The notes under the pieces: model-generated
Database searches by the model: none
What the model saw: the letters and a program-made list of their open reading frames with translations, nothing else
What the model was told of the DNA's origin: nothing
Shown: positions 1-64,000 of the stretch, one piece after another
How the letters are laid out: each line of letters begins with the position of its first letter
Numbering within the stretch: the stretch's first letter is position 1
DNA from: Sanguibacter sp. HDW7
Lineage (GTDB): Bacteria; Actinomycetota; Actinomycetes; Actinomycetales; Cellulomonadaceae
Assembly: GCF_011300875.1 (NCBI RefSeq)
Contig: NZ_CP049862.1
Location: 992,001-1,056,000, forward strand
Reading direction: 5' to 3'
DNA length: 64,000 nt
Position numbers and translations under genes: made by a program

Positions 1-18
1 GAGCGACCCTTCCACGAT

Positions 19-36
19 ATCGAACGGTCGTTCGAT
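19..36. promoter_or_regulatory. Palindromic operator candidate
   Basis: A perfect inverted repeat, ATCGAACG-GT-CGTTCGAT, with 8-base arms and a 2-base centre. This form is typical of TetR-family operators. It lies in the gene-free stretch before birA, probably in the divergent promoter region of a gene reading off the left edge of the window. The bound regulator is unknown. Confidence 0.45.
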
Positions 37-239
37 GATGCGAGCGGTGGACGTGCCTCTCACCCCGCGCTCACCCGCCGCGTTCGCACCCGCCGGCATG
101 CCGGCGCCACGACCGGACCCGCGCTCGCCGCGCAACGACTGGAATCTGCGCTCGTTGCACCCGTGTGCGCCCGTGGTCACGTCGTCCCATGCCTCGCGCC
201 CGTGTGCCTCCGCCCGTGAAGGTGCGCAAAGATGGGCGC

Positions 240-1109
240 ATGACCTCCGACGCACCCCGTGAGCCGCTCGACGCGCAGCTGCTGCGCGACCTGCTGCGCG
301 CTCCGGTCGGGGTCCTCCAGCGGGTCGACGTACGTCCCGAGGTCACGTCGACGAACACGGTCCTCGTCACCGAGGCGCGCGACACCCCGCACGCGTGGCC
401 CACGCCGTCGCTGCTCGTCGCCGACCATCAGACCGCCGGCCGCGGCCGTCTCGACCGCGCGTGGCAGACGCCCCCGCACACGGCGCTCACGGCGTCGACC
501 GTCATCGCCCCCGGGACCCCGCGCGAGACCTGGGGGTGGCTCCCGCTGCTCGCCGGGCTCGCGGCGGCGCGCTCGCTGCGCAGCATGACGGCGCTCGATG
601 TCCGCACGAAGTGGCCCAACGACCTGCTCGTGCCCGCGCCCGACGGCGCAGACCTCCTGGGCTGGGGCCCGTGGCGCAAGGTGGGTGGCATCCTTGCGGA
701 GGTCGTCGACGACGAGCGTGTCGTCGTCGGGCTGGGCATCAACGTCGACCAGCGCCCCGACGAGCTCCCGGTCGCCTCGGCGTCGTCGCTCGCCGCGCAC
801 GGCGTGTCGCAGCGCCGCGAGATGCTCGTCGCAGGCCTCGAGACGTCGTTCGTCGAGCTGCTCACGATCTGGCGGGAGCATGCGGGCGACGCGGTCGCGG
901 CGGGACTCGCGGAGGAGGTCACGGCGCTGTGCGTGTCGATCGGCACGGACGTCCGCGTGACGGCCGCGGGCGGCCGCGAGCTGCGCGGGACGACGGTCGG
1001 GCTCGACGCCGACGGCGCGCTGCTCGTGCGCACGACGACCGGCGACGTCGAACGGATCATCAGCGGCGACGTGCAGCACCTGCGCGTCATCGGGGCCGAG
1101 CAGGACTGA
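240..1109 (+). CDS. birA: Biotin--[acetyl-CoA-carboxylase] ligase
   Basis: Biotin protein ligase of 289 residues that activates biotin as biotinyl-AMP and transfers it to the carrier lysine of acyl-CoA carboxylases in the cytoplasm. The nucleotide/biotin loop GRGRLDRAW, the catalytic-lysine motif KWPND and the KVGGIL strand are all visible, followed by the small C-terminal domain. There is no N-terminal winged helix, so it is a mono-functional (group I) ligase and not a repressor. The ATG at 240 was chosen because AAGGTG lies upstream and the N-terminus then fits the family; the frame is open further upstream. The cyclase gene follows after 18 bases. Confidence 0.95.
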   Translation: MTSDAPREPLDAQLLRDLLRAPVGVLQRVDVRPEVTSTNTVLVTEARDTPHAWPTPSLLVADHQTAGRGRLDRAWQTPPHTALTASTVIAPGTPRETWGWLPLLAGLAAARSLRSMTALDVRTKWPNDLLVPAPDGADLLGWGPWRKVGGILAEVVDDERVVVGLGINVDQRPDELPVASASSLAAHGVSQRREMLVAGLETSFVELLTIWREHAGDAVAAGLAEEVTALCVSIGTDVRVTAAGGRELRGTTVGLDADGALLVRTTTGDVERIISGDVQHLRVIGAEQD

Positions 1110-1114
1110 CGCCC

Positions 1115-1120
1115 TAGGAT
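1115..1120 (+). promoter_or_regulatory. -10 box of a probable leaderless promoter
   Basis: TAGGAT lies seven bases before the GTG at 1128, the spacing at which transcription would start on or next to the start codon. No convincing -35 box is seen. The same layout recurs before 3105, 51108, 52338, 53952 (minus strand) and 57465. Confidence 0.5.
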
Positions 1121-1127
1121 GGCCGAC

Positions 1128-2159
1128 GTGTCGCACGAGTGGTCCGAGGAGGTCGAACGCGTCGTCGCGGGCCTGCTCGGCGGCGAGCGTTCGTCGACCC
1201 TGCCCGGGCTCGCCGCGGAGGCGGGGCTCGACGAGGCGTGGGTCGCCCGATACTGGCAGCTCATGGGGCTGCCGCCGTCGAGCGAGGACGCGCGCGAGTA
1301 CACGCACGAGGACGCCGAGGCGCTCGCGGAGCTACACGACCTCGCCGAGCGCGAGAACCTCGACGCGCGCACGCTCGCGTCGCTCGTGAGATCCGTCGGG
1401 CATTCGACAGAACGCCTCTCGTGGTGGCACTTCGAAGCGCTCGTCGACCACGAGGTGCGCCAGCAGGGGCTTCTCGACCCGGACGCGCGCCGCGCGGTCA
1501 TCCGGTCGATGGACAGGCTGGCGCCCGTGCTCGAGCGTCAGCTCGTCCACGCGTGGCGGCGGCAGACGACGGCTCTCGTCACGCGCATGGCGCAGGAGTT
1601 CGGGGATGCGGCGCAGGACACGGCGTCGATCCGCTCGGGGCGCGACCTTCCGCTGCCGCGCGCCGTGGGCTTCGCGGACATCGTCTCGTTCACGCGCATG
1701 ACGGCGACGATGGCGCCCGACGACTTCGCGAACTTCATCCAGGCGTTCGAGACGCGCGCCCGCGACATCGTCACGGCGAACGGCGGCCGCGTCGTCAAGA
1801 CGATCGGCGACGCTCTCCTGTTCATCGCGGACGACGTCGTCACGGGTGCGCGCGTCGCTCTCGGGCTCGCGAAGGCGACCGAGGACGAGCTCGGCGTCGA
1901 GGGCATCGCGGGCCGGCCGGTACGTGTGAGCCTCGTGTGGGGGCGCGTGCTCGCACGTTTCGGTGATGTCTTCGGACCGTCGGTCAACCTCGCGTCGCGG
2001 CTCACGGACCAGGCGCAGCCGTCGACGGTCCTGCTCGACGAGGTGACGGCACACCGGCTCGCGTCGAACCCGAACTTTGCGCTCACTGCGCTCGAGCCTC
2101 GCGAGGTGCCGGGGCTCGGCACGCTCACGCCGGTGCGCCTGGACTTCGCGCGCGACTGA
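1128..2159 (+). CDS. Class III adenylate/guanylate cyclase, pH-sensing type
   Basis: A 343-residue soluble class III nucleotide cyclase. The N-terminal ~170 residues resemble the helical autoinhibitory domain of mycobacterial Rv1264 (adenylate cyclase regulatory domain). The C-terminal catalytic domain keeps both metal aspartates (GFADIVSF near D184; TIGDALLF near D228), the adenine-selecting Lys (near 224) and Asp (near 280, GDVFG), and the transition-state Asn/Arg in NLASR (near 287 and 291). All six canonical residues are present, so it should be an active adenylate cyclase. GTG 1128 is preferred because TAGGAT sits just upstream; an in-frame ATG at 1119 overlaps that box and is the alternative. 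Confidence 0.9.
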   Translation: MSHEWSEEVERVVAGLLGGERSSTLPGLAAEAGLDEAWVARYWQLMGLPPSSEDAREYTHEDAEALAELHDLAERENLDARTLASLVRSVGHSTERLSWWHFEALVDHEVRQQGLLDPDARRAVIRSMDRLAPVLERQLVHAWRRQTTALVTRMAQEFGDAAQDTASIRSGRDLPLPRAVGFADIVSFTRMTATMAPDDFANFIQAFETRARDIVTANGGRVVKTIGDALLFIADDVVTGARVALGLAKATEDELGVEGIAGRPVRVSLVWGRVLARFGDVFGPSVNLASRLTDQAQPSTVLLDEVTAHRLASNPNFALTALEPREVPGLGTLTPVRLDFARD

Positions 2160-2185
2160 CGTTGCGCCACCCTGTGCGGCGGGCC

Positions 2186-2277
2186 CGCCGCTACGCGTGC
2201 GGGCAGACCCCGCCGCTGCACGTGCGGGCTGAACCCGCTGGACGTGCGGGCTGAACCTGCTGGACGTGCCACCAGCG
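2186..2277. repeat. Degenerate ~22-25 bp tandem repeat
   Basis: About four copies of a unit like GCTGGACGTGCGGGCTGAACC lie between the 3' ends of two convergent genes. The two central copies (2212-2258) are the best conserved. It may act in termination or be a simple expansion; no strong hairpin is obvious. Confidence 0.6.
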
Positions 2278-2300
2278 CCCGACGGTGTCGGGGCGAAAGG

Positions 2301-3035
2301 TCAGCTCTCGAGGTCGATGAGCCCTGCGTCGTCCTCGCTCACGCGGTTGACCCGTGACGACACGGGGTGCCATGCGAGCTCGGGCGCGTCGGAGAGGGCG
2401 AGGTCGAGTGCCTCGCGGCCGTCGGCCGACGGGTCGAGCCAGCCGTCGAGGGTTGCGGGCGTGAGCATGACGGGCGTGCGGTCGTGGATCTCGGCGAGCT
2501 CGCCGGCGGCGGCGCGCGTGAGGATCGTGCACGTGACGAGCCAGCGGTCCGGGTCGTCGTCGGGGAGGTCCTTGTCGCGCCAGAACTCGTAGAGCCCGGC
2601 GAGGGCGGCGACCGAGCCGTCGGCGGGGTGGATGTAGTACGGCTGCTTGGCGGGGCGTGGTCCGTCGCCGAGCTTGCGCCACTCGTAGTAGCCGTCGGCC
2701 GGCACGACGGCCCTGCGGGATGCCGCGGCGCGCTTGAACGACGGCTTCTCGAGGAGCGTCTCGGAGCGGGCGTTGAGGAGGCGGGCGCCGCCGCTCGCGT
2801 CGCGAGCCCACGACGGGACGAGGCCCCAGCGTGCGGCGCGGAGCTGGCGCACGGGCGGGGCATCGGGGGTCTCGCGCGGGGCGCGCTCGACGATCATGCG
2901 GACGTGCTGGGTGGGCGCGACGTTCCACGAGGCGTGCCATTCGCGCAGCTCGTCGTCGACGGGCAGCGTGGGGTCGATCATGAAGGCGTCGAGGAGGTCC
3001 TGGGTCTGCCGGGCCGAGGCGAAGCGTCCGCACAT
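2301..3035 (-). CDS. yedK: SRAP/YedK abasic-site protection protein
   Basis: A 244-residue SRAP (HMCES/YedK) protein, which covalently caps abasic sites in single-stranded DNA through its N-terminal cysteine. Cys2 directly follows the initiator Met, so the start is certain. The other active-site residues are present: Asn38 (WNVAPTQ), Arg90 (LLNARSET), Glu118 (GYYEW) and His184 (EIHDRTPVML). Transcription converges on the cyclase gene. A weak CACAGT lies six bases before the ATG on the minus strand, suggesting a leaderless transcript. It is divergent from the exporter gene, with a short shared promoter region. Confidence 0.95.
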   Translation of the reverse strand: MCGRFASARQTQDLLDAFMIDPTLPVDDELREWHASWNVAPTQHVRMIVERAPRETPDAPPVRQLRAARWGLVPSWARDASGGARLLNARSETLLEKPSFKRAAASRRAVVPADGYYEWRKLGDGPRPAKQPYYIHPADGSVAALAGLYEFWRDKDLPDDDPDRWLVTCTILTRAAAGELAEIHDRTPVMLTPATLDGWLDPSADGREALDLALSDAPELAWHPVSSRVNRVSEDDAGLIDLES

Positions 3036-3092
3036 GGGTCCACTGTGGCACGGGCCACGGACATCGACCCGGGCGCGGCGCGATCGAAACGT

Positions 3093-3098
3093 TATGAT
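3093..3098 (+). promoter_or_regulatory. -10 box of a leaderless promoter
   Basis: TATGAT, an almost perfect -10 hexamer, ends six bases before the GTG at 3105. Transcription probably begins at the start codon. No ribosome-binding site is present. Confidence 0.6.
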
Positions 3099-3104
3099 CC
3101 TGGG

Positions 3105-4328
3105 GTGTCACAACCGGCCTCACCGCAGTACCGTCCCGGCCCCAAGTACGTCCTCCTCCTCGGCTCGCTCGCTGCCGTCCCCGCGATCACGACCGACATC
3201 TACCTCCCGTCGCTCCCGACCGTCGGCGCCGAGCTCGGCGCGACCGCGGCCGCCGCGCAGCTGACGATCTCCGGGATGCTCGTCGGTGGCGCCGTCGGGC
3301 AGCTGCTCATCGGGCCCATGTCGGACCGCTTCGGTCGCCGCCTGCCCGTCCTCGTCGGGCTCGTCGGGCACGTCCTCACGTCGCTCCTGTGCATGGTCGC
3401 GCCGAACATCACGGCGCTCATCGCGCTGCGCGTCCTCCAGGGCTTCTTCAACGCGGCCGCGTCCGTCGTCGCGATCGCCGTGATCCGCGACCGGTTCGTC
3501 GGCTCGGACGCCGCACGCCTGCTGTCGCGGCTCATGCTCGTCATCGGCGTTGCACCGCTGTTCGCACCCGCGGTGGGCGGCGCGATCGCGGCGGCCTGGA
3601 CGTGGCGCGGCGTGTTCGGCGTCCTCGCGGGGCTGGGCGTCGCGCTCGCGATCCTCGTGTGGCGGTTCATGCCCGAGACCCTGCCGGCCGACCGTCGGCG
3701 CATCGCCGGCCCGCGCGGCGTCGCGCGCGGCTACCTCGAGCTGCTGCGCGACCGTCGGTTCATGGCCCTCGCGCTCATCCCGGGCATGGCGCAGGCCGTC
3801 ATCATGAGCTACGTCGTCGGCTCGACGTACGTCTTCCAGCGCGAGCACGGGCTCGACGGCCACCAGTTTGCGCTGCTCTTCGCGATCAACGGCATCGCGC
3901 TCGTGGGCGGCGCGCAGGTCAACGCGTACCTCGTCAAGCGGGTCGCGCCGCTGCGGGTGCTGCGGGTCGCGATCGTCGTCCAGGCGATCCTCGGGCTCGT
4001 GCTCGTCGCGGTGACGGCCAGCGGGCTCGGCGGGCTGGCGCTCATGTGCGTCATGCTCTGGCTCATGCTCTCGATGCAGGGGCTCGTGCCCGGCAACGCG
4101 AGCGTGCTCGCGCTCAACGACTACGGCCACATGGCGGGGACGGCGGCGGCGTTCCTCGGCGCGATGCAGGCCGCGCTCGGAGGTCTCGTCGCCCCGATCG
4201 TCGGCTTCACCGGCGGCACCGGGGTGTCGATGGTGGCGGTGATGACGGGGTCGGTCCTCGTGGGTCTCACGGTGCTCGCGGTCGCCACTCCTGCGTACCG
4301 GCGCGAGGGAGCGTGGGGCGCGGCCTGA
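3105..4328 (+). CDS. MFS multidrug exporter, Bcr/CflA family
   Basis: A 407-residue major facilitator with about 12 hydrophobic segments. It matches the drug:proton antiporter DHA1 branch (Bcr/CflA): an N-terminal segment with TTDIYLPSLP, the loop 2-3 signature GPMSDRFGRR, and motif C-like glycines in segment 5 (GVAPLFAPAVGG). It should export small hydrophobic compounds at the cytoplasmic membrane; the substrate is unknown. The open frame runs far upstream, but that part is antisense to yedK. GTG 3105 is chosen from the -10 box at 3093 and the family N-terminus. Confidence 0.9.
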   Translation: MSQPASPQYRPGPKYVLLLGSLAAVPAITTDIYLPSLPTVGAELGATAAAAQLTISGMLVGGAVGQLLIGPMSDRFGRRLPVLVGLVGHVLTSLLCMVAPNITALIALRVLQGFFNAAASVVAIAVIRDRFVGSDAARLLSRLMLVIGVAPLFAPAVGGAIAAAWTWRGVFGVLAGLGVALAILVWRFMPETLPADRRRIAGPRGVARGYLELLRDRRFMALALIPGMAQAVIMSYVVGSTYVFQREHGLDGHQFALLFAINGIALVGGAQVNAYLVKRVAPLRVLRVAIVVQAILGLVLVAVTASGLGGLALMCVMLWLMLSMQGLVPGNASVLALNDYGHMAGTAAAFLGAMQAALGGLVAPIVGFTGGTGVSMVAVMTGSVLVGLTVLAVATPAYRREGAWGAA

Positions 4329-4396
4329 GCTCTCCCGACGACGCGCTGCCCTGAACGTCCCCGACGGCGGGGTGCGGCGGCTGGCATGCTGACCCC

Positions 4397-4870
4397 ATGC
4401 GCGTGACAGCCAAGATCGACTATGCCGTGCGTGGGTGCCTCGAGCTCGCCGCGCACAGGGCCGACGGCCTCCTCAAGGCCGACCAGATCGCGGCTGCCCA
4501 GCAGATCCCGGGGGCGTTCATGCTCTCGATCCTTGGCGACCTGCGGGCCGCGGGGATCGTCGAGTCGCGGCGGGGAGCGGACGGCGGGTACCGGCTCGCG
4601 CTCGACCCGGCGGACGTCGCGATCGCGGACGTCATCCGGGCGATCGACGGGCCGCTCGCGAGCATCGCGGGCGTGCAGCCGGAGGACGTCGACTACCGGG
4701 GCGCATCCGAGCACCTGCGGGACGCGTGGGTCGCGCTGCGGGTCGCGATGCGTTCGGTCCTCGAGGCGACGACGTTGGCCGACGTCGTCGCGGGGAACCT
4801 TCCCGAGGTGGCGCGCGAGCTGCTGTCGCACGACGACGCCTATGTGACGCGTCCGCTGCCGGGGGCGTAA
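4397..4870 (+). CDS. Rrf2-family transcriptional regulator
   Basis: A 157-residue Rrf2-type winged-helix protein. The N-terminus MRVTAKIDYAVRGCLELAAH and the wing GADGGYRLA are typical. Only one cysteine (Cys14) is present and the three-cysteine Fe-S loop of IscR/NsrR near residues 90-106 is missing, so it is not a cluster sensor of that kind and may use another cue. It follows the exporter gene by 68 bases on the same strand and could regulate it. CATGCT, a weak -10, lies six bases before the ATG. Confidence 0.88.
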   Translation: MRVTAKIDYAVRGCLELAAHRADGLLKADQIAAAQQIPGAFMLSILGDLRAAGIVESRRGADGGYRLALDPADVAIADVIRAIDGPLASIAGVQPEDVDYRGASEHLRDAWVALRVAMRSVLEATTLADVVAGNLPEVARELLSHDDAYVTRPLPGA

Positions 4871-4875
4871 GGCTC

Positions 4876-4930
4876 GTGCGGTGCGGTGCGGTGCGGTGCG
4901 GTGCGGTGCGGTGCGGTGCCGTGCCGTGCG
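4876..4930. repeat. Pentanucleotide tandem repeat (GTGCG)n
   Basis: Eight GTGCG units, two GTGCC units and one more GTGCG: 55 bases starting just after the Rrf2 stop codon. It is an uninterrupted simple repeat prone to length change. It is non-coding on the evidence available. Confidence 0.9.
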
Positions 4931-5230
4931 GACCACGACGGCGACGCTGAGCGCGACGGGAATGCGCTGCGCGCATGCTGGACAGGATCCGACGACAAAG
5001 GGTGAGTCCGGGGTGAGTTAGGGCTGGCCTCGGGGTGACAGGGCTTCGTGTTCCACACGTCGAGACACAGTCCAAGGGGTGAGCAGCCTCGCGTCGTTGC
5101 AGGTCGGCGCCGCGCAGAAGCAGACAGAGTCCGTCCTGTCCACAGGGGGCCGTCCTGGCGGTTATCCACATTCGGCGGGCGAAGTCCGAATCGTTCACCT
5201 AGTGTCGGCGGCGTTCTGACCGTTCGACCC
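4931..5230. other. Gene-free stretch before tadA with two DnaA-box-like 9-mers
   Basis: No credible gene is seen. It contains a perfect DnaA box, TTATCCACA (5162-5170), and a near match, CTGTCCACA (5136-5144), 26 bases apart on the same strand. Promoter sequences for the tad operon presumably lie here, but no convincing -35/-10 pair was found. Confidence 0.4.
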
Positions 5231-5240
5231 GGAGGTGGAC

Positions 5241-6464
5241 GTGGACGCCGTGGCGATCCTCGAGTCCGAGGTGCGAGAGCTCGTGCGCGCCCGCGGCATC
5301 GACCCCGTCCGCGACAGGACCGCGTTCGACGGCCTCCTCGACGCCGCTCGCGAGGACTACGAGCAGCGTGCGGGCCGCGGCTCGGTGCCGCCGCTGCTCG
5401 ACCTCGCGCGTGCCGAGCGCGCGGTCCGCGACGCAGTCGCAGGCCTCGGCCCGCTCCAGCGCTACCTCGACGACCCCGAGATCGAGGAGATCTGGGTGAA
5501 CTCGCCCAGCCGCGTCTTCGTGGCGCGCGGCGGGGAGACGGAACTCACCCCGACGGTCCTCACGTCCGGGCAGGTTGCCGACCTCGTCGAGCGCATGCTC
5601 GAGCCGACGGGTCGGCGTCTCGACATCTCGAGCCCCTTCGTCGACGCCGCGCTCCCGGGAGGCGAGCGACTGCACGTCGTCATCCCTGACGTCACGCGGG
5701 AGTGGACCCTCAACATCCGCAAGTTCGTCGCGCGCGCCCGCAGCCTCGGTGACCTCGTAGCCCTCGGCACCCTCACACCCGCCGCCGCACGCTTTCTCGA
5801 CGCGTGCGTGCGTGCCGGTCTCAACATCCTCGTCGCCGGCGCCACGCACGCGGGCAAGACGACCCTCGTCAACGCGCTCGGCGGGGCGGTGCCCGCGCAC
5901 GAACGCGTCATCGTGTGTGAAGAGGTCTTCGAGCTGAGGTTGCCCGGGCGCGACGTCGTCGCGATGCAGTGCCGCCAGCCGAGCCTCGAGGGCACGGGTG
6001 AGATCCCGCTGCGCAGGCTCGTCAAGGAGGCGCTGCGCATGCGGCCCGACAGGATCGTCGTCGGAGAGGTCCGTGAGGCCGAGGCGTTCGACCTGCTCAT
6101 CGCGCTCTCCTCGGGCATCCCTGGCATGTGCACCATCCACGCCGGCTCGGCACGCGAGGCCGTCGCGAAGATGTGCACGCTGCCCCTGCTTGCCGGCGAG
6201 AACGTCACGGCCGGCTTCGTCGTGCCATCCGTCGCGACCGCCCTCGACGTCGTCGTCCACGTCGCCCGCGACGCCGGCGGTGCGCGACGTGTTCGTGAGA
6301 TCGCCCTCGTCACGGGACGTGTCGAGGGTGGCGTCGTCGAGCTCGCCGAGATGTACCGCACCGACGGCACGACGCTCGTCCGAGGGGCGGGGCATCCCGT
6401 GACCACTGAGCCCTTCGCGGGCGCCGGTATCGACATCGCGCACATCCTCCGGACGGAGGGCTGA
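5241..6464 (+). CDS. tadA: Tad/Flp secretion ATPase (CpaF/TadA)
   Basis: A 407-residue hexameric secretion ATPase (VirB11/PulE superfamily) that powers assembly and retraction of Flp-type pili at the inner membrane. Walker A reads GATHAGKTTL and Walker B is followed by RIVVGEVREAEAF, with the usual His/Asp boxes between. GGAGGT at 5231-5236 places the start at GTG 5241; an earlier in-frame GTG (5235) overlaps the ribosome-binding site. First gene of tadA-tadB-tadC, with 1-4 base junctions. No TadZ/septum-site gene, usual just upstream in actinobacteria, is present here. Confidence 0.95.
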   Translation: MDAVAILESEVRELVRARGIDPVRDRTAFDGLLDAAREDYEQRAGRGSVPPLLDLARAERAVRDAVAGLGPLQRYLDDPEIEEIWVNSPSRVFVARGGETELTPTVLTSGQVADLVERMLEPTGRRLDISSPFVDAALPGGERLHVVIPDVTREWTLNIRKFVARARSLGDLVALGTLTPAAARFLDACVRAGLNILVAGATHAGKTTLVNALGGAVPAHERVIVCEEVFELRLPGRDVVAMQCRQPSLEGTGEIPLRRLVKEALRMRPDRIVVGEVREAEAFDLLIALSSGIPGMCTIHAGSAREAVAKMCTLPLLAGENVTAGFVVPSVATALDVVVHVARDAGGARRVREIALVTGRVEGGVVELAEMYRTDGTTLVRGAGHPVTTEPFAGAGIDIAHILRTEG

Positions 6465-6465
6465 C

Positions 6466-7320
6466 TTGGACGTCGTGGTGGGTCTCGCCCTCGGCTGCGG
6501 GCTGCTGCTCGTGTGGACCGCGTGCTGGGAGGCTCCCGCACCCCGGAGACGCTCGGGCCTGCTCGGGCGGCTCGCGGACGACCTCGCGGGGGCCGGGCTG
6601 CCGGGGACGAGCCCCTCTGGGCTCGTCGTGCTCTCGGCGGTCCTCGGGGTCCTCGTGATCGTCGGTGCGAGCGCCGCGACCGGCGCCGTTCCGCTCGGCG
6701 TGTGCTTCGGTCTCATCGCGGCGACCCTGCCGACAGCGGTCGTGCGGGCCCGTGCCGCGTCACGCGCCAAGGAGATGCGTGAGGTCTGGCCGGAGGTCGT
6801 CGACCACCTCGTCTCGGGCGTGCGTGCCGGGCTCTCCTTGCCCGAGGCGCTCGCGCAGCTCGCTCACCGCGGTCCGGTCGACTTGCGCGAGCAGTTCGCG
6901 CGCTTCGCCGCCGACCACCGAGCGTCGGGCAGGTTCGACGAGAGTCTCGACGACCTCAAGGCACGGCTCGCCGACCCGGTCGCCGACCGCCTCGTCGAGT
7001 CGCTCCGCATCACCCGGCAGGTAGGCGGAACCGACCTGGGCAGGCTCCTGCGGACGCTCGCGACTTTCCTCCGCGAGGACAACAGAACTCGGGGAGAGCT
7101 CGAGGCTCGCCAGGGATGGACCGTCGCAGGTGCGCGCCTCGCTGTCGCCGCGCCGTGGGTCATGCTCGCCCTCCTCGCGACACGCCCCGGGACCGCCGAG
7201 GCCTACGCGACCCCTGCGGGCGCGCTCGTGCTCGCCGTCGGCGGCCTCGTGTGCGTCGGGGCGTACGGGGCGATGGTCCGGCTCGGGCGGCTCCCGGTCG
7301 ACAGGAGGGTGCTGCGATGA
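6466..7320 (+). CDS. tadB: Tad platform protein TadB
   Basis: A 284-residue type II secretion F-domain membrane protein, one of the two platform subunits of the Tad machine. Hydrophobic segments lie near residues 3-20, 50-93 and two at the C-terminus (about 223-270). The cytoplasmic T2SF core contains the conserved VSGVRAGLSLPEAL and RITRQVGGTDLGRLL stretches. The start is TTG 6466, five bases after GGAGGG and one base after the tadA stop. It overlaps tadC by ATGA, implying translational coupling. Confidence 0.92.
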   Translation: MDVVVGLALGCGLLLVWTACWEAPAPRRRSGLLGRLADDLAGAGLPGTSPSGLVVLSAVLGVLVIVGASAATGAVPLGVCFGLIAATLPTAVVRARAASRAKEMREVWPEVVDHLVSGVRAGLSLPEALAQLAHRGPVDLREQFARFAADHRASGRFDESLDDLKARLADPVADRLVESLRITRQVGGTDLGRLLRTLATFLREDNRTRGELEARQGWTVAGARLAVAAPWVMLALLATRPGTAEAYATPAGALVLAVGGLVCVGAYGAMVRLGRLPVDRRVLR

Positions 7321-8249
7321 CGGCCCCGGACCTCGTCGGAGCATGGGCGGGCCTCGGGCTCGGTCTCGGCCTCCTGTGTCTCCGCGCCCACGCGCGCGCA
7401 CGGCGCGTGACGTTCGAGCAGCGGCTCGCCCCCTACGTCCCGCGGCCCGGCCTCGGATCCGGCCTGCACCCGGGCGACCGTCCGCACCTCACCGGGGTGC
7501 TCGGCCACGCGCTCGGCAAGCCGCTGAGGAGCTTCACGCTCGCGGTCGTCAGGATCCTCGGGGGGAGCGAGGAGCTTGCCCGGCGGCTACGGCGTGCCGG
7601 CGACCCGCGCAGCGTCGAGCAGGTCCGGGCGAGCCAGGTCCTCGGGGCCTGCGCGGGTCTGGCGCTCGGTCTCGTCGTCGCCGTGCCCGCGGGCGCGCTC
7701 GGGACGTTTCCCGTGCCCGCTGCTGTCGTCCTCGTCCTGCTGGCCGGCCTCTGCGGCGGCATCCTGCCCGACGTGCGACTCGGGACCGCGGTCAAGCAGC
7801 GCGAGGAAGCCATGCTCCTCGAGTTCCCGACGATCGCTGAGGTGCTCGCGCTCGCGGTCGCGGCGGGGGAGAGCCCCCACGCGGCGCTCCAGCGCATCGC
7901 CCGCATCGCCGACGGCGAGCTCGTCCGCGAGCTGCGCCTCGCCCTCGCCGACATCCACGCCGGCGCCAACCTCTCCGACGCGCTCGACAGGCTCGCCGAA
8001 CGCACCGGTGTCCCTGCGCTCGGCAGGTTCGCCGAGGGCATCGCGGTCGCGGTCGAGCGGGGGACGCCCGTCGCCGAGGTCCTGCGCGCCCAGGCCCAGG
8101 ACGTCCGCGCGGACGGGCACCGACGCCTCCTCGAGATCGGCGGGCGCAAGGAGGTCGCGATGCTCGTGCCCGTCGTCTTCCTCGTCCTGCCCATCACGAT
8201 CGTCTTCGCCCTCTACCCGACTGCCGTCGTGCTCGTCAGCGGCCTGTGA
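7317..8249 (+). CDS. tadC: Tad platform protein TadC
   Basis: A 310-residue second T2SF-domain protein, partner of TadB. It has an N-terminal membrane segment, a central hydrophobic pair (about residues 110-150), the core motifs EFPTIAEVLALAVAAGE and ADIHAGANLSDALDRLAER, and a C-terminal segment LVPVVFLVLPITIVFALYP. The ATG sits inside the tadB stop (ATGA). The next gene, the pilin-like fragment, begins 52 bases later. Confidence 0.92.
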   Translation: MTAPDLVGAWAGLGLGLGLLCLRAHARARRVTFEQRLAPYVPRPGLGSGLHPGDRPHLTGVLGHALGKPLRSFTLAVVRILGGSEELARRLRRAGDPRSVEQVRASQVLGACAGLALGLVVAVPAGALGTFPVPAAVVLVLLAGLCGGILPDVRLGTAVKQREEAMLLEFPTIAEVLALAVAAGESPHAALQRIARIADGELVRELRLALADIHAGANLSDALDRLAERTGVPALGRFAEGIAVAVERGTPVAEVLRAQAQDVRADGHRRLLEIGGRKEVAMLVPVVFLVLPITIVFALYPTAVVLVSGL

Positions 8250-8301
8250 CCGCACCCACCACCACCAGGACCCACGTCCGCCACATCCCGGAGGAACTTC
8301 C

Positions 8302-8556
8302 ATGACACCGCACCTCGAGACCCGACCGTCGACCCGCACGAACGACACTCGCCCCGCCGCACCTGACGCAGCCTTCCCCGGTGCGGCGTCGCACCGAGCC
8401 GTGGCGGCGCGCCCCGGTCTCCTGGCGCGCCTCCACGCGCGCTGGCTCGAGGTGACGGCCGACGGCTCGGACAGGGGCGACGTGCCCGGATGGGTCCTCG
8501 TGACGATGATGACTGGTGGCTGCGCTCGCCCTCGCGCTCGTGCCGGTTGCGCGTGA
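8302..8556 (+). pseudogene. 5' part of a tad-locus pilin-like gene, cut by the prophage
   Basis: GGAGG lies eight bases before this ATG. The native sequence runs 66 codons to VPGWVL and into the att core at 8500; beyond about 8507 the frame reads phage DNA and stops at 8556 (84 residues). The native 3' part is at 49289-49390. Joined through the core, they encode 99 residues: a variable N-terminus, DRGDVPGWVL, and one membrane helix ending with a charged tail. This is the profile of the small Flp-pilin-like proteins that follow tadC in actinobacteria. Here the membrane helix is lost, so the fragment should be non-functional. Confidence 0.85.
8500..8507 (+). other. attL core of the prophage
   Basis: GTGACGAT is shared with 49289-49296; the next base differs (G here, C there) and ATG follows in both. 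Everything to the left is host pilin gene, everything to the right is phage. A core this short is normal for large serine integrases. Reconstructed attP would carry opposed arms GAGGGCGAACG (49269-49279) and CGCTCGCCCTC (8523-8533), whose dyad centre falls inside the core. Confidence 0.8.
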
Positions 8557-8627
8557 CGTTCGTGAGTGTGGTCTGGGTGCTACCTGCGGGTGGGGTTATG
8601 CGGGCGCGGAGATAAGCGACGTCGCCT

Positions 8628-8879
8628 CTACGCGAGCGGCTCGCATGCCTCGGCGGGGACCCATGCGTGCCAGGTGCCCCAGGTGGGGTCGTGCTGCTCG
8701 ACGCAGAGCATGCCGTGGGCGCGGGCGGTGACGTCGAGCTCGAGGGTGACGGTGTCGCCGGCGTAGGTGGGCGCTGTGACCAGGGCGCGGCGCGGGCGCT
8801 CGTAGGCGGTCTGCGGTCCGTCGACGGGGTGGGTGACGAGGAGTGCGGAGTAGTCGCGGCCGCGCTTGTCGAGGTGCAT
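8628..8879 (-). CDS. Small phage protein of unknown function
   Basis: 83 residues, mostly predicted beta strands with three short basic or aromatic patches (WGTWHAWVP near the end). No family was recognised. CACACT lies six bases before the ATG, so the message may be leaderless, like the host gene yedK, which has an almost identical context. It is the first gene inside attL and points out of the prophage, divergent from the acetyltransferase gene. Confidence 0.55.
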   Translation of the reverse strand: MHLDKRGRDYSALLVTHPVDGPQTAYERPRRALVTAPTYAGDTVTLELDVTARAHGMLCVEQHDPTWGTWHAWVPAEACEPLA

Positions 8880-8973
8880 GGGTCCAGTGTGCGGTGTCGT
8901 CGCTTCCCGCTCGAGTAGGTTCTAGCCAACCAACGCACGGCCGATGATCGGTCGGCCAGTGAAGGGACACTGC

Positions 8974-9636
8974 ATGGACGACGCGAAGGTCTCACGCGAG
9001 GACCTATATCGAGATGCCCATCGAGGCCTGCGCGCGCTTGCACGACCGGGCGCGCTCGTCTCGAACAGTGCTGACGTCGACCTTCACGTAGTGATCGACG
9101 AACTCGAGAAGCTAGTGGAGTGGGCTATCGAAGCTGCCGACGCCGACTTCGGTCCGTCGATCGTGGTTGCGGCACCGTTCGACGACGCCCGTTGGGTTGA
9201 TGGCGGCTACATCGAGACCGTCGACCTCGACAGGGGGACACTCGAGGAGCGTCCGGTAAAGGTCGATGCTCACTCGTGGCGTGACTCCGCGATGCAACGA
9301 GCTGCACGCGCCTACAGTCGCGCGGGTCAATATGACATGCAACCTGGCTCAGACGGCCTCTGGATTCTGCACATCGAGCCGGTCGAGGGCCATGATGAAA
9401 GCTGGACAGGCTCGCTTACGGGCTTCGTTGTGCTCTACGACCGAGACAGAGACGGGCGCTACGAGGCGCTCGCGCACGTATGGACGGCGAGTCAGTGCCA
9501 GCGACGTGGTGTGGGCACCCGACTCGTTCGTGAGGCGCTAGCGAACCACAAGATCGCCTATGTGGAAGGTCCTCTCTCGGAGGGCGGCCGCCGTCTGCTC
9601 CAGGTCGCAGCCCCAGACCTGCCCGTGAGTCCGTGA
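8974..9636 (+). CDS. GNAT-family acetyltransferase (cargo gene)
   Basis: 220 residues. The C-terminal half matches the GNAT fold: a strand ALAHVWT followed by the acetyl-CoA loop QRRGVGTRLV (about 176-185). The N-terminal ~90 residues are unlike standard GNATs and may bind the substrate. GAAGGGA seven bases upstream supports ATG 8974 over an earlier in-frame ATG at 8944. Cargo in the prophage left end, reading the same way as the next two genes but separated by a promoter. Substrate unknown; GNATs here can be toxins, antibiotic-modifying or protein-modifying enzymes. Confidence 0.7.
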   Translation: MDDAKVSREDLYRDAHRGLRALARPGALVSNSADVDLHVVIDELEKLVEWAIEAADADFGPSIVVAAPFDDARWVDGGYIETVDLDRGTLEERPVKVDAHSWRDSAMQRAARAYSRAGQYDMQPGSDGLWILHIEPVEGHDESWTGSLTGFVVLYDRDRDGRYEALAHVWTASQCQRRGVGTRLVREALANHKIAYVEGPLSEGGRRLLQVAAPDLPVSP

Positions 9637-9745
9637 GGTTCGATCGCAACGCGATCCACCGGCTGACGGACTGGCCCGCGGGCGAGGAGCGACGAGGGCG
9701 TGACAAGTGCCCGCGCGGGTTCGCCCACGACTCTGACCTGCACCG

Positions 9746-9775
9746 TTGTGCAAAGCAGAGAGAGAGCGGTATATT
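9746..9775 (+). promoter_or_regulatory. Strong promoter of the XRE-ImmA pair
   Basis: TTGTGC (9746-9751) and TATATT (9770-9775) with an 18-base spacer, in an unusually AT-rich patch for this DNA. The ATG at 9783 lies seven bases past the -10 box, so the message is probably leaderless and made from the integrated prophage. Confidence 0.6.
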
Positions 9776-9782
9776 TTCCGGT

Positions 9783-10409
9783 ATGTTTTCACCTCGAAAC
9801 TCACACGCGGTGCTGCAGGAGCTCGGGTCTGAGCTGCCCGAAGCGATGATCCGAGCCACAGCAGCGGCCAGGGCTGATCTTGAGCAACTGCGCTCAGACC
9901 CGCGCCGGTTCATGCTCCGTAACGAGCGTGACCTCGCCAACTCGCTGCACTTCGCCTACTGGGTGGCAATCTGTGACGAGATGGCTGGACGCCCCGGTGT
10001 CCAGATCCGCGACAGTGAGCCGTACCGAGAACTCACCGTCTCTACGGCCACGGGCCGGAGCTACGTGGCGCGCATCAAGCGCCACTCGATCCACGATCGA
10101 CTCACGTCCTATGAGACCGCGGCCGACCGAGACTTCTGGGGTGGAGGTGTCCAGACGCTCGACGGCATGGAGCTGGTCAAGGGCCTGGCGATCGGCTACC
10201 GCTGGGACCGCGACCTGAGGGAGATCGTTGAACCGGTAATCTCTTACCGCGAGGGCAAGAGGAATGTGGTCTGGGCCTACGAGATCGACCCCACCCAGGA
10301 GTCCACGTTGCCGCTGGGATATCGAGACATCACGCCCGGGCTCCCGAAGGTCGACCTTCGCGACGCCGCTCTCGCCGACGAAGAAGAAGGACTGGCAGGC
10401 AGCGAATGA
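9783..10409 (+). CDS. Unknown protein paired with XRE-ImmA regulator
   Basis: 208 residues, not recognised. No signal peptide or membrane segment. The middle has conserved-looking beta-rich stretches (YRELTVSTATGRSYVARIKRH, WGGGVQTLDG, GYRWDRDLREIVEPVISYR) and the C-terminus is acidic. Its stop overlaps the start of the XRE-ImmA gene (ATGA), so the two are translationally coupled and likely work together. XRE-ImmA (COG2856) proteins are known partners of toxins and of phage-type repressors, so a toxin or effector role is possible but unproven. Confidence 0.6.
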   Translation: MFSPRNSHAVLQELGSELPEAMIRATAAARADLEQLRSDPRRFMLRNERDLANSLHFAYWVAICDEMAGRPGVQIRDSEPYRELTVSTATGRSYVARIKRHSIHDRLTSYETAADRDFWGGGVQTLDGMELVKGLAIGYRWDRDLREIVEPVISYREGKRNVVWAYEIDPTQESTLPLGYRDITPGLPKVDLRDAALADEEEGLAGSE

Positions 10410-11485
10410 GCAACATCGGCGAAGTCCTCGAGACGGCTCGCCGCGCACGAGGCATGACGCAGGGAGATCTCGCTGACATGGTCGGCGTCCAGCAAGCGAC
10501 CCTGTCCCGCTGGGAGAAGGGCCTCCGGGAGCCCGACGAGGTCGACGTCCAGAGACTTGCGGATGCACTTGGCGTCACCCCGCGGCTACTGCTTCGAGGC
10601 GACCGCATGCGAGGTGGCATTGCGGCAGCAGCGCACATGCGGCGGCGCGCCACCGCGAAGGTCAGCATCTGGCGACAGCTCGAGGCGCAGCTCAACATGC
10701 TGAGGCTCCACACCTCGACGTTGGCTGAGGAAGTGTCTCTCACCGCGGAGCGTGCCGTGCCGACCCTTGACCCGATCGAGCGAGATCCCTCTGAGATCGC
10801 GGGCATGGTGCGACTGCAATGGCAGATGCCGTTGGGGCCTGTCGCGTCGGTCACGTCGTGGATGGAGTCGGCTGGGATCCTGATCGTCGAACATGACTTC
10901 GGCCCGGCCGCGCGTGTCGATGGCCTGTCCCAGTGGGCAGGGGACCACGCCGTCGTGCTGCTCAATAGCGCGACGTCGCCAGATCGAAAGCGGCTCACGC
11001 TGGCACACGAGCTCGGCCATCTCGTCATGCACGCTCAGCACCCGACCGATGACATGGAAGGGGACGCGAACGAGTTCGCCGCGGAGTTCCTCGTCCCAGC
11101 TCACGAGATCCGGTCGATGCTGCGGGGCCGGCTTACCTTGTCCAGGTTCGTCGAGCTCAAACGCTACTGGGGTGTCTCTATCGCTGCGCTCGTGATGCGT
11201 GCACACTCCCTCGGAGCCATCAGCGACGCGGAGAAGACGTCGCTCTTCAAACAGATCTCCGCCCGTGGCTGGAGGATCAACGAGCCTGCGAATGACGAGA
11301 TCCCCGTGGAGAGGCCTCGACTCGCCAGGCATATCGCCGATTCGATGGTTGCTGGCGGGCTCAGCGAGGGAGAACTTGCGATCGCGGTCGGCTTCTCTGA
11401 CGCGAAGCACAACGACGCCTTCGCACCGAGCGTTGTTACGCCTCGGCCCACCCACGCCGTTCGACACCTCGGGATCGTCCGATAG
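10406..11485 (+). CDS. XRE helix-turn-helix fused to ImmA/IrrE-type zinc peptidase
   Basis: 359 residues. Residues 5-60 are an XRE helix-turn-helix (MTQGDLADMVGVQQATLSRWE). Residues ~150-240 are an ImmA/IrrE (COG2856) metallopeptidase with HELGH at 201-205 and the downstream acidic ligand in EGDANEFAAEFLVP (about E218). The ~100 C-terminal residues have no recognised domain. It is the second gene of a two-gene operon ending at the hairpin 11500-11529. Family members bind operators and cleave a partner repressor or toxin; which applies here is not visible. Confidence 0.85.
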   Translation: MSNIGEVLETARRARGMTQGDLADMVGVQQATLSRWEKGLREPDEVDVQRLADALGVTPRLLLRGDRMRGGIAAAAHMRRRATAKVSIWRQLEAQLNMLRLHTSTLAEEVSLTAERAVPTLDPIERDPSEIAGMVRLQWQMPLGPVASVTSWMESAGILIVEHDFGPAARVDGLSQWAGDHAVVLLNSATSPDRKRLTLAHELGHLVMHAQHPTDDMEGDANEFAAEFLVPAHEIRSMLRGRLTLSRFVELKRYWGVSIAALVMRAHSLGAISDAEKTSLFKQISARGWRINEPANDEIPVERPRLARHIADSMVAGGLSEGELAIAVGFSDAKHNDAFAPSVVTPRPTHAVRHLGIVR

Positions 11486-11499
11486 GTGAACGCACGTGG

Positions 11500-11529
11500 C
11501 GCCCCCACCCTCGCGAGAGGGTGGGGGCG
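11500..11529. terminator. Bidirectional terminator hairpin
   Basis: A perfect 13-base stem (CGCCCCCACCCTC) with a GCGA loop between the convergent cargo operon and the late operon. It can serve both directions, although no long T tract follows. Confidence 0.75.
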
Positions 11530-11551
11530 TTGTCGTGTGCGCTGGTGCGTG

Positions 11552-12088
11552 TCAGTCGGCGAGGGTCTCGTCGACGTCGTCGTCCGGGTCGTCGATGTCG
11601 GCGGGCTCGGGGCGGGCCTCGAGTGCGCGGTAGTCGGCGACGAGCGCAGCCTCGGACGGGGTGAGGCTGGTGATCTTGCCGACCGTGAGCACACCCGCGG
11701 GGATCGTCGTGGCGGAGATCTCCGAGACGGGCAGGACGCCCGTGACGAGCCTGCCGCCGCCCGTCTCGACGACCGCAGCCGGGAGCGCGTAGCCAGGCGT
11801 GCGCGCGGAGCCGAGCGCGAGGCGGACGAGCCAGTCGGGCACGAGGTGCTCGATACGACGCCACAGCCAGTACCAGAGCGCCAGGACGAGCGCGACGACG
11901 AGCGTGAGCGCGAGCTCGGAGCGCAGGAGGGCCGCGAGCGCGGTGCCGACGTCGCCGGGCAGGTGGGGGCTGATGATGCGCAGGAGGGTGGTGACGAGGG
12001 CGGCCCAGAGGCCGGGGACGGCGGTGCGCAGGAGCGCGACGGTGCGGTCGGAGAGCACGGTGCGCTCGTCGAGGTCAGTGGTGGTCAT
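11552..12088 (-). CDS. Putative holin-like membrane protein
   Basis: 178 residues. One clear membrane helix (LALTLVVALVLALWYWLW, about residues 59-76), a weaker hydrophobic stretch before it (about 24-40), and an acidic C-terminal tail. It directly follows the endolysin gene, at the end of the late operon. Position, size and topology fit a holin or lysis-accessory protein, but no family signature was recognised. The other holin candidate is the DUF2746-like protein at 13018. Confidence 0.5.
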   Translation of the reverse strand: MTTTDLDERTVLSDRTVALLRTAVPGLWAALVTTLLRIISPHLPGDVGTALAALLRSELALTLVVALVLALWYWLWRRIEHLVPDWLVRLALGSARTPGYALPAAVVETGGGRLVTGVLPVSEISATTIPAGVLTVGKITSLTPSEAALVADYRALEARPEPADIDDPDDDVDETLAD

Positions 12089-12102
12089 CGTGGCTGGTCC
12101 TC

Positions 12103-12948
12103 TCAGGCGGGGCGCGTGTCGGTGGTGACGTCGAGGTCGACGAGGGTGACGCCGGCGGTCGTCGCGAGCAGCTGCAGGCGGAGGCGGCGCTCGCGCTTGC
12201 CTGCGATGAGGGCGAGGACGCCCTTGGCTGCGACCTGGCCGAAGGAGTCGCCGGAGGTGCCGATGATCTCGGTGAGCGGGAGGCGGTGGACGATCCTGGC
12301 GCTCTTGCCGGCGGCATCGGTCTCGACGACGACGAAGCGGGCCTGGACCTCGGCGCCGCGGGCGAGGCCGTGCAGGCGCAGGGTCGCGAGGGCGTCGAAG
12401 TGCCCGGCGGTCGTGCTCGCGGAGGTGTTGCCGGCGTCGTCGATCGGCGCGGTCTTCCACTGCCCCTTGGGCAGGGCGACGTTCTTCGTGCGGTGCTTGG
12501 TGGTGCGGATCATGTCGTCCTCGTCTCGGGTAGGCATGGGCGTGTGCTCGAAGTGCCAGGGCTCGTAGGTGCCCGCGTGCTTGGCCCAGGCGGGGTTGTG
12601 CCAGCCGAAGCGGGCGCCGTACTGGTGGAACCACGCGCGGGCGGGCTCGGGGATGTCGAGGGCGTTGCCGCGCTCGTGCAGGGACGTGCCCGGCACCGCG
12701 ACCGTCCCCTTGGCCGAGATGCGCACGTAGCGCACTCCCCGCCACACCCCCACGTCGCCGTAGGGTCCGACGTCGTCCTTGCTCGTCGCGGGCCGGTAGC
12801 GATCGAGGAACGTGGTGATCTGCTCAGCCGGGTCGCGGGTCGCGGACGTGATGCCCGGCGGTGCGCCGAGCTCGAGCGCGCGGAGGTAGTCGGACGCGGG
12901 AGCGGGGGCGAGTCGGCGGTCGCTTGCGACCTCGACGAGTGCAGTCAT
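12103..12948 (-). CDS. Endolysin, M15 D-Ala-D-Ala carboxypeptidase-like
   Basis: 281 residues. The N-terminal domain (to about 140) is a VanY/M15-type zinc peptidase: His91 and Asp98 in SLHERGNALD, and Glu129/His132 in YEPWHFE. It would cut peptide cross-bridges of the host wall at lysis. The C-terminal ~140 residues are beta-rich and may bind the wall. GAGGAGG before ATG 12948 fixes the start, although an ATG at 12966 is in frame. It is exported without a signal peptide, as is usual with a holin. Confidence 0.85.
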   Translation of the reverse strand: MTALVEVASDRRLAPAPASDYLRALELGAPPGITSATRDPAEQITTFLDRYRPATSKDDVGPYGDVGVWRGVRYVRISAKGTVAVPGTSLHERGNALDIPEPARAWFHQYGARFGWHNPAWAKHAGTYEPWHFEHTPMPTRDEDDMIRTTKHRTKNVALPKGQWKTAPIDDAGNTSASTTAGHFDALATLRLHGLARGAEVQARFVVVETDAAGKSARIVHRLPLTEIIGTSGDSFGQVAAKGVLALIAGKRERRLRLQLLATTAGVTLVDLDVTTDTRPA

Positions 12949-12971
12949 GAGTGCCTCCTCGGGCATGACGA

Positions 12972-13003
12972 CGACCCCGACCGCAGGACGCGCGTCGGGG
13001 TCG
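12972..13003 (-). terminator. Hairpin upstream of the endolysin gene
   Basis: 10-base arms CGACCCCGAC / GTCGGGGTCG in the gap between the coiled-coil membrane protein and the endolysin. Probably a partial terminator or a message-stability hairpin in the late operon. Confidence 0.45.
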
Positions 13004-13017
13004 AGGGGTTGGGTCGG

Positions 13018-13521
13018 TCAGGGGCGCGGAGTGCGCAGCGGGCAGGCCGCGACGTGGCCGTCGAGTGCTGCAGCGATGAGCTCGGGCACGCGCTGCTCGA
13101 AGTGGGCCGCGAGGTCGATCAGGGCGCGGTCCCGGTCGGCGATCGCGCGGGCGAGTGCGCGCGCGTGGTCGACCTCGTGGCGGTCGAGGGTGTCGTCGGT
13201 GGCGACGTCAGCGGCACGCAGGTCGGAGGCTTGCCGCTCGAGTCGGCCCAGGCGTCGGTCCATGCCTCGCTGGACCTCTGCGAGGGCGAGGACCTGGTCG
13301 TGGGTCGCGCGAGAGACCGCGAGCTGCTCGTCCTGCTGGTCGCGCATGATCGGGAACTCGGCACTGGCGTGAGAGTTCTCGGTCTGCTCGCGGACGGCGG
13401 CGGTGTCGGCGCGGACGGCGCGGACCTCGCGTCTCGTGGCGCGGGAGTCGCGCTTGTTGATGACGGCGACGGCGACGAGGCCGAGCGCGACGACGATCTG
13501 GACCCAGACGGCCTCGGTCAT
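13018..13521 (-). CDS. DUF2746-like coiled-coil membrane protein
   Basis: 167 residues: an N-terminal membrane helix (about 6-21) followed by a long charged coiled coil (residues ~28-150). This matches the DUF2746 type found in the lysis region of actinobacteriophages, sometimes treated as a holin or spanin-like component. It lies between the tail-tip genes and the endolysin. Function at lysis is inferred from position only. Confidence 0.65.
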   Translation of the reverse strand: MTEAVWVQIVVALGLVAVAVINKRDSRATRREVRAVRADTAAVREQTENSHASAEFPIMRDQQDEQLAVSRATHDQVLALAEVQRGMDRRLGRLERQASDLRAADVATDDTLDRHEVDHARALARAIADRDRALIDLAAHFEQRVPELIAAALDGHVAACPLRTPRP

Positions 13522-13539
13522 GTGGGTGCCCTCTCGGCG

Positions 13540-13704
13540 TCAGTGGCGGGCGTTGAGCAGCGCCTGGACCTGTGCCTCGGCGAGGACGGCCCGCTGGGTC
13601 ATCGCGGCGAGCTCGCGGCCGTAGCGGGCGAGGACGTCGTCGATGGGCACCTCGACGGGTGCGTCGACGGGCTCGGGTGCGGGGGTCGGGACGGTGTCGG
13701 TCAT
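13540..13704 (-). CDS. Small helical phage protein
   Basis: 54 residues: a proline/valine-rich N-terminus and an amphipathic helix (LARYGRELAAMTQRAVLAEAQVQALL). The ATG overlaps the stop of the tail-tip gene (ATGA), so it is translated by coupling. No family recognised. Confidence 0.6.
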   Translation of the reverse strand: MTDTVPTPAPEPVDAPVEVPIDDVLARYGRELAAMTQRAVLAEAQVQALLNARH

Positions 13705-16700
13705 GCTGCTGCCTCCAGGGTGGCGAGTCGTGCGGTGAGGTCGGTGACCTCGACGGTCAGTTCCAGTCGTGCGGTGCGCTCGGCGCGCATGGCCAGGACG
13801 GCAGCGGTGAGCATGCGGTCGTAGGACAGGCCGGAGACCTCGCCGTCGCGGTCGTAGGTGACCAGGCCGGCCAGGCCCGCAGCCTCGACCTCCTCAGCGA
13901 CGAAGCCGGGGATCCTGCGCAGGGGCTCGACCATGACGGTGTCCCACTCGACGTCCTCGACCGGCGTGATGTGACCCTCGGGGTCGACACCGGCCTCACG
14001 GGCGAGGGCGTCAGCCAGGCGCTCGGCGTCGCCCCGGTCGATCCACGTCCGCGGGCGCAGGTCCCAGAACGCATCCGCCCACTCGGCGGGCGCGTCCTCG
14101 ACGGCGACCTTCTGATCGGAGCGCGACGTCGAACGGAAGAATGTCCCGGCCGTGTTGATGCCAACGTTCGCCGCCGAGCCCCCGGTGTAGGCGTAGGTGC
14201 CCGCCGAGATTAGGTAGGCGTCGTGGTACGAGTTCCCGGTCGCGCGGAAGGCGCCGCTGTACAGCGACCCGGTGACGGTCAGCCCGCCCGGTGTCGTCGC
14301 CGCGCCGGACACCCAGCGCCCGAGCGAGCCGTTGGCGAGGGTCGTGATGAAGCTCCGCCCGGACCCGTCTGGGGCATAGTCTCTGCCGGCCGTATCAGGA
14401 ATGTTGACAAAAGGCCCAGCGGTGTCGGAGAGGAGGTTGATTGAGCCTCCAGCCCCCCGCAGCGAGAGGTTCCCCGACGCGTAGAGCTGCATGTTCGTGG
14501 TGTTGAGCGGGGACAGGGTTCCGATGTTCGTGGCACCGTTGTAGAACTCGAGCGACCCGGAGAGTTCCGAGGTGCCGTTGAGCCCCGTCGAGCGGATCTT
14601 GCCCGCGCTGATGACTGTCTCTGCCACGCCCTGGGTCGTCGTCAGGGTCCCCGTCAGGGAGACGCCGGTCGCGCTCAGCGTCCCGCCCGGCAGCGCGATC
14701 GAGGTGACCAGGGCGCCCGCAGCGTTGTGGGCACGCAGGCCCGCCGCATCGAGGATCACGCGCTGCCCCGAGGCCGCCGTGCGGACTGTCGCGCCGGTGA
14801 TCGTCTTGCCGTCGATCGCATCGGCGGCGATCTTCACACCCGTGATCGCACCCGCGAGGATCGTGTCGGCCGTGACCGCGTTGGCTGCGATGTGCCCGGC
14901 CTGCACCGCGAGCGCCGCGATCGCCTCGGCGGTGACAGCGCCCGCGAAGATCGTACGGGCGGTGACGACGTCGTCGCCGAGGTTGGCCTCGGCGATGACC
15001 TTGCCGATGAGGTCGGTGTCGACGAGCGGCGTGACAGCCTGGGAGCGCTCGGCACCCCACGCGGAGGGGATCCGGTTACGGGAGACGGCCCGCAGGCGCA
15101 CGTAGCGCAGGACGTTGTAGGGAAGGCCGGTGACGTGGACGGTGCCGCCGCCACGCTCGATCCGGTCGATGACCGACGTCGGGGCGGTGGCGTCTCCGAG
15201 GGCGACCTCGACGTAGGCGAGGTTGTCCGAGACGGGCCCGCCGGTGTTGCTCAGGCCGTCCCATGTGATCGAGAGGACCCCGAGACGCGCGGTGAGGGTC
15301 GGGGCCGACGGCACCGACGGCTGAGAGCGGTCCTCGCGCTCCATCGCGTCCAGACGCGACCGCTCGACTGCGGAGATCCCCGCCGAGCTCGACGTGCCAG
15401 CGCTGCCGGTGACGACAGGGATGACCGCGGGCGGAGTCGGGGCGACGCCGTCGACGAGTGTCAGGTCGAGAGACTGCGTGATCGAGCCAGCGCCGGCCTC
15501 CAGGTGGACCCCGGCGATGATGCACCGCGAGGACAGGCCCGTGATCGGGTCGACGATCTCTACGAGGTCACCCAGACGCCGGGCCAGATCGGGGACGACC
15601 TGGATCTGCGAGAGGGTCGCGCGTGGGCTCGCGGTCTGCGCGGCCAGCCACGCCAGAAGCGTGTGCGCCTCAGCCTCAGATGAGACACCGGTGCCCACGT
15701 CGAGCGAGCACTCCGAGCGGGATACCGAGGCTTCCACCCCGGCGGCGAGCGTCACCTGCGCGCTACGGGACGCGCGGGCGTTCGCGCGCACGATGAGCAG
15801 TTGCGTGGGCTGGCCGCCCCCCACGTACAGAGTGACGGCCGCGTTGTTCTTGACCGTGATGCGCACGCGCGATGCCGTCACGAGCGTCGCAGCCACCGTC
15901 AGCGCCGAGTCGGCAGGCCGCTCACCGCCGCCGTCGGCCTGCGTGGATGCCGCCCACCGCGAGCGCTGCGCCTCGGGAGCAGCCGTCGACCAGATGGGCA
16001 GCCACGGCGCGAGGCCGTCGACGGCCGTCTCGAGGTCCTGCTCGACGACGACGGTCGCGCCTGCCGCGACCGTGAGCGTCTCCGTGGACTCCCACACCGT
16101 CAGGGAGGCGTCCGTGACGCGCTCGACGAGCAGCGGGGTGTACGTGAGGGTCACGCGGTCGGCGACGTCGTCCGTCGACACCTGCCAGGGCAGGTCGACG
16201 ACCTGCGGCAGCGTGTGGATCGTCTCCCGCGGCGTGCCCTGCCCGCGCATCGCGGCAGGGCCGCGGTACGTGAGCACGCCCGTCTCCGAGAGCCAGCACG
16301 CACCCAGGGTCACACGCGCGACCCACTGGCAGATCTCCCAGCCGGTACGCCCCTCAGGCAGGATCGCGGGCACGAGCACACCCGAGGGCGCGACGTCGTG
16401 CGCGAGGCCGAGGGACGTCGCCAGGGTGACAAGGACCGTGGACAGGTCCACCGGGGTCGCGGGGACGCTTGCGGGCGACGCGACTGGCCCTAGCAGGCCG
16501 CGTGCGTCGTCCTCGAGGCTCAGGCCGCGCTCTAGCACGCGCGCGCCAGCGGCATCTACGGAGCGCGAGCGCATCGTGGCCACACGCGTCAGCGACGCCC
16601 CGGCGTCGAGTGCCGCGTCGATGTGCACGGCTCCGCCCGCGGCGATCGCCGGTCCCCGCCATGGCGTGCGCGAGTCGAGGATCGACAGCGATCCTGTGGC

Positions 16701-16853
16701 GAGCGAGGACCCGGTAGCGGCCCGCGCCTGTCCTGGCAGGCCCACCCCCGACAGGGTGCGGTCCACGCTCCACGACATACCGGGCAGGGTCTGCATGCCT
16801 TGGCCGACGTCGGCACGCACCGCGTGGCGCGGAGTCGCGTCGTGCGCGCTCAT
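13701..16853 (-). CDS. Tail-tip/receptor-interaction protein with S74-like chaperone domain
   Basis: 1050 residues. The N-terminal ~480 residues look like a tail-tip/baseplate hub that follows the distal tail protein. A fibronectin-like segment follows (about 525-640, with WDGLSNTGGPVSDNLAYVEV), then repetitive Ala/Thr-rich beta-helix sequence. The end (about 912-1050) resembles the peptidase S74 intramolecular chaperone: SDQK, WDLRPRTW, GFVAEEVEAAGL, then a helical pair. The catalytic Lys expected five residues after the S74 Ser is Ala here, so self-cleavage is doubtful. It overlaps its neighbours by ATGA on both sides. Confidence 0.8.
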   Translation of the reverse strand: MSAHDATPRHAVRADVGQGMQTLPGMSWSVDRTLSGVGLPGQARAATGSSLATGSLSILDSRTPWRGPAIAAGGAVHIDAALDAGASLTRVATMRSRSVDAAGARVLERGLSLEDDARGLLGPVASPASVPATPVDLSTVLVTLATSLGLAHDVAPSGVLVPAILPEGRTGWEICQWVARVTLGACWLSETGVLTYRGPAAMRGQGTPRETIHTLPQVVDLPWQVSTDDVADRVTLTYTPLLVERVTDASLTVWESTETLTVAAGATVVVEQDLETAVDGLAPWLPIWSTAAPEAQRSRWAASTQADGGGERPADSALTVAATLVTASRVRITVKNNAAVTLYVGGGQPTQLLIVRANARASRSAQVTLAAGVEASVSRSECSLDVGTGVSSEAEAHTLLAWLAAQTASPRATLSQIQVVPDLARRLGDLVEIVDPITGLSSRCIIAGVHLEAGAGSITQSLDLTLVDGVAPTPPAVIPVVTGSAGTSSSAGISAVERSRLDAMEREDRSQPSVPSAPTLTARLGVLSITWDGLSNTGGPVSDNLAYVEVALGDATAPTSVIDRIERGGGTVHVTGLPYNVLRYVRLRAVSRNRIPSAWGAERSQAVTPLVDTDLIGKVIAEANLGDDVVTARTIFAGAVTAEAIAALAVQAGHIAANAVTADTILAGAITGVKIAADAIDGKTITGATVRTAASGQRVILDAAGLRAHNAAGALVTSIALPGGTLSATGVSLTGTLTTTQGVAETVISAGKIRSTGLNGTSELSGSLEFYNGATNIGTLSPLNTTNMQLYASGNLSLRGAGGSINLLSDTAGPFVNIPDTAGRDYAPDGSGRSFITTLANGSLGRWVSGAATTPGGLTVTGSLYSGAFRATGNSYHDAYLISAGTYAYTGGSAANVGINTAGTFFRSTSRSDQKVAVEDAPAEWADAFWDLRPRTWIDRGDAERLADALAREAGVDPEGHITPVEDVEWDTVMVEPLRRIPGFVAEEVEAAGLAGLVTYDRDGEVSGLSYDRMLTAAVLAMRAERTARLELTVEVTDLTARLATLEAAA

Positions 16854-17653
16854 CTGGCGACCTCCCGGATCGTGACGGTGTAGTCCGCGAACACCTCGCG
16901 GTCGGTGATGAGCTGGAGCGTCTCGGCGGGGTCGTCGACGACGACGACGGGCACGCCACGCCCCGACAGCCACACCGGCTCGTGCTCGCCCTCGGTCAGT
17001 CGCAGACCTCCTACCGTCGCCGTGCCGGCAGCAAGCGCGACCTGCACGCCCGTGGCGAGGGCGTCCGGCGTGAACGCGCTCTGACCGCAGAAGGCACCTG
17101 CGGCAGCTGCGGTGGTTACGACTCCGGTCTGGAGCTGTGCGCCCGCCCTGGACAGCGTCCGCCACGCCAGGGCGGTTCCGGCCGTAGACGCCCACGCTGA
17201 CAGCGTGTACGACAGGCCCGCTTGCAGCGGCACTGTCGCCGACCACGCACCCGCCGCGGACGCCTGGACGGCACCGGTGACCGTCTCTACGCCAGACGGC
17301 ATGCCCACGAGCACTACCCCGAGCGAGGACCCGAGTGCGGTCGTCCCCGCGCGACCCGGAGCCGCGACATCACTCGGCAGAAGATTCGTGCGTGCCGCGT
17401 CGTCCGTGTACAGGAACAGGGGCCCCGGCACCGTGCCGTCAGCGCACGCCGCCAGGAACGCGAGGTCTGCCGGCGACAGCAGACGCGCCTGGAGCGTCCA
17501 TGTTCGGGACGATCCAGGCGCGCGCTGCACATACCGCGAGCCGTCGAGTGTCACAAGCTCGTTCGAGGCTCGCGACACCTCTGGAGACACCCCTGGTGCG
17601 ACCGAGGGCATCGACCTGAGTGCCCCGAGCGGGCCCAGCCTTGCGTCACGCAT
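16850..17653 (-). CDS. Distal tail (Dit-like) protein
   Basis: 267 residues, beta-rich. It follows the tape measure and overlaps the tail-tip gene by ATGA, the standard siphovirus place for the distal tail protein. The start FGARRR-like region is replaced by MRDARLGPLGALRSMPSVAP; the end (VVVVDDPAETLQLITDREVFADYTV) resembles the closing strands of Dit proteins. Assignment rests mostly on gene order. Confidence 0.65.
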   Translation of the reverse strand: MRDARLGPLGALRSMPSVAPGVSPEVSRASNELVTLDGSRYVQRAPGSSRTWTLQARLLSPADLAFLAACADGTVPGPLFLYTDDAARTNLLPSDVAAPGRAGTTALGSSLGVVLVGMPSGVETVTGAVQASAAGAWSATVPLQAGLSYTLSAWASTAGTALAWRTLSRAGAQLQTGVVTTAAAAGAFCGQSAFTPDALATGVQVALAAGTATVGGLRLTEGEHEPVWLSGRGVPVVVVDDPAETLQLITDREVFADYTVTIREVAR

Positions 17654-17662
17654 CCCGCTCTC

Positions 17663-20600
17663 CTAGTTCTCTCCGACGCGGCGGAGCTCGTTCTGCCCCA
17701 GGCGCGTCACGGCCATTGCCGTGGTCGGTGTCCTCATCTCCGCGCGGACCACCTGGCGCGTCAGGACCTTGACGTCCTCGCCCGTGATCGGATTGCGCAC
17801 GTAGATGTCGGGGATCGTCACGTAGACGGGAGCGGGCGTCGGGGCGTTGATTGGGGCCGCGACGGGCATGTTCGCGGCCACGGGACCGCCGTTTCGGAGG
17901 CCGGGCAGGTTGCCGTTGAGCGCAGTCCGCCGAAGGCCTCCAGCGCGGCCATCCCCACCCCGCGCGGCGACATCTTGAGCTGTGACGGCACGGGGTGCAC
18001 GGATGTCGCCGCTCGCACCCGGATCGGGGCCGACCGCGACGGTACGGGGTGCACGGATGTCGCCGCTCGCGCCCGGATCGGGGCCGACGGCGATGGGCGA
18101 GCTGTTGGCGGACGCCTTGACGATGTTGCCCTTGGAGTCCCGCTTGAGTCCGAGCGACGCCAGCAGTGCGTTCTCCATCGTCACGCCCCACGCCTCGATG
18201 GACGCAGTGACCGAGCCGAGCTGATCCTCGAGGCCGTCGACGATGGCTTCTGCGGCCTCCACGCCGCCCCTATAGAAACGGCCGTCGATGGTCGTGTTCT
18301 TCGTCGCGGACGCCCCAGCGGCCTGCGAGTAGCGGTCGATGTCCGCGTACGCGCCGTTGAGCGCCTTGATCGTGGACGGGTCCGCCAAGAGCGCGTCCGC
18401 GAGCGCGGTGCCCCCCTCGAGGCCCTCGTGTGCGATCTCCTGGAGGATCACACCCGCGACGCCGGCCGCAGCGAGCTTGTCGAGCTTGCCGCCGAACGTC
18501 TTGAGGTCGCCGGCCTTCTTCTGCGCAGACGCGAGAAGGCCCTTGGCTGTGACGGGCTGGTCGTACCCGTAAGCGTCCTTCTTGCCGAGGGAGTCCGACA
18601 GCTTGAACTCGCCGGCGAGGACACCGGCGACGGACGCCTTGATCGAGGCGAGCTGCTGCGTGTGATCGCGGGCGGTGTCGAGCTTCTTCTCGATGCCCTC
18701 GGCCTGTGCGTACAGCTTGCGTAGCGCGACCTCGGCCTCGCGTGCGGTCTTGGCGAGATTCGCCCGCTGCGCCTTGGACAGGTCGGAGTTCTTCGACTGG
18801 TCGCGCAGCGTGTCGACGACGGAATACGCACCCGACAGACCCGAGGACACCTGGTCGGTGATGTTGCCCCGACGGGCATCGACGGCGAGGTCGGCGCGCG
18901 CGTCGGACAGCCGGGACTGCTTTTCGCGCTCCTCAGCGCGCTCCTTGCGCGCGTCGTCGAGCGCCTTCTCCGCGTTCTTGAGCGCGGCCTTGGCGGCCTT
19001 GAGGTCCTTGCGCTCGTCGTCGAGCTGCCGCTGGGCGGTGCGCTTGCGGTCGCGGTTCTTCTTGTCGCCTGGGATGTCGCGCCAGCGGTTGAGCGCGGAC
19101 TCGACCTGCCGCTCCTCGCGCTTCACGGCGGACCGCGCACGCTTGACCGCTGCCGTCGCGTCCACGACAGGATCGTTGGCGCCGACTCGGCCACCGGCAG
19201 CGAAGGCCGGCAGCGCGCGTCCAGCGAGAGCGGCCGCGCGCCACTTCGTGACCTGTGCGTGCCCGCCCATCGCGGCAACCTCGCGGGCCGTGATGACGTG
19301 CTCGCCGTTGGACAGGCGCGCGAGGATGTCGTCGCTCGTGCCCGTGCCCGGACCGACGACGGCGCCGCCCGTGGCCTTGGCCTGGACGTGAGTCTTGCCC
19401 CCACCACCAGAGTTGGTGACGACGTTGATCGCGATCTGCCTCTTCATCTGCTCGCGGATGAAGCGCGTGACCTCCGCCGAGGCCTTCGAGGTGTCGACGT
19501 CGACCTCGGTCTTGATGTTCGACGGGATGAGCCCGAGCTCGTCTGCCAGCTTCTTCGCGGCCTTCTCCGAGAGGCCCATCTGCTTGGCCGCGTCGACGAA
19601 CTCGCGGCGCGTGCGGCCCATCTTCTTCTGGAGCTGCTCGTCCGTGGCGCCCTGGGCGCGCATCTGGTCGATCCACTTCCAGCCTGCGTCGGCGATGCCG
19701 TCGAGGACAGCCTGGTTCGCGCGCCCCTTCTCCGTACCGACGTCGAGCGTCTGGCCGTTCTTCTTGAGCGACTCGTTGACGGCGTCGAGCGCAGCCTCGT
19801 AGCCACGCTCCGCGTCACGCATGCCGAGCACGCCGTCGGCGAGACCCTTGATGGCCTTCCAGGCGGCGTCAGCGGCCTTCGCCTGGTCCTCGAGGTTCGT
19901 CGCGAAGAGCTCGACGGACTTCGCGGCGCGGTCGGTCTCCTCGGACGTCGCGCCCGTGGCCTCCGCCATGAGCTCGTGCTTCTTCTTCGCGGCGTCGAGG
20001 TCCTTCGACTGGCCCTGGAGGCCGCGGCGCAGCGCACCGACCGCATCGTTGTAGTCGCCGATGGAGAGGCCGTTCTTCTCGGCCTCCTCGCGGATGTTGC
20101 CGTACGCGACCTCCTGGGGACCGTAGTAGCGCTCGAGCGCCGCCATCGCGTCCTTCTGCCCAAGGATCGCGTTCGTGACGGTCTCGACGCTGATCCCGAG
20201 CGCCTCTGCGCCCTCCGCAGCCGAGCCGGAGAAGTCGAACGTCCACCAGTCAGGGGTCTTGACGAGCTCGGCAGCGATGACCTGCCGCGTGGACTCGGTG
20301 ACAGCACCCGTCACGCCGTCGAGGGACTCGCGCAGGGAGTCGATGCGCTGCTTGGACTCGGCCTGGGCGTTGGCCCACGCCATGACGCCGATGGTCGCGA
20401 CACCGATCGCGGCGGACACCGCGCCGACGGCGACGCTCGCGCCCTTCGCGGACAGCTTGAGGCCCTCCGCGGCGTTCTTCGCGTTCTTGAGACCGCCGAC
20501 GAGCTTCGTCAGGCCGGCGACGCCGAGCGCGGTCATGCCGCCCGCGCCGGTGAGGACGGTCAGCACCTCGAGCACGGGCCCGGGGACCTCGCCGATCGCG

Positions 20601-22009
20601 TCGACGAGCGCGCCGGCACCTTGGGCCATCTCGCGCAGGACGTCGTTGGCGCCGCCGCCCGCCTGGATGAAGACGGTCTCGATGGAGCCGGACAGGGTCT
20701 CGAGGTCGCCCTTGAGGTTGTCCATGCGGATCGCGGCGACCTCGGACGCGTAGCCCTGGTCGTTGACCGCGGCCGTCCACTCGCGGACGCCGTCCGCGCC
20801 GTTCTCGTAGAGGGCGTTTGCGGCGCGCACCGCGTCCGCACCGAACATGGTCGCCATGGCGGCGTTGCGCTGCGCGGGCGTCATGTCGCCGAGCGCGTTC
20901 GTCAGCTGGCCTGCGAGCTGCTCGAGGCCGACCCACTGCCCGGACACGTCGTACGCCGAGATGCCGAGGGAGTCCATGAGCTGCTTGGCGTCGCCCATCG
21001 GCGCGGACAGGCGCTGGAGCATGGTCTTGAGGGACGTGCCCGCGTCAGACCCGAGGAGGCCTCCCGCAGCGAACGCCGCCAGGGCTGCGGTCGTCTCCTC
21101 GATGGACAGGCCGGTCGCGGATGCAACCAGACCGCCCTGCTTGAGGGCCTGCCCGAGGTCGCTGACCTCACCCATCGCCTTGCCGGCGCCCGCCGCGAGG
21201 AGGTCGGCGACGTGCCCGACGTCGCTGCCCTTCAGCTTGAACTGCGTCATCGCGATGGCCGCGTACTCGGCGGCCTCGGCGACGCCGAGGTTTCCGGCCG
21301 CAGCGAGGTCGAGCGAGCCCTTGAGGCCGCCCGCCAGGACGTCCTTCGCGGTCACGCCCGACTTCGCGAGCTCTTCGATGCCGCCTGCGGCCTCGGTCGC
21401 GGAGTACTTCGTGTCCGCGCCCGCCTGGATCGCCGACGCGCGCAGGCCGTCGATGTTCTGGCGGGCGTCGTCGCCGGTCGCGGCGACACCGGACATGCCC
21501 TCGTCGAAGTCCGCGAAGAACTTCACGGCGATGCCCGCGGCGGCGGTCAGTGCGCCGCCGACGAGCGCGGTGCGGTTCGCGAGGTCCTGCGCCGCCTCGG
21601 ACTGCAGGCGCGACGCGATGGTCGCCTTCTTCGACGCCTCCGCGCTCGCCTCCGTCGCCGCGGCGCTCGCCTCCGTCGCGCTGCGCACGTTGCGCTCGGC
21701 GCGCTCGAGCTTCGACGCCGAGACCGCCTGACGCTCGCGCGCCTGCTGGAGGCTCTTCTCGGCGGCAGCGACCTTCTCCTGGTCACCGCTCTTGCGCGCG
21801 TCCGCGAGAGCCTTCTCCGCCTTCGCGACCGCGTCCGCCGACCGGGCGACGGCGTGCTGCGCCGCGACGAGCGACTCCCCAGCGCGCGCGGCCTTGTCCG
21901 CGGCGGCCTGGACCTTGCCCATGCCCTGCGCGACGCCGTCGAGCTTGCGTGCGGAGTCCTGGTCGTCGACCTTGATGTAGGCGACGAGCTCGCCGACGGT
22001 GAGCGACAT
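17663..22009 (-). CDS. Tail tape measure protein
   Basis: 1448 residues, the largest phage gene. It has an N-terminal VGELVAYIKVDD strand followed by long Ala/Lys/Glu coiled coil (20-130) and a TP901-type core with hydrophobic segments (near 150 and 530). A second coiled-coil region lies near 960-1130, and a typical RLSNGEHVITAREVAAMGG motif near 910. By the usual ~1.5 Å per residue rule the tail would be roughly 200 nm. It includes an 18-residue tandem duplication near residues 1305-1340. GGGAGGTG precedes the ATG. Confidence 0.93.
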   Translation of the reverse strand: MSLTVGELVAYIKVDDQDSARKLDGVAQGMGKVQAAADKAARAGESLVAAQHAVARSADAVAKAEKALADARKSGDQEKVAAAEKSLQQARERQAVSASKLERAERNVRSATEASAAATEASAEASKKATIASRLQSEAAQDLANRTALVGGALTAAAGIAVKFFADFDEGMSGVAATGDDARQNIDGLRASAIQAGADTKYSATEAAGGIEELAKSGVTAKDVLAGGLKGSLDLAAAGNLGVAEAAEYAAIAMTQFKLKGSDVGHVADLLAAGAGKAMGEVSDLGQALKQGGLVASATGLSIEETTAALAAFAAGGLLGSDAGTSLKTMLQRLSAPMGDAKQLMDSLGISAYDVSGQWVGLEQLAGQLTNALGDMTPAQRNAAMATMFGADAVRAANALYENGADGVREWTAAVNDQGYASEVAAIRMDNLKGDLETLSGSIETVFIQAGGGANDVLREMAQGAGALVDAIGEVPGPVLEVLTVLTGAGGMTALGVAGLTKLVGGLKNAKNAAEGLKLSAKGASVAVGAVSAAIGVATIGVMAWANAQAESKQRIDSLRESLDGVTGAVTESTRQVIAAELVKTPDWWTFDFSGSAAEGAEALGISVETVTNAILGQKDAMAALERYYGPQEVAYGNIREEAEKNGLSIGDYNDAVGALRRGLQGQSKDLDAAKKKHELMAEATGATSEETDRAAKSVELFATNLEDQAKAADAAWKAIKGLADGVLGMRDAERGYEAALDAVNESLKKNGQTLDVGTEKGRANQAVLDGIADAGWKWIDQMRAQGATDEQLQKKMGRTRREFVDAAKQMGLSEKAAKKLADELGLIPSNIKTEVDVDTSKASAEVTRFIREQMKRQIAINVVTNSGGGGKTHVQAKATGGAVVGPGTGTSDDILARLSNGEHVITAREVAAMGGHAQVTKWRAAALAGRALPAFAAGGRVGANDPVVDATAAVKRARSAVKREERQVESALNRWRDIPGDKKNRDRKRTAQRQLDDERKDLKAAKAALKNAEKALDDARKERAEEREKQSRLSDARADLAVDARRGNITDQVSSGLSGAYSVVDTLRDQSKNSDLSKAQRANLAKTAREAEVALRKLYAQAEGIEKKLDTARDHTQQLASIKASVAGVLAGEFKLSDSLGKKDAYGYDQPVTAKGLLASAQKKAGDLKTFGGKLDKLAAAGVAGVILQEIAHEGLEGGTALADALLADPSTIKALNGAYADIDRYSQAAGASATKNTTIDGRFYRGGVEAAEAIVDGLEDQLGSVTASIEAWGVTMENALLASLGLKRDSKGNIVKASANSSPIAVGPDPGASGDIRAPRTVAVGPDPGASGDIRAPRAVTAQDVAARGGDGRAGGLRRTALNGNLPGLRNGGPVAANMPVAAPINAPTPAPVYVTIPDIYVRNPITGEDVKVLTRQVVRAEMRTPTTAMAVTRLGQNELRRVGEN
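17990..18097 (-). repeat. 54-bp tandem duplication in the tape measure gene
   Basis: Two nearly identical 54-base units, beginning at 17990 and 18044, encode VAVGPDPGASGDIRAPR twice. The high nucleotide identity shows a recent in-frame duplication. Confidence 0.85.
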
Positions 22010-22040
22010 TGCACCTCCCGAGGGCGTGGTTCTGGTGGGG

Positions 22041-22726
22041 TCAGGGGTGCAGGTCGCGTGCGAGGCGCGAGGTCGGCTCCGTCAGGAGCGCGAGGATCAG
22101 CCCGCGCAGCCACGGCCACGGGCGCGCGTCGAGCGCGGGGTCGTACAGGTCGACGCCGTAGAGGGCGAGCAGGTCGACGGTGATGAGGTCCCAGCGGTCG
22201 AGCAGGTCACGCCACGTCGGGCCCGTGGTGGGCGCGGTGGGTAGCTGCTCGCGGGGTGGGCGGCGGTAGCGCGGGTAGATGCCGTGCTCGTCGGGTTCGC
22301 CGATGCCGTACGGTGCCCAGTCCGCGGGGCCGCTCAGGCTTTTGGGGCCGCGCCCTCGTCGTCGGCGGGGCCGTAGGTGAACTCCATGACCTGGTCGGCG
22401 GCGTCCTCGCCGAGCGTCCAGTAGTACTGCGCGTACAGCGCGTACCGGTCGACGTCGATCTCCGGCTGCCCGTCAGCGAGCATCTGGTCGTACACGGCCT
22501 GTGTGAGCGCGAGGTGCCCCACGGGGGTGTCGCCGGGGATGGACTCCCACAGCGCCATCGTCTCGTCGTCGGTCTCGCGGCCCGTGGCCTTGTTCATGCC
22601 GTAGGCGACGATCGCGGCCAGGACGAGCCCGTTGTGCTTCGTGGGCGGCGGGACGTGGTAGATCTTGCCGTCGCGCGCCTCGAGGTCGAGGTTCGGGCGG
22701 AGGTAGCGGGTGAAGGACTTGGCCAC
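22041..22726 (-). CDS. Tail assembly chaperone G-T fusion made by -1 frameshift
   Basis: Reading the upstream chaperone to codon 129 (AAA at 22342-22340), slipping back one base and continuing gives 99 more residues to a TGA at 22041-22043, 228 in all. The added part (SLSGPADWAPYG... to TSRLARDLHP) is acidic/aromatic and resembles the T domain of lambda-type G-T proteins. It has no start codon of its own. Position between major tail protein and tape measure, and a perfect slippery heptamer, make this assignment strong. Confidence 0.85.
22334..22726 (-). CDS. Tail assembly chaperone, short form (G-like)
   Basis: 130 residues. Unshifted product of the chaperone gene, which coats the tape measure during tail assembly. 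GTG 22726 with AAGGAG upstream; a longer in-frame start at 22777 runs through the terminator hairpin and is unlikely. It stops two codons after the slippery site. Confidence 0.85.
   Translation of the reverse strand: MAKSFTRYLRPNLDLEARDGKIYHVPPPTKHNGLVLAAIVAYGMNKATGRETDDETMALWESIPGDTPVGHLALTQAVYDQMLADGQPEIDVDRYALYAQYYWTLGEDAADQVMEFTYGPADDEGAAPKA
22340..22346 (-). promoter_or_regulatory. -1 ribosomal frameshift slippery heptamer
   Basis: On the minus strand C CCA AAA in the zero frame (CCCAAAA), the classical X XXY YYZ form. The zero-frame stop TGA follows two codons later. Confidence 0.85.
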
Positions 22727-22760
22727 GGCGGTGCTCCTTGCTCTGGGTTGTGGGTGCGGG

Positions 22761-22796
22761 CGAGCCCGCCCGCCCACAGCGGGGCGGGCGGGCTCG
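22761..22796 (-). terminator. Terminator hairpin after the major tail gene
   Basis: A perfect 15-base stem, CGAGCCCGCCCGCCC, with a 6-base loop. A partial terminator here would give more major tail protein than chaperone, as in many siphoviruses. Confidence 0.75.
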
Positions 22797-22803
22797 AGTG
22801 CGG

Positions 22804-23556
22804 TCAGGCGCCGCGGGTGTACGGCAGCGCGTTCGACGCGCCGTTCGTGGGGTGCGTGACCGTGATCGGCGCGGACCCGGCCGACCCGGCGGGCACGACC
22901 GCGACGATGGTCGAGTCGCCGACCACCGAGATCGACGTCGCCGACGTCGCGCCGACCTTCACCGCGGTGGCGAGCAGGACGCCGGCGAAGCCGGAGCCCT
23001 TGATCGTGACGATGTCGCCCGCGGCCGCGGCCGACGGCGCTGCCGAGCCGAGCACCGGGGGCGCGCTCGGCGAGCCACCGGCCGGGGCCGGGTTGGCGAT
23101 CGGCTTGATCTTGCCCTTGCCGGTGAGCGTCGCCGACCAGCCGCCGAGGTCGGCGTTGCCGGTGTTGCCGCGGTCCATCTGAACCGAGTAGATGCCCTGG
23201 AACGCGTAGTCCGCGCCGAGGCTGTCGTAGACACGGACCTCGGCGAGGGCGGCGTTGCCGCGCGTGCCGGGCTTCGCGGCGTTGAGCAGCGCCTGGACCT
23301 CCGGCAGGAACGACCCGTCGGGGTTGCGCTGCGACTGGATCGTGAATGCGAGGTTCGCCGACTCGCCAAGCTTGGCCTGGTTCTGGGCGCCCTCGTCGTC
23401 GTACGTCGCGGCGTCGACGAGCGTCGGGGCGTGCTGGGGGTTGATCGCGCTCGTGAAGCGGATCTGCTGCCAGATGGCGGGCGTGACGCCCGGTCCGGCG
23501 AGGTTGATGTCGAGGTCGAGCTCGTAGGAGAGCCCGAGGTCGGTGGGGACAGACAT
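22804..23556 (-). CDS. Major tail protein with C-terminal Ig-like (IPT/TIG) domain
   Basis: 250 residues. Residues 1-~155 look like a tail-tube protein (LSYELDLDINLAG, DRGNTGNADLGGWSATLTGKGKI). After a Pro/Ala linker, residues ~165-250 are an IPT/TIG immunoglobulin-like fold (PSAAAAGDIVTIKGSGF... APITVTHPTNGASNALPY). Such add-on domains decorate the outside of the tail tube and may bind surfaces. Terminators and chaperones around it confirm the assignment. Confidence 0.88.
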   Translation of the reverse strand: MSVPTDLGLSYELDLDINLAGPGVTPAIWQQIRFTSAINPQHAPTLVDAATYDDEGAQNQAKLGESANLAFTIQSQRNPDGSFLPEVQALLNAAKPGTRGNAALAEVRVYDSLGADYAFQGIYSVQMDRGNTGNADLGGWSATLTGKGKIKPIANPAPAGGSPSAPPVLGSAAPSAAAAGDIVTIKGSGFAGVLLATAVKVGATSATSISVVGDSTIVAVVPAGSAGSAPITVTHPTNGASNALPYTRGA

Positions 23557-23647
23557 GAGGATGCCTCCGGGGTGTGGGATGGATGCCGACCCTCGGGCGG
23601 GCAGGCAGTGGACCGGGCCGCGCCCGCCAGGGACGCGCGCTCGGGGA

Positions 23648-24067
23648 TCAGGGCAGGAGGACCTCGTAGTTCATCGAGACCTCCGGACGACCGTTCGAGT
23701 CCAGCCCGAGCGGCAGGTACGAGCGACGGTGCACCCGCGTGATCGCCACGCCCGACCACGTCACGTGGTGCGCACGCAGCACGGCGTGCACGGCCTCGGC
23801 GAGCGCGTCCGCGCTGTCCGGGCGGCCCTTCGCCGCGCGGACGCGCACCTGCACGCGCACGCGCTCGTCCGTCAGCCGCGGGTCGGCGTGCTCGTCGCGG
23901 TCGTACACCGTCAGCACGACCGCGCGGTCCGGGGCGGCGGGCATGACCGTGAGGGTGATGCCGGTCTGACCGGGCGTGTAGATGCCGGCGGGGTTCCAGG
24001 TGGCGACGCCTGCGGCGTGCAGGCGCTCGGCGAGCGCCGTGTAGAGGCTGGTGGCGGGGACGGTCAT
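23648..24067 (-). CDS. Tail terminator-like protein
   Basis: 139 residues, alpha/beta (LYTALAERLHAAGVATW, then VVLTVYDRDEHADPRL, RVQVRVRAAKG). Size and position just before the major tail gene match tail terminator or minor capsid proteins of siphoviruses. It overlaps the preceding gene by ATGA. Confidence 0.7.
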   Translation of the reverse strand: MTVPATSLYTALAERLHAAGVATWNPAGIYTPGQTGITLTVMPAAPDRAVVLTVYDRDEHADPRLTDERVRVQVRVRAAKGRPDSADALAEAVHAVLRAHHVTWSGVAITRVHRRSYLPLGLDSNGRPEVSMNYEVLLP

Positions 24068-24414
24068 GCGAGCCTCCCGCGGATGGTCTGCGCGATCGCG
24101 GCGAGCGCCTGGTCACGGTGCTCGAGCAGCGGGCCCTCGAGGTACTTGGCCTGTCGGCCCTCGTCGTGCCGGTAGTCGAGCTCTTCGTGCTGGCGGACGG
24201 CGTACGGGGTGTCGTAGGAGACCGACGCGGTGAGCGTCGCCTCGTCGACGTCCGTCGCGCCCGAGCGGGAGAGGGTCGCTTCCTCGATGGGGACGACCTT
24301 GCGGGACTCGGCGAGGACGACCTCCGCGCCGACCTTGAGGCCCGCCGCCGCCGCGGTGCGGAGCGCGGCCTTCGTGGCGCCGAGGTTGAGGGTGAGGGTG
24401 GAGCGCATGGCCAT
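24064..24414 (-). CDS. HK97 gp10-like head-tail joining protein
   Basis: 116 residues. Pattern of the HK97-gp10/minor capsid family: an N-terminal helix with conserved KVGAEVVLAESRKVVPIEEATL, then ASVSYDTPYAVRQHEELDYRH and a C-terminal helix. Works at the head-tail junction. Either Met1 or Met3 could be used. Confidence 0.75.
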   Translation of the reverse strand: MAMRSTLTLNLGATKAALRTAAAAGLKVGAEVVLAESRKVVPIEEATLSRSGATDVDEATLTASVSYDTPYAVRQHEELDYRHDEGRQAKYLEGPLLEHRDQALAAIAQTIRGRLA

Positions 24415-24425
24415 GCCGGGTCACC

Positions 24426-24740
24426 TCACGTCAGGGAGAGCTCGTTGTGCTCGGGTGCGGGCGGCGTGTGGTGGTGCGCGACGGCGAGGACGACGGCGGT
24501 GCGTCCGGACGGAAGGTCCACCTCGGAGTCGAGCGGCACGGGGCCGTGCTCGGGCCGCAGGAACACGCGCGCCGAGGAGACGACCTCCTGGCCGTTGCGG
24601 TCGCGCACGAGGCGCGTGGTCTCCTCGACGCGAACGTGCTCGAGCGTGCGGTCGGGGCCGAGGACGGTGCCGTACGCGCCGGTGCCCTCGGCGTTGCGGA
24701 CGGTGACGGTGTGCGGGGTGAGGATGCGCGGCAGCTTCAT
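24426..24740 (-). CDS. Head closure-like protein
   Basis: 104 residues, beta-rich with an HTVTVRNAEGTGAYGTVLGP stretch typical of small head-closure/stopper proteins. Overlaps the adaptor gene by ATGA. The assignment follows gene order adaptor, stopper, gp10, terminator. Confidence 0.65.
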   Translation of the reverse strand: MKLPRILTPHTVTVRNAEGTGAYGTVLGPDRTLEHVRVEETTRLVRDRNGQEVVSSARVFLRPEHGPVPLDSEVDLPSGRTAVVLAVAHHHTPPAPEHNELSLT

Positions 24741-25141
24741 GGTGTCCTCGGTGCGCGGCCGATGAGGCCGGCGTTCTGGAGGATCGTGATGGCGCGCGGT
24801 GCGACGAGGGATGCGGCGGCGTCGGTGTTCGTGCCGGAGCCGACACCGCCACCGGAGACGGAGAACGACCCGAGGGAGAGGCTGTTGTAGCGGGCGGCGG
24901 CGCCCGAGGTGTCGCCGGTCTCGTCGAGCCACGCCACGGTCGCGCACGTCGCGTCCCGCAGCGCGGCGCGCACTACCGGGTCGGTGGGGAGTCCGTCGGT
25001 GTCGACTTCGTAGACGGCGGTCATCGTGAGGCGTTCGACGTCGGCGGACGCGAGCGCGATCAGGTCCTCTGCGGCCTCGGCGGACAGGCCGAGTCGCCAC
25101 GGGGACCCGTTGACGTCGGCGAGGGTGGCGTACGTGCGCAC
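24737..25141 (-). CDS. Head-tail adaptor (gp6-like)
   Basis: 134 residues. A helical bundle typical of connectors (AEDLIALASADVERLTMTAVYEV, then VRAALRDATCATVAWLDETGD) and a Gly-rich C-terminal arm. GTG 25141 is chosen because GGAGG lies upstream; the open frame extends further but lacks a ribosome-binding site. Confidence 0.75.
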   Translation of the reverse strand: MRTYATLADVNGSPWRLGLSAEAAEDLIALASADVERLTMTAVYEVDTDGLPTDPVVRAALRDATCATVAWLDETGDTSGAAARYNSLSLGSFSVSGGGVGSGTNTDAAASLVAPRAITILQNAGLIGRAPRTP

Positions 25142-25295
25142 GATGAGCCTCCAGGAGGGGTGTCGGGGTGGGACGCAGGTCGCGGCGCTACAGCCAGGAA
25201 GGAGACCGCCATCGGTGTCCCGGCCAGCCGGCCTTCCGCCCTGTACTCGTGTGTGGCGGGGGCGGTTGACGCCCCACCCCGAAGTTCGTGTAGTG

Positions 25296-25335
25296 CTGTC
25301 CCCGCCCCCGGTCAGGGGCACGAGGGCGGGGACAG
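25296..25335 (-). terminator. Terminator hairpin after the capsid genes
   Basis: A 12-base perfect stem CTGTCCCCGCCC / GGGCGGGGACAG with a 16-base loop, in a 200-base gene-free gap. It probably attenuates transcription after the highly expressed capsid gene. The rest of the gap (25142-25295) shows nothing definite. Confidence 0.7.
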
Positions 25336-25349
25336 TCCAGGGGTGGAGG

Positions 25350-25628
25350 TCAGGCCTCCGGGGCGACCGTGTAGCCGCGGCGCGTGAAGTACGCCAGGGC
25401 GACGGGGTCGCTGGTGTGGGCGGTGCCCTTGGTGAAGGTGACGCCGAGGACGTCGCCGGTGAAGTCGGTCGCGGGCGAGTGGACCTCGACCTCGACGGGC
25501 TCGGCGTCGGCGGGCTCGGTGGTCGGGACCTCCGGGTCCGTGACCTCGGGCGTGACGACCTCGGCCTCGGGCGTGACGACCTCCGGGGCCTCCGGTGCGG
25601 GCGCGTCCTGCGCCTTGCGCGCGGCCAC
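25350..25628 (-). CDS. Small head protein with Pro/Glu/Val-rich repeats
   Basis: 92 residues. Residues ~10-50 are a low-complexity P-E-V-T tract; the end is a small domain (DFTGDVLGVTFTKGTAHTSDPVALAYFTRRGYTV) seen just after the capsid gene in many actinobacteriophages. Role in the head is unknown. Confidence 0.65.
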   Translation of the reverse strand: MAARKAQDAPAPEAPEVVTPEAEVVTPEVTDPEVPTTEPADAEPVEVEVHSPATDFTGDVLGVTFTKGTAHTSDPVALAYFTRRGYTVAPEA

Positions 25629-25630
25629 GG

Positions 25631-26635
25631 TCAGGCGACCTTGATGTTGCGGAAGACCGCCGCGGCCTTCGTGGCCTTGAGCGCGACGGCGACCGGACCC
25701 ATCTCGACCTCACCCTTCTTGACCGCACCCGCGGTCGAGAAGTCGGGCATCCACGTCTCGACGAGCTGGCCGCCGACCGTCGCCACCGCGTGGAAGCCGT
25801 CGAGGCCCACACGGATCGCGTACAGGTCCGTGAGGCCCGTCTGCGCCGTGCCGACCGTGCGGTTCTCGATCGGGATGATCGGGTTGTTCGACCCCGCCTT
25901 CGCGCCCGGGTCGGCGAAGATCACGTCGCCGTACGCCTCCCGCGTGATCGGACGCCCGTTCGGGCCGAGGAGACCCTCGACCGGGTTCTTCGTGTACATG
26001 CCCGCACGACGAGCCGCGGCCCGGACCCGGGCGAGCGCCTTGGCGTTTCCGAGGAGGACCGTCGGCGAGCCGTCGAGCAGCGCGAGGAACTCGTCGATCG
26101 CGTCGAGCGCCTTGTGCTCCGCACGCGAGTCCGTGTCGAAGTCGGTCCAGTCGGTGACCGACGTGGCGCGGAACTCCGTGGCGGAGCCGGTGAGCGCCTT
26201 GTCGAGGCCGTCGAAGCCCTTGGCGTCGACGGCGACGTCACCGTTGATGACCTCGTCCTGGAACCGGGTCGTCGTGGCGGTGATCGTGTTCTTGAGGTTG
26301 AGCGCGACGGACCCGGACGCGGCCGGGCCGATCTTCGCGATCACGCGGTCGACCTCGAACGCGCCACCGAGCGGGACCAGGCTGACGGTCTTGTGCTCGG
26401 TGGTGACCTCGGCGGTCGTGTACTCGCTGTTGAGCGCACGGAAGTCCGCGCTGCGCTGCGTGATCTGGCGGCGGTAGCCGTACGTGAGGGTCGCGCCGCC
26501 GCCGGCGGGGTTGACCGCCTGGTCGAAGATGAGCGCGTCGAGGATCGCCGAGCCCTTGCGGAACTCGTCGATGACGGAGACGTCGAGGTCGGTCTGCGCG
26601 TTGCGACCGGCCTCGGCGAGGGTGACTGCGGCCAT
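25631..26635 (-). CDS. Major capsid protein (HK97 fold)
   Basis: 334 residues. It follows the scaffold gene and precedes the connectors. Recognisable features are the N-arm with FRKGSAILDALIF, an E-loop region, and the P/A-domain stretch ITREAYGDVIFADPG... DLYAIRVGLDGFHAV. Size is typical for HK97-fold shells without a fused protease. Confidence 0.88.
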   Translation of the reverse strand: MAAVTLAEAGRNAQTDLDVSVIDEFRKGSAILDALIFDQAVNPAGGGATLTYGYRRQITQRSADFRALNSEYTTAEVTTEHKTVSLVPLGGAFEVDRVIAKIGPAASGSVALNLKNTITATTTRFQDEVINGDVAVDAKGFDGLDKALTGSATEFRATSVTDWTDFDTDSRAEHKALDAIDEFLALLDGSPTVLLGNAKALARVRAAARRAGMYTKNPVEGLLGPNGRPITREAYGDVIFADPGAKAGSNNPIIPIENRTVGTAQTGLTDLYAIRVGLDGFHAVATVGGQLVETWMPDFSTAGAVKKGEVEMGPVAVALKATKAAAVFRNIKVA

Positions 26636-26647
26636 GGGGTGGCCTCC

Positions 26648-27301
26648 TTACTGTGCGAGCGAGGCCGCGACTGCGGCGTCGAGCGAGAGGGGGGTCTTGC
26701 TGGTGGTCTCGCCGGTCCGGCCGGTGAGGTCCGCCCCGCTCTTGCTCGCCGCCTGGACGGTCTTGAGCCGGGGGTTGTCGGTGATGGCCTTCGTGATCGC
26801 CGCCGTGATGGCGGTGGCGTCGGCCGGGTCGACGTCCTTGACGGAGTCGAGGAACGCGCGCGAGTCGAGGAGCGCTGCGGGGTCCGCGCCTGCGAGGGTG
26901 GCGGCGCGGTAGACGGCGAGCTCGACCTGCGCGGTGCGCGCGGCGGTCTGCTGCTCGGTGAGCTGCGCGGTGAGTGCGGCGGGGTCGGGCGGGGTGTCGC
27001 CGTCCTTGACGAGGCCGAGGGCCTTACCAAGGTCCTGCACGAGGGTGTTGCGGGCCTCGGTGGCGGCGTTGGCCTTCGCGGTGGTGCGCGCGGCGCCGGC
27101 CTCGGCGCGGAGGTCCTTGACGAGGGTCTGCGCCCAGTCAGGCAGGGACGCGACGTCCTGCGCGGCGTCCGCGCTGGCGGGCCGTGCGGGTGCCTGTGGG
27201 GTGATCTGCGCGGCGACGGTCGCCGGGGTGGCCACGGGCGCGGGCGCGCCCTCGGCGGGCGCCTGCGGGGTCGGGGCGGTGGTGGAGTTGGTCTCGCTCA
27301 C
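26648..27301 (-). CDS. Capsid scaffolding protein
   Basis: 217 residues. An Ala/Pro-rich N-terminus, a coiled-coil centre (LVKDLRAEAGAARTTAKANA), and a C-terminus typical of phage scaffolds ahead of the capsid gene. GTG 27301 has GGAGG upstream. It would be removed from the maturing head; no protease gene is seen. Confidence 0.78.
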   Translation of the reverse strand: MSETNSTTAPTPQAPAEGAPAPVATPATVAAQITPQAPARPASADAAQDVASLPDWAQTLVKDLRAEAGAARTTAKANAATEARNTLVQDLGKALGLVKDGDTPPDPAALTAQLTEQQTAARTAQVELAVYRAATLAGADPAALLDSRAFLDSVKDVDPADATAITAAITKAITDNPRLKTVQAASKSGADLTGRTGETTSKTPLSLDAAVAASLAQ

Positions 27302-27320
27302 GGGGTGCCTCCAGGGCATG

Positions 27321-27351
27321 GGTGCGGAATGTCGGTGGTGGTCGGTAGGGT
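27321..27351 (+). promoter_or_regulatory. Repeated promoter-like element, copy 1
   Basis: The 20-mer GGTGCGGAATGTCGGTGGTG is identical to 33351-33370. Both copies are followed, at the same spacing, by a -10-like hexamer (TAGGGT here) and TGCGCG. It lies 56 bases upstream of the solitary plus-strand gene at 27407. Confidence 0.55.
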
Positions 27352-27406
27352 GCGCGGCATCGAGACCGCACGCATTGGGCGGGCGGCACGACGACAGGAG
27401 AAGACG

Positions 27407-27565
27407 ATGAATGACGCTCAGGAGAAGGCTCTGGTCGCGGCAGTGGTGACGCTTGGGCAGAGCGCGGCGAAGTCGGCAGCCCCGCATGCGGAGCACTTCG
27501 CTACTGCGGCCGCTCGGGTGGCCGAGGCGCATGCCTGGTTGAGCAACCCCAGCCAGTCGCACTGA
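27407..27565 (+). CDS. Small plus-strand moron-like gene
   Basis: 52 residues, Ala/His-rich and helical (ALVAAVVTLGQSAAKSAAPHAEHFATAAARVAEAHAWL). AGGAG sits seven bases before the ATG. It is the only plus-strand gene within the head operon, filling the gap between scaffold and MuF-like genes and ending one base before the latter's stop. With its own promoter-like element it is a likely moron expressed from the lysogen. No family recognised. Confidence 0.6.
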   Translation: MNDAQEKALVAAVVTLGQSAAKSAAPHAEHFATAAARVAEAHAWLSNPSQSH

Positions 27566-27566
27566 C

Positions 27567-28649
27567 CTAGATGGCGCGGCCGATCTGCTCACGGCCCCGC
27601 TGACGCTTCAGCTCCGGGTGCGCCACCAGGTGCGCCCGGAGCGAAGCCTGCCGCTCCCGCACCAGACGCCCCGCAGCCACCCGCGCACCATCGTCGAGCG
27701 CGAGCGCCTCACGACGCTTCGCCTCACGGATGCCACGCTCCAGCGCGCGCTGCTCCTGCTGCGCCACGTACCCGGCAGGGTCCGGCCGCTGCACGCCCGT
27801 GCTCGAGACACCCGGCACGTAGATGCCCGTGGAGCACCGACAGTTCGGACCGAACAGGTGCCCAGAGCCACGCACCTCGTCGAGCGTCCCCGCCACCGGC
27901 ACCCGCCCGCCCGGACCCACAGAGTCGAGCCCAGCGCCGGTCAGCGACAGGATCGCACCAGCCCACACATCGCACGACGGGCACGGACGCGGCCCCGGGA
28001 TGATCTGCACGAGGTCCTGGCCCGAGGCGACGAGCGTCTGCACGTGCCCGTCGACCATCGCCTGCCCCGCACCGGTGCGCACGGCCATCTCGACGTACGA
28101 CTCCAGACGCCACGCGCGACCCGCGCGGTCCCGGAAGCCGCCGACGCCGTCGCCGAGGAGCCGGTTCAGGACCTGCTGCGCCGTCTGTCGGCGCGTGCGC
28201 GCACCCAGGAGCACGGACCCGAGCTCGGCGGCGACCGCCTGCTGGTAGACGTCGGCGACGGTGCGCAGCACGACCGGCGTCAGCCCGGTCACGGTGCTCG
28301 AGACGTCGTGGGCGATCCTGGTGACGGCCGCCCACTGCGCGTCCGGCAGCCGTGGCGCGATCCCGAGGTCGTCGAGGTCGCCGACGGCGAGCGCCTGCCC
28401 GAGCGAGTACGCGCGCGAGATCGTCGCGTTGACGACGCGCGCGAGGTCGGCGTCGAGCGCCGCCAGATCCCGCGCGACCTCGGCCCGCAGGAGCGCGAGC
28501 TGGGAGAGCTTCGCGGTCTGCCAGCCCGCCGCGTCCCGCCCCTCGCGCAGACGCCGCGCGACGGCGCGCAGGACGGCGACCTCGGCGCCCGCGACGATCT
28601 CCACGGCCTCGTACGCGAGGCGCGCGGCAGTGTCGGGGCTGGCAGGCAT
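27567..28649 (-). CDS. MuF-like minor capsid protein
   Basis: 360 residues, following the portal gene. The helical N-terminus and the C-terminal domain with CPSCDVWAGAILSLTG and HLFGPNCRCSTGIYVPG match the phage minor capsid protein 2 / Mu F (SPP1 gp7) type. Cys/His residues there may bind metal. It is packaged in the head and may travel with the DNA. Confidence 0.85.
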   Translation of the reverse strand: MPASPDTAARLAYEAVEIVAGAEVAVLRAVARRLREGRDAAGWQTAKLSQLALLRAEVARDLAALDADLARVVNATISRAYSLGQALAVGDLDDLGIAPRLPDAQWAAVTRIAHDVSSTVTGLTPVVLRTVADVYQQAVAAELGSVLLGARTRRQTAQQVLNRLLGDGVGGFRDRAGRAWRLESYVEMAVRTGAGQAMVDGHVQTLVASGQDLVQIIPGPRPCPSCDVWAGAILSLTGAGLDSVGPGGRVPVAGTLDEVRGSGHLFGPNCRCSTGIYVPGVSSTGVQRPDPAGYVAQQEQRALERGIREAKRREALALDDGARVAAGRLVRERQASLRAHLVAHPELKRQRGREQIGRAI

Positions 28650-28660
28650 GGCCTGGGAAC

Positions 28661-30208
28661 CTATGCCCCGTCGATGCCCGGACGGAAGAGCGCCGGGTCA
28701 GGGACGGTGTTCTCGGCGCGGATGCGCTCGACTTCCTCGTCGACCTTGGCGGCGTCCCAGTCGGGGTGGAACATGCGGACCTTGAGGTCGGTGGAGATCG
28801 CGGATGCCTGGTCGAGGAGCGCGATGGTCTGGGCGACGTCCTCGGGCTCGGCGTTGGCCTTCTCGGGGAACCGCACCTCGGGCACGATCTTCGGGTCGGA
28901 CTGGTTCGCGCCGAAGACGTGCGCGTCGACGTCGAGCATCGCCGCAGCGAGCGGCCCGAGCGCGGCCTTCCAGTAGCGGATCTTCTTGTCCCGCGTCCGC
29001 TCCGAGAGCTGCTGCTTGGACATCACCTGCGTGGCGGTCTCCTGGACGCTCACGGAGTCGTCCCCGAACGACGCCGGCGAGTACCCGGCGCTGCGGAGCG
29101 CGACCCTGGTGAGGTCCTGGATGGTGCGCTGGTGCTCCTCCCAGCGGATCGCGAACTGCTGCGCCGTGATCGTTGCGCCGTCCTGCATCGACCCGGTGCC
29201 CGCGAGCGTCGTGAACAGCTCCCGCTCGTCGTCGAACGACGCGCCGCTGCCGGGGCCGTTGTTGGTGAGCATCGACTGGTCGACGAACACGCGGGCGCGG
29301 GCGAGGCGGATGTCGCGCATCCACGAGGAGTACGCCTCGTCGACGGCGTCGAAGACAGGCTCGATGCCGTCGAAGTCGCTCCGGCCGAGCGGCGAGAGGT
29401 CCGGGGTGCGACGCCAGCGCCGCTGGGGGCGGATGTTCGGCACGTACGCGGCCGTGAGCCGCGTCGACCCGGTCGCGATCGCACCCTCAGCGTCGACGAG
29501 CTCGGCAGCCCACGCCGTCGCCTCCTGCTCGTCGAGCGGGCGCGCGTGGCCGAGGTCCGTGCTCGTGCCCTGGTACAGGCCGTGCAGGATGCGTCCGGGC
29601 TCGTGCCGCTCGAGGTGCCGCCACACGATCTGGCCCTCACGGGCGACGACCGTCCAGAACGTCACGCCGACGAGCATGCCGTGCCGCCACTCCGGGATCG
29701 CGCCGTCCGCGGCGACCGACCCGAGCAGCGGATGGTCGGCGACGTCGGTGTCCCACGTGATGCGCAGGTACGTGCCGCCGTGTGCGGCCGCGACCTCCGC
29801 GGCTTCGAGCAGCCCGGCGTGGACCAGCGGCGTGTTCATGATCTCTTCGAGGCGAGCCTGCGCCGCGTGGTCGTTGTCGCCCTCGTCCTTGGGCAGGAGG
29901 ATGCGCGGCGGCTCCGAGAAGAGGAGGTCCGCCGAGGTGGTGGCGATGTCGGCCGGCAGCGGCACGTGCAGGCGCGTGCGCGACTGACCCTCCGGGATCG
30001 GCCGACCCCAGAAGAACCGCGCCACAACGCCGACGACGCCGCCAGAGTGCTGCGAGGAACGCACGCGTGCCGCGGCCCGCGTGCCGCCGTAGACGCCTGC
30101 GAGGCGGGTCGTGTCGCCGACGTACCAGGCGTCGTGCTCGTTGATGAGGGCGAGTGCCGTGTCGAACGGCTTCGGTGGCCAGACGCTGCCGGAGGCGGGG
30201 AGAGCCAT
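28661..30208 (-). CDS. Portal protein
   Basis: 515 residues. SPP1 gp6-type portal: helical N-terminus, clip/stem region, and the conserved VSVQETATQVMSKQQLSERTRDKK near residues 390-415. It forms the dodecameric ring through which the terminase packages DNA. It lies directly after the large terminase. Confidence 0.9.
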   Translation of the reverse strand: MALPASGSVWPPKPFDTALALINEHDAWYVGDTTRLAGVYGGTRAAARVRSSQHSGGVVGVVARFFWGRPIPEGQSRTRLHVPLPADIATTSADLLFSEPPRILLPKDEGDNDHAAQARLEEIMNTPLVHAGLLEAAEVAAAHGGTYLRITWDTDVADHPLLGSVAADGAIPEWRHGMLVGVTFWTVVAREGQIVWRHLERHEPGRILHGLYQGTSTDLGHARPLDEQEATAWAAELVDAEGAIATGSTRLTAAYVPNIRPQRRWRRTPDLSPLGRSDFDGIEPVFDAVDEAYSSWMRDIRLARARVFVDQSMLTNNGPGSGASFDDERELFTTLAGTGSMQDGATITAQQFAIRWEEHQRTIQDLTRVALRSAGYSPASFGDDSVSVQETATQVMSKQQLSERTRDKKIRYWKAALGPLAAAMLDVDAHVFGANQSDPKIVPEVRFPEKANAEPEDVAQTIALLDQASAISTDLKVRMFHPDWDAAKVDEEVERIRAENTVPDPALFRPGIDGA

Positions 30209-30224
30209 GCGAGGGTGCCTCCTG

Positions 30225-31484
30225 TCAGGCTGCGAGTCGGTGGTGCCAGTAGCGCTCGGAGGAGACGACCGCGTAGCGCAGGGCGTCCAGGCCGTGGTCG
30301 GCGACCTTGATGGGCTTGTCTTCGCCCTTCTCGGTCGCCTTCGGGTCCCAGGAATACCCGGGCGCTTCGGCGATGAGGTGCGGGCAGCGGTCGGTGACGA
30401 CGAGTCGGTTGCGGCCGAGGAGGTTCGCGACGGTGCGGATGCCGTACGCGACTTCGTTCGAGGCGGCGGTGAGGCCGGTGACGCCGTCGGATCGCAGCTG
30501 CGTGTGGAAGGACGCGGCGGCGGGGTCGAGGAACGTCCAGCGGGGCTGGAGGTGCAGGGTGTCGCGCAGGTCGTCGGTCCAGGCGCGCAGGCCTGCGGAG
30601 AGTTGCGCGTCGGTCCAGCGGTGGCCCTTGTCGCCGGCCTTGTACCGCCACTCGTCGACGACGACCAGGCGCTGAACCTTCTCGGCGGTGATGCCGAGCG
30701 CGACGGCGTGGGTCGGGTTCGTGGTGCCGTAGTCGACGCCGACGGCGATGAGCTCGGCTAGCGGCGGCAGGGTGTCGTAGGCGATGACGTGGGCTTGCGG
30801 GTCCCACATGTCGTAGATCGCGCCTTCGGCGGCGACCCACTCACCTTGGATGAACCGCCTGTACCAGAGGCCTGTGAACTCGGCCTTGATCGAGGCCTTG
30901 TACTGCTCGGACAGGGACGGGTTGTCGTCGAGCGTGAAGTGCCAGGACCGCCAGTCCAGCAGGTCGCCGAGGCGGTCGAGGAACTTCGCCTTGAGCCAGT
31001 GCGCGGGGCTGTCCGGGTTCGTCGTGCCGAAGAGCTGCGCGCCGCGGACGCTCATGCGGCCGAGGAGCTGGGTGAAGAACTCTTCGGGGATGACGGTGAT
31101 CTCGTCGACGTAGGCGCCGGCGACGGTCATGCCTCGGATGATCTTCTCGGCCTTGGCGTCGGAGGCGCCGATGACGTGGACGGTGCGGCCGAGGATCGTC
31201 GCCGAGGGTGCGCCGTTGGTGTAGACGACGAGTGCGGCCAGGGCGCCGAACAGGCTGGGGTCCTGGAGGGGCTTGATGACGTTGCGGAAGAGGGCGTCGC
31301 GGGTGCGGCCGATCATGATGAGTTCGCCGCCGCGCGGCGCGCGGGCGATGAAGATCAGCCAGCGGAGCAGGGAGACGATGGTCTTGCCGGACCGGATCGT
31401 GCCCTCGAGGACGTTCACGCGCGCCGAGGACTCGCGCATGAACGCGAGTTGCTTCGGCGACAGGCCCGCCTCGACGGTCGTCAC
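30225..31484 (-). CDS. Terminase large subunit
   Basis: 419 residues. ATPase domain with Walker A GTIRSGKT and Walker B AYVDEITVIPEEF; nuclease domain beginning VGVDYGTTNPTHAVALG (metal Asp) and ending with DHGLDALRYAV. It cuts and packages phage DNA. GTG 31484 overlaps the small terminase stop (GTGA); the longer open frame upstream is a shadow of that gene. Confidence 0.93.
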   Translation of the reverse strand: MTTVEAGLSPKQLAFMRESSARVNVLEGTIRSGKTIVSLLRWLIFIARAPRGGELIMIGRTRDALFRNVIKPLQDPSLFGALAALVVYTNGAPSATILGRTVHVIGASDAKAEKIIRGMTVAGAYVDEITVIPEEFFTQLLGRMSVRGAQLFGTTNPDSPAHWLKAKFLDRLGDLLDWRSWHFTLDDNPSLSEQYKASIKAEFTGLWYRRFIQGEWVAAEGAIYDMWDPQAHVIAYDTLPPLAELIAVGVDYGTTNPTHAVALGITAEKVQRLVVVDEWRYKAGDKGHRWTDAQLSAGLRAWTDDLRDTLHLQPRWTFLDPAAASFHTQLRSDGVTGLTAASNEVAYGIRTVANLLGRNRLVVTDRCPHLIAEAPGYSWDPKATEKGEDKPIKVADHGLDALRYAVVSSERYWHHRLAA

Positions 31485-31981
31485 GCGACGCTTCCCGGCT
31501 CGGGGACGCCGATCGCGTCGGCCAGGCGCTGGAGCATGCTGAGGGCCTCGTGCGTGCCGCCGTCGGAGTCGTGCTGGGCGATCTTCAGCGACCGGTCGAT
31601 GGCCTGCGTCGCCGCGGACATGAGCTTGAGCTTGTCCGTCGGCGTCGGCTCGTCCTGCTGCCAGCGGACTTCGATGTAGTCCTTGCCGCCGTGGTCGATG
31701 TACTCGTGCGGCTCCCACATCTGCGCGCGGAGGCGTTCGGCGTCGTCGAGGAGCTTGTGCTCGAGGAGGGCTCGGCGGGCCTTGGCGTCGATGACGACGG
31801 CGCGGGTGGCGGCGGCGGTCTGCGCGCGGTCCCAGCGGAGGCCGGCCTTGCGGGCGCGGTCGGCGACGCGGGTCTTGGTCATGCCCATGCGCTCGGCGAT
31901 GTGGCGGACGGAGAGGCCCTGTGCGTGGAGTGCCGCGAGCTGGGTGTCGTGGTCGGGGGTCCAGGGGGCGATGGTGGCCAC
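31481..31981 (-). CDS. Terminase small subunit
   Basis: 166 residues. N-terminal helix-turn-helix (LSVRHIAERMGMTKTRVADRARKAG) for recognising the packaging site, a central helical region and a C-terminal oligomerisation part. First gene of the head operon, just after a terminator. Confidence 0.82.
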   Translation of the reverse strand: MATIAPWTPDHDTQLAALHAQGLSVRHIAERMGMTKTRVADRARKAGLRWDRAQTAAATRAVVIDAKARRALLEHKLLDDAERLRAQMWEPHEYIDHGGKDYIEVRWQQDEPTPTDKLKLMSAATQAIDRSLKIAQHDSDGGTHEALSMLQRLADAIGVPEPGSVA

Positions 31982-32053
31982 GTGTGGTCACCTGCCTCGG
32001 GCGTGCGCTGGGGTCGCGGACGTGGCGCCTGGCCGGTCGCGTGAGGGTGTGGC

Positions 32054-32087
32054 GAAGGCCCCGGAGCGTGTGCTCGACGGGGCCTTC
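32054..32087 (-). terminator. Terminator between early and late leftward genes
   Basis: Stem GAAGGCCCC / GGGGCCTTC with an inner GAGC/GCTC stem. It separates the hypothetical gene at 32136 from the terminase genes and so marks the early/late boundary. Confidence 0.7.
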
Positions 32088-32120
32088 AGGGCATGGGGTG
32101 CCGTGCCCGATGTTAGGGCC

Positions 32121-32129
32121 TGTGGATAA
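32121..32129 (-). promoter_or_regulatory. Perfect DnaA box
   Basis: TTATCCACA on the minus strand, in the gene-free region just upstream of the terminase genes. Confidence 0.4.
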
Positions 32130-32135
32130 CCCGCG

Positions 32136-32666
32136 TCAATCCGCGTCGTACTCGTCCCGGAGACGCAACCCGTCTTTATCGAGTGTCCATCGCGTCCCTG
32201 CGACATCACGGAAGGTGACCTGCAGGGAGTCGACCCTTGGGGTCTCTGGCTCATTGGCGATGGCCCGTTCGCCTGGCCGGAGAACGGGTATTGCGTTGCC
32301 GACCCTCCTTCCACCGGTTTCGGCGATCCGTTCCTGGAAGGCGACTTCGAAGATCGGGGCGGCAGAGAAGTTCTCAAGTGTCCACTCGATGTAGTCGAAG
32401 CGCTCCCGGACGCCGCCATCCTCGTCGCGCTCTCGGCCTTCGTCTCTGGCTTCATTCCAAAGGGCGACCGCTCGGGCCTGGCGATACAGACGTTCCTCAT
32501 TCGCGCGACGGCGCCTTCGACGCTCGTCATCGCGCGCTCGCTCGCGGTCGAACTCCGCTTGCTTGCGATCCGCTCGCTCGCGCGTCGCAAGCCAAAGCGC
32601 GACACCGGCGGCAAACGCTGAGCCGATCGCGCCGATGGCTTCCCATCCGGGGGCCCATCCGTCCAT
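32136..32666 (-). CDS. Membrane-anchored coiled-coil phage protein
   Basis: 176 residues. N-terminal hydrophobic helix (IGAIGSAFAAGVALWLA), a highly charged coiled coil (27-75) and a beta-rich C-terminal domain (FDYIEWTLENFSAAPIFEVAF... VDSLQVTFRDVAGTRWTLD). Unknown function. The form fits a membrane-bound cytoplasmic sensor or exclusion protein. Confidence 0.6.
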   Translation of the reverse strand: MDGWAPGWEAIGAIGSAFAAGVALWLATRERADRKQAEFDRERARDDERRRRRRANEERLYRQARAVALWNEARDEGRERDEDGGVRERFDYIEWTLENFSAAPIFEVAFQERIAETGGRRVGNAIPVLRPGERAIANEPETPRVDSLQVTFRDVAGTRWTLDKDGLRLRDEYDAD

Positions 32667-32690
32667 GCTCCGCAGCGTAGCGGCCCGACC

Positions 32691-33326
32691 TCACCCCGCG
32701 TCGGCCTGGTTCAGGACGGCGATCCACGTCGTCGGCTCCCACCGCAGCATCCGCCCGTACGCGTCCTCGCAGCGCCGGCAGATGACGTCCGCGGCCTCGG
32801 GGTGGTCGATCCAGCCGGGCTCGAGCTCGAGGTTCTTGTCGCAGTACGGGCAGCGCAGGTCGCCGGGTGCGCGGGTCCAGCGCTGCTCGCCGGGGAGCGG
32901 TTCGTCGAGGAGGGCGCGGATGTGGCGGGGCCAGGACTCGAGTTCGCGGGCGATGTCGGCGGCGCCGTCGAGGTCGCCGGGGTCGGTGAGGTGGATGAGG
33001 GCGTGGGCGACGAGTTCGGGGAGGCGCTTGATGATGTCGAGGGTGGTGGCGTCGTCGCCGCCGCGGTACGTGGCCTTGTGGAAGAGGCGGATGGTGAGGG
33101 CGGTTTCGTGGCGGCGTGCGGCGGCGTGGATGTCGAGGGCGAGCATCGCGGCGGGGGTGTTCCAGGGGATGGGTGCGGCGACGTGCTTGCGGTGGGAGCC
33201 GTGGTCGGTTTCGAGGGTGGTGGGCTGCTCGGGAATGAGGGCCTGGAGGCGCGGGAGGAGGGTGGTGAGCTGGGTGGCGGCGGTGCGCAGGGGTGCGATG
33301 TCGATGTCGGTGTGGCGGGTGGGCAT
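32691..33326 (-). CDS. Phage protein with C-terminal zinc ribbon
   Basis: 211 residues. Mostly helical; the end has two CxxC pairs (CPYC... CRRC) forming a likely zinc ribbon. Similar proteins occur in early regions of actinobacteriophages, function unknown. Divergent from the plus-strand membrane protein, with the repeated 20-mer between them. Confidence 0.65.
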   Translation of the reverse strand: MPTRHTDIDIAPLRTAATQLTTLLPRLQALIPEQPTTLETDHGSHRKHVAAPIPWNTPAAMLALDIHAAARRHETALTIRLFHKATYRGGDDATTLDIIKRLPELVAHALIHLTDPGDLDGAADIARELESWPRHIRALLDEPLPGEQRWTRAPGDLRCPYCDKNLELEPGWIDHPEAADVICRRCEDAYGRMLRWEPTTWIAVLNQADAG

Positions 33327-33350
33327 CGGGGTCCTCCAGGCGGTGCGGGT

Positions 33351-33381
33351 GGTGCGGAATGTCGGTGGTGCGTGGGATGGT
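33351..33381 (+). promoter_or_regulatory. Repeated promoter-like element, copy 2
   Basis: Second copy of the 20-mer at 27321, again followed at the same spacing by a -10-like hexamer (GATGGT) and TGCGCG. It lies 51 bases before the solitary plus-strand gene at 33432. Confidence 0.55.
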
Positions 33382-33431
33382 GCGCGCGGTGCGACGGCTA
33401 TCCGGGCCGGCGCCGTCGACAGGGAGATGGC

Positions 33432-33932
33432 ATGGAAGCGTGGGCAAGCGTGATCGGCACGGTCGTGGCAGCTCTGGCGTTCTGGACGAGCTTCGACCCG
33501 AGGGTCACGGCGGACGGACGGCGGCAGGCTCGGCTCAGGCGGGACCTGGAGCTGCTGGCGGCGATGCCGGAGGGGGCGGCAGCGCGGCGGCTTAGGGACG
33601 AGGTGGCGCGCGCAGCGGACAAGATGCTGGACGAGCGTGCGCGGGACAAGACGGTCGAGCGCGCTCCGTGGGTCCTGTTCGCCATGTTCGCGTTGTCGGT
33701 CGCCGCGTTCACGGCCCTGCCGGCTGTTCCGACGGACACCGTGTGGGGGTCCGTGTTGTTCTCGGCTGGCGCTGTGGTGGCTGTTGGGCTGCTCTCCGTA
33801 TCGACGGTTGGCCTTGTGGCGCTCGCGATCATGAGCGTGCTCCGTGACGTCGGCACGGTTCGCGCTTGGGCTTCGCGGCGGTCGGCGGCGAAGCGGGATG
33901 CTCGTTCGGTTGAGGACGCGGTCACGGAGTAG
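33432..33932 (+). CDS. Plus-strand membrane protein, moron-like
   Basis: 166 residues. A hydrophobic N-terminus (WASVIGTVVAALAFW), a charged helix (30-85), then two membrane helices (about 91-109 and 113-140), and a basic tail. AGGGAG precedes ATG 33432. It is isolated on the plus strand between leftward early genes and converges with the gene at 33922, overlapping it by 11 bases. A lysogen-expressed membrane protein, possibly excluding other phages; no family recognised. Confidence 0.62.
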   Translation: MEAWASVIGTVVAALAFWTSFDPRVTADGRRQARLRRDLELLAAMPEGAAARRLRDEVARAADKMLDERARDKTVERAPWVLFAMFALSVAAFTALPAVPTDTVWGSVLFSAGAVVAVGLLSVSTVGLVALAIMSVLRDVGTVRAWASRRSAAKRDARSVEDAVTE

Positions 33933-34836
33933 GGCCTCCCTCGGCGGCGAGACGGTCGGCGCGGGCGGATGCGTCGTGCAGGCACTCTCGCTGTGCTTGC
34001 CGGTAGCCGCGCCACCACTCGTCGTCCTCGTCGCCCACGTTCACTCCCCGTGTGTCGGCGAACGCTCGGAGCGCCTCGGCCTGCACCTGGGCGCGGGACT
34101 CACCCGGCCACTCGGCGAGCACGGCGTCGACCTTCTCGGACACGCGGTCGCGGAGGAATGCTCGCTCGGGCGCTTCCCATCGCTCGTCCCACTGCTCGCG
34201 GGTCAGGCCGTTCAGGGCCGCCGACAGCGTCTCCCGGTCGGGTCGGACGGGCGCGTGCTGCCGCACGACGGCGGCGACCTGCTCGGCGACGTGGACAGCG
34301 TGCCCGACCGTAGACTCATCGGCGATGCCACACCGGCAGCGGATCTGGTCGCCGGGCGCGGTCCAGTCCACTGCATGCGCGAGGACGAGCGCGGCCACGG
34401 TGTCCTGGCCCTGCTCGCTCGGGGCGGTGGTGCGCAGTTCGTCGGACAGACTCTTGCTCAGCCCTGCGACCTTCTCGCTGAGCCGCTCGGCCCGAGCCTC
34501 GGCGCTCAGCGCGCGGCGCTGCCACCGGACCGCCGAGCTCACGAAGTCGTCCAGAGTCTCTTCGTCGGCGGACGCCTTGTCCAGGGACTGCCGCAGCCGC
34601 TCGACCTCGGCCTCGGCTCGCATCGCCCGGGAGTAGCCGCGCTCGGCCTGCTCGTCGCAGCGGTGCTCGTCGAGCGCGCGGATCGCGCCCTCGCGCGCGT
34701 CCTCGGCGGTGACGAGGGCGTCGAGCAGGCGGATGGTGCCCTCGGCGAGCACCTGTTCCTCGCCGCCGTAGGAGTACAGCCGCTCTGCGCACTCGCGCAT
34801 GGTGGCGCGCTCGTCAGGGGTGATCGGGTCAGTCAT
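33922..34836 (-). CDS. Large hypothetical phage protein, coiled-coil
   Basis: 304 residues, helical and charged, with coiled-coil potential over residues 50-140 and a short CRCG motif (DQIRCRCGIADESTVGHAVHVAEQVA) near the middle. Similar early proteins occur in actinobacteriophages; function unknown. First Met after a GGAGG-like sequence at 34836. Confidence 0.6.
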   Translation of the reverse strand: MTDPITPDERATMRECAERLYSYGGEEQVLAEGTIRLLDALVTAEDAREGAIRALDEHRCDEQAERGYSRAMRAEAEVERLRQSLDKASADEETLDDFVSSAVRWQRRALSAEARAERLSEKVAGLSKSLSDELRTTAPSEQGQDTVAALVLAHAVDWTAPGDQIRCRCGIADESTVGHAVHVAEQVAAVVRQHAPVRPDRETLSAALNGLTREQWDERWEAPERAFLRDRVSEKVDAVLAEWPGESRAQVQAEALRAFADTRGVNVGDEDDEWWRGYRQAQRECLHDASARADRLAAEGGPTP

Positions 34837-34847
34837 CGTGGGCCTCC

Positions 34848-35063
34848 TCATGATGCGTTGAACGTCAGGGCGACGCTGCGGTCGCGGGTCTGCATGATCT
34901 TGTTGATGACCATCCGGCCGACCTCGGCCGCGAACTCGTCGGTCGGCCGGATGCACCGGAAGCCGTTGAGCCACACGTGGTCCACGGTCTCTAGCGCGTC
35001 GGCAGTCTCGTAGTCCTGTCGCACCTTGGCGTGCCACTCGGGTCCAAGAAGGTCGTCAGTCAC
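34848..35063 (-). CDS. Small early phage protein
   Basis: 71 residues, GTG start with AAGGAG upstream, overlapping the previous gene by 8 bases. Not recognised. Confidence 0.55.
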   Translation of the reverse strand: MTDDLLGPEWHAKVRQDYETADALETVDHVWLNGFRCIRPTDEFAAEVGRMVINKIMQTRDRSVALTFNAS

Positions 35064-35439
35064 GGTCGTTCTCCTTCGGGGTGGTGTCGATGTGCGCGGT
35101 GATCGCGGTGTAGGTGTCGCAGGGGAACGCCTGACGACAGCGGTCGCAGATCGGTGGGAAAGGCCTGTAGACGGGTGAGTGCAGGGCGAGCACGTCGCGG
35201 ATCGCGGCGGACAGGGCCGGGACGTCGGTGCGGGCGTGCGCGATGAACTCCGCGTCCGACGCGCTCTCGACGCCACGCCCGGTGCCGCCGTAGCAGTACG
35301 ACCCGCACGAGACCTCGGTCGAGACGACCTCAGCCCACTGCCCGACGCACTGGTTGACCGTGCGGCCGTCGGCCTCCCACGGTCCTTCGGTGGCGTCCTC
35401 GGCGCGCTGGGTGATGTCAGCAAGCGACGGACGGGTCAT
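35056..35439 (-). CDS. Early phage protein with DAEFIAHARTDVPAL motif
   Basis: 127 residues. Contains ASDAEFIAHARTDVPALSAAIR, a stretch seen in a widespread family of small phage proteins of unknown role, and a C-terminal CDRCRQAFPC cysteine cluster. Overlaps the next gene by ATGA. Confidence 0.6.
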   Translation of the reverse strand: MTRPSLADITQRAEDATEGPWEADGRTVNQCVGQWAEVVSTEVSCGSYCYGGTGRGVESASDAEFIAHARTDVPALSAAIRDVLALHSPVYRPFPPICDRCRQAFPCDTYTAITAHIDTTPKENDRD

Positions 35440-35633
35440 GACGGCTCCTTCGGGAGGGTGGCGTAGTGGTCGCACATGTCGGCGTTCGCTTCGGCTCGGG
35501 TCGCACGGCGGGGCGAACCGTCGTAGTCGGCGCGGTACAGCGGGACGAGCAACGAGAACAGGCCGACGGCGTATGTCCCCCTGTAGAGGGAGTGCTTGCG
35601 GTCGCAGCGCTCGCAGCGCGGCATCGTCTTCAT
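35436..35633 (-). CDS. Small zinc-knuckle phage protein
   Basis: 65 residues with CERC near the N-terminus and a lone Cys later (MCDHYAT). Overlaps its neighbours by ATGA. Unknown function. Confidence 0.55.
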   Translation of the reverse strand: MKTMPRCERCDRKHSLYRGTYAVGLFSLLVPLYRADYDGSPRRATRAEANADMCDHYATLPKEPS

Positions 35634-35917
35634 CGCTTGCTCTCCTTCGGGTGCGGGACGGTCTGCACAGGCGGATCACACGGCACCCCGTCACCCGGGA
35701 GAGCGCCGCACGCGCGGCAGCCCTGGTGGACCGGGTCGTGGTCGTGGACGGGGACGGCGGCGCGGCGCTCTGCGAGCGTCAAGCGCTGCCCCGGCGTGAG
35801 ATCGACGTGCGCCCACCGCCGACGCACGTGCCCACCACCGCGCCACACCATGTGCCCGCCCGAGGGGCACGAGTCGTCACCCGTGCAGTCAGCCGCGAGC
35901 GGCTTGCGCGCGCTCAC
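35630..35917 (-). CDS. Small cysteine/histidine-rich phage protein
   Basis: 95 residues, GTG start. Several Cys and His residues (CTGDDSCPSGGH, HQGCRACG, CDPP) suggest metal binding. Not recognised. It is translationally coupled to the resolvase-like gene upstream (GTGA overlap). Confidence 0.55.
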   Translation of the reverse strand: MSARKPLAADCTGDDSCPSGGHMVWRGGGHVRRRWAHVDLTPGQRLTLAERRAAVPVHDHDPVHQGCRACGALPGDGVPCDPPVQTVPHPKESKR

Positions 35918-36444
35918 CGGGCCACCTCCTGCGCGCGCGACTCGTCCCGGACGTCCGCGACGCTGTCCGTGTCCGTGTCCGTGTCCGTGTCCGTGTCCGT
36001 CTCGAGGGGTGTTCCCCATCCGCGGGTGCGGAGGAGGTGGAGGGCGTCGGCGAGGGTCATGCGGATGGGGATGCGGGCGGTGACGGCCGGCAGGCCGAGC
36101 GGGTAGCCGAGGTCGCCGAGGCGCCACCAGGCCCACCAGCGGTGTGCGTTGGTGAGGCCGACGCCGGCGCGCTGGGTGACGAGGAAGGCGTGGGCGGCAC
36201 CGGCGTTGACACGTCCGCGTTCGGTTTCATCGAGCCAGGTGGCGATGAGGTTGTCGCTGGCGGTCTTGGCGGCGGCGCCGCCCTTGACCTCGACGACGAG
36301 CCCGGGGCAAAGGCCGACGTCGCCGCGGTCGAGTCGTCCGGTGAGGGCGAGGCGGTCGGCGAGGGGGAAGCCGCGGGTGCGGGCGGCGCGGACGACGGCG
36401 GTTTCGGCGGCGGTGCCGATGTCCTTGGGGCGGGTGCGTGCCAT
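35914..36444 (-). CDS. Holliday-junction resolvase-like (PD-(D/E)XK) nuclease
   Basis: 176 residues. Motifs of Hjc-type resolvases are visible: an N-terminal Glu helix (GTAAETAVVRAARTRGF), then GDVGLCPGLVVEVKGG containing the catalytic D...EVK. It would cut branched DNA made in replication or recombination, or ready it for packaging. Near the C-terminus six in-frame copies of a hexamer encode a Thr-Asp tract. Confidence 0.75.
   Translation of the reverse strand: MARTRPKDIGTAAETAVVRAARTRGFPLADRLALTGRLDRGDVGLCPGLVVEVKGGAAAKTASDNLIATWLDETERGRVNAGAAHAFLVTQRAGVGLTNAHRWWAWWRLGDLGYPLGLPAVTARIPIRMTLADALHLLRTRGWGTPLETDTDTDTDTDTDSVADVRDESRAQEVAR
35964..35999 (-). repeat. Hexanucleotide repeat in the resolvase-like gene
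   Basis: Six perfect TGTCCG units (plus-strand sense) encode alternating Thr-Asp. Changes in copy number stay in frame. Confidence 0.9.
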
Positions 36445-36458
36445 GGGTGTGCTCCTGG

Positions 36459-36899
36459 TCAGTAGGGCGGCTGGTCGCCGCTGGCGGCCGCGCGGGTGCG
36501 GGTGATGGTGAGGGTGTGGGTGGTGAGGGGGCCGGTGCAGGCGTGGGCGGCGAGGACGATGTGGCGTTCGGGGTGGGCGGGTGTGAGGCGTCGGGCGCTG
36601 TGGGGTGTGCGGTGCCAGAGCTCGTAGCGGCCGGGGGCGCCGTGGAGGGTGTAGGTGGGGCGGCCGAGGATGATGGCGGCGCCTTCGGCTTGCGGTGTGA
36701 GGGGGTTGGGGTCGGTGGTGGCGAGGAAGGCCATGACGTGGGCGTCGAGGCCTTGGAGGGTCCAGCGACCGCAGGTGGGGCATCGGTGGGGTCGGGCTTT
36801 GCCGGTGCCGAGGTGTGGGGGTGCTCCGGTGCGGGTGGTGTAGGCGCGCATCCAGGCGGGCTCGGATGAGGTGGCGGGGTGGTCGAAGAGGGTGGTCAT
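36459..36899 (-). CDS. Early phage protein with CPTC knuckle
   Basis: 146 residues. A CPTCGRW motif near residue 40 and a beta-rich remainder (RYELWHRTPHSARRLTPAHPERHIVLAAHAC). First gene leftward of the GTGAC repeat array. Unknown function. Confidence 0.58.
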   Translation of the reverse strand: MTTLFDHPATSSEPAWMRAYTTRTGAPPHLGTGKARPHRCPTCGRWTLQGLDAHVMAFLATTDPNPLTPQAEGAAIILGRPTYTLHGAPGRYELWHRTPHSARRLTPAHPERHIVLAAHACTGPLTTHTLTITRTRAAASGDQPPY

Positions 36900-36931
36900 C
36901 GGGGGCTGCCGACGTCGTCTGCGGAGGGGGT

Positions 36932-37130
36932 GTGACGGGTGACGCGTGTTCCGGGTTTGGTCGGCTCACACGGGTGTGTGCGCGCGCGCGTGACGCGTGC
37001 AACTGGAGAGAACCTGTCACCCGTCACAGGCGTCAGTTCAGAAGTCGCGTCACACGTGTCACACCTGCGGAAACGCTGCCTGCATGTGTCACGTTCGGGG
37101 TGTGACACGTGACAGGTGCGACCTGTCACC
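36932..37130. repeat. 199-bp GTGAC-array repeat, copy A
   Basis: Direct, gap-free repeat of 47087-47285, with 160 of 199 positions identical by hand count. It has eleven GTGAC/GTCAC pentamers in mixed orientation, all conserved in place and direction in copy B. The longest shared blocks are GCGTGACGCGTGCAACT, GAGAGAACCTGTCACC and GTGACACGTGACAGGTGCGA. It fills the gap between the primase gene and 36899. A further inverted repeat, GTGACACGTC/GACGTGTCAC (37194-37220), lies in the primase 3' end. Confidence 0.9.
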
Positions 37131-37137
37131 ACGGCGG

Positions 37138-39753
37138 TCACCACCCGTCCGCCAGGGTTGAGGCGACCTCGTCGCGGCCGTCAGCGTCGTCGCGTGACAC
37201 GTCCTCGGATGACGTGTCACGCAGTCGGATGCCGTCGTAGAACCGGGTGGCGCGGGTGCGGGCGGACAGGACGCCGAAGCGTGCGCGGAGCTGCTGGGCG
37301 AACGTCTTGGCGGTGACCGGCTCTTCGCCCTCGACTCGGCACCAGGTCTCGTAGGCGGCCCGGAGGGTGGCGACCTTGACGTGGAGGTGCTGGGCGTTGG
37401 GGTCGCCGGTCTCGCACATCTCTTCGACGAAGCGGGCGACGGTGTCCTGGTCGGCGGCGTAGGCGTCGGTGGCGACGCGGACGGCGGCGGGTTCGGCCAG
37501 GCCGTGGGCGAAGTAGTCGGCCGCCCCCTGGATGAGCCAGCCGAGGATGGCGGGGCCTTCTTCGTCGACGAGCCGGTCCTCGAGGTCGGCGATGCGGGCC
37601 TCGGGCGGGACGGTGTGCTCGAAGGGCAGCATGCGGACGCGGCGCCAGAAGGCGGGGCCGCCGGCGCGGACGTGGGGCTGGTGGTTGGCGAGGAGCCAGA
37701 GGGTGTGGGTGGGCGTGAACGAGAACCAGTCCTGCCGCATGAACCGGCCGGAGATGGTGTCCTTGCCGGTGAGCATCTTGATCTTGGCTTCGGCGAACCG
37801 CTGTCCGTCCTCGAGCTCGGAGGTGATGACGAGGCGTGCGCCGGCGAGGCGGGCGATCTCGGTGGGGTGGCCTTGCTGGGCGGTGGCGAGGAGCATCTCG
37901 GCGGGTGCGCTGATGGAGTAGCCGTCGTCGCCGACGCCGACGATGCGCTGGATGACTCCGGCGAGGGTGGTCTTGCCGTTGGCTCCGGAGCCGTGGGCGA
38001 ACGGGAGGAGCTGTTCGAGGACGACACCGACAAGGGAGACGCCGAGGAGCCTCTGGATGTAGGTGGTGAGGTCGGGGTCTCCGGCGAAGGTGTCGGCGAG
38101 GAACTTGTCCCAGAGGGGGTGGGGTGCGTCCAGGTCGGGGGTGACGGTGGTGGTGCGGGTGTGGAGGGCGGCGGGGTCGGGGGCGGTGAGGGTGGCGGCG
38201 CGGAGGTTGATGACGCCGCCTGGGGTGTTGAGCTCGTAGGGGCGGGCGTCGAGGGCTGCGAGGTGGGTGGCGGTGCGGTGGTCGGTGCGGGCGAGGGCGA
38301 CCATGGCTTCGATGCCGCGGCGGGAGAGGCTGTAGCGGCGGTGCTTCTCGGCGGGCTTGTCGTCGTCGGGGAGGTTGCGGGCGACGGTGCGGGCGAGTTC
38401 GTTGACGTGGCCGGCTTCGTCCCAGCGCCAGCGGGAGCCGGTCCAGGTGAGCCACTGTCCGCGCTGGGGGACGTAGCGGATGTGGTGGCCGTGGGTGTCG
38501 ACAAGGAGGAGGGCGTTGCCGTCGTCAGTGTCGGTGTAGGCGAGCGGCTCAGCGTGCGTGGAACTGCGCGCAGTCGCAGGTGCGGGTGCCGCAGGCGTGG
38601 GGGCCGGTGCGGTCTTCGGCGTGCTGGCACTGGGGGTGTCCGCAGGTGCAGAGGGTGTGGCGGCGGGGGTTGTCGCCGCTCGTGCAGATGCAGATGACGA
38701 TGCCGCAGGTGTGGGCGTCCATGAGGTGTCTCCGTTCGTGGGTGGGATGAGGCCGTCGAGGGATTCGGCGACCTCGTCGGGGATGGGGCGCAGGCGCTCG
38801 CGTCGTTCGCCGAAGCCTGCAGAGTGGAGGGCCTTGGCGGCGGCGGAGTGGTCGCCGCCGTGCTCGAGGACGGCGAGGGCGCCGAGCTTGGTGTACGGGG
38901 TCTCCTGCGCGAAATCCGTGCTCGAGGTGAAGACGTAGAGCCTGTCGCGGTCGTCGGCGTGGCCGGTGGTGGCGGAGAAGCCGGAGCCGAGGGGCTTGCC
39001 AGGGCGCAGCCAGTAGCGTGTGCGGCCGCGGGTGGTGACGTGCGTCCAGCCGTGGGGGGTGAGGATGTCGGTCCAGTCGGTCTTGTTTTCGTAGTCATCG
39101 CCGGGGGTGATGCCCTGGGTGGGGTCGTGCGGCGCGACGGGCGCGCTCGTGGCGGGTGCGCGGTCGGGCTGGGTGTCGAGGGTGCGCAGGAGGTCGTGGA
39201 AGGCCTGGCGCTCGGCGAGGGTGAGCAGGGGTGCGGTGGCAGGTCCGCCGACGAGGCGCTGCCAGGGGCGGCCGGAGGCGTGGTGGCGGGAGGGGGCGAC
39301 GACGACCTGACCGCCTTCGCCGCGGGTCTCGGCCAGGACGAGGCGGTCGTGGTCGCGGGCGAGCTTGAGGTTGCCGGGCACTTCGCCGTCGATGCGGTAG
39401 TGGAAGTGGAAGCCGCCCGACGGGCTCATTTCGGCCCAGCCGGTGGTGACCTTGGTCCAGAGGTCGCCGAGGCCGGTGCCGTCGGCGAGGGCCTTGAGGT
39501 CGGGCAGGCGGTGGGCCGCGCGCCCTTCGATCTCGGTGAGCTCGGCGTTGCCAGAGACGGCCCCCTGGACGACCCCGAGGTCGTAGTCGGTGTCGGTGAA
39601 CCAGCGGCGCACGGCGGGCTCGTCGGGGCGCTGGGTCGTGTACTGCTTCCACGAGGACAGGGCGGGGGCCTTGGTGCCGTCGTTGCGGATGGGGATGACG
39701 GAGTAGCCGTGGGCAAGGAGGTCGAGGGCGGCCTCGAGAATGTCAGCGGCCAC
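37138..39753 (-). CDS. Bifunctional Prim-Pol primase / D5-type helicase
   Basis: 871 residues, the phage replication protein. Residues 1-~190 are an archaeo-eukaryotic-type Prim-Pol (HGYSVIPI, LGVVQGAVSGN, acidic pair Glu74/Glu76 in LTEIEG, and His motif SGGFHFHYR at 113-120). A Pro/Ala/Thr-rich linker (about 345-400) leads to a P4/D5 superfamily III helicase with Walker A GSGANGKTT near residue 590. It would unwind the origin and prime synthesis, handing over to host DNA polymerase III since no phage polymerase is seen. GTG start with AAGGAG upstream. Confidence 0.9.
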   Translation of the reverse strand: MAADILEAALDLLAHGYSVIPIRNDGTKAPALSSWKQYTTQRPDEPAVRRWFTDTDYDLGVVQGAVSGNAELTEIEGRAAHRLPDLKALADGTGLGDLWTKVTTGWAEMSPSGGFHFHYRIDGEVPGNLKLARDHDRLVLAETRGEGGQVVVAPSRHHASGRPWQRLVGGPATAPLLTLAERQAFHDLLRTLDTQPDRAPATSAPVAPHDPTQGITPGDDYENKTDWTDILTPHGWTHVTTRGRTRYWLRPGKPLGSGFSATTGHADDRDRLYVFTSSTDFAQETPYTKLGALAVLEHGGDHSAAAKALHSAGFGERRERLRPIPDEVAESLDGLIPPTNGDTSWTPTPAASSSASARAATTPAATPSAPADTPSASTPKTAPAPTPAAPAPATARSSTHAEPLAYTDTDDGNALLLVDTHGHHIRYVPQRGQWLTWTGSRWRWDEAGHVNELARTVARNLPDDDKPAEKHRRYSLSRRGIEAMVALARTDHRTATHLAALDARPYELNTPGGVINLRAATLTAPDPAALHTRTTTVTPDLDAPHPLWDKFLADTFAGDPDLTTYIQRLLGVSLVGVVLEQLLPFAHGSGANGKTTLAGVIQRIVGVGDDGYSISAPAEMLLATAQQGHPTEIARLAGARLVITSELEDGQRFAEAKIKMLTGKDTISGRFMRQDWFSFTPTHTLWLLANHQPHVRAGGPAFWRRVRMLPFEHTVPPEARIADLEDRLVDEEGPAILGWLIQGAADYFAHGLAEPAAVRVATDAYAADQDTVARFVEEMCETGDPNAQHLHVKVATLRAAYETWCRVEGEEPVTAKTFAQQLRARFGVLSARTRATRFYDGIRLRDTSSEDVSRDDADGRDEVASTLADGW

Positions 39754-40063
39754 CGGAGCGGATCTCCTTCGACTTCACGGCGATGCAACCGGACTGGCTG
39801 CGGACGATGGCCGGGTAGCCCGAATCGGGCCGCGCGGCGGCCTCACGAGCGACGTCCTGCGCGGCGGCGTCTAGTGCGCGCAGCCACCACGTGCCAGCCT
39901 CCGGACCGGCCGACCAGACGCTCCAGCGCCCTTCGACGCGCCAGAGCGAGACGGTTGTGCCGAGCACGGGGGTCGAGCCGCGCGGGGCGAGCATCGCGCT
40001 GCGGTCGCTGGGTGGGAGGTCTCGGACGAGGGCGCCTTCGGCGCGAGTGCGGGTCGTGCTCAT
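39743..40063 (-). CDS. Small early phage protein
   Basis: 106 residues with several Trp (SLWRVEGRWSVWSAGPEAGTWWLRAL), suggesting a small beta domain. Overlaps the primase start by 11 bases. Not recognised. Confidence 0.55.
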   Translation of the reverse strand: MSTTRTRAEGALVRDLPPSDRSAMLAPRGSTPVLGTTVSLWRVEGRWSVWSAGPEAGTWWLRALDAAAQDVAREAAARPDSGYPAIVRSQSGCIAVKSKEIRSGGR

Positions 40064-40160
40064 CTGGTCCTCCAGTGGTGCTCGTGCATGGGTGGTGCGT
40101 GGTCCCCGCGGCCCGGCTCGGACGGGCTGCACACCGGCTGTGGCGTGGGGCGCGTCGCGG

Positions 40161-40904
40161 TCAGGCGGCGCGGATGATGCCGATGACGTCGGGGGTGAGG
40201 CCGGTGGCGGCGGCGATGGAGGTGTCGTCGAGGCCGACAGCGATGAGCTGGCGGGCGAGCGTGCCAGCGTCGGGCGCTGCGGCCGGGGCGGCGGCGGGCG
40301 CGGGGGCCTGCGGTACGGCGATCGGAGCCGCGACGGGCGCGGGCTGCTGCACTGGGGCGGGGGCCTGCTGGACGGGCGCGGGAGCCGCGGCCTGCATGAC
40401 CTGTGCCGCGACCGTCTGCTGCACCGGCGCGGGTGCCTGGACGGGCGCGCCCGCCATGAGCGCCGCGTTCCCGGCGGACTGGTACGCGGCCTGCCAGTAC
40501 TTCCGCGACCGCTTGTCCTGCGGGTCCTCGCGGTGCGTGAACGACACCGTGATCACGCCGCCGGGCTCGAGGCCGGCCGCACCGGCGTTGCGCACGGCGT
40601 CGCGCACGTCGCCCTTGAGATAGCGGCCCTCGATGAAGAGGCGGCGGGTGCCGTCGTCGCCGTCGATGGTGGGGTCGCGCAGGTCGGTGGCGAGGTCGAC
40701 GTAGATCGACATGATCGGGTCGCCGGACGGGTAGGTCTTGAGGGCGCCGCCGCCGGGGTTGTTCGGGTCGTAGTCCCGCTCCTGGTAGACCGACGGCGGG
40801 GCGAGGATGCGGCCGCTGATCGTGTCGCCGGGGTTGGGGAACTTGGCGGAGGGGACGCCGCCGCCTCCCATGAGGACGTCATTGGCGCTGGGCTGGTTCG
40901 TCAT
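40161..40904 (-). CDS. SSB-like replication accessory protein
   Basis: 247 residues. Residues 1-~150 match a common actinobacteriophage protein (LMGGGGVPSAKFPNPGDTISGRILAPP, then DDGTRRLFIEGRYLKGDVRDAVRNAGAAGLEPGG), an OB-like beta fold placed with replication genes and often annotated as single-strand DNA binding. Then an Ala/Pro/Gln-rich flexible stretch and a C-terminal helical piece. It lies between the primase and RecB-like nuclease genes. DNA binding is an inference from context. Confidence 0.6.
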   Translation of the reverse strand: MTNQPSANDVLMGGGGVPSAKFPNPGDTISGRILAPPSVYQERDYDPNNPGGGALKTYPSGDPIMSIYVDLATDLRDPTIDGDDGTRRLFIEGRYLKGDVRDAVRNAGAAGLEPGGVITVSFTHREDPQDKRSRKYWQAAYQSAGNAALMAGAPVQAPAPVQQTVAAQVMQAAAPAPVQQAPAPVQQPAPVAAPIAVPQAPAPAAAPAAAPDAGTLARQLIAVGLDDTSIAAATGLTPDVIGIIRAA

Positions 40905-40930
40905 CTTCGTTCTTCTTCCTGGGTGTGCCG

Positions 40931-41797
40931 TCAGGCGGCGGGGATGAGCCCGGCGAGGGAGTCGACCGGGTCGCGGTGGCCGGGAGCGGTCATGCCGATC
41001 CCATCGGAGTAGCGCGCGCAGTCCCAGCAGCGGGGCGCGCGCGGCAGGCTCGTGATCCACGCGTCACGCGCACCGACGGAGATCGAGGCGAGCGCGAGGA
41101 TGTTCGTGTGCAGCTGGTTGGCGCGCTCCAGGGCGCGCTCGGCGCGGCCGCGGTCGTGCGGCGCGGACCACCAGATCGCGTCGTCGAGGGACTGGGCGTT
41201 CCTGGGCAGGTAGGCGATCGCGACGTGCTCGATGCGGTGCCCGGAGTCGTTCCAGCCCTTGGCGTACAGGTCGGCCTGCACGCGGTACACGGCCGAGGGG
41301 CCGGCCTTCGCGGTGCGCAGGGTGCTGGCCCCGACGACCTTGAAGTCGATGACGGTGCCGGTGACGACGTCGACGAGGTCGGTCGAGCCCCACACCTCCG
41401 TTGCGCCGATGTGTCCGACCATGACCTTCTGCTCGGACAGCCACCGACGTCCGGTGGTGTGCAGGGCGTTGCGGTCGGACTCGTGGAGGTTGAAGACGTC
41501 CTCGCACCACGCATGGACGGCGGTGCCGATGGTGGTGAGCCAAGGGATGCCGCGCTCGGTCTCCTGCCAGCCTGCGAGCTTGGCGGCGAGGCAGTGGTCG
41601 CAGGGGTTGCCGATCTCGGACGGGCCGATGCGCTTCTGCAAGGAGCGCGGGTGGTTGACGATCGCGTTCTCGATGATGGAGCGCACGTCGCGGAGCGACT
41701 GCTTGGGGTCGCCCCCTTCGAACGGCTGGATCCACGGGGGCAGCTCGCTGTAGTCGAACGACGTGGGGTCGTGCTGGTCGGGGACGTGGAGCGTCAT
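40931..41797 (-). CDS. Cas4/RecB-like PD-(D/E)XK exonuclease
   Basis: 288 residues. Nuclease core: His95 (GTAVHAW), Asp140 (GSTDLVD), Asp151-Phe-Lys153 (VIDFK), and a QADLY motif (Gln174, Tyr178), as in the RecB/Cas4 family. Cys66/Cys69 near the start and Cys257/Cys260 near the end are placed as in Fe-S-containing members. It probably processes DNA ends during phage recombination. Overlaps the HNH gene by ATGA. Confidence 0.82.
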   Translation of the reverse strand: MTLHVPDQHDPTSFDYSELPPWIQPFEGGDPKQSLRDVRSIIENAIVNHPRSLQKRIGPSEIGNPCDHCLAAKLAGWQETERGIPWLTTIGTAVHAWCEDVFNLHESDRNALHTTGRRWLSEQKVMVGHIGATEVWGSTDLVDVVTGTVIDFKVVGASTLRTAKAGPSAVYRVQADLYAKGWNDSGHRIEHVAIAYLPRNAQSLDDAIWWSAPHDRGRAERALERANQLHTNILALASISVGARDAWITSLPRAPRCWDCARYSDGIGMTAPGHRDPVDSLAGLIPAA

Positions 41798-42225
41798 CGT
41801 GCGGTCTCCTTCCTGGTTCCGTGGGCGTGTCCTCCGCGGGCCTTGTTGGTCTCGTCGGTGACGGCCTCGAGGTGCTCCGGGTTCGCGCAGCGGCGGTTGC
41901 AGCAGAGGTGGTCGATCACGTAGTCGGTGGGGATCGGGCCGACGTGCTGGACGTACACCCAGCGGTGGACGTAGTGGACGGACTTGCCGATGCCGACGGC
42001 GCCGTACCCGTTGCGCAGGGCGCCGGTCCACTCCCAGCAGCCGGTCTCGGGGTTCGTGATGAGACGCGGGTAGACGCGCTCGGCGACCGTGCGGCCGGGG
42101 CGGCGCGTGTAGCCAGCACTGCCGGTCGTGCCGCTGCGCTTGCGCCGCATGTAGTGCATGCCGCAGAGACCGTGAGCACCCTTGCTGGTGTCCTGGGTGC
42201 AGTCGGTGACGGTGCACGAGCTCAC
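41794..42225 (-). CDS. HNH homing-type endonuclease
   Basis: 143 residues. N-terminal Cys/His knuckle (CTVTDCTQDTSKGAHGLCGMHYMRRK) and an HNH core (YVHRWVYVQHVGPIPTDYVIDHLCCNRRCANPEHLE) with a GCWEWTG lead-in, as in phage HNH_3 nucleases. It may be a homing enzyme embedded in the operon or a packaging/recombination helper. Confidence 0.85.
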   Translation of the reverse strand: MSSCTVTDCTQDTSKGAHGLCGMHYMRRKRSGTTGSAGYTRRPGRTVAERVYPRLITNPETGCWEWTGALRNGYGAVGIGKSVHYVHRWVYVQHVGPIPTDYVIDHLCCNRRCANPEHLEAVTDETNKARGGHAHGTRKETAR

Positions 42226-42482
42226 GGGGTCACCTCCGTGGACAGGTCGAGGCGGGCACCGTCGGTCATGGCGTGGGAGAGGGCGTGGAGCATCCCGGCG
42301 AGGGCGTCGACGGTCTCGTGGGCGTCGTCGCCGACGGCGTTGGTGTGGATGTCGAAGCGGAGGGCGGGGTGCTCGGGGTCCTGGTCGTGCTCGCCGACGA
42401 TGACGACGAACGGCACGTCGTCGGGGATCGTGGGCGGCGTGCGGGCGCCCTTGACGGACGCGGTGATCGCGAGGCCGGACAT
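42222..42482 (-). CDS. Small early phage protein
   Basis: 86 residues, alpha/beta. Overlaps the HNH gene by ATGA. Not recognised. Confidence 0.55.
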   Translation of the reverse strand: MSGLAITASVKGARTPPTIPDDVPFVVIVGEHDQDPEHPALRFDIHTNAVGDDAHETVDALAGMLHALSHAMTDGARLDLSTEVTP

Positions 42483-42483
42483 G

Positions 42484-42852
42484 TCAGCGGACCTCGACGG
42501 TGGGCTTGCCCTGGTCCTGGTACTCGGCGAGCGCGGCGGGCGCGAACTGCTCCTTGACGGCGGCCGTGTCGAGCGCGGCCTTGTACAGGGCCGGGTAGGA
42601 CTCGACGGGGAACGCGGCGGTCAGGCGGCTGGTGGACAGGCGGCGGGCGCCGGCCTTGACGATGACCTTGTAGTCGCCGACGGCGAGCGAGCCGATGGGG
42701 AGGCGGGTGGCGAGGATTGCCTTGATCTCGGCGATGCGGTCGACGTCGGCGGCGATGGCGTCCTGGCGCTTGGCGAGCTCGGCGGCGAGCTGCTCGATGT
42801 CGATGAGGTCGTCGGCGGTGAGCGGGGCGGGGGTGGCGGTGGTGTCGTTCAC
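42484..42852 (-). CDS. Early phage protein, coiled-coil plus small domain
   Basis: 122 residues. A helical N-terminal half (IDIEQLAAELAKRQDAIAADVDRIAEIKAIL) and a C-terminal half (GDYKVIVKAGARRLSTSRLTAAFPVESYPALYKAALD). This two-part pattern recurs in actinobacteriophage early regions, function unknown. GTG start. Confidence 0.6.
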   Translation of the reverse strand: MNDTTATPAPLTADDLIDIEQLAAELAKRQDAIAADVDRIAEIKAILATRLPIGSLAVGDYKVIVKAGARRLSTSRLTAAFPVESYPALYKAALDTAAVKEQFAPAALAEYQDQGKPTVEVR

Positions 42853-42926
42853 GGTGTGCTCCTGGGTGGGCGTGTCGTGGATGGTGCGGGGTGGTGTGTG
42901 GTCGGCGGTGGACGCGCCGGCCACGG

Positions 42927-43655
42927 TCAGGCGGCGGTGCGGGCGCGGGCGCGCACGACGGTGCGAGTCGTGACGCCGAGGCGCTCGGCGATCTCGGCGG
43001 CGGTGTGTCCGCGCTCGGTGAGGTAGCGGACCTGCGCGCGTCGCTCGTTGGTCGTGAACTGCTGGTTCGGGGTGGCGTTCCAGCCGTGCTCGGGCGTCGC
43101 GGTGGGGTCGTCGAGACGGTCGTCGTCCCACGCGAGGGGCGGCGCGTACCTGGCCTCGGCGGCGCGCCTGCGGGTGATCGCAGACGGGCCCGGCCGCATG
43201 GACAGTGCGTCGTACGCGGTGATGATGCGGTCGTGGGTGTCTCGGGCGATCCACGTGCCGCGCTGGTGCATGATGGCGCCGCTGCGACGGGGCGGGAGGC
43301 CCGCGGCCTCGCTGATGTGGATGTGCGTCCAGCCGAGGGCGAGGAGTGCGCTGATGCGGCGGCGTGCGCCGACGTTCGGCACGAATCCGGTGTGGCTCGG
43401 CCGGGTGTGCACCTGGTCGGCGCGCACTGCGAGCACGGCGCGGGCGATGCGCACGCTGGTGCGGTGGGACTTGCGGATGCGGTGGATGGTGGAGAGCTCG
43501 ACGCCGGACAGGTCGGCGATCGCGCCGTAGGTGAGGCCGGCGTCGAGCAGACCCACGATGTGGGTCTTGACCGGCCCTGCGGGGACGGTGCGGATGACGC
43601 CGCGGTCGCGGTCGTACTGCCAGCGCTTGCGGTAGGCGGTCTGGTCGAAGGTCAT
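42927..43655 (-). CDS. DNA-binding protein with several helix-turn-helix units
   Basis: 242 residues. At least three resolvase-like helix-turn-helix segments: residues ~38-60 (LTYGAIADLSGVELSTIHRIR), ~107-128 (HIHISEAAGLPPRRSGAIM) and ~213-236 (HTAAEIAERLGVTTRTVVRARA). Such multi-HTH proteins in phages regulate genes or bind origins. It is the strongest candidate within the phage for binding the GTGAC arrays, purely by inference. Confidence 0.7.
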   Translation of the reverse strand: MTFDQTAYRKRWQYDRDRGVIRTVPAGPVKTHIVGLLDAGLTYGAIADLSGVELSTIHRIRKSHRTSVRIARAVLAVRADQVHTRPSHTGFVPNVGARRRISALLALGWTHIHISEAAGLPPRRSGAIMHQRGTWIARDTHDRIITAYDALSMRPGPSAITRRRAAEARYAPPLAWDDDRLDDPTATPEHGWNATPNQQFTTNERRAQVRYLTERGHTAAEIAERLGVTTRTVVRARARTAA

Positions 43656-44029
43656 CAGGCGGCCCTCCCGGGGATCGAGCCTGTGCGGTGCTGCCCGCGG
43701 TGCATGCGCGCCTGGTACTCAACGTCGCTCTTGACCGTGTTGGCGTACTCCCAGGCGCAGTGCCCGCAGCGGGCGATGCGGCGCGTGCTGGTCGCGTTGG
43801 AGACGGTGACGAGCGGGCGGGCGATGGCGGGGTTCTCGGGCATGAGGGCCTCCTGGGGGATGCCGAGGACGGCGATGAGGTGGCGGGCGTCAGCGACGTC
43901 GCGCGCGCCCGCGGCGACGGTGCGGGCTGCGGCACGCTGCGTGGCGAGGTCGACGCCGTACAGGACGATCGCGGCGTCGACGGACGGGGCGAGCTGCGTC
44001 ATGTCCAGGCCCGTGCGGGTCGCTCTCAT
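43655..44029 (-). CDS. C2H2-type zinc-finger phage protein, paralogue 1
   Basis: 124 residues. The C-terminus has Cys-X2-Cys-X18-His-X3-His (CGHCAW... MHRGQH). The same finger with identical spacing occurs in the protein at 44163, so the two are likely duplicates. Stop and next start overlap (TGATG). Possible DNA or protein binding. Confidence 0.65.
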   Translation of the reverse strand: MRATRTGLDMTQLAPSVDAAIVLYGVDLATQRAAARTVAAGARDVADARHLIAVLGIPQEALMPENPAIARPLVTVSNATSTRRIARCGHCAWEYANTVKSDVEYQARMHRGQHRTGSIPGRAA

Positions 44030-44166
44030 GCGAGGCTCACCGTCCCGTCGGGGTGGACCATGACGGCTTCGCGCGGCACCTCGCCGAGCAGATCGACGAG
44101 CGTGACGTCGAGGGTGTGGCGGTCGCCATCGGACGCCCACGCGATGATCGGGTCGACGTCGCTCAT
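44026..44166 (-). CDS. Very small early phage protein
   Basis: 46 residues (MSDVDPIIAWASDGDRHTLD... VHPDGTVSLA), with ATGA overlaps at both ends that support real translation. Not recognised. Confidence 0.5.
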   Translation of the reverse strand: MSDVDPIIAWASDGDRHTLDVTLVDLLGEVPREAVMVHPDGTVSLA

Positions 44167-44564
44167 CGCGTCCCCTCGATCAGGCCGGCGCGGTGCTGGC
44201 CGCGGTGATAGTTGGCGTGCTCGCGGACGACGACGAGCGCGTCGGAGGAGTACGTCCACGGGCAGTGGGTGCACACGACGCGGTGAGGGGCGCCGTGGGC
44301 TCCGCGCTCGAGGCGGATGACGGGCCGCCCGATGGGGATCGCGGACGGTGCGGTGTCGGGCTGGGGGTCGACGTGCTCGAGCTCGCCCGCCCAGTACGCG
44401 GCGCGCACGGACCCGACGGGGGTGTCGGGGGTGTCGGGGGCGGCTTCGATGATGATGCGCGGGTAGCGGTCGTGCGCCTGGACCTCGACGACGACGCCCT
44501 GCCGGTGGAAGGCCATGCCGGGGCGGGTGCGGACGCGGTCGCCGATCTTGAACGTCGCGCTCAT
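44163..44564 (-). CDS. C2H2-type zinc-finger phage protein, paralogue 2
   Basis: 133 residues. An N-terminal SH3/KOW-like piece (FKIGDRVRTRPGMAFHRQGVVVEVQA) and a C-terminal Cys-X2-Cys-X18-His-X3-His finger (CTHCPW... YHRGQH), matching the protein at 43655. Confidence 0.65.
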   Translation of the reverse strand: MSATFKIGDRVRTRPGMAFHRQGVVVEVQAHDRYPRIIIEAAPDTPDTPVGSVRAAYWAGELEHVDPQPDTAPSAIPIGRPVIRLERGAHGAPHRVVCTHCPWTYSSDALVVVREHANYHRGQHRAGLIEGTR

Positions 44565-44869
44565 GCCGCCACCTCCTCGTCCGCGTCGTCGCGCTCGGCA
44601 GCCGCGAGGTCGGCAAACGTTCCGCCGTCAGGGAAGACGAGCTTGTCGACGTCGATGACGACTCCGGTGACGGCGTGCACGACGTGCGCGGTGCGGGCGG
44701 CCTGGACGGCAAGGTCGGTCTGGATGCCCATGGCGAGGTCGGCGTCGTCGAGCGCGTCGAACGTCAGGCCCGCGAGCGCGCGGGCGTCGGTGGCGCGCTC
44801 GACGACGCCGAGGCCGTAGCCGGCGACGAGCGCGGCGGTCGCGATCGCGACGACGATCCACGGGTTCAT
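44561..44869 (-). CDS. Small membrane-anchored early phage protein
   Basis: 102 residues: N-terminal membrane helix (WIVVAIATAALVAGYGLGVV) and a helical cytoplasmic or external part ending in acidic residues. Overlaps by ATGA on both sides. Confidence 0.6.
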   Translation of the reverse strand: MNPWIVVAIATAALVAGYGLGVVERATDARALAGLTFDALDDADLAMGIQTDLAVQAARTAHVVHAVTGVVIDVDKLVFPDGGTFADLAAAERDDADEEVAA

Positions 44870-45231
44870 CGGTCCGCTCCTGCCCACGCGATGACGAGCG
44901 AGGCGAGCGCGACGATGTCGCCGGTGGCGCCCTTGACGCGGACCCATCCGGCGATGCGCGTCTCGGCGACGTGCACGTCGACGTCGACCGCACCGGGCAC
45001 GACGTCGAGCGCGTGCGTGCCGATCTGCTCGGCGAGGTGCTGCGCGTCGAACTGGTCGAGGTCGTCCAGGCACGTCGCGTCCTCGTGGGTCATCTCGACG
45101 TCGAGGACGTGGCCGCGCTCGCCAGCGAGCACGTCGAACGTCACGCGCACGGTCACCTTGCGGTTCGCGGCTTCGAGGGCGGCGTCGTGGCGCTCGACGT
45201 CGAGCGCGATCGCCATGTCGTGGCGCGTCAT
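44866..45231 (-). CDS. Early phage protein
   Basis: 121 residues, alternating beta strands (KVTVRVTFDVLAGERGHVLDVEM, AVDVDVHVAETRIAGWVRV). Overlaps its neighbours by ATGA. Not recognised. Confidence 0.58.
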   Translation of the reverse strand: MTRHDMAIALDVERHDAALEAANRKVTVRVTFDVLAGERGHVLDVEMTHEDATCLDDLDQFDAQHLAEQIGTHALDVVPGAVDVDVHVAETRIAGWVRVKGATGDIVALASLVIAWAGADR

Positions 45232-45488
45232 GCGGGCTCACCGCCCGTGATCGCACGGACCGACTGGACGTGGGTGGCGCGCTCGTGGATGAGCGCGCGG
45301 ACCCGCAGGCCAGCGCCGACGTGGTGGTGGCGGCCGCGCAGCGGGTCGACGTGGCGGCCGTTGGCGCGGGCGCGGGCGACGAGCTCGGCGGTGCGCTGCT
45401 CGCGGGTGTGGGGTCCGGCGTGGTGGCGGGGCCCGGCCGGGACGAGCGCGAGGAGCGGCGGCTCGTAGGGGTTGCGTCGGGTGCTCAT
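45228..45488 (-). CDS. Small basic early phage protein
   Basis: 86 residues, rich in Arg and His. Last-but-one gene on the promoter side of the leftward early operon, with the terminator hairpin 45514-45549 upstream. Not recognised. Confidence 0.52.
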   Translation of the reverse strand: MSTRRNPYEPPLLALVPAGPRHHAGPHTREQRTAELVARARANGRHVDPLRGRHHHVGAGLRVRALIHERATHVQSVRAITGGEPA

Positions 45489-45513
45489 GGGAGGATGCCT
45501 CTCGTAAGTCGGT

Positions 45514-45549
45514 GAAGCCCGGTTCTGCTTGGTCGTGGGGCCGGGCTTC
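45514..45549 (-). terminator. Hairpin between repressor operon and early operon
   Basis: Stem GAAGCCCGG / CCGGGCTTC with an 18-base loop. It would end the repressor message before the early genes, or be a site of antitermination. Confidence 0.6.
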
Positions 45550-45562
45550 GTCGTGTCTGGGG

Positions 45563-45754
45563 TCAGGCCGCGTCGGCGGTCTGGGTGGCGCGCTGGGCGC
45601 GGATACGGTCCTCGAGCTCGGCGAGCGTGGGACCGGTCGGCGTGTACGCGATCCGCGCGGCTTCCTCGACGGGGAGGGAGTCGCGCAGGGCGTAGGCCTG
45701 GGCGATGGAGGTGCCGGCGGCGGTGATCGCCGCGGTGCGCGTCGTGGCAGCCAC
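45563..45754 (-). CDS. Small helical protein in the repressor operon
   Basis: 63 residues, GTG start one base after the repressor stop, so co-translated. Helical, with TLAELEDRIRAQRATQTADAA at the end. Unknown; possibly a repressor partner. Confidence 0.52.
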   Translation of the reverse strand: MAATTRTAAITAAGTSIAQAYALRDSLPVEEAARIAYTPTGPTLAELEDRIRAQRATQTADAA

Positions 45755-45755
45755 G

Positions 45756-45995
45756 TCAGACCGTCTCCAGCTCGAGGACGAGTGCGGCGAGCGGGACGCC
45801 GAGGGCGTCGGCGGCCTTGCGTGCGAGCTCGGGGGTGAGCGGCTTGCGGCCGGCCTCGATGTTCGCGAGGTACGAGTGCGAGATCTCGAGGGCGGTGGCG
45901 AACGCGCCCTGGCGGATGCCGTAGGCCTCACGCAGGGCCCGCAGGGTGGCTCCGGTGCGCTTTCGTTCCGGTTCGGTGTTCTGCATGTTCCACAT
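45756..45995 (-). CDS. XRE-family phage regulator (leftward)
   Basis: 79 residues, almost only a helix-turn-helix (LRALREAYGIRQGAFATALEISHSYLANIEAGRKPLTPELARKAADALG). A Cro- or repressor-like regulator at the head of the leftward transcripts, divergent from the XRE gene at 46179 over a shared operator region. Met1 or Met4 may start it. Confidence 0.8.
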   Translation of the reverse strand: MWNMQNTEPERKRTGATLRALREAYGIRQGAFATALEISHSYLANIEAGRKPLTPELARKAADALGVPLAALVLELETV

Positions 45996-46078
45996 CGTGC
46001 AGGAACAAGCGGGAACATGTCAAGCGGGGCGGCAGGAACGGAGGCGAACAGATGCGTTTCCGCAGGTCGCGTGGGAAC
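45986..46078. promoter_or_regulatory. Immunity operator region
   Basis: TGTTCC (45986-45991) and GGAACA (46002-46007) form an inverted repeat with a 10-base centre. Further GGAACA (46012-46017) and GGAAC half-sites (46035-46039, 46074-46078) follow between the divergent XRE genes. Repeated half-sites in this place are expected of a phage genetic switch. Confidence 0.6.
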
Positions 46079-46178
46079 CACAGGAAAGTAGTTTCATGCC
46101 TGGTTTTCCGCATCGACGTGCGGGTTCATGCCGCTCGATCGGCTGGTGTTTCTTCCCTCGATCCACCACGCTGGACCT

Positions 46179-46694
46179 GTGAGCGAAAGAGACTGGGCCC
46201 GACTAGGGCGCGAAGTTGTCCATGCGCGCGCACGCACGGGCCTCGACACTTCCAAGGCGCTTGCCGACAAGATGGGCGTCTCGGCGCGCATCGTCGGCGA
46301 GATCGAGAACGGGCGACGCGAGTCCTACAGCACGACCACGATCGCGAAACTCGAACAGGCCCTCGGCTGGGTCGAGGGCAGCGTCTCTGCGGTACTTGCC
46401 GGCAGCGCGCCCACCTCCGTGCGCCCCGCCTACGTCACCGAGCAGGTCGGCAGGCGCAAGGTTGCGATGTACCAACTGCCCGTGTCGGTGCAGGAGGCTA
46501 GTGACGCCGAACTTCTTGCCGAGATCGCGCGACGGTTTGCACGAACGGCTGAGCGCGATCATCGCGAGCCAGTCGGCGGCTTCGATCCCGAGCTCAACCG
46601 GGCGCCCGATCGCGACGACTTCGACCTGGTCGCCGACGACGCCCGCGGCCACGACCACGAGACCGAAGACGAAGACAGGGAGATCGAACCGTGA
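46179..46694 (+). CDS. XRE-family phage repressor (rightward)
   Basis: 171 residues. An N-terminal helix-turn-helix (ARTGLDTSKALADKMGVSARIVGEIENGRRESYSTTTIAKLEQALG) and an acidic C-terminal half with no visible LexA-type Ser-Lys protease or dimerisation domain. Without that domain, induction may depend on the ImmA protein downstream. GTG 46179 places the HTH at the expected distance; an ATG at 46128 is in frame. Overlaps the next gene by GTGA. Confidence 0.75.
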   Translation: MSERDWARLGREVVHARARTGLDTSKALADKMGVSARIVGEIENGRRESYSTTTIAKLEQALGWVEGSVSAVLAGSAPTSVRPAYVTEQVGRRKVAMYQLPVSVQEASDAELLAEIARRFARTAERDHREPVGGFDPELNRAPDRDDFDLVADDARGHDHETEDEDREIEP

Positions 46695-47077
46695 GCGCCC
46701 AGCACCCCGAGGTGGACCTCACCGCCACGAACGCGCCGCGCCCCACCGAGCGTGGATGGCACCCCGATCCGTCAGCGCCTGGCACGGAGCGCTTCTACGA
46801 CGGCACCCGCTGGACTGGCGAGACCCGCGACGCGAGCCCGCGCCCGCTCCGGGGCGGCGGGGTGCCGGTCGGCGTCGGCATCGCCTTCGCGTTCACGGCC
46901 TGCATCTGCGCCGTCATCGGGGCGATCACCTCGGCGCAGGGATACGACGGCGCCCGCGACGCAGCGGGCTGGTTCGTCTTCGCCGGGATCGCTGGCACGG
47001 TCGCGACGATCAACGTCCTGTTCGGCGTGTACCGGATCGCCGAGCAGGTCAACGCGACCTACCTGCGCGGCCAGTAG
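46691..47077 (+). CDS. DUF2510 membrane protein (candidate exclusion protein)
   Basis: 128 residues. DUF2510 motif near the N-terminus (GWHPDPSAPGTERFYDGTRWTGETRD) followed by two membrane helices (about 58-82 and 91-113). It is co-transcribed with the repressor in the lysogenic operon, where superinfection-exclusion proteins are often found. Such a role is inferred. Confidence 0.75.
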   Translation: MSAQHPEVDLTATNAPRPTERGWHPDPSAPGTERFYDGTRWTGETRDASPRPLRGGGVPVGVGIAFAFTACICAVIGAITSAQGYDGARDAAGWFVFAGIAGTVATINVLFGVYRIAEQVNATYLRGQ

Positions 47078-47086
47078 AGACCTCCG

Positions 47087-47285
47087 GTGACAGGTGACAC
47101 GTGTTCCGATGTTGAGCGGCTCACGCCTGTGTACGTGCGCCCGCGTGACGCGTGCAACTAGAGAGAACCTGTCACCTGTCACAGCGCCCAACTGAGAAGA
47201 CGCGTCACACCTGTCACACCTGCAGAAATGCATCCGCGACGCGTCACGATCAGGGCGTGACACGTGACAGGTGCGATCCGTCACC
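47087..47285. repeat. 199-bp GTGAC-array repeat, copy B
   Basis: Partner of copy A (36932-37130), same orientation, no gaps. It fills the gap between the DUF2510 gene and the ImmA-integrase operon and is followed by five more GTGAC/GTCAC motifs to 47375. Confidence 0.9.
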
Positions 47286-47327
47286 GACCGTCCGCGCCAC
47301 CCGCGCAGGCTCGTCGAGTCGGACCGC

Positions 47328-47365
47328 GTGACGGATGCGTGACAGGTGCGTGACGCATCCGTCAC
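47328..47365. repeat. Inverted repeat beside copy B
   Basis: Perfect 12-base arms GTGACGGATGCG / CGCATCCGTCAC separated by 14 bases that contain another GTGAC. It lies just upstream of the ImmA-integrase operon and may be an operator. Confidence 0.75.
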
Positions 47366-47436
47366 GCGTTGTCACACCCATGAGGCATGCTCGACCCATC
47401 ACCACCGCACCGACAGGGAAGAGAGGGTCAGGGCCC

Positions 47437-47832
47437 TTGGACGATCTGCTCGACCACGCGCGACACCTCGGAGTCAACGTCGCCTCCAGGCCGCTCGGCC
47501 GACGCCGAGGCGAGTACCGCCACGCACACCGACTCATCGTCCTCAACAGCCGGATGAGCACGGTGCTCCAGCGGTCCACGCTCGCCCACGAGCTCGGACA
47601 CGCGCACTACGCCGACGTCGCCGTCGACGACCCGCGCACCCACGACATGCAGGAGCGCCGCGCCAACCGCTACGCCGCCCGCCTGCTCATCACCCCGCAC
47701 GCGTACTCGGCCGCCGAGGCCCTCGTCGGCCCGCACCCCGGCGCGCTCGCGCGCGAGCTCGGCGTCGCCCGCTACATCATCGACGCCTGGACACCGCCCA
47801 CGACGCCGTCGCTCCTGCGGGTGATCGCATGA
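47437..47832 (+). CDS. ImmA/IrrE-type zinc peptidase
   Basis: 131 residues. Catalytic LAHELGHAHYAD and the downstream QERRANRYAARLLI ligand segment are intact. ImmA peptidases cleave phage/ICE repressors to switch on excision; here it is next to the integrase gene (ATGA-type overlap) and close to the repressor. TTG 47437 is preferred because the protein then begins at the usual place; ATG 47380 and 47335 are in frame but within the GTGAC array region. Confidence 0.8.
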   Translation: MDDLLDHARHLGVNVASRPLGRRRGEYRHAHRLIVLNSRMSTVLQRSTLAHELGHAHYADVAVDDPRTHDMQERRANRYAARLLITPHAYSAAEALVGPHPGALARELGVARYIIDAWTPPTTPSLLRVIA

Positions 47833-49292
47833 TCCGACCCCGCCCGCGCGCGCTCACGGACACCCCGCCGCGCGCCGTCCTCTACCTGCGCCAGTCCATC
47901 GCGCGCGAGGAGTCCATCAGCCTCGAGCTCCAGGAGCACGCCGGCCGCGAGTACTGCGAGCAGCGCGGCTACGACGTCGTCGCGGTCGAGGCCGACGCAG
48001 GAATCTCCGGGCGCACGTGGGCGCGCCCGGCGGTGCAGCGCGTCATGTCGATGATCGAGGAGTCGCGCGCCGAGGTCATCGTCCTGTGGAAGTGGTCCAG
48101 GCTCTCGCGGTCGCGGCGGGACTGGGCGGTCGCCGCCGACCGCGCCGAGGTCGCCGGCGGACGCATCGAGTCCGCGACCGAACCGATCGACGTCACCACC
48201 TCGGCGGGCCGCTTCGCGCGCGGCGTCATGACCGAGCTCGCCGCCTTCGAGTCCGAGCGCATCGGCGACGTCTGGCGCGAGGTCCACGCCCGCCGCGTCT
48301 CCACCGGCCGCCCCGCCAACGGCCGCCCCCGCTTCGGATACACCTACGACCCCGCCGGCAAGGTCCACCGGCCCGACCCAGTGACGGGGCCCGTGCTCGC
48401 CGACCTGTACCAGCGGTACGTCGGCGGGGAGTCGGTGTACTCCCTCGTGCGCTGGCTCAACGCGTCCGGGTACGAGACGGTGCCGGGGTACACGCCGCCC
48501 GGGTCGACGGGCGCCTGGTCGGAACGCACGCTGCGCCGCGTCCTCGACCGCGGCTTCGGCGCCGGATACTTCACGGTCGGCGACGAGCTGCGTCGCGGCA
48601 TCCACGAGCCGATCATCGACGAGGCGACGTGGGAGGCGTACCAGGTCTCCCGGCAGGAGCGGCGCGTGGAACGGTCCGGGGAGCGATCGCAGTACCTGCT
48701 GTCCGGGCTCGTGCGCTGCGCGTGCGGGGCACGGATGACGGCGGGCCTGCACGGACACGCGCGGGCGGCGAAGATGCGCTGCAAGAAGAACGCCGACGGC
48801 GTGCACGCGGGCGGGTACGTGATGATGCACTTCCTCGAGGCGCACGTCCTGGACTGGCTGCGCGACGTCGCCGCCGAGGTTGACGACGCGACGAGCGCCG
48901 CGAGCGAGGACGTCGCGCACGCGCAGCGGTCGCGCGACCAGGCGCGGTTCCTCGAGCGGGAGATCACCGCGGCACGCGAGGAGCTGCTGCGGGCCACGCG
49001 CGCGCACCTGTCGGGGGTGATCCCGGAGGACGCGTACCTCGTGGTGCGGGGCGAGCTCGAGGAGAAGGTCGCGGGCCTGTCGGGGCGGCTGCTGGCGGCG
49101 CAGGTCGCTGGGCGGAGGGCCCCGGCCCCGCAGGTGGCGGCGTCGCTGCTCGCGGACTGGGAGACGCTGTCGGTGGAGTTGCGGCGCGGGGCGCTCAAGC
49201 AGCTGATCGCGTACGTGCTCGTGAAGCCTGGGCGGCCGCGTGCGGAGATCAGTGTGGTGCCGGTGTGGGAGGGCGAACGCTCGCACGAGTGA
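47829..49292 (+). CDS. int: Large serine integrase
   Basis: 487 residues. Resolvase domain with catalytic Ser23 (YLRQSIAREESISLELQ) and RLSRSRRDW, then the recombinase domain (NGRPRFGYTYDPAGKVHRPD... SERTLRRVLDRGFGAGYF), a zinc ribbon and a coiled coil. The zinc ribbon shows Cys-X-Cys and a third Cys (VRCACGARM... MRCKKN), but the fourth expected Cys is not seen. It catalysed integration into the pilin-like gene. Its TGA stop lies inside the attR core and is also read in attP, so integration does not alter the protein. Confidence 0.95.
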   Translation: MIRPRPRALTDTPPRAVLYLRQSIAREESISLELQEHAGREYCEQRGYDVVAVEADAGISGRTWARPAVQRVMSMIEESRAEVIVLWKWSRLSRSRRDWAVAADRAEVAGGRIESATEPIDVTTSAGRFARGVMTELAAFESERIGDVWREVHARRVSTGRPANGRPRFGYTYDPAGKVHRPDPVTGPVLADLYQRYVGGESVYSLVRWLNASGYETVPGYTPPGSTGAWSERTLRRVLDRGFGAGYFTVGDELRRGIHEPIIDEATWEAYQVSRQERRVERSGERSQYLLSGLVRCACGARMTAGLHGHARAAKMRCKKNADGVHAGGYVMMHFLEAHVLDWLRDVAAEVDDATSAASEDVAHAQRSRDQARFLEREITAAREELLRATRAHLSGVIPEDAYLVVRGELEEKVAGLSGRLLAAQVAGRRAPAPQVAASLLADWETLSVELRRGALKQLIAYVLVKPGRPRAEISVVPVWEGERSHE

Positions 49293-49296
49293 CGAT
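49289..49296 (+). other. attR core of the prophage
   Basis: GTGACGAT, identical to attL at 8500-8507. To the left is integrase; to the right the host pilin-like frame resumes. Confidence 0.8.
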
Positions 49297-49390
49297 CATG
49301 TCGGCAGGAGTCGTGCTCGCGGTGTGGGCGGCGGCGGAGACAGTGCTTCCTCAGGTGTTCCGCGAGGCCGTCACGAGTGTCCGCCGCTGA
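49289..49390 (+). pseudogene. 3' part of the tad-locus pilin-like gene
   Basis: 34 codons in frame with the 5' part across the core, encoding the second half of the membrane helix and a short tail (SAGVVLAVWAAAETVLPQVF then VRR). It has no start of its own. Its last 14 bases overlap the tadE start. Confidence 0.82.
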
Positions 49391-49832
49391 GGCGACGGGC
49401 ACCGACGCCACAGGTGCCGACGACGCTGCCCGCGACACCACACGTGCCGCCTGTGGATACGCCGACGACGCGGGTTCCGCCGTCGCGGAGTTCGTCATCG
49501 CCGGGGCCTTCGTCGTGCTCCTGCTGCTCTCGGTCGTCCAGCTCGCGCTCGCGCTGCACGTCCGGACGATCGCGATCGACGCAGCCTCGGAGGGCGCGCG
49601 GCTCGGGGCGCGCTCGGGCATGACGCTCGACGACGCGAGCCAGCGCGCGAAGGAGCTCTTGACCACGAACCTCTCGGTCTCGTATGCGCAGGACGTCGTC
49701 GCGAGCACGATCGTCCGGGACGGTGTGACGCTCGTCGAGGTGCGTGTCTCCGCGCCCCTGCCGATCGTCGCGCTGATCGGCCCGACGGGGACGCTCCAGG
49801 TTCAGGGGCACGCCCTGCAGGAGCCATCGTGA
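49377..49832 (+). CDS. tadE: TadE-like pseudopilin
   Basis: 151 residues. A class III pre-pilin-like N-terminus (DDAGSAVAEFVIAGAFVVLLLLSVVQLALALHV) with the conserved Glu after the putative cleavage Gly, then a small periplasmic-type domain. Start GTG 49377 overlaps the split pilin gene, so translation was coupled to it. With the prophage in place, any message must come from within the phage or a new promoter. Confidence 0.85.
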   Translation: MSAAEATGTDATGADDAARDTTRAACGYADDAGSAVAEFVIAGAFVVLLLLSVVQLALALHVRTIAIDAASEGARLGARSGMTLDDASQRAKELLTTNLSVSYAQDVVASTIVRDGVTLVEVRVSAPLPIVALIGPTGTLQVQGHALQEPS

Positions 49833-50263
49833 TGCCCCCGGTCAGCGGAGACGAGGGCGGCGCGGCCGTCGAGCTCGTCGCGGCCGTCGTCCTGCTCCTG
49901 CTTCCGGTCATCTATCTCGTCGTCGCGATCTCGGACGTCCAGGCGGCCGCCTTCGCGACCGAGGGGGCGGCCCGCGACGTCGTGCGTGCGTACGTCATCG
50001 CGGACGACGACCGCACGGCGGCGGGCCGGGCCGACGCGGTCGCGGCGCTCGCTCTCGACGACCACGGGCTCTCGCCGCAGGTCGCGACGGTCGACGTCAC
50101 GTGCTCGGCGACGCCGTGCCTCACCCCGGGCACCCAGATCGCGGTCCGGGTCGCGGCCGAGGTCGTCCTGCCGGGCTCTGACGTGCTCGGGCTCGACGGG
50201 CTGACATTCACTGTCGCGGCGGACCACCGTGGTGTCGTCGAGACCCTTCGGGAAGAGCCGTGA
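49829..50263 (+). CDS. Second TadE-like pseudopilin
   Basis: 144 residues. DEGGAAVELVAAVVLLLLPVIYLVVAI is another TadE-type pre-pilin segment; two cysteines (CSATPC) may form a disulfide in the exported domain. Overlaps tadE by GTGA. Confidence 0.82.
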   Translation: MMPPVSGDEGGAAVELVAAVVLLLLPVIYLVVAISDVQAAAFATEGAARDVVRAYVIADDDRTAAGRADAVAALALDDHGLSPQVATVDVTCSATPCLTPGTQIAVRVAAEVVLPGSDVLGLDGLTFTVAADHRGVVETLREEP

Positions 50264-50844
50264 CAGGGTTGCGTCCCGTGGTCGAAGACGGCGGGCGGGT
50301 CCGGTCCCGTCCCGGCCGCTCGGGAACAGGTGGTTCCGTCCCGCACGCTGCCGGAACGGCGCTGTGCTCGCGGCACCGACGACCGTCGTGGCTTCCGGGC
50401 GCCGGGGACGACAGCGGTCAGGTGCTCGTCCTCGTCATCGGGGCCGCTGTCCTCGCGATCGCGATCGCGGTGACGCTCGCTGCGGTGTCGGGACTGCTGC
50501 TCGAGCGCAAGCGGCTCGTGTCCGTCGCCGACAACGCCGCAGCGTTCGCCGCGGCAGACGTCGGGGCTGACGACGTCTACGTAGCGATCCACGAGCCGGG
50601 GGCCGAGGGGCCGGTCGTCACGGAGCTGGGCGCCAGGGAGTCGGTCGACGAGTACCTCGGCGCGCGGTGGGACGGTGAGGGTGCGATGGAGGTCGTCGAT
50701 GTGACGACGGACGGGACGAGCGTCACCGTCATCCTGCGCACGACCGCGCATCCCTGGCTCGTCGGGACGTTCGCGGATGTGCTCGGCGGTGAGGGTGTCA
50801 TCGTCACGGGGACCGGCCGCGCGCGGCAGACGGGCCTACCCTGA
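50260..50844 (+). CDS. TadG-like / Rv3654c-like membrane protein
   Basis: 194 residues. After a long basic N-terminus, DDSGQVLVLVIGAAVLAIAIAVTLAAVSGLLLERKRLVSVADNAA matches the Flp pilus-assembly TadG N-terminal type of actinobacterial tad loci. The C-terminal domain is exported. Overlaps the previous gene by GTGA. The N-terminal 50 residues may be untranslated if an internal start is used. Confidence 0.78.
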   Translation: MTGLRPVVEDGGRVRSRPGRSGTGGSVPHAAGTALCSRHRRPSWLPGAGDDSGQVLVLVIGAAVLAIAIAVTLAAVSGLLLERKRLVSVADNAAAFAAADVGADDVYVAIHEPGAEGPVVTELGARESVDEYLGARWDGEGAMEVVDVTTDGTSVTVILRTTAHPWLVGTFADVLGGEGVIVTGTGRARQTGLP

Positions 50845-50913
50845 CACCGCGCCGTGATGTCGCGCCGCGACGTCGTGCTCTGGCATCGCGCCGTGGCACC
50901 GCGGTCCGACGCC

Positions 50914-51030
50914 GCGACCCGGCGTTGCGACCTGTCGTCGCGACCCGGCGTTGCGACCTGTCGTCGCGACCCGGCAGCGCAACCTGCCGTCGCAACCTGG
51001 CGCCGCGACCCGTCGTCGCGACCCGACGTC
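50914..51030. repeat. 13-bp tandem repeat array
   Basis: Nine 13-base units of the type GCGACC(C/T)G(G/T)CGT(T/C), best seen as 26-base pairs at the left end and decaying to the right. It lies between the tad operon and the lipoprotein gene; no gene is seen in it. Confidence 0.8.
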
Positions 51031-51095
51031 GGGCTCTGGTGGGCCAGCGCGGCGCGCTGGGACCTCGGCCCACAGGAGGCTCGCCGCCGCTCGGG

Positions 51096-51101
51096 TAGCC
51101 T
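51096..51101 (+). promoter_or_regulatory. -10 box of a leaderless promoter
   Basis: TAGCCT ends six bases before ATG 51108; no ribosome-binding site is present. Confidence 0.55.
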
Positions 51102-51107
51102 CCCAGC

Positions 51108-52328
51108 ATGGGGAGCAGGGATGAGGGTGGCCGCGGACGCCTGCGTGCGGCGCGACTCTCCGCCGCAGGGCTGAGCCTCGTGCTGCTCGGAGGTTGCGCG
51201 GCGCTCGAGGTGCCGCCGGAGGACCTGCCAGCCTCGGGCACCGCCACCACGCCGACGTCGGGCGGGTCGACGTCTGACGGCGAGGCGGGCGGGCGCGTGC
51301 CGGACGACGTCGCGACGAGCCTCAGCACGGGCGCGGGCGGCGCGGACATGGACCCTGGAGGCACGGTCCCCGGCGGCTCCGCGACACCCGACGCCGAAGG
51401 CTCGGGCGGTGCCGCTCCCGACGATGCGACGCCCGACGCCGAGAGCCCCGACGGGTCGGTCGGCACCGACGTCCCTATGGACGAGCCCAGCGACGACCCC
51501 ACGACCGGCGGCACCTCGACGACGACGGCGGCCGCCGCGCTCGGCGAGCTCAAGGTCAAGGGCCGCGCTCCGAAGACCGGCTACGACCGCGACGCGTTCC
51601 GCTACCGTGCGGTCGATCTCGACCGCAACGGCTGCGACACCCGCAACGACATCCTGCGGCGCGACCTCACGGACGTCACGCTCAAGCCCGGCACCCACGG
51701 CTGCGTCGTCGAGTCCGGCGTGCTCGCCGACCCGTACTCTGCGCTCCGCATCGACTTCACGCGCGGCACAGCGACGTCGAACGACGTGCAGATCGACCAC
51801 GTCGTCGCGCTCTCGGACGCGTGGCAGAAGGGCGCGCAGCGCTGGTCCCAGGACACGCTCGCGCAGTTCGGCAACGACCCGCTCAACCTCCTTGCCGTCG
51901 ACGGTCCCCTCAACCAGCTGAAGAGCGACGGCGACGCCGCGACGTGGCTGCCGCCAAGCAAGCAGTTCCGCTGCCAGTACGTCGCCCGCCAGATCGCGGT
52001 CAAGCACGCGTACGGCCTATGGGTGACGGCCGCGGAGAAGGCTGCGATGGAGCGCGTCCTCGGGTCGTGCGCGAACGAGCCGCTGCCGACGGACGACTCC
52101 GTCGTCCGCGTCGTCGTCCTCGGCGACAAGCCGACCGAGAAGCCTGCCGACAAGCCCGCTGGCAAGCCCACGCAGAAGCCGTCCGCGAAGGACGACCTTG
52201 ATCCCGACTACGGGACGTGCAAGGAGGCCATCCGCCACGGCGCCGGCCCGTACTACCGTGACCGCGACCCCGAGTACTACTTCTACCGCGACGGTGACGG
52301 CGACGGGATCACCTGCGAACGACCGTAG
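51108..52328 (+). CDS. Secreted lipoprotein nuclease, HNH (DUF1524-like) plus excalibur domain
   Basis: 406 residues. Lipobox LLGGC with the lipidated Cys at 30, a Pro/Thr/Gly-rich disordered stretch (40-145), then a nuclease domain (about 150-320) of the GmrSD/DUF1524 HNH kind: DRNGCDTRND and IDHVVALSDAWQKGA, with NDPLNLLAVDGPLNQLKSD. A Lys-Pro linker leads to a C-terminal excalibur calcium-binding domain (CKEAIRHGAGPYYRD... DRDGDG ITC-type). An exported, surface-anchored DNase or RNase, probably for nutrient use or defence. Confidence 0.88.
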   Translation: MGSRDEGGRGRLRAARLSAAGLSLVLLGGCAALEVPPEDLPASGTATTPTSGGSTSDGEAGGRVPDDVATSLSTGAGGADMDPGGTVPGGSATPDAEGSGGAAPDDATPDAESPDGSVGTDVPMDEPSDDPTTGGTSTTTAAAALGELKVKGRAPKTGYDRDAFRYRAVDLDRNGCDTRNDILRRDLTDVTLKPGTHGCVVESGVLADPYSALRIDFTRGTATSNDVQIDHVVALSDAWQKGAQRWSQDTLAQFGNDPLNLLAVDGPLNQLKSDGDAATWLPPSKQFRCQYVARQIAVKHAYGLWVTAAEKAAMERVLGSCANEPLPTDDSVVRVVVLGDKPTEKPADKPAGKPTQKPSAKDDLDPDYGTCKEAIRHGAGPYYRDRDPEYYFYRDGDGDGITCERP

Positions 52329-52331
52329 GCT
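52326..52331 (+). promoter_or_regulatory. -10 box of a leaderless promoter
   Basis: TAGGCT ends six bases before ATG 52338, overlapping the stop of the lipoprotein gene. Confidence 0.55.
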
Positions 52332-52337
52332 CGACCC

Positions 52338-53489
52338 ATGACCGACACCGCCGTCCGTGCCACGGCCGTCCTGTGCGACATGGACGGCACCCTCGTCGAC
52401 TCGACCGCTGCCGTCGTGCGCGCATGGACGGAGTTCAGCGCCGAGCACGACCTCGACATCGCTGCCGTGCTCGAGTTCTGCCACGGTCGCCTCACGCACG
52501 CGACCGTCGACCACTTCCTCCCCGACGTGCCGCAGGCCGAGCGCACGCGCTTCGCTGATGAGATCCTCGCGGGGGAGTCCGATCGGCACGATGGCGTCGT
52601 CGAGGTGCCAGGAGCGGCCGTGTTCATGGCGCGCCTCGCCGAGCTCGGCGTCCCGGTCGCGCTCGTGACGAGCGCTCCGCGCGACCTCGCGCACGCGCGC
52701 ATGGGCGTGAGCGGGGTCGAGGTCCCCGTCTTCACCGTGACGTCGGACGACGTCACGCACGGCAAGCCGCACCCCCAGCCGTACCTGCGGGGCGCCGAGC
52801 TGCTCGGCGTGCCGATCGAGCAGTGCCTCGTCCTCGAGGACGCCGACGCCGGCATCGTCGCGGGGCTCACGGCGGGCGCGCGCGTGCTCGTCGTCGGCAC
52901 GCACGAGTCGCCGACGACCGAGGGCCTGCCCCGCGCGGTCGACCTCACCGACGTCACGGTGGAGCGCGACGGCGACGAGATCGTCGTCGAGGTCGCGATG
53001 GCGGGCCTCGAGGCGGCGGTCGTCCGGGCGCGTGGCAACGACGCAGACGGCGCGTCGGAGCCCGACGCGCAGGCGGCACGTGAAGAGGTGCAGACCGGCG
53101 GGATGCCGACCGGCACCTGGGTGTCCGCCCCGCTGAGCGGCGGGACGATGCAGCTGCCGGACCCGACGCACCCCGCAGCAGAGGCCACGGGCGGCCGCCC
53201 AGTCGTCCGCCTCATGAACGAGTACGGCACGCCGTGGCCCCTGTGGGGCGCCGAGGGACCGATGCCTCAGAGCAAGCCGCGCCTCCACCCGGGCCTCGAG
53301 GCGCGCGTCCGCGCGTGGGCACGAGACTTCGCGACGCACTTCGACCCCGACGCAGGCTGGGACGACCCCGTCCGTGCACAGCGTCACGCCGCGACGGCGG
53401 TCACGCTGCGCGACGAGATCGCGACCGCCGTCGGCCCGGACACGGACGTGGTTCTCGAGCTGTGGGAGTGCCCAGCGACGGGGGTCTAG
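52338..53489 (+). CDS. HAD phosphatase with an extra C-terminal domain
   Basis: 383 residues. Residues 1-~225 are a HAD subfamily IA phosphatase: nucleophile motif DMDGTLVDS, motif II VTSAP, motif III Lys in HGKPHP, and the acidic pair EDADAG. Likely substrates are sugar or polyol phosphates. Residues ~285-383 (RPVVRLMNEYGTPWPLWG... AWARDFATHFDPDAGWDD... VVLELWE) form a separate domain that I believe occurs alone in actinobacteria, of unknown function. The linker is acidic/Gly-rich. A fusion of this kind is unusual. Confidence 0.82.
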   Translation: MTDTAVRATAVLCDMDGTLVDSTAAVVRAWTEFSAEHDLDIAAVLEFCHGRLTHATVDHFLPDVPQAERTRFADEILAGESDRHDGVVEVPGAAVFMARLAELGVPVALVTSAPRDLAHARMGVSGVEVPVFTVTSDDVTHGKPHPQPYLRGAELLGVPIEQCLVLEDADAGIVAGLTAGARVLVVGTHESPTTEGLPRAVDLTDVTVERDGDEIVVEVAMAGLEAAVVRARGNDADGASEPDAQAAREEVQTGGMPTGTWVSAPLSGGTMQLPDPTHPAAEATGGRPVVRLMNEYGTPWPLWGAEGPMPQSKPRLHPGLEARVRAWARDFATHFDPDAGWDDPVRAQRHAATAVTLRDEIATAVGPDTDVVLELWECPATGV

Positions 53490-53511
53490 GCCCGACGACG
53501 AGCAGCGCGAC

Positions 53512-53952
53512 CTACCCGCAGCTGTCGCACACCCCGGTCGCGGGCAGGGTCATGAAGCACGTCGGGCAGATGGGCGCCTCGCGCTCGGGGACCACCGGCT
53601 TGCGCGGCGCGGCGGCCGCGCGCGGCGCCGCGGCCTTGCGGGGAGCGGCCGCTCGGCCGGCGCGCGGAGCGCTCTCCGGCTCGGTCACGTCGAAGCCGCG
53701 CTTGCGGAGGATCGCGGCGGCGCCGACCTTCCCGCCGCTGAACTCCTCGGAGGTGGCAGCGCGTCCGGTCGCGTAGCGGTGCGCCACGCCGAGGATCGCC
53801 TTGGAGTCGTACGTCTTGCCGTCGTAGGTGAGCGTGTAGTCCCGGGACGGTCCGAACCCGTAGACGCCGAGGAAGTTCTCGGCACCACGATCGTCGTACT
53901 CGGCGATCGCCTGGAGGATGTGCTGTCGGGTCACGGAGGAGAAGGTCGCCAC
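53512..53952 (-). CDS. ScoMcrA-head-like domain protein with zinc ribbon
   Basis: 146 residues. Residues 1-~90 (ILQAIAEYDDRGAENFLGVYGFGPSRDYTLTYDGKTYDSKAILGVAHRYATG... EEFSGGKVGAAAILRKRGFDV) match the N-terminal head domain of the type IV restriction enzyme ScoMcrA. A basic Ala/Pro/Arg linker (with RAAAAPRK-type AT-hook-like stretches) leads to a Cys4 zinc ribbon (CPTC... CDSC). No nuclease domain is present. GTG start, TAGGCT six bases upstream. Confidence 0.75.
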   Translation of the reverse strand: MATFSSVTRQHILQAIAEYDDRGAENFLGVYGFGPSRDYTLTYDGKTYDSKAILGVAHRYATGRAATSEEFSGGKVGAAAILRKRGFDVTEPESAPRAGRAAAPRKAAAPRAAAAPRKPVVPEREAPICPTCFMTLPATGVCDSCG

Positions 53953-53958
53953 ACCACG

Positions 53959-53964
53959 AGCCTA
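53959..53964 (-). promoter_or_regulatory. -10 box of a leaderless promoter
   Basis: TAGGCT on the minus strand ends six bases before GTG 53952, the same arrangement as at 52326 on the plus strand. Confidence 0.5.
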
Positions 53965-54165
53965 GACGCCCGCGTCGGGCCGACCCGACCGCGGCGGAGC
54001 GAGGTGCACGAGACGATCGTCACGCGAGCGGACCGCCGCGCCGCCGACCTGCACGCATGCGGCCCGCCGCACTGGAGGCCCGCACTGGCGGCCCGCAGTC
54101 GAGCGGCCCGAAGCCGAGCGACCCGCCACGCGTGCGCGTGACGGGCCGCCGGGCGTGCAGGAACG

Positions 54166-54981
54166 TCAGGCCGTCGGGTCCGCGAGGCCGTCGAGGTACG
54201 CCATGTCCTCGGCCGAGATCTCGAAGTCGACGTCGGCGTTCTCGACCATGCGCGAGGGCGTCGTCGTCTTGGGCAGCGCGACGACCCCCTTCTGAAGGAC
54301 GTACCGGATCGAGAGCTGTGCGACCGTGCGGCCGTAGCGCTCGGCGACGGCCGCGAGCTCGCTGCTGCCGAGCAGGGCGCCCGTCGCGAGCGGCGAGTAG
54401 GCCTCGACGACGATCCCGCGCTCGGCGCAGAACGCCGAGGTCTCCGCCTGCGCGTGCCCGGGGAAGTACCGGATCTGGTTGGCGTGCGGGACGACGGTCG
54501 CGGTCTCGAGGAGCGCCGTGAGGTGCTGGACCTCGAAGTTCGAGACGCCGATCGAGCGGAGCTCGCCGCGCGCGTACGCCTCCTCCATGGCCCGCCACAC
54601 CTCGGCGTTGCCCGCCGTGTGGTCGGTGCCGATCGCGTCCCACGGCCACGGAGCGTGGATGAGCAGCAGGTCGATCCGGCCGAGCTTGTCGAGCGAGAGG
54701 CGGATGCTCTCGACCGCCTCGTCGTACGTCTTGAGCTGCGCGGGGATCTTCGTCGTGACGAAGACGTCCTCGCTTGCGAGGCCGGAGTCGGCGATGGCGC
54801 GGGCGACGGACGCCTCGTTGCCGTAGGCGCGCGCCGTGTCGATGTGGCGGTAGCCGACGCGCAGGGCCTCGGCGACGGCGTCATACGTCTCGGTGCCGTC
54901 GGGGATCTGCCACGTGCCGAAGCCGAGCGTGGGGATCGCGACGCCGTTGGTGAACGTCGTCGTCGTGGTGAACGTGCTCAT
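54166..54981 (-). CDS. Aldo/keto reductase
   Basis: 271 residues, NADPH-dependent reductase of the DkgA (2,5-diketo-D-gluconate) type. The catalytic tetrad is present: Asp48, Tyr53, Lys78 and His109 (GYRHIDTARAYGNE, TTKIP, LLLIHAPWP), with the cofactor segment LPKTTTPSRMVEN. It is a cytosolic monomer; the substrate is unknown. It follows the flavin oxidase fusion gene by 41 bases in the same direction and is preceded by GAGGAG. Confidence 0.92.
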   Translation of the reverse strand: MSTFTTTTTFTNGVAIPTLGFGTWQIPDGTETYDAVAEALRVGYRHIDTARAYGNEASVARAIADSGLASEDVFVTTKIPAQLKTYDEAVESIRLSLDKLGRIDLLLIHAPWPWDAIGTDHTAGNAEVWRAMEEAYARGELRSIGVSNFEVQHLTALLETATVVPHANQIRYFPGHAQAETSAFCAERGIVVEAYSPLATGALLGSSELAAVAERYGRTVAQLSIRYVLQKGVVALPKTTTPSRMVENADVDFEISAEDMAYLDGLADPTA

Positions 54982-55022
54982 AGGGGTCTCCTCGTCGAGA
55001 GCAGGTGATGGGTGGGAGTGTC

Positions 55023-57302
55023 TCAGGCCTTCGTCACGTCGAAGTTCGCGTTGAAGACGTCCTCGGGGTCGATCTCGGCCTTGAGGGCCTTGAGCCGGTC
55101 AAGGGTTGCCGTCGGGAACGCCTCACGCACGCGGGCGGGGGACTCGTCGGTCTCGAAGCTCGAGTAGAGCCCGACGAAGTGCGTGCGCAGCGGCGCCCAC
55201 ACGCGGTCGAGGCGTCGGCCGTCGACGCCCATCGCCGAGACGGCGAACGACGCCGAACGGTGCGCGTACGCGGTGGCCTCCGGGGCGACGTCGGACGCCG
55301 CGCCGCCCGTCGCGCGGATCTGGAAGAAGAAGACCTCGCCCGACTCGAGCATCTCGGCCGCGGCCGCCGCGAACTCGGGCGTCATGCGCTCGAGCAGGCC
55401 CGAGCGGCCGTGCGGCTCGCCGTCGGAGACGTGGCCCTCCTCGGGGGCGTTCGACAGCACCTGCGTGTACGTCGTGAGGCGCACGTCCTGGCCGTAGAGC
55501 GGCGAGATCGCCGCGATCGGCTGGAGCCGCTCGACGATCGTGTCGGCGTCGGACGCGTCGACCATCGTCATCGTCTGCACGACGCGCGGCTGACCCGGGC
55601 GCGGACGACCCATGAGGAGGAAGCTCGTCGTGTCGCGCGGCGCGTCCTGCACGTACGCGCCCCACCGCGTGAGGTAGTCGGCGGTGTCCTCGGCGTCCTG
55701 CGTGAGGACGCCCCAGCCGACCTCCCCGACCTCGGGCGCCTCGAGGAGGAACGAGGTGACGATGCCGAGGTTGGCGCCGGCGCCGCGCACGCCCCAGAAG
55801 AGCTCGGTGTTCTGCTCGTCGTTCGCGACGACGACGGAGCCGTCGGCGAGCACCATCTCGACCTCGCGCACGTGGTCGATCGTCAGGCCGTGCTCACGGC
55901 CGAGGAAGCCGATGCCGCCCGCGGTCGCGAGACCGCCGACGCCCACGCCGCCGAAGTCGCCCGAGCTGATCGCCCAGCCGCGCGGCCCGATCTCGCGTGC
56001 GACGTCCATCCAGCGGGCGCCCGGCTGGACGCGGACGAGCCGCGACTCCTCGTCGACGACCTCGACCTTCCGCATCTTGCCGAGGTCGAGGACGATGCCG
56101 CCCGCGTTCGTCGAACGACCCGAGATCCCGTGTCCGCCCGAGCGGACGCCGAGCGGCAGGTGCGGCTGACGACGCGCGAACGCGAGGGCCTCGACGACCT
56201 CGGACGTCGAGCCCGGGCGCAGGACGATGCCCGGCGAGCCGCCGCGCATGTAGCCGCCGCGGGCGCGGACGTAGTCGCGGTCGCCCGGCTCGACGGCGTG
56301 CTCGACGAGCGAGAGGGGGACGCCGTCGTAGTCGACGCCCTCGTGGCGCAGGTCCAGAGCCTTGCGCGGGCGAACACGCACGCCCGCCCAGCCGCCCTCG
56401 ACCTCGGCGTCGATCGCGTCGCGGAGCGCCGGCACGACCTCCTGCGCGAACTGCTGCAGCTGCGCAGGGTCGTCGCTGGCGAGGATGAGGGTGCTCGCGC
56501 CGTGCTCGACGACGAGCGGCAGCAGGTCTTCGACCCATGATTCGGAGGGGCCCGAGAGGAAGCCTGTGCGGACGGGGGAGAAGCGGCCGTTGAGATTGAT
56601 CATGCGGCGGATCTCGCGCGGGTCGCGGCCCGCGGCCTCGGCAGCGGCGTCGATGACCGCGTTGCCGTCGGCGAACGCCGTGAGACCGTTGCCGCCGTCC
56701 ATCTGCGCGAGGTAGCCCTGCGACGGCACCCAGCCGTCGGCCTTGCGTCCGATGAGTCGCAGCATGCGCGGCTTGAGCGCGCCGAGGACGATGGGGATCT
56801 CCCGCGACGGGGCGGGGCCGCGCTTGGCGCCGTCGACACGGTGGAACTCACCGGCGACGCGCAGCGGCGAGCGCTCGTGCTCGTCCCAGATGCCGCGGAT
56901 GATGTCGATGGCCTCCTCGAGGGCCGTGACGCCCTGGCCAGGCGTGAGGCGCTCGGCGCCCATCGCGACCATCGCGTCCCAGAAAGCGCCCGCGCCGAGG
57001 CCGAGGTCGACGCGGCCGCCCGAGAGCAGGTCGAGGCTCGCGGCGGAGCGCGCGAGGACTGCCGGCTGACGCAGCGGCACGTTGTGCACGTTGCCCATGA
57101 CGCGGATCTTCTCGGTCTGCGCGGCGACGTACGACATGAGCGTCCACGCGTCGAGGAACGACGGCTGGTACGGGTGGTCCTGGTACGTCGCCAGGTCGAA
57201 GCCGAGGTCCTCGGCGAGCTTCGCGATCGCGACGGGGTTCTGGGCCGGGCGCGCCACCGGGGTGACGAACACCCCCGTCTCGAGCCGGTGTCCGTAGTGC
57301 AC
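55023..57302 (-). CDS. Fusion of luciferase-like monooxygenase and FAD-linked oxidase
   Basis: 759 residues. Residues 1-~305 are a luciferase-like (LLM, F420- or FMN-dependent) oxidoreductase ([37 protein letters not shown]). Residues ~335-759 are a berberine-bridge/PCMH-type FAD oxidase: the PP-loop with [12 protein letters not shown] (His for covalent FAD), [21 protein letters not shown] and the C-terminal berberine-like NANFDVTKA end. The two active sites probably oxidise one substrate in turn. GTG start with GGAAGGA upstream. It forms an operon with the aldo/keto reductase. Confidence 0.9.
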
Positions 57303-57450
57303 GTCGCGTCCTTCCGTCGCCGTCGCGGCCGTGCGCCGCGTCCCTCTCTCCCAATGCTCCTCCCGTCACGGGCATTCCCGCGGCGGGACCGACGTGACAC
57401 CTGGCACGTCTGCGGGGGATCGGGCGCGCGGCGGGCGGGCGCACGTCGCG

Positions 57451-57456
57451 TACCCT
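57451..57456 (+). promoter_or_regulatory. -10 box of a leaderless promoter
   Basis: TACCCT lies eight bases before GTG 57465 with no ribosome-binding site between. This divergent region (57303-57464) also holds the promoter of the flavin oxidase gene, which was not identified. Confidence 0.5.
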
Positions 57457-57464
57457 TGGGGATC

Positions 57465-58586
57465 GTGGCCACCATCGATTTTTCTGCTGAGATCAGCGCG
57501 CTGAGGACGACCCTCGAGACGATCGCCGCCGTGAGCGACCCGGCAGCGCTCCGCGTGAAGATCGCGGACCTCACGGAGCAGGCGGCTGCCCCCGACCTCT
57601 GGGACGACCCGGTGGCCGCGCAGAAGGTCACGCAGGCCCTCTCGCAGGCGCAGTCCGAGCTCGACCGCGTCGCCGGCATGGGCTCGCGCATCGACGACCT
57701 CGAGGTCCTCGTCGAGATGGCCGAGGAGGGCGACGACGCCGAGACCCTCGCCGAGGCCGAGGCCGAGCTTGCCGCGATCCGCAAGGACATCGACCAGCTC
57801 GAGATCCGCACGCTCCTCGCGGGCGAGTACGACGAGCGCGAGGCGGTCATCACGATCCGCGCGGGCGCCGGCGGTGTCGACGCCGCGGACTTCGCCGAGA
57901 TGCTCCTGCGCATGTACCTGCGCTGGGCCGAGCGCCACGGCTACGCGACGGCCGTCCTCGACACGTCCTACGCGGAGGAGGCGGGCCTGAAGTCCGCGAC
58001 CTTCGAGGTCAAGGCCCCCTACGCGTTCGGCCATCTCTCCGTCGAGGCCGGCACGCACCGCCTCGTGCGCATCTCACCGTTCGACAACCAGGGCCGCCGC
58101 CAGACGTCGTTCGCGGCCGTCGAGGTCGTGCCGCTCATCGAGCAGACCGACTCGGTCGAGATCCCCGAGTCCGAGATCAAGGTCGACGTCTTCCGCTCGT
58201 CGGGCCCCGGTGGTCAGTCCGTCAACACGACGGACTCCGCCGTCCGCATGACGCACATCCCGACCGGCATCGTCGTCTCGATGCAGAACGAGAAGTCCCA
58301 GATCCAGAACCGCGCCGCGGCTCTCCGCGTCCTGCAGTCCCGTCTCCTCCTCGAGCGCCAGGCCGAGGAGAAGGCGAAGAAGAAGGAGCTCGCGGGAGAC
58401 ATCAAGGCGTCCTGGGGCGACCAGATGCGCTCGTACGTCCTGCAGCCGTACCAGATGGTCAAGGACCTCCGCACCAACCACGAGGTCGGCAACACCGCCG
58501 CAGTCTTCGACGGCGACATCGACGACTTCATGTCGGCCGGCATCCGCTGGCGCCGCAACCTCCAGCTCGAGGCCGAGCAGGGCTGA
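57465..58586 (+). CDS. prfB: Peptide chain release factor 2
   Basis: 373 residues. Recognises UGA/UAA through SPF (204-206) and triggers peptide release with GGQ (249-251) at the ribosome. The reading frame is continuous, without the autoregulatory +1 frameshift site of enterobacterial prfB. First gene of the conserved prfB-ftsE-ftsX block. A strong terminator follows. Confidence 0.97.
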
Positions 58587-58604
58587 CGCCCCGCACGCCC
58601 GCCA

Positions 58605-58636
58605 CGGCCGCGTTCCCGCGCACGGGAACGCGGCCG
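58605..58636 (+). terminator. Terminator of prfB
   Basis: A perfect 14-base stem CGGCCGCGTTCCCG with a CGCA loop, 18 bases after the stop codon. The following 167 bases before ftsE contain TAGTCT (58714-58719), a possible -10 for that operon. Confidence 0.8.
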
Positions 58637-58803
58637 TCGCGCTCCCTGGAGACTGAAAGGTCCCTGGACGCCGCGCGCGGCGTGTCCCGCGCGGTTCGAC
58701 GTCGGCGCGTGCCTAGTCTCGAGAAGGCCTCGCTGCCGCACGACCCCGTCGTGCCCGGGCGCGGCCGACCGCCACACCCGACCGAACGGAACGTGCCACC
58801 CCC

Positions 58804-59493
<690 letters not shown>

Positions 59494-59505
59494 GAGGGGA
59501 CAGAC

Positions 59506-60420
59506 GTGCGACTCCAGTTCATCCTGTCCGAGATCGGCATCGGCCTGCGCCGGAACCTCTCGATGACCGTGGCCGTCATCCTCGTGACGTTCATCTCCCT
59601 CACCTTCGTCGGTGCCGCCGGCCTCCTGCAGATCCAGGTGAGCAAGCTCAAGGACGACTGGTACGGCAAGGTCGAGGTCTCGGTCTTCCTGTGCCCGACC
59701 GGCTCCCCGAAGGTCCAGTGCGCCGACGGTGAGGCGACACCCGAGCAGATCGACGCGATCCGCGGCCTGCTCGCCTCGCCCGAGCTCGCCTCCGAGGTCC
59801 AGGAGGTGTTCTTCGAGTCCAAGGAGGAGGCCTTCAAGGCCTTCCAGGAGTACTTCAAGGACCAGGACTGGGCGCAGGCCATCGGCGTCGAGCACATGCA
59901 GGCGTCGTTCCGCGTCAAGCTCAATGACCCCGAGCGCTACGAGGTCGTCTCCGACGTCCTCCAGGGACGTCCCGGCGTCGAGTCCGTCGAGGACCAGCGC
60001 AAGATCTTCGACGAGCTGTTCCTCGTCCTCAACCGTGCGTCGATCATGACCGTCGGGCTCGCCGTGCTCATGCTCGTCGCCGCGACGCTCCTCATCACCG
60101 TGACGATCCGGCTCTCCGCGCTCTCACGCTCCCGCGAGACCGGCATCATGCGGCTCGTCGGCGCCTCGAACCTCTTCATCCAGCTGCCGTTCATGCTCGA
60201 GGGCGCGATCGCGGCGGGACTCGGCGCGCTGCTCGCCGGCGGTGGCCTGTGGCTCGGCGTGAAGTACATCATCACCGACTGGCTCGCCGGACAGATCCAA
60301 TGGGTGCCGCTCGTCGGGCTGCCCGACGTCCTGCTCGTCGCCCCGCTCCTGCTCGCCGTCGCCGTCGTCCTCGCGCTCGTCGCGTCGGTCGTCACCCTCC
60401 GCCGGTACATGAAGGTGTGA
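59506..60420 (+). CDS. ftsX: Cell division permease-like protein FtsX
   Basis: 304 residues with four membrane helices (one near 20-40, three C-terminal). The external loop (about 45-170) carries two Cys (FLCPTGSPKVQC) likely to form a disulfide; it passes the FtsE signal to a wall hydrolase. The next gene encodes a coiled-coil M23 protein that is the probable partner. GTG start. Confidence 0.96.
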   Translation: MRLQFILSEIGIGLRRNLSMTVAVILVTFISLTFVGAAGLLQIQVSKLKDDWYGKVEVSVFLCPTGSPKVQCADGEATPEQIDAIRGLLASPELASEVQEVFFESKEEAFKAFQEYFKDQDWAQAIGVEHMQASFRVKLNDPERYEVVSDVLQGRPGVESVEDQRKIFDELFLVLNRASIMTVGLAVLMLVAATLLITVTIRLSALSRSRETGIMRLVGASNLFIQLPFMLEGAIAAGLGALLAGGGLWLGVKYIITDWLAGQIQWVPLVGLPDVLLVAPLLLAVAVVLALVASVVTLRRYMKV

Positions 60421-60422
60421 AC

Positions 60423-61811
60423 ATGCTGCGCCGAATCCTCGCCGTCCTCCTGTCCGCCGCCCTCGTCGGCGTCGTCGCGACGCCCGCCGGCGCCGACACG
60501 CTCTCCGACCTCGAGAAGCGGCAGGCGGCGGCGGAGAAGCGCAAGGCCGACTCCGACGAGAAGATCGAGTCGCTCGAGCACGACCTCGAGGACACCGACG
60601 ACGCGATGGCCGCCGCCTACGTGCGCCTCACGAAGGTCCGCGGACAGCTCGACGTCGCCAAGGCGGCGCTCGACGTCGCCGAGGCCGAGCTCACCGCCGC
60701 CGAGGGCACCGCGAAGAAGCTCGCCGACCGGCTCGCTGACGCGAAGCGCGAGGAAGCAGCGATCATCGACCTGCTCGACGAGCAGGCTGAGCTCAACGCC
60801 ACGACGCGCTCCTCGATCGCCGAGCTCGCACGCCGTGCCTACCGCGGCGAGGGCACGCCCGACTCGATGAGCCTCGTCGTCGGAGCCGAGTCCGCGAGCG
60901 ACTTCGTCAACCGCTACGCGCTGTCGCAGGCCGCGCTCCGCGTCCAGACGAACACCCTCACGGACCTCCAGGAGTCCGAGGCCACGACGAAGAACTCCCA
61001 GGTGCGTCTCGCCGCCGTGCGCGACACGATCGCCGACCTCAAGACGGAGGCCGACGCGGCCGTCGTCGTCGCCGAGACCGCTCGCACGACCGCCGTCAGC
61101 AAGCGCAACGCCGTCGCGGACCTCCTGGCCAAGGAGAAGGCCGACCTCGCGATCATCGAGAAGCGCAAGCAGGCGCAGCTCGACGCGAAGGCCGCGGCCG
61201 AGCAGGCGTCGTCCGACCTCGCGAGCGACATCCAGGACATCATCGGCCTCACCAAGAAGGAGAAGGACCGCATCCGCAAGGCCGAGGCGGCGGCGCGGAA
61301 GAAGGCCGAGGAGGAAGCGAAGAAGAAGGCCGAGCAGGACAAGGAGAACGGGAAGCCGAGCACCCCGAGCAACCCGAGCAACCCGTCGTCCGACCCGAAG
61401 CCGCCGGCCGGCAAGGGATTCCTCTCCTACCCGACGAAGGTCCCGTACATCACGTCGAACTATGGCTACCGGCTCCATCCGGTCCTCGGCTACGTGCGTC
61501 TCCACGCCGGCACCGACTTCCGCGCCTACTGCGGCACCCCCATCTACGCCGCTGCCGGCGGCACCGTCGTGTGGGCGCAGAGCCGCGGCGGGTTCGGCAA
61601 CCAGGTGCTCGTCAACCATGGCGAGGTCGGCGGGAAGAACCTCATGTCGAGCTACAACCACTTCTCGCGCTTCGCTGTCTCGACCGGTCAGAAGGTCTCC
61701 AAGGGTCAGCTCGTCGGCTACTCCGGGAACACCGGCACGAGCACGGCGTGCCACCTGCACTTCGAGGTCTACGTCGACGGGCAGACCGTCGACCCGATGT
61801 CGATGCTCTGA
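60423..61811 (+). CDS. M23 peptidoglycan hydrolase with coiled coil (FtsEX-activated)
   Basis: 462 residues. Signal peptide (MLRRILAVLLSAALVGVVATPAGA), a long coiled coil (25-300), a Pro/Ser linker, and a C-terminal LytM domain with its zinc residues (HAGTDF, SSYNH and HLHFE). It lies two bases after ftsX. The layout matches EnvC/PcsB-type proteins held inactive until FtsEX acts at division. All zinc ligands appear present, so unlike E. coli EnvC it should be catalytic. Confidence 0.93.
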   Translation: MLRRILAVLLSAALVGVVATPAGADTLSDLEKRQAAAEKRKADSDEKIESLEHDLEDTDDAMAAAYVRLTKVRGQLDVAKAALDVAEAELTAAEGTAKKLADRLADAKREEAAIIDLLDEQAELNATTRSSIAELARRAYRGEGTPDSMSLVVGAESASDFVNRYALSQAALRVQTNTLTDLQESEATTKNSQVRLAAVRDTIADLKTEADAAVVVAETARTTAVSKRNAVADLLAKEKADLAIIEKRKQAQLDAKAAAEQASSDLASDIQDIIGLTKKEKDRIRKAEAAARKKAEEEAKKKAEQDKENGKPSTPSNPSNPSSDPKPPAGKGFLSYPTKVPYITSNYGYRLHPVLGYVRLHAGTDFRAYCGTPIYAAAGGTVVWAQSRGGFGNQVLVNHGEVGGKNLMSSYNHFSRFAVSTGQKVSKGQLVGYSGNTGTSTACHLHFEVYVDGQTVDPMSML

Positions 61812-61965
61812 CGCGCGCGGGTGCGGCCCCGCGCGGTGACGGGGAGCGGCGCGGGAGCGTAATGCGTTCGTCCGCGTGCGCGTCCCACCGGTATCGTGAG
61901 GGGGTCCCCGTCACCCACGGGGCACGCGTGCGCCGGGAGGCGCACGACGACGGAGAGGAGGGGTG

Positions 61966-62493
61966 ATGGCCAAGGGCAAGGTGTTCCAGATCCCCGACGG
62001 CTCCAAGCAGAAGCGGCCCGACGCAGGCCGTGTGCCCGTCAAGCAGCTCGTCGCGAGCAACAAGAAGGCGCGCCACGACTACACGATCGAGGACGTCTAC
62101 GAGGCCGGCCTCGTCCTCACGGGCACCGAGGTCAAGGCGCTGCGTGCCGGCCGCGCGTCGCTCGTCGACGCGTTCATCCACGTCGACCGTGGCGAGGCGT
62201 GGCTCGAGCACGCGCACATCTCGGAGTACGCGCAGGGCACGTGGACCAACCACGCGCCGCGACGCAAGCGCAAGCTGCTGCTCCACAAGAACGAGATCGT
62301 CCGCCTGCAGAACGACGTCCAGGCGAAGGGCATGTCGATCGTGCCCCTGCAGATCTACTTCCTCGACGGCCGCGCCAAGGTCGAGATCGCGCTCGCGCGC
62401 GGCAAGAAGGAGTACGACAAGCGCCAGACGCTCCGTGAGCGTCAGGACAACCTCGAGGCGCACCGCGCGATGCGGCGCCGCGACCACGACTGA
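61966..62493 (+). CDS. smpB: SsrA-binding protein
   Basis: 175 residues. Binds tmRNA and takes part in rescue of stalled ribosomes. Motifs: [43 protein letters not shown] and the C-terminal basic tail with [25 protein letters not shown] precedes ATG 61966. The tmRNA gene is downstream. Confidence 0.97.
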
Positions 62494-62541
62494 CGGTCGT
62501 GGCCGGTCGAAATACCGTGGGGCTCCGCGGTGTTCATCGAC

Positions 62542-62547
62542 TACAGT
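62542..62547 (+). promoter_or_regulatory. Possible -10 box for ssrA
   Basis: TACAGT 65 bases before the mature tmRNA 5' end, allowing a precursor leader that RNase P would remove. No clear -35. Confidence 0.4.
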
Positions 62548-62611
62548 GGGACTCGTTCGTCAGGCTCGCCCCTCGGGGTGGCGCCCGCGGGCGTTGCTTG
62601 ACAACTTCACA

Positions 62612-62979
62612 GGGGGTGATCGGTTTCGACGGTGGTCGTGCTTCGAGAAGAAGCGGGCCGAGGATGCAGACTTATCTCGTAAACGATGTCTGCAAACCTA
62701 TAGGTGCCGATTCCAAGCGCACCGACTTCGCCCTCGCCGCCTGAGCGAGCCTCGAAGTCCGTCAGTCCGGGCTAGCTTCCGTCCCGGGTCCTGGCGTCAT
62801 CCAGGAAGCCACTGCTCGCGTCGTTCGTCGCTGACGACGCGGGGACTCTTAGGCGACTGGGCCTGTCAGCTGAGCGTCTGCTCGAGGGCTGGGGCCGAGA
62901 AAATCCACTAGCAGACTGCGCCCGGAGAAGATCTGGATACGCGTCACCGGACCGGGGTTCGATTCCCCGCACCTCCACC
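62612..62979 (+). ncRNA. ssrA: Transfer-messenger RNA
   Basis: 5' GGGGGTGATCGGTTTCGACG and 3' GGTTCGATTCCCC-GCACCTCC are the two halves of the tRNA-like domain. The 7-base acceptor stem pairs 62612-62618 with 62970-62976. The tag frame starts at GCC 62706 and encodes ADSKRTDFALAA before TGA (62742-62744). The CCA end is not fully encoded. Confidence 0.96.
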
Positions 62980-62986
62980 CTTGTGA

Positions 62987-63023
62987 ACGAAGGGCCCCTC
63001 GCCGACGGCGAGGGGCCCTTCGT
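62987..63023 (+). terminator. Terminator of ssrA
   Basis: A perfect 17-base stem beginning ACGAAGGGCCCCTCGCC with a 3-base loop, directly after tmRNA. Confidence 0.85.
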
Positions 63024-63064
63024 CGTGCTGTTGCTGAGTCGAGCTGTCGGGCACTTGAGCCGTC

Positions 63065-63138
63065 GTGCTGTCGTACCCGACCCCTTCCGCGACTGATGCT
63101 GTTGTGCTGTCGTACCGGGACCCCTCTCGCGACTGATG
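63065..63138. repeat. Direct repeat of about 34 bases
   Basis: GTGCTGTCGTACC... GCGACTGATG occurs at 63065-63098 and again at 63104-63138 with a few changes. It precedes the palindrome cluster. Confidence 0.75.
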
Positions 63139-63190
63139 GCCGGCTTCCCCTCGCCCGAAGAGGGCGGGGCGCCAATCGTCGGGAGGTGAA

Positions 63191-63502
63191 GTGGCTCGAT
63201 AGCCCATCCGTGCGCGCGACGCGCATGGATCGGCTATCGAACGAAGGAGCTCGAGGGACGAGGTTCGTCGATAGCAGATCGTTGCACGTGAGGCGTACGG
63301 ATCGCCTATCGAGCGAGGCTGGCGGTCGGGGGAGGTGGACGGATCGGCTATCGAGCGAGCGCGGTGGTCGAACGCGGCGCGTCGATAGCAGGCTCGTCGG
63401 CGGTAGGCGCACGGATCGGCTATCGGACCACTAGGTGCGATGGGTCGTGCGCGTCGATCGGCGTGTCGGACCCTTGTGGTGCATCGATCGGCTACCGGGC
63501 CG
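63191..63502. repeat. Cluster of palindromic repeats
   Basis: About nine ~24-base elements around GGATCGGCTATCGA, alternating in orientation: inverted near 63191, 63264 and 63378; direct near 63221, 63293, 63335 and 63407; weaker copies near 63448 and 63479. Neighbouring opposite copies form imperfect hairpins with ~20-base arms. No gene is seen from 63024 to 63543. It is probably a REP/BIME-like cluster. Confidence 0.75.
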
Positions 63503-63543
63503 CGAGGTGGGGGCCACGGGGTGAGGGACCGCGGAGCTGGGGA

Positions 63544-63978
63544 TCACTGTGATGGGGGACGGCCTCGGCGGGGGATCGGGGCCGCGTCGCGCGGGGCTCG
63601 GCCCGCGCGCTTGAGCGCCTCGCGGAGGATGACCTCGATCTGCGCGTTGACCGAGCGGAGGTCGTCGTCGGCCCAGCGTGCGACGGCGTCGTGCACCGCG
63701 GGATCCAGGCGCAGCAGAACCTGCTTGCGCACCGCACGAGGCTTGGGTGCGGTGGTGTCGGGCGCTGCGGCACCCGACGCGTTCGCACCCGACGCGTTCG
63801 CACCCGACGCGTTCGCACCCGACGTGTTTGCAGCCGACGCGTCTGCACCCGACGCGTGCGCGCCTGGCGCGTCCACGCCCGACGCGCCCAGGTCTGACGG
63901 TCCTGGGCGCGGCGTCGCCGCAGTGCCCGGGGCGCTGGGGGCGTCCGGGTCCTGCGGCGGCGTCGGGGTGCTGGGCAT
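63544..63978 (-). CDS. Ribbon-helix-helix protein with long low-complexity N-terminus
   Basis: 144 residues. The C-terminal ~50 residues (KQVLLRLDPAVHDAVARWADDDLRSVNAQIEVILREALKRAGR) are an Arc/HicB-type ribbon-helix-helix with the typical beta-strand and SVNAQIE helix, a DNA-binding dimer. The N-terminal 80 residues are Pro/Ala/Ser/Gly-rich with tandem ASGAN repeats encoded by 15-base units. I recall similar proteins in actinobacteria as chromosomal regulators, often without a toxin gene. Confidence 0.75.
   Translation of the reverse strand: MPSTPTPPQDPDAPSAPGTAATPRPGPSDLGASGVDAPGAHASGADASAANTSGANASGANASGANASGAAAPDTTAPKPRAVRKQVLLRLDPAVHDAVARWADDDLRSVNAQIEVILREALKRAGRAPRDAAPIPRRGRPPSQ
63770..63889 (-). 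repeat. 15-bp tandem repeat within the RHH gene
   Basis: Eight units of GCACCCGACGCGTTC type; the first three are identical and later ones diverge. Copy changes keep the frame and vary the Ala-Ser-Gly linker length. Confidence 0.9.
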
Positions 63979-64000
63979 GGGCGTCGTCAGTGGAGCGTGC

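What the first reader, a model, noticed from the sequence alone, without database searches (positions are those of the whole stretch)
27321..33932. Two solitary plus-strand genes share an identical 20-base upstream element
GGTGCGGAATGTCGGTGGTG occurs at 27321 and 33351, each followed at the same spacing by a -10-like hexamer and TGCGCG, and each 51-56 bases before a lone plus-strand gene (27407, 52 residues; 33432, membrane protein) set among leftward genes. This is the classical moron layout. The identical element suggests one regulator or sigma factor drives both, independent of the lytic programme.
Basis: partly seen in the sequence, partly recalled or inferred. Interest (0 to 1): 0.65.

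Follow-up and report, generated by a model that had tools for sequence, protein, structure and literature searches.

The report
Phage genes on host damage promoters
A short repeated DNA element in a bacterial prophage looks like the promoter that its actinobacterial host uses to switch on DNA-repair genes when DNA is damaged, and many other viruses of this kind appear to carry the same switch in front of their own genes.

Summary
GGTGCGGAATGTCGGTGGTG occurs exactly twice (27321, 33351), each before a lone plus-strand gene in a leftward prophage. The element contains the RecA-NDp (PafBC) promoter: TGTCGGTG-N8-TAGGGT (copy 1, perfect) and TGTCGGTG-N8-GATGGT (copy 2, off by one base in the -10). 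The host genome has pafB and pafC, and 24 such sites (reversed control 0) before recA, radA, dnaX, pcrA, sbcD and others. So the regulator is probably host PafBC with the housekeeping sigma factor, and the signal DNA damage (single-stranded DNA); not a special sigma factor, and not plain lysogenic expression. In related prophages the few matching sites nearly all lie in one slot, between the minor-head and scaffold genes on the opposite strand, before different small genes; a test on fresh loci confirmed this (3 of 3). Caveat: 5 of 6 strict-pattern relatives read TGTG, not TGTC. I found no report of phage PafBC promoters in the papers searched. Nothing was tested at the bench.

The parts
27321..27340 (+). 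copy 1 of the identical 20-base element
   Evidence: exact match, no others within 3 mismatches
27330..27351 (+). RecA-NDp/PafBC-type promoter: -26 box TGTCGGTG (27330-27337), 8-nt spacer, -10 TAGGGT (27346-27351)
   Evidence: fits tTGTCRgtg-8nt-TannnT (PMC5656591, passage read) in its capital core; one of 24 such sites in the genome, reversed control 0
27407..27565 (+). 52-aa gene; small protein of unknown function
   Evidence: no Pfam/PHROGs hit; homologue at the same place and orientation in L167, about 41% identity, E 6e-5
27605..27647 (+). strong hairpin 40 nt after the 52-aa gene, possible terminator (no T-run), inside the 3' end of the leftward minor head gene
   Evidence: fold of 27560-27660, -53.9 kcal/mol, z -4.2, 0 of 200 shuffles
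33351..33370 (+). copy 2 of the identical 20-base element
   Evidence: exact match
33360..33381 (+). RecA-NDp/PafBC-type promoter: TGTCGGTG (33360-33367), 8-nt spacer, -10 GATGGT (33376-33381), off-consensus at the first -10 base
   Evidence: the VAnnnT class has 26 sites in the genome, reversed control 2, including sites just before recO, xseA, holA
33432..33932 (+). 166-aa predicted membrane protein of unknown function
   Evidence: translation; weak homologues in 4 of 220 other genomes of the family, no such promoter seen in front of them
26648..27298 (-). leftward scaffold-like head gene
   Evidence: phrog_8952 1e-48, phrog_233 scaffolding 3e-5
27567..28649 (-). leftward minor head (MuF-like) gene; with the scaffold gene it bounds the slot
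   Evidence: phrog_12049, Phage_min_cap2

Best explanation
The element is a host-type RecA-independent DNA-damage promoter (RecA-NDp) that the prophage carries in front of two cargo genes. Inferred mechanism: DNA damage or replication stress makes single-stranded DNA; this activates the host's PafB-PafC pair; PafBC sits between sigma-A region 4 and the TGTCGGTG box, so that housekeeping RNA polymerase starts from the poor -10; the small plus-strand gene (27407) and the membrane-protein gene (33432) are then transcribed against the leftward head operon, without LexA, RecA or the phage repressor. At 27407 the gene sits in a slot that related prophages fill with other small genes behind a promoter of the same pattern. 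Shown here: the sequence pattern, its enrichment and gene context in the host, the pafBC genes, the slot. Inferred: PafBC dependence, damage induction, and what the products do.
For: Fit to the published consensus (tTGTCRgtg-8nt-TannnT). 24 sites TGTCGGTG-N8-TAnnnT in the host genome, 0 for the reversed pattern; in 15 of 24 a start codon lies exactly 6-7 nt after the -10 (0.34 per other offset), as in leaderless mRNAs. Genes behind the sites: RecA, RadA, DnaX, PcrA, SbcD, a DEDD exonuclease, dTMP kinase, FtsK-like. pafB and pafC in tandem, closest to solved PafBC. The -10 with a first base other than T (copy 2) is used too: 26 sites, control 2, before recO, xseA, holA, an Lhr-like helicase. 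Related prophages: among 57 independent loci (621 kb) 3 sites TGT[CG]RGTG-N8-TAnnnT, all 3 on the opposite strand in the MuF-scaffold slot, reversed pattern 1; fresh test, 62 independent loci (433 kb): 3 sites, all 3 in that slot and strand, reversed 0, N7 0, N9 0.
Against: No expression or binding data. Copy 2 has an off-consensus -10, and the 166-aa gene and its promoter were not found together elsewhere. Of the 6 strict-pattern relatives, 5 have TGTG instead of TGTC (L244 is TGTC); a TGTG box did not appear among the boxes listed for the motif-rich contigs, so their regulator could differ; L158 (TGTCAGGG) is a further near match. The TGT[CG] pattern was drawn from L159 and L167, so only one search is an unbiased test. 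Most related loci have no such site. One paper (seen only as cited in PMC5656591) gives ClgR, not PafBC, as a protein that recognises this promoter.
Confidence: 0.8

Rival explanations
1. The element belongs to the leftward genes: an operator or promoter for the scaffold gene and the gene at 32691-33326, both starting about 25-30 bp from it.
For: Both copies lie just upstream of leftward start codons.
Against: The pattern is directional and reads rightward; directionality was reported as essential in M. tuberculosis (PMC8151990, passage). In relatives the distance to the scaffold gene varies while the opposite-strand small ORF follows at 6 or about 50 nt. None of the strict sites was on the head-gene strand.
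Confidence: 0.07
2. A phage- or host-encoded alternative sigma factor or private regulator recognises the whole 20-mer, which is longer than the RecA-NDp core; the two copies are a recent duplication.
For: GGTGCGGAA upstream of the core is shared by both copies and found nowhere else in the window.
Against: Host DNA-repair sites share only the core and spacing. The core, spacer length and -10 explain the rightward activity without a new factor.
Confidence: 0.08
3. The promoter is real and PafBC-dependent, but its use is antisense interference with the leftward head operon, the small ORFs being incidental.
For: Both transcripts run against head or neighbouring genes; the 52-aa stop is 1 bp from the convergent gene end.
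Against: Homologous 52/55-aa proteins at the same place, Shine-Dalgarno sites, a hairpin after the gene, unlike small ORFs in other phages.
Confidence: 0.1

Closest known systems
[quoted passage not shown]
   Same: Box, spacing, -10; pafBC in the same genome; the host's own sites precede DNA-repair genes
   Different: Here the promoter is on phage DNA and drives phage cargo genes; no phage example was found in the papers searched
Morons (prophage cargo genes with their own promoter and terminator; definition recalled)
   Same: Opposite strand, own promoter, variable gene in a fixed place
   Different: Expected to answer to DNA damage, not to be simply on in the lysogen
LexA-controlled prophage genes, e.g. 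in Streptomyces venezuelae (PMC9380542, passages)
   Same: Phage genes tied to the host DNA-damage response
   Different: Activation through PafBC with sigma-A, no SOS box at these genes
T4 MotA/AsiA sigma appropriation (recalled)
   Same: A factor sits between sigma region 4 and the promoter to redirect host polymerase
   Different: There the factor is phage-made and global; here the host's own factor would be borrowed

Membership tests
RecA-NDp / PafBC promoter | TGTCRGTG box | tested here: met
   TGTCGGTG in both copies
RecA-NDp / PafBC promoter | 8-nt spacer to TAnnnT | tested here: met
   copy 1 exact; copy 2 has the 8-nt spacer but GATGGT, a class also seen before recO, xseA, holA
RecA-NDp / PafBC promoter | pafB and pafC in the genome | tested here: met
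   tandem WYL genes, best structural matches PafB and PafC of 7p5x/9fnd and fused PafBC 6sj9
RecA-NDp / PafBC promoter | same motif in front of host DNA-repair genes | tested here: met
   recA, radA, dnaX, pcrA, sbcD and others
RecA-NDp / PafBC promoter | PafBC-dependent induction by DNA damage | not testable with these tools
   needs RNA data with and without pafBC
Moron | own promoter, opposite to flanking phage genes | tested here: met
   by sequence pattern only
Moron | variable presence between conserved flanking genes | tested here: met
   different small ORFs in the MuF-scaffold slot of L158, L159, L167, L244, L394, L396, L397; for 33432 the slot was not tested in relatives
Moron | own terminator | tested here: inconclusive
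   hairpin z -4.2 after 27407 without a T-run; after 33432 z -2.0, 12 of 200 shuffles as good
Moron | expressed in the lysogen, with a benefit to it | not testable with these tools
   no expression data

The most novel reading that the evidence does not exclude
Actinophages commonly place their own genes under the host's PafBC single-strand-DNA sensor: from one DNA-damage-inducible cargo slot in temperate prophages to whole blocks of small (probably early or accessory) genes in low-GC, probably freshwater phages, in which up to 24 promoters per contig share the RecA-NDp pattern. Infection or phage replication would itself supply the single-stranded DNA that turns these genes on.
Probability: 0.6. 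Interest if true: 0.82.

Novelty: new variant of a known kind. Interest (0 to 1): 0.66.

Why it matters
PafBC is known as a bacterial repair regulator. If phages use its promoters, the host's DNA-damage sensor is also a viral timing signal, which would give phage genes a LexA-independent on-switch tied to replication stress. It gives a simple prediction (induction lost without pafBC), a way to find phage cargo genes by their promoter, and a lead on gene control in abundant uncultured phages whose regulation is unknown.

Tried and rejected
Homology searches with the two plus-strand proteins gave nothing in PHROGs, above the Pfam cut-off, or in phage records; the 166-aa protein has only itself in viral contigs, no relative in the 5 other genomes of its genus, and weak relatives in 4 of 220 other family genomes, without the promoter. 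An SOS box near the two genes was looked for: none; the only CGAAC-N4-GTTCG in the window is at 21-34, outside the prophage. Cultured relatives of the motif-rich contigs: 7 of 8 whole records had no TGTCRGTG-N8-TAnnnT site, Microbacterium phage Antuna had 2, so I reject that actinophages in general use it. Host naming by a titled genome scan failed: 20 stretches, mostly unrelated phyla, about what chance gives by my own estimate. The L169/L173 near-matches were dropped: in L169 the match lies inside the portal gene, and L173 carries the same sequence. The L236 near-match is on the head-gene strand and lies over its minor-head match. N10-spaced sites in the motif-rich contigs are the same sites read in a shifted register (87 of 89). 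The Nanopelagicales phage records KU886271 and KU886273 are not held.

Full report
Observation. The 20-mer is present exactly twice, on the + strand, with no other match within 3 mismatches and none in 100 shuffles. The coordinates, the 52-residue and membrane-protein genes and the leftward neighbours are as stated. The region is a prophage: it is in IMG/VR as a 40,349-base contig, which by coordinate arithmetic covers about window 8944-49292, with portal, terminase, major capsid, tape-measure and tail genes.

What the element is. Both copies contain TGTCGGTG, an 8-base spacer and a -10: TAGGGT in copy 1, GATGGT in copy 2. The published RecA-NDp consensus is tTGTCRgtg-8nt-TannnT (PMC5656591, passage); in M. 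tuberculosis it is given as TGTCGG-10N-TA-3N-T with an essential direction (PMC8151990, passage). PafBC binds single-stranded DNA and redirects the sigma-A polymerase to such promoters (PMC11804915, passages).

Host test. The genome (3.35 Mb) holds 24 sites TGTCGGTG-N8-TAnnnT, one of them copy 1; the reversed pattern has 0. In 15 of 24 a start codon lies exactly 6-7 bases after the -10, against 0.34 per other offset. Named products behind the sites are SbcD, DnaX, RadA, PcrA, RecA, a DEDD exonuclease, dTMP kinase, MoeA, MoaA and an FtsK-like protein (the products of 10 of the 24 sites were put to the library). With a first -10 base other than T there are 26 sites, one of them copy 2, and 2 reversed; 10 of 26 have a start codon at offset 6-7, one of these 10 being a poor GTG frame behind copy 2 itself. 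RecO, HolA, XseA, Lhr-like and UvrD-like helicases are among the products (8 of the 26 were scanned). Some of these 26 sites look like chance. The genome has pafB and pafC in tandem, matching solved PafB, PafC and PafBC. Among 39 genomes (own and related) 36 have sites.

Related prophages. The portal, capsid and minor-head genes brought in related viral contigs. A homologue of the 52-aa gene (about 41% identity, E 6e-5) sits in L167 at the same place and on the same, opposite strand. Upstream is TGTGGGTG-N8-TACGTT. L159 (TGTGGGTG-N8-TACCGT), L244 (TGTCGGTG-N8-TACGGT) and L158 (TGTCAGGG-N8-TAGGGT) have the same arrangement with other small ORFs; in L158 no minor-head match was found, only portal and scaffold; L159 and L244 share a C..CG....H..WHD pattern. 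In 57 independent loci (16 of 73 dropped as near-duplicates; 621 kb) there are 3 sites TGT[CG]RGTG-N8-TAnnnT, all in this slot and strand; N6, N7, N9 and N10 give 0, the reversed TGTC pattern 0 and the reversed TGT[CG] pattern 1. This pattern was drawn from two of those loci. The fresh test used 62 independent loci (of the 78 new ones, 8 dropped as seen before and 8 as duplicates; 433 kb): 3 sites (L394, L396, L397), all in the slot and on the opposite strand, which make up 8.6% of both-strand positions; reversed, N7 and N9 give 0. The three ORFs behind them are unlike each other. Loosening the -10 to nAnnnT adds 4 sites outside the slot. So the slot is a variable cargo site with a recurring promoter pattern, in a minority of relatives. 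Five of the six strict-pattern relatives read TGTG; whether PafBC accepts that is open.

Beyond this family. In them are 400 sites TGTCRGTG-N8-TAnnnT and 1 reversed; 45 of 120 loci hold 4 or more, 56 only one; single-hit loci may be chance. A stricter 17-base form again reached 120 rows, its reversed form 4. In 195 loci, sites not matching the seed number 413 at N8, 0 at N7, 7 at N9 (N10 is register overlap). In the 91 loci with at least 4 sites, 594 of 596 lie on the majority strand, and 521 of 596 are followed within 60 bases by a ribosome-site-like string and ATG, against 402 of 2955 random positions. In 20 whole records, chosen because they had many sites, counts run from 5 to 24 each, and 3 in all for the control; the sites mostly cluster in one part of the contig. 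The genes behind them are small; among 10 put to Pfam, 3 had names: DUF932, GP88, an Api92-like protein. By DUF932, GP88 and one terminase (4 of 20 records had a terminase hit) the nearest cultured phages are mainly Streptomyces phages of Stanwilliamsviridae, with Mycobacterium, Microbacterium and Arthrobacter phages; DNA matches fall partly in the first kilobases of those genomes. The cultured ones lack the motif in 7 of 8 records.

Possible hosts. An unnamed family of streamlined genomes (f41, 1.2-1.9 Mb) has a tandem WYL pair in 12 of 12 genomes tested (8 of them picked for having a site). The pattern there is only moderately enriched (47 against 16 reversed, my sums). In 2 genomes read, it lies before recA next to an SOS-box-like repeat; it also lies before a CarD-like gene in 2 (the names recA and CarD are by my reading of the proteins, not from a library search). 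That f41 is the freshwater order Nanopelagicales, or hosts these viruses, is a guess. The two isolated Nanopelagicales phages carry their own sigma factor and WhiB (PMC10202952, first part of the text read).

Literature. No paper in the listings appears to describe a PafBC promoter on a phage; the library lacks most subscription journals and all bioRxiv preprints. I read passages only, except the first part of PMC10202952.

Verdict. The element is most likely a PafBC-type promoter in front of prophage cargo. Copy 1 is the stronger case; copy 2 is plausible. Function of the two products is unknown; a role during DNA damage or phage induction is the best guess.

Noticed in passing
window 10406-11482 (+): A 359-aa protein matching phage transcriptional regulators at its N-terminus and a metallo-protease family (phrog_87) further on, near one end of the prophage; possibly an ImmA/IrrE-like repressor system.
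   Followed up: no
window 62612-62979: tmRNA gene about 13 kb beyond the estimated prophage end; whether it is an attachment site was not checked.
   Followed up: no
G000:C1:3239462-3239552 (L026): Two divergent RecA-NDp-type sites between moaA and moeA, molybdopterin genes, both with leaderless starts.
   Followed up: partly
L078 and its whole record: This 28.9-kb viral record has 24 RecA-NDp-type sites on one strand, the most of the 20 records counted.
   Followed up: partly
L394 and L396, slot after the minor head gene: Two related prophages share nearly the same promoter (TGTGGGTGGGTGCCGCTA followed by GGTT or CGTT) but have different ORFs behind it, as if cargo had been swapped.
   Followed up: no

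Follow-up and report, generated by a model that had tools for sequence, protein, structure and literature searches.

Organization of the prophage and its two arrays

The window, that is, the whole 64,000-nucleotide stretch of DNA that was analyzed, contains a prophage with a leftward replication operon, the last large gene of which encodes a Prim-Pol/D5 primase-helicase (37138 to 39753, minus strand). This protein, the proposed initiator, matches the Pfam families Prim-Pol (4e-13) and D5_N (3e-31) and the PHROG annotation DNA polymerase/primase (2e-153), and its profile also matches PDB chain 7ola (E = 4e-13), which is listed as a DNA primase and which we take to be the SaPI5 enzyme. Array A (36932 to 37130, minus strand), a proposed replication origin, occupies the 238-bp gap between the stop codon of the primase-helicase gene and the next gene of the operon. 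It is intergenic and directly 3' of the initiator gene, and its unit orientation is that of the primase gene. The next gene (36459 to 36899, minus strand) is small and conserved, matching phrog_16156 and phrog_10480; tblastn finds it in relatives, and in many of them it is also the next gene after the proposed origin.

Array B (47087 to 47285, minus strand), proposed to be an auxiliary origin or an initiator-bound site, is found in the immunity/integration module, where the genes on either side of it both point rightward. The order of features around it is a gene for an XRE-type regulator that is the probable repressor (46128 to 46694, plus strand; Pfam HTH_3, 2e-5), the left neighbor of B encoding a DUF2510 protein (46691 to 47077, plus strand; Pfam, 2e-9), B itself, the right neighbor encoding an ImmA/IrrE-type metalloprotease (47335 to 47832, plus strand; Pfam Peptidase_M78, 5e-13), and a gene for a large serine recombinase, the integrase (47829 to 49292, plus strand, start approximate), which was recognized from its translation and is 52% identical to that of locus L013. 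The true start of the metalloprotease gene is probably near 47437, and an HExxH open reading frame adjoins B in relatives of the phage. A search for exact repeats gave no attachment sites for the window prophage, and GC skew shows no origin signal, tracking gene direction only.

The two arrays are gap-free direct repeats of 199 bp each, 10.2 kb apart, with 160 of 199 bases identical. Pairs of 199-bp segments drawn from the window share 59 +/- 8 bases by chance, with a maximum of 97 among about 200,000 pairs. All 11 GTGAC/GTCAC pentamers, of which 0.6 would be expected per 199 bp of the window, are shared by A and B with position and direction unchanged. Pentamer bases are conserved at 55 of 55 positions, versus 105 of 144 (73%) for the remaining bases (hypergeometric P = 6e-7); in B, the motif bases are under constraint. 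B often lacks the other pentamers that recur in A (for example, none of seven CGCGC occurrences is kept). Further motifs lie outside the arrays, as an inverted pair within the 3' end of the primase gene (37194 to 37220), which resembles pairs seen in several relatives, and as an extension of B with five more GTGAC/GTCAC motifs upstream of immA (47328 to 47375). A prior reading of this DNA from sequence alone (here called the sequence-only reading) had counted the 160 identities by hand, placed extra motifs outside both arrays, and described the neighboring genes as running leftward at A and rightward at B, and all of this was reproduced upon recomputation. It had also proposed that selection holds the 11 pentamers while the DNA between them drifts, and the check that it suggested, a comparison of motif positions with the rest, came out in favor of that proposal. 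No third copy of the array was found when the whole 3.35-Mb genome was searched.

Structure of the unit

The 96-bp inner part of each array is a unit common to many other phages. When 200 genomes of the family were searched with the 199-bp repeat by plain DNA comparison, only short, chance-like matches were returned, and a covariance model of the unit (R1) was therefore needed. The training set of R1 included the window and loci L011, L013, L024, L034, L037, and L040, and the model recognizes arrays with TGAC-type iterons best. The core units of A (36932 to 37027, minus strand) and B (47087 to 47182, minus strand), both of them members of the training set, score 76.9 and 76.7 bits, respectively.

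In phages with TGAC-type iterons, the recurrent unit is 81 to 100 bp long. Two direct RTGAC iterons are followed by a short spacer of lower GC content, then by a core in which purines and pyrimidines alternate (e.g., TACGCGCGCGCACGCGTA), and finally by a pair of inverted iterons. The second copy, B, is complete, having iterons, a hairpin core, and inverted iterons. The outer bases of the iterons covary on both sides of the unit (G-C in 16 and A-T in 15), as would be expected if all copies were read by a single protein. In 35 of 56 loci, against an expectation of 2.4, no other alternating purine/pyrimidine tract of the locus is as long as the core; in A, the core tract lies at 36974 to 36992 (19 alternating bases, GTGTGTGCGCGCGCGCGTG) and is the longest such run within the 30-kb stretch. 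An AT-rich region between the iterons, the usual unwinding element, is absent, and the core is a GC-rich alternating tract instead. The sole less GC-rich part of the unit is the short spacer, with 52% GC versus 68% for the loci. The consensus helix obtained with RNAalifold consists of the outer iteron pairs only. An inner hairpin is predicted in single sequences without support from covariation, and we thus claim only hairpin potential for the core. Ahead of the first iteron pair, a CGCAGGT box is present in 21 of 56 phage loci, where 3.4 would be expected.

Arrays 3' of the initiator gene in relatives

Related loci were sampled from IMG/VR, first as 15 loci with a related initiator and then as 80 loci found with an alignment query (in part the same ones), and named Arthrobacter and Mycobacterium phages were added to these. 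Of 77 related loci, 63 have a significant repeat array immediately 3' of the initiator gene, and for 47 of 72 loci, no other 250-bp stretch of the entire locus (up to about 29 kb) is as rich in repeats. The iteron itself is phage specific, with GTGACA, GCGTCA, TCGGTCA, GGTGGCA, GCCACCC, AACTGGG, and AGCGACC among the forms found. In the plaque-forming Arthrobacter phages Peas and RootBeer, two adjacent units are present at the place of A.

A candidate iteron-reading domain

Across 57 nonredundant loci, iteron similarity correlates with the similarity of initiator residues 755 to 845 (rho = 0.47), much more than with that of the helicase (rho = 0.26) or of the primase domain (rho = 0.13). The partial correlation between the C terminus and the iterons with the helicase controlled is 0.41 (P = 0.002), whereas that for the helicase or the primase domain with the C terminus controlled is about -0.03. 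The array adjoins the end of the gene that encodes the C terminus, and physical linkage could therefore explain part of this coupling. In two prophages (L029 and G467), an AAA_25 helicase replaces the D5 part, and the iterons are unrelated to the others and lie in the 3' end of that gene.

The AlphaFold2 model of the initiator C terminus is a winged helix. Among 998 chains that were realigned with the model, DNA-binding domains of RFX proteins gave Z scores of 10.0 and 9.2, and the origin-binding domain of phage P4 (1ka8) gave a Z score of 8.2 over 77 residues with a root mean square deviation of 2.6; the next structural match was the C-terminal part of another full-length Prim-Pol protein. 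On the basis of iteron covariation and predicted fold, we propose residues 755 to 845 (37219 to 37491, minus strand) as a candidate iteron-reading domain. Together, the position 3' of the initiator gene, the tracking of iterons with the C terminus, and the P4-like predicted fold make it very probable that A is the lytic replication origin.

Distant second copies

Distant copies of the unit were found with R1 in loci L011, L013, L024, L034, L037, L040, and L015 and in genomes G009 and G052. In Demequina flava, where the attachment site is a 25-bp repeat (379867 and 416089), a second copy also occurs, immediately within that site; the two copies are 11.2 kb apart on the excised circle. The distant copies of L015 and D. 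flava, as well as G009 and G052, are outside the R1 training set. Because R1 favors TGAC-type arrays, distant copies with other iterons may have escaped notice outside the +/-10 kb over which locus-specific motifs were used. In all 11 same-contig pairs (the window, the nine R1 finds, and D. flava), the two copies have identical orientation, and their spacing is 9.3 to 12.9 kb on the circle. The site of the distant copy varies, being 5' of immA, between immA and the integrase gene, beside the attachment site, or among head-tail genes.

The distal iterons resemble the proximal iterons of their own phage (permutation P <= 5e-5 for 12 pairs, three or four of which are mutually related and one of which, from G105, spans two contigs). 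L024 and L034 are exceptions, with distal iterons unlike their own proximal ones, and the distal arrays of G467 and of the L029/G078 prophage are still of the TGAC type despite changed initiators. These misfits suggest that some distal copies may be relics or may bind something else. With regard to the window, we have good confidence that B would be bound by the same initiator as A.

Many relatives have no distant copy, including Peas and RootBeer, whose genomes are complete, although other records may be incomplete; a need for both sites is thus not general in this phage family. The sequence-only reading had held that related phages that replicate and integrate normally with a single copy would count against it. 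This was borne out in part, as Peas and RootBeer form plaques with the A-side array only, which indicates that the pair is not obligatory.

Comparison with known systems

P4 has an origin, ori, and a separate crr site with the same repeats. The likeness to the present phage lies in one primase-helicase and two separate sites that share repeats, and in an origin-binding domain of the same predicted fold. The P4 repeats are bound by a winged-helix domain (PMC4234260). P4 alpha has a Toprim-type primase (PMC4234260), whereas the enzyme encoded in the window has a Prim-Pol domain, which is of the archaeo-eukaryotic type (E = 4e-13).

In SaPI and SCCmec elements, the iteron origin lies just downstream of the Rep or Cch2 helicase gene, and the C-terminal domain of SaPI Rep recognizes the origin repeats (PMC7581432). 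The shared feature is a set of short repeats directly downstream of a gene for a self-loading helicase (D5 type in Cch2 and SaPI5), and A has the corresponding properties, being downstream of an initiator-helicase gene and made up of multiple short repeats in a phage-specific form. The present phage differs in its fused primase (Prim-Pol), in its alternating purine/pyrimidine hairpin core, and in the possible complete second copy about 10 kb away. In pRN1, a stem-loop origin is located 3' of a replication gene with AEP, SF3, and winged-helix domains (PMC4234260). In both systems, a hairpin-forming element of about 100 bp immediately follows, on the 3' side, a gene whose domains come in the same order, but pRN1 has no iterons and only a single site.

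The two origins of Bacillus phage SPP1, oriL and oriR, are separated by 12 to 13 kb. One is within the initiator gene; the second is in the late region, and initiator bound to it is believed to hold up forks and thereby start the synthesis of concatemers (PMC3485210, PMC6316719). Here too, there are two similarly built sites with similar spacing, and several relatives have the second copy among head-tail genes. SPP1, however, relies on an initiator, a loader, and a DnaB-type helicase that are separate from one another and on AT-rich unwinding elements, in contrast to the Prim-Pol/D5 fusion. By analogy, the window pair would work like the SPP1 dual origin without being a member of the SPP1 type, and it is best read as the same kind of design in a different initiator family. 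The sequence-only reading knew of no described element of this form, a statement that does not hold in view of the published parallels in SaPI/SCCmec (PMC7581432), pRN1 (PMC4234260), and SPP1 (PMC3485210, PMC6316719); iteron origins placed 3' of D5-type initiator genes and paired origins 12 to 13 kb apart (SPP1) are known already. The sequence-only reading had also raised recombination between the direct repeats, which the present account does not require.

Proposed function and alternatives

Taken as a whole, we consider it probable that A is an iteron-type lytic origin of a temperate actinophage and that B is a second copy of the site bound by the same initiator. From the sequences, their spread, the coupling to the C terminus, the predicted fold, and the occurrence of distant copies with their orientation and spacing, we infer binding, initiation, and a role for B as follows. 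The Prim-Pol/D5 initiator would bind the RTGAC iterons of A via its C-terminal winged-helix domain, melt or extrude the central hairpin tract, load itself as the helicase, and then prime. B, about 10 kb away in the immunity/integration module, would be bound by the same initiator and could serve as a second start site, as a site at which, as proposed for oriR of SPP1, bound initiator stalls forks from A and replication switches to concatemers, or as a looping partner in the manner of the P4 crr site.

A relic or passenger copy of the origin, moved by module exchange and functionless in most phages, is an unlikely account of B. The distant copy is missing in many relatives, and distal iterons misfit the initiator in L024, L034, G467, and the L029/G078 prophage, which speaks for it. 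However, the motif bases are kept at 55 of 55 positions versus 73% elsewhere (P = 6e-7), most pairs carry their own iteron at both sites (P <= 5e-5), and orientation is constant and spacing similar at several genomic places. It is distinctly less probable that the distant copy is a decoy that titrates the initiator, either limiting the phage's own copy number or hampering incoming relatives with TGAC iterons. The origin of the streptococcal phage Sfi21 confers phage resistance in trans, and distal TGAC arrays have been kept in two prophages with changed initiators of their own, but in most cases the distal copy fits the resident initiator, so that this protein would be titrated as well.

Two further functions had been offered in the sequence-only reading alongside an iteron-type origin, for which support is now strong at A and good at B; neither of the two was upheld. 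That the arrays are long operators for the phage repressor or for a multi-HTH protein (42927 to 43655), controlling genes on both sides, is suggested by the immunity-operon genes that flank B and by the HTH proteins encoded close by. Nevertheless, the array tracks the initiator gene and no promoter arrangement, B precedes immA in some phages and in others follows it or lies among head-tail genes, and a hairpin core with inverted iterons is not expected of a row of operators, which makes this a very unlikely function. The multi-HTH protein is present in only a few array-bearing relatives and was rejected as the array binder for its absence from most array-bearing loci. A partition (centromere-like) role is more improbable still. 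The parS and parC loci are typically arrays of a repeated motif, but no ParA or ParB family member was detected among the 20 open reading frames scanned in the replication and immunity regions, for which reason a partition site was rejected; furthermore, this is an integrated prophage with its own serine integrase gene, and in relatives the array is coupled to the initiator gene.

Returning to a dual origin, we offer one generalization tentatively and with more doubt than confidence. Temperate actinophages with Prim-Pol/D5 initiators may often have a pair of complete, identically oriented origins, independently placed at several sites and about a quarter to a third of the circle apart, of which the distant one would program a second initiation or a fork barrier for the switch to concatemers, and a Z-DNA-prone alternating tract may replace the AT-rich unwinding element in GC-rich genomes.

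The replication systems that mycobacteriophages use for lytic growth are stated to be poorly characterized (PMC7157519). Our results name a domain expected to read the iterons, make the role of the distant second origin testable in laboratory strains, and predict, for a large family that includes cluster K phages such as Adephagia, where the lytic origin lies and which iteron it has. The initiator has matches in 635 phage records at E <= 1e-30, cluster K mycobacteriophages among them, and in Adephagia, GCACAGAT repeats are found at the same place, 3' of the initiator gene.

Placement of the arrays and their neighboring genes

A CGCAGGT box precedes the first pair of iterons, the short repeats of the arrays, in the array regions of 21 loci, which include array A of the window (the proposed origin directly 3' of the prophage Prim-Pol/D5 initiator; box on the reverse strand) and the related phage or prophage loci L013, L024, and L033. 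This box is common to phages with unlike iterons, among them the cluster K mycobacteriophage Adephagia.

At L029 (9323-12508) and at L142/L143 of genome G467, a Prim-Pol N-terminus is joined to an AAA_25-type helicase that replaces D5. Iterons at these loci bear no relation to TGAC and fall inside the helicase gene, in its 3' end. For phage L065, an array was sought directly 3' of the initiator and none was found there; a unit, the iteron/hairpin-core element of TGAC-type phages, adjoins ImmA (2807-2899), and weak unit matches occur about 4.8 to 5 kb farther along (about 17300-17650).

Repeated regions and prophage borders

One origin and initiator region is present three times in genome G052 (L127, L128, and L129; contig C1, positions 4134186, 4172518, and 12973), with two copies 38.3 kb apart and all near the ends of the single contig, which would reflect either a tandem prophage or an assembly effect. 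Short tandem repeats make up the first about 230 bases of the L012, L014, and L021 contigs (for example, GTCCGGGCGTACGGCTCGGCCACC in L014), possibly as assembly artefacts.

In Demequina flava, a 36.2-kb prophage (L025 and L139) is delimited by a 25-bp attachment core, which occurs at positions 379867 and 416089 of the contig and is located at a tRNA-Leu gene 3' end. Immediately beyond the window prophage, a predicted protein (51108-52328, plus strand) combines a GmrSD C-terminal-type domain with an Excalibur domain, and near the tmRNA gene, CGATAG occurs six times inside 220 bp (63181-63400).
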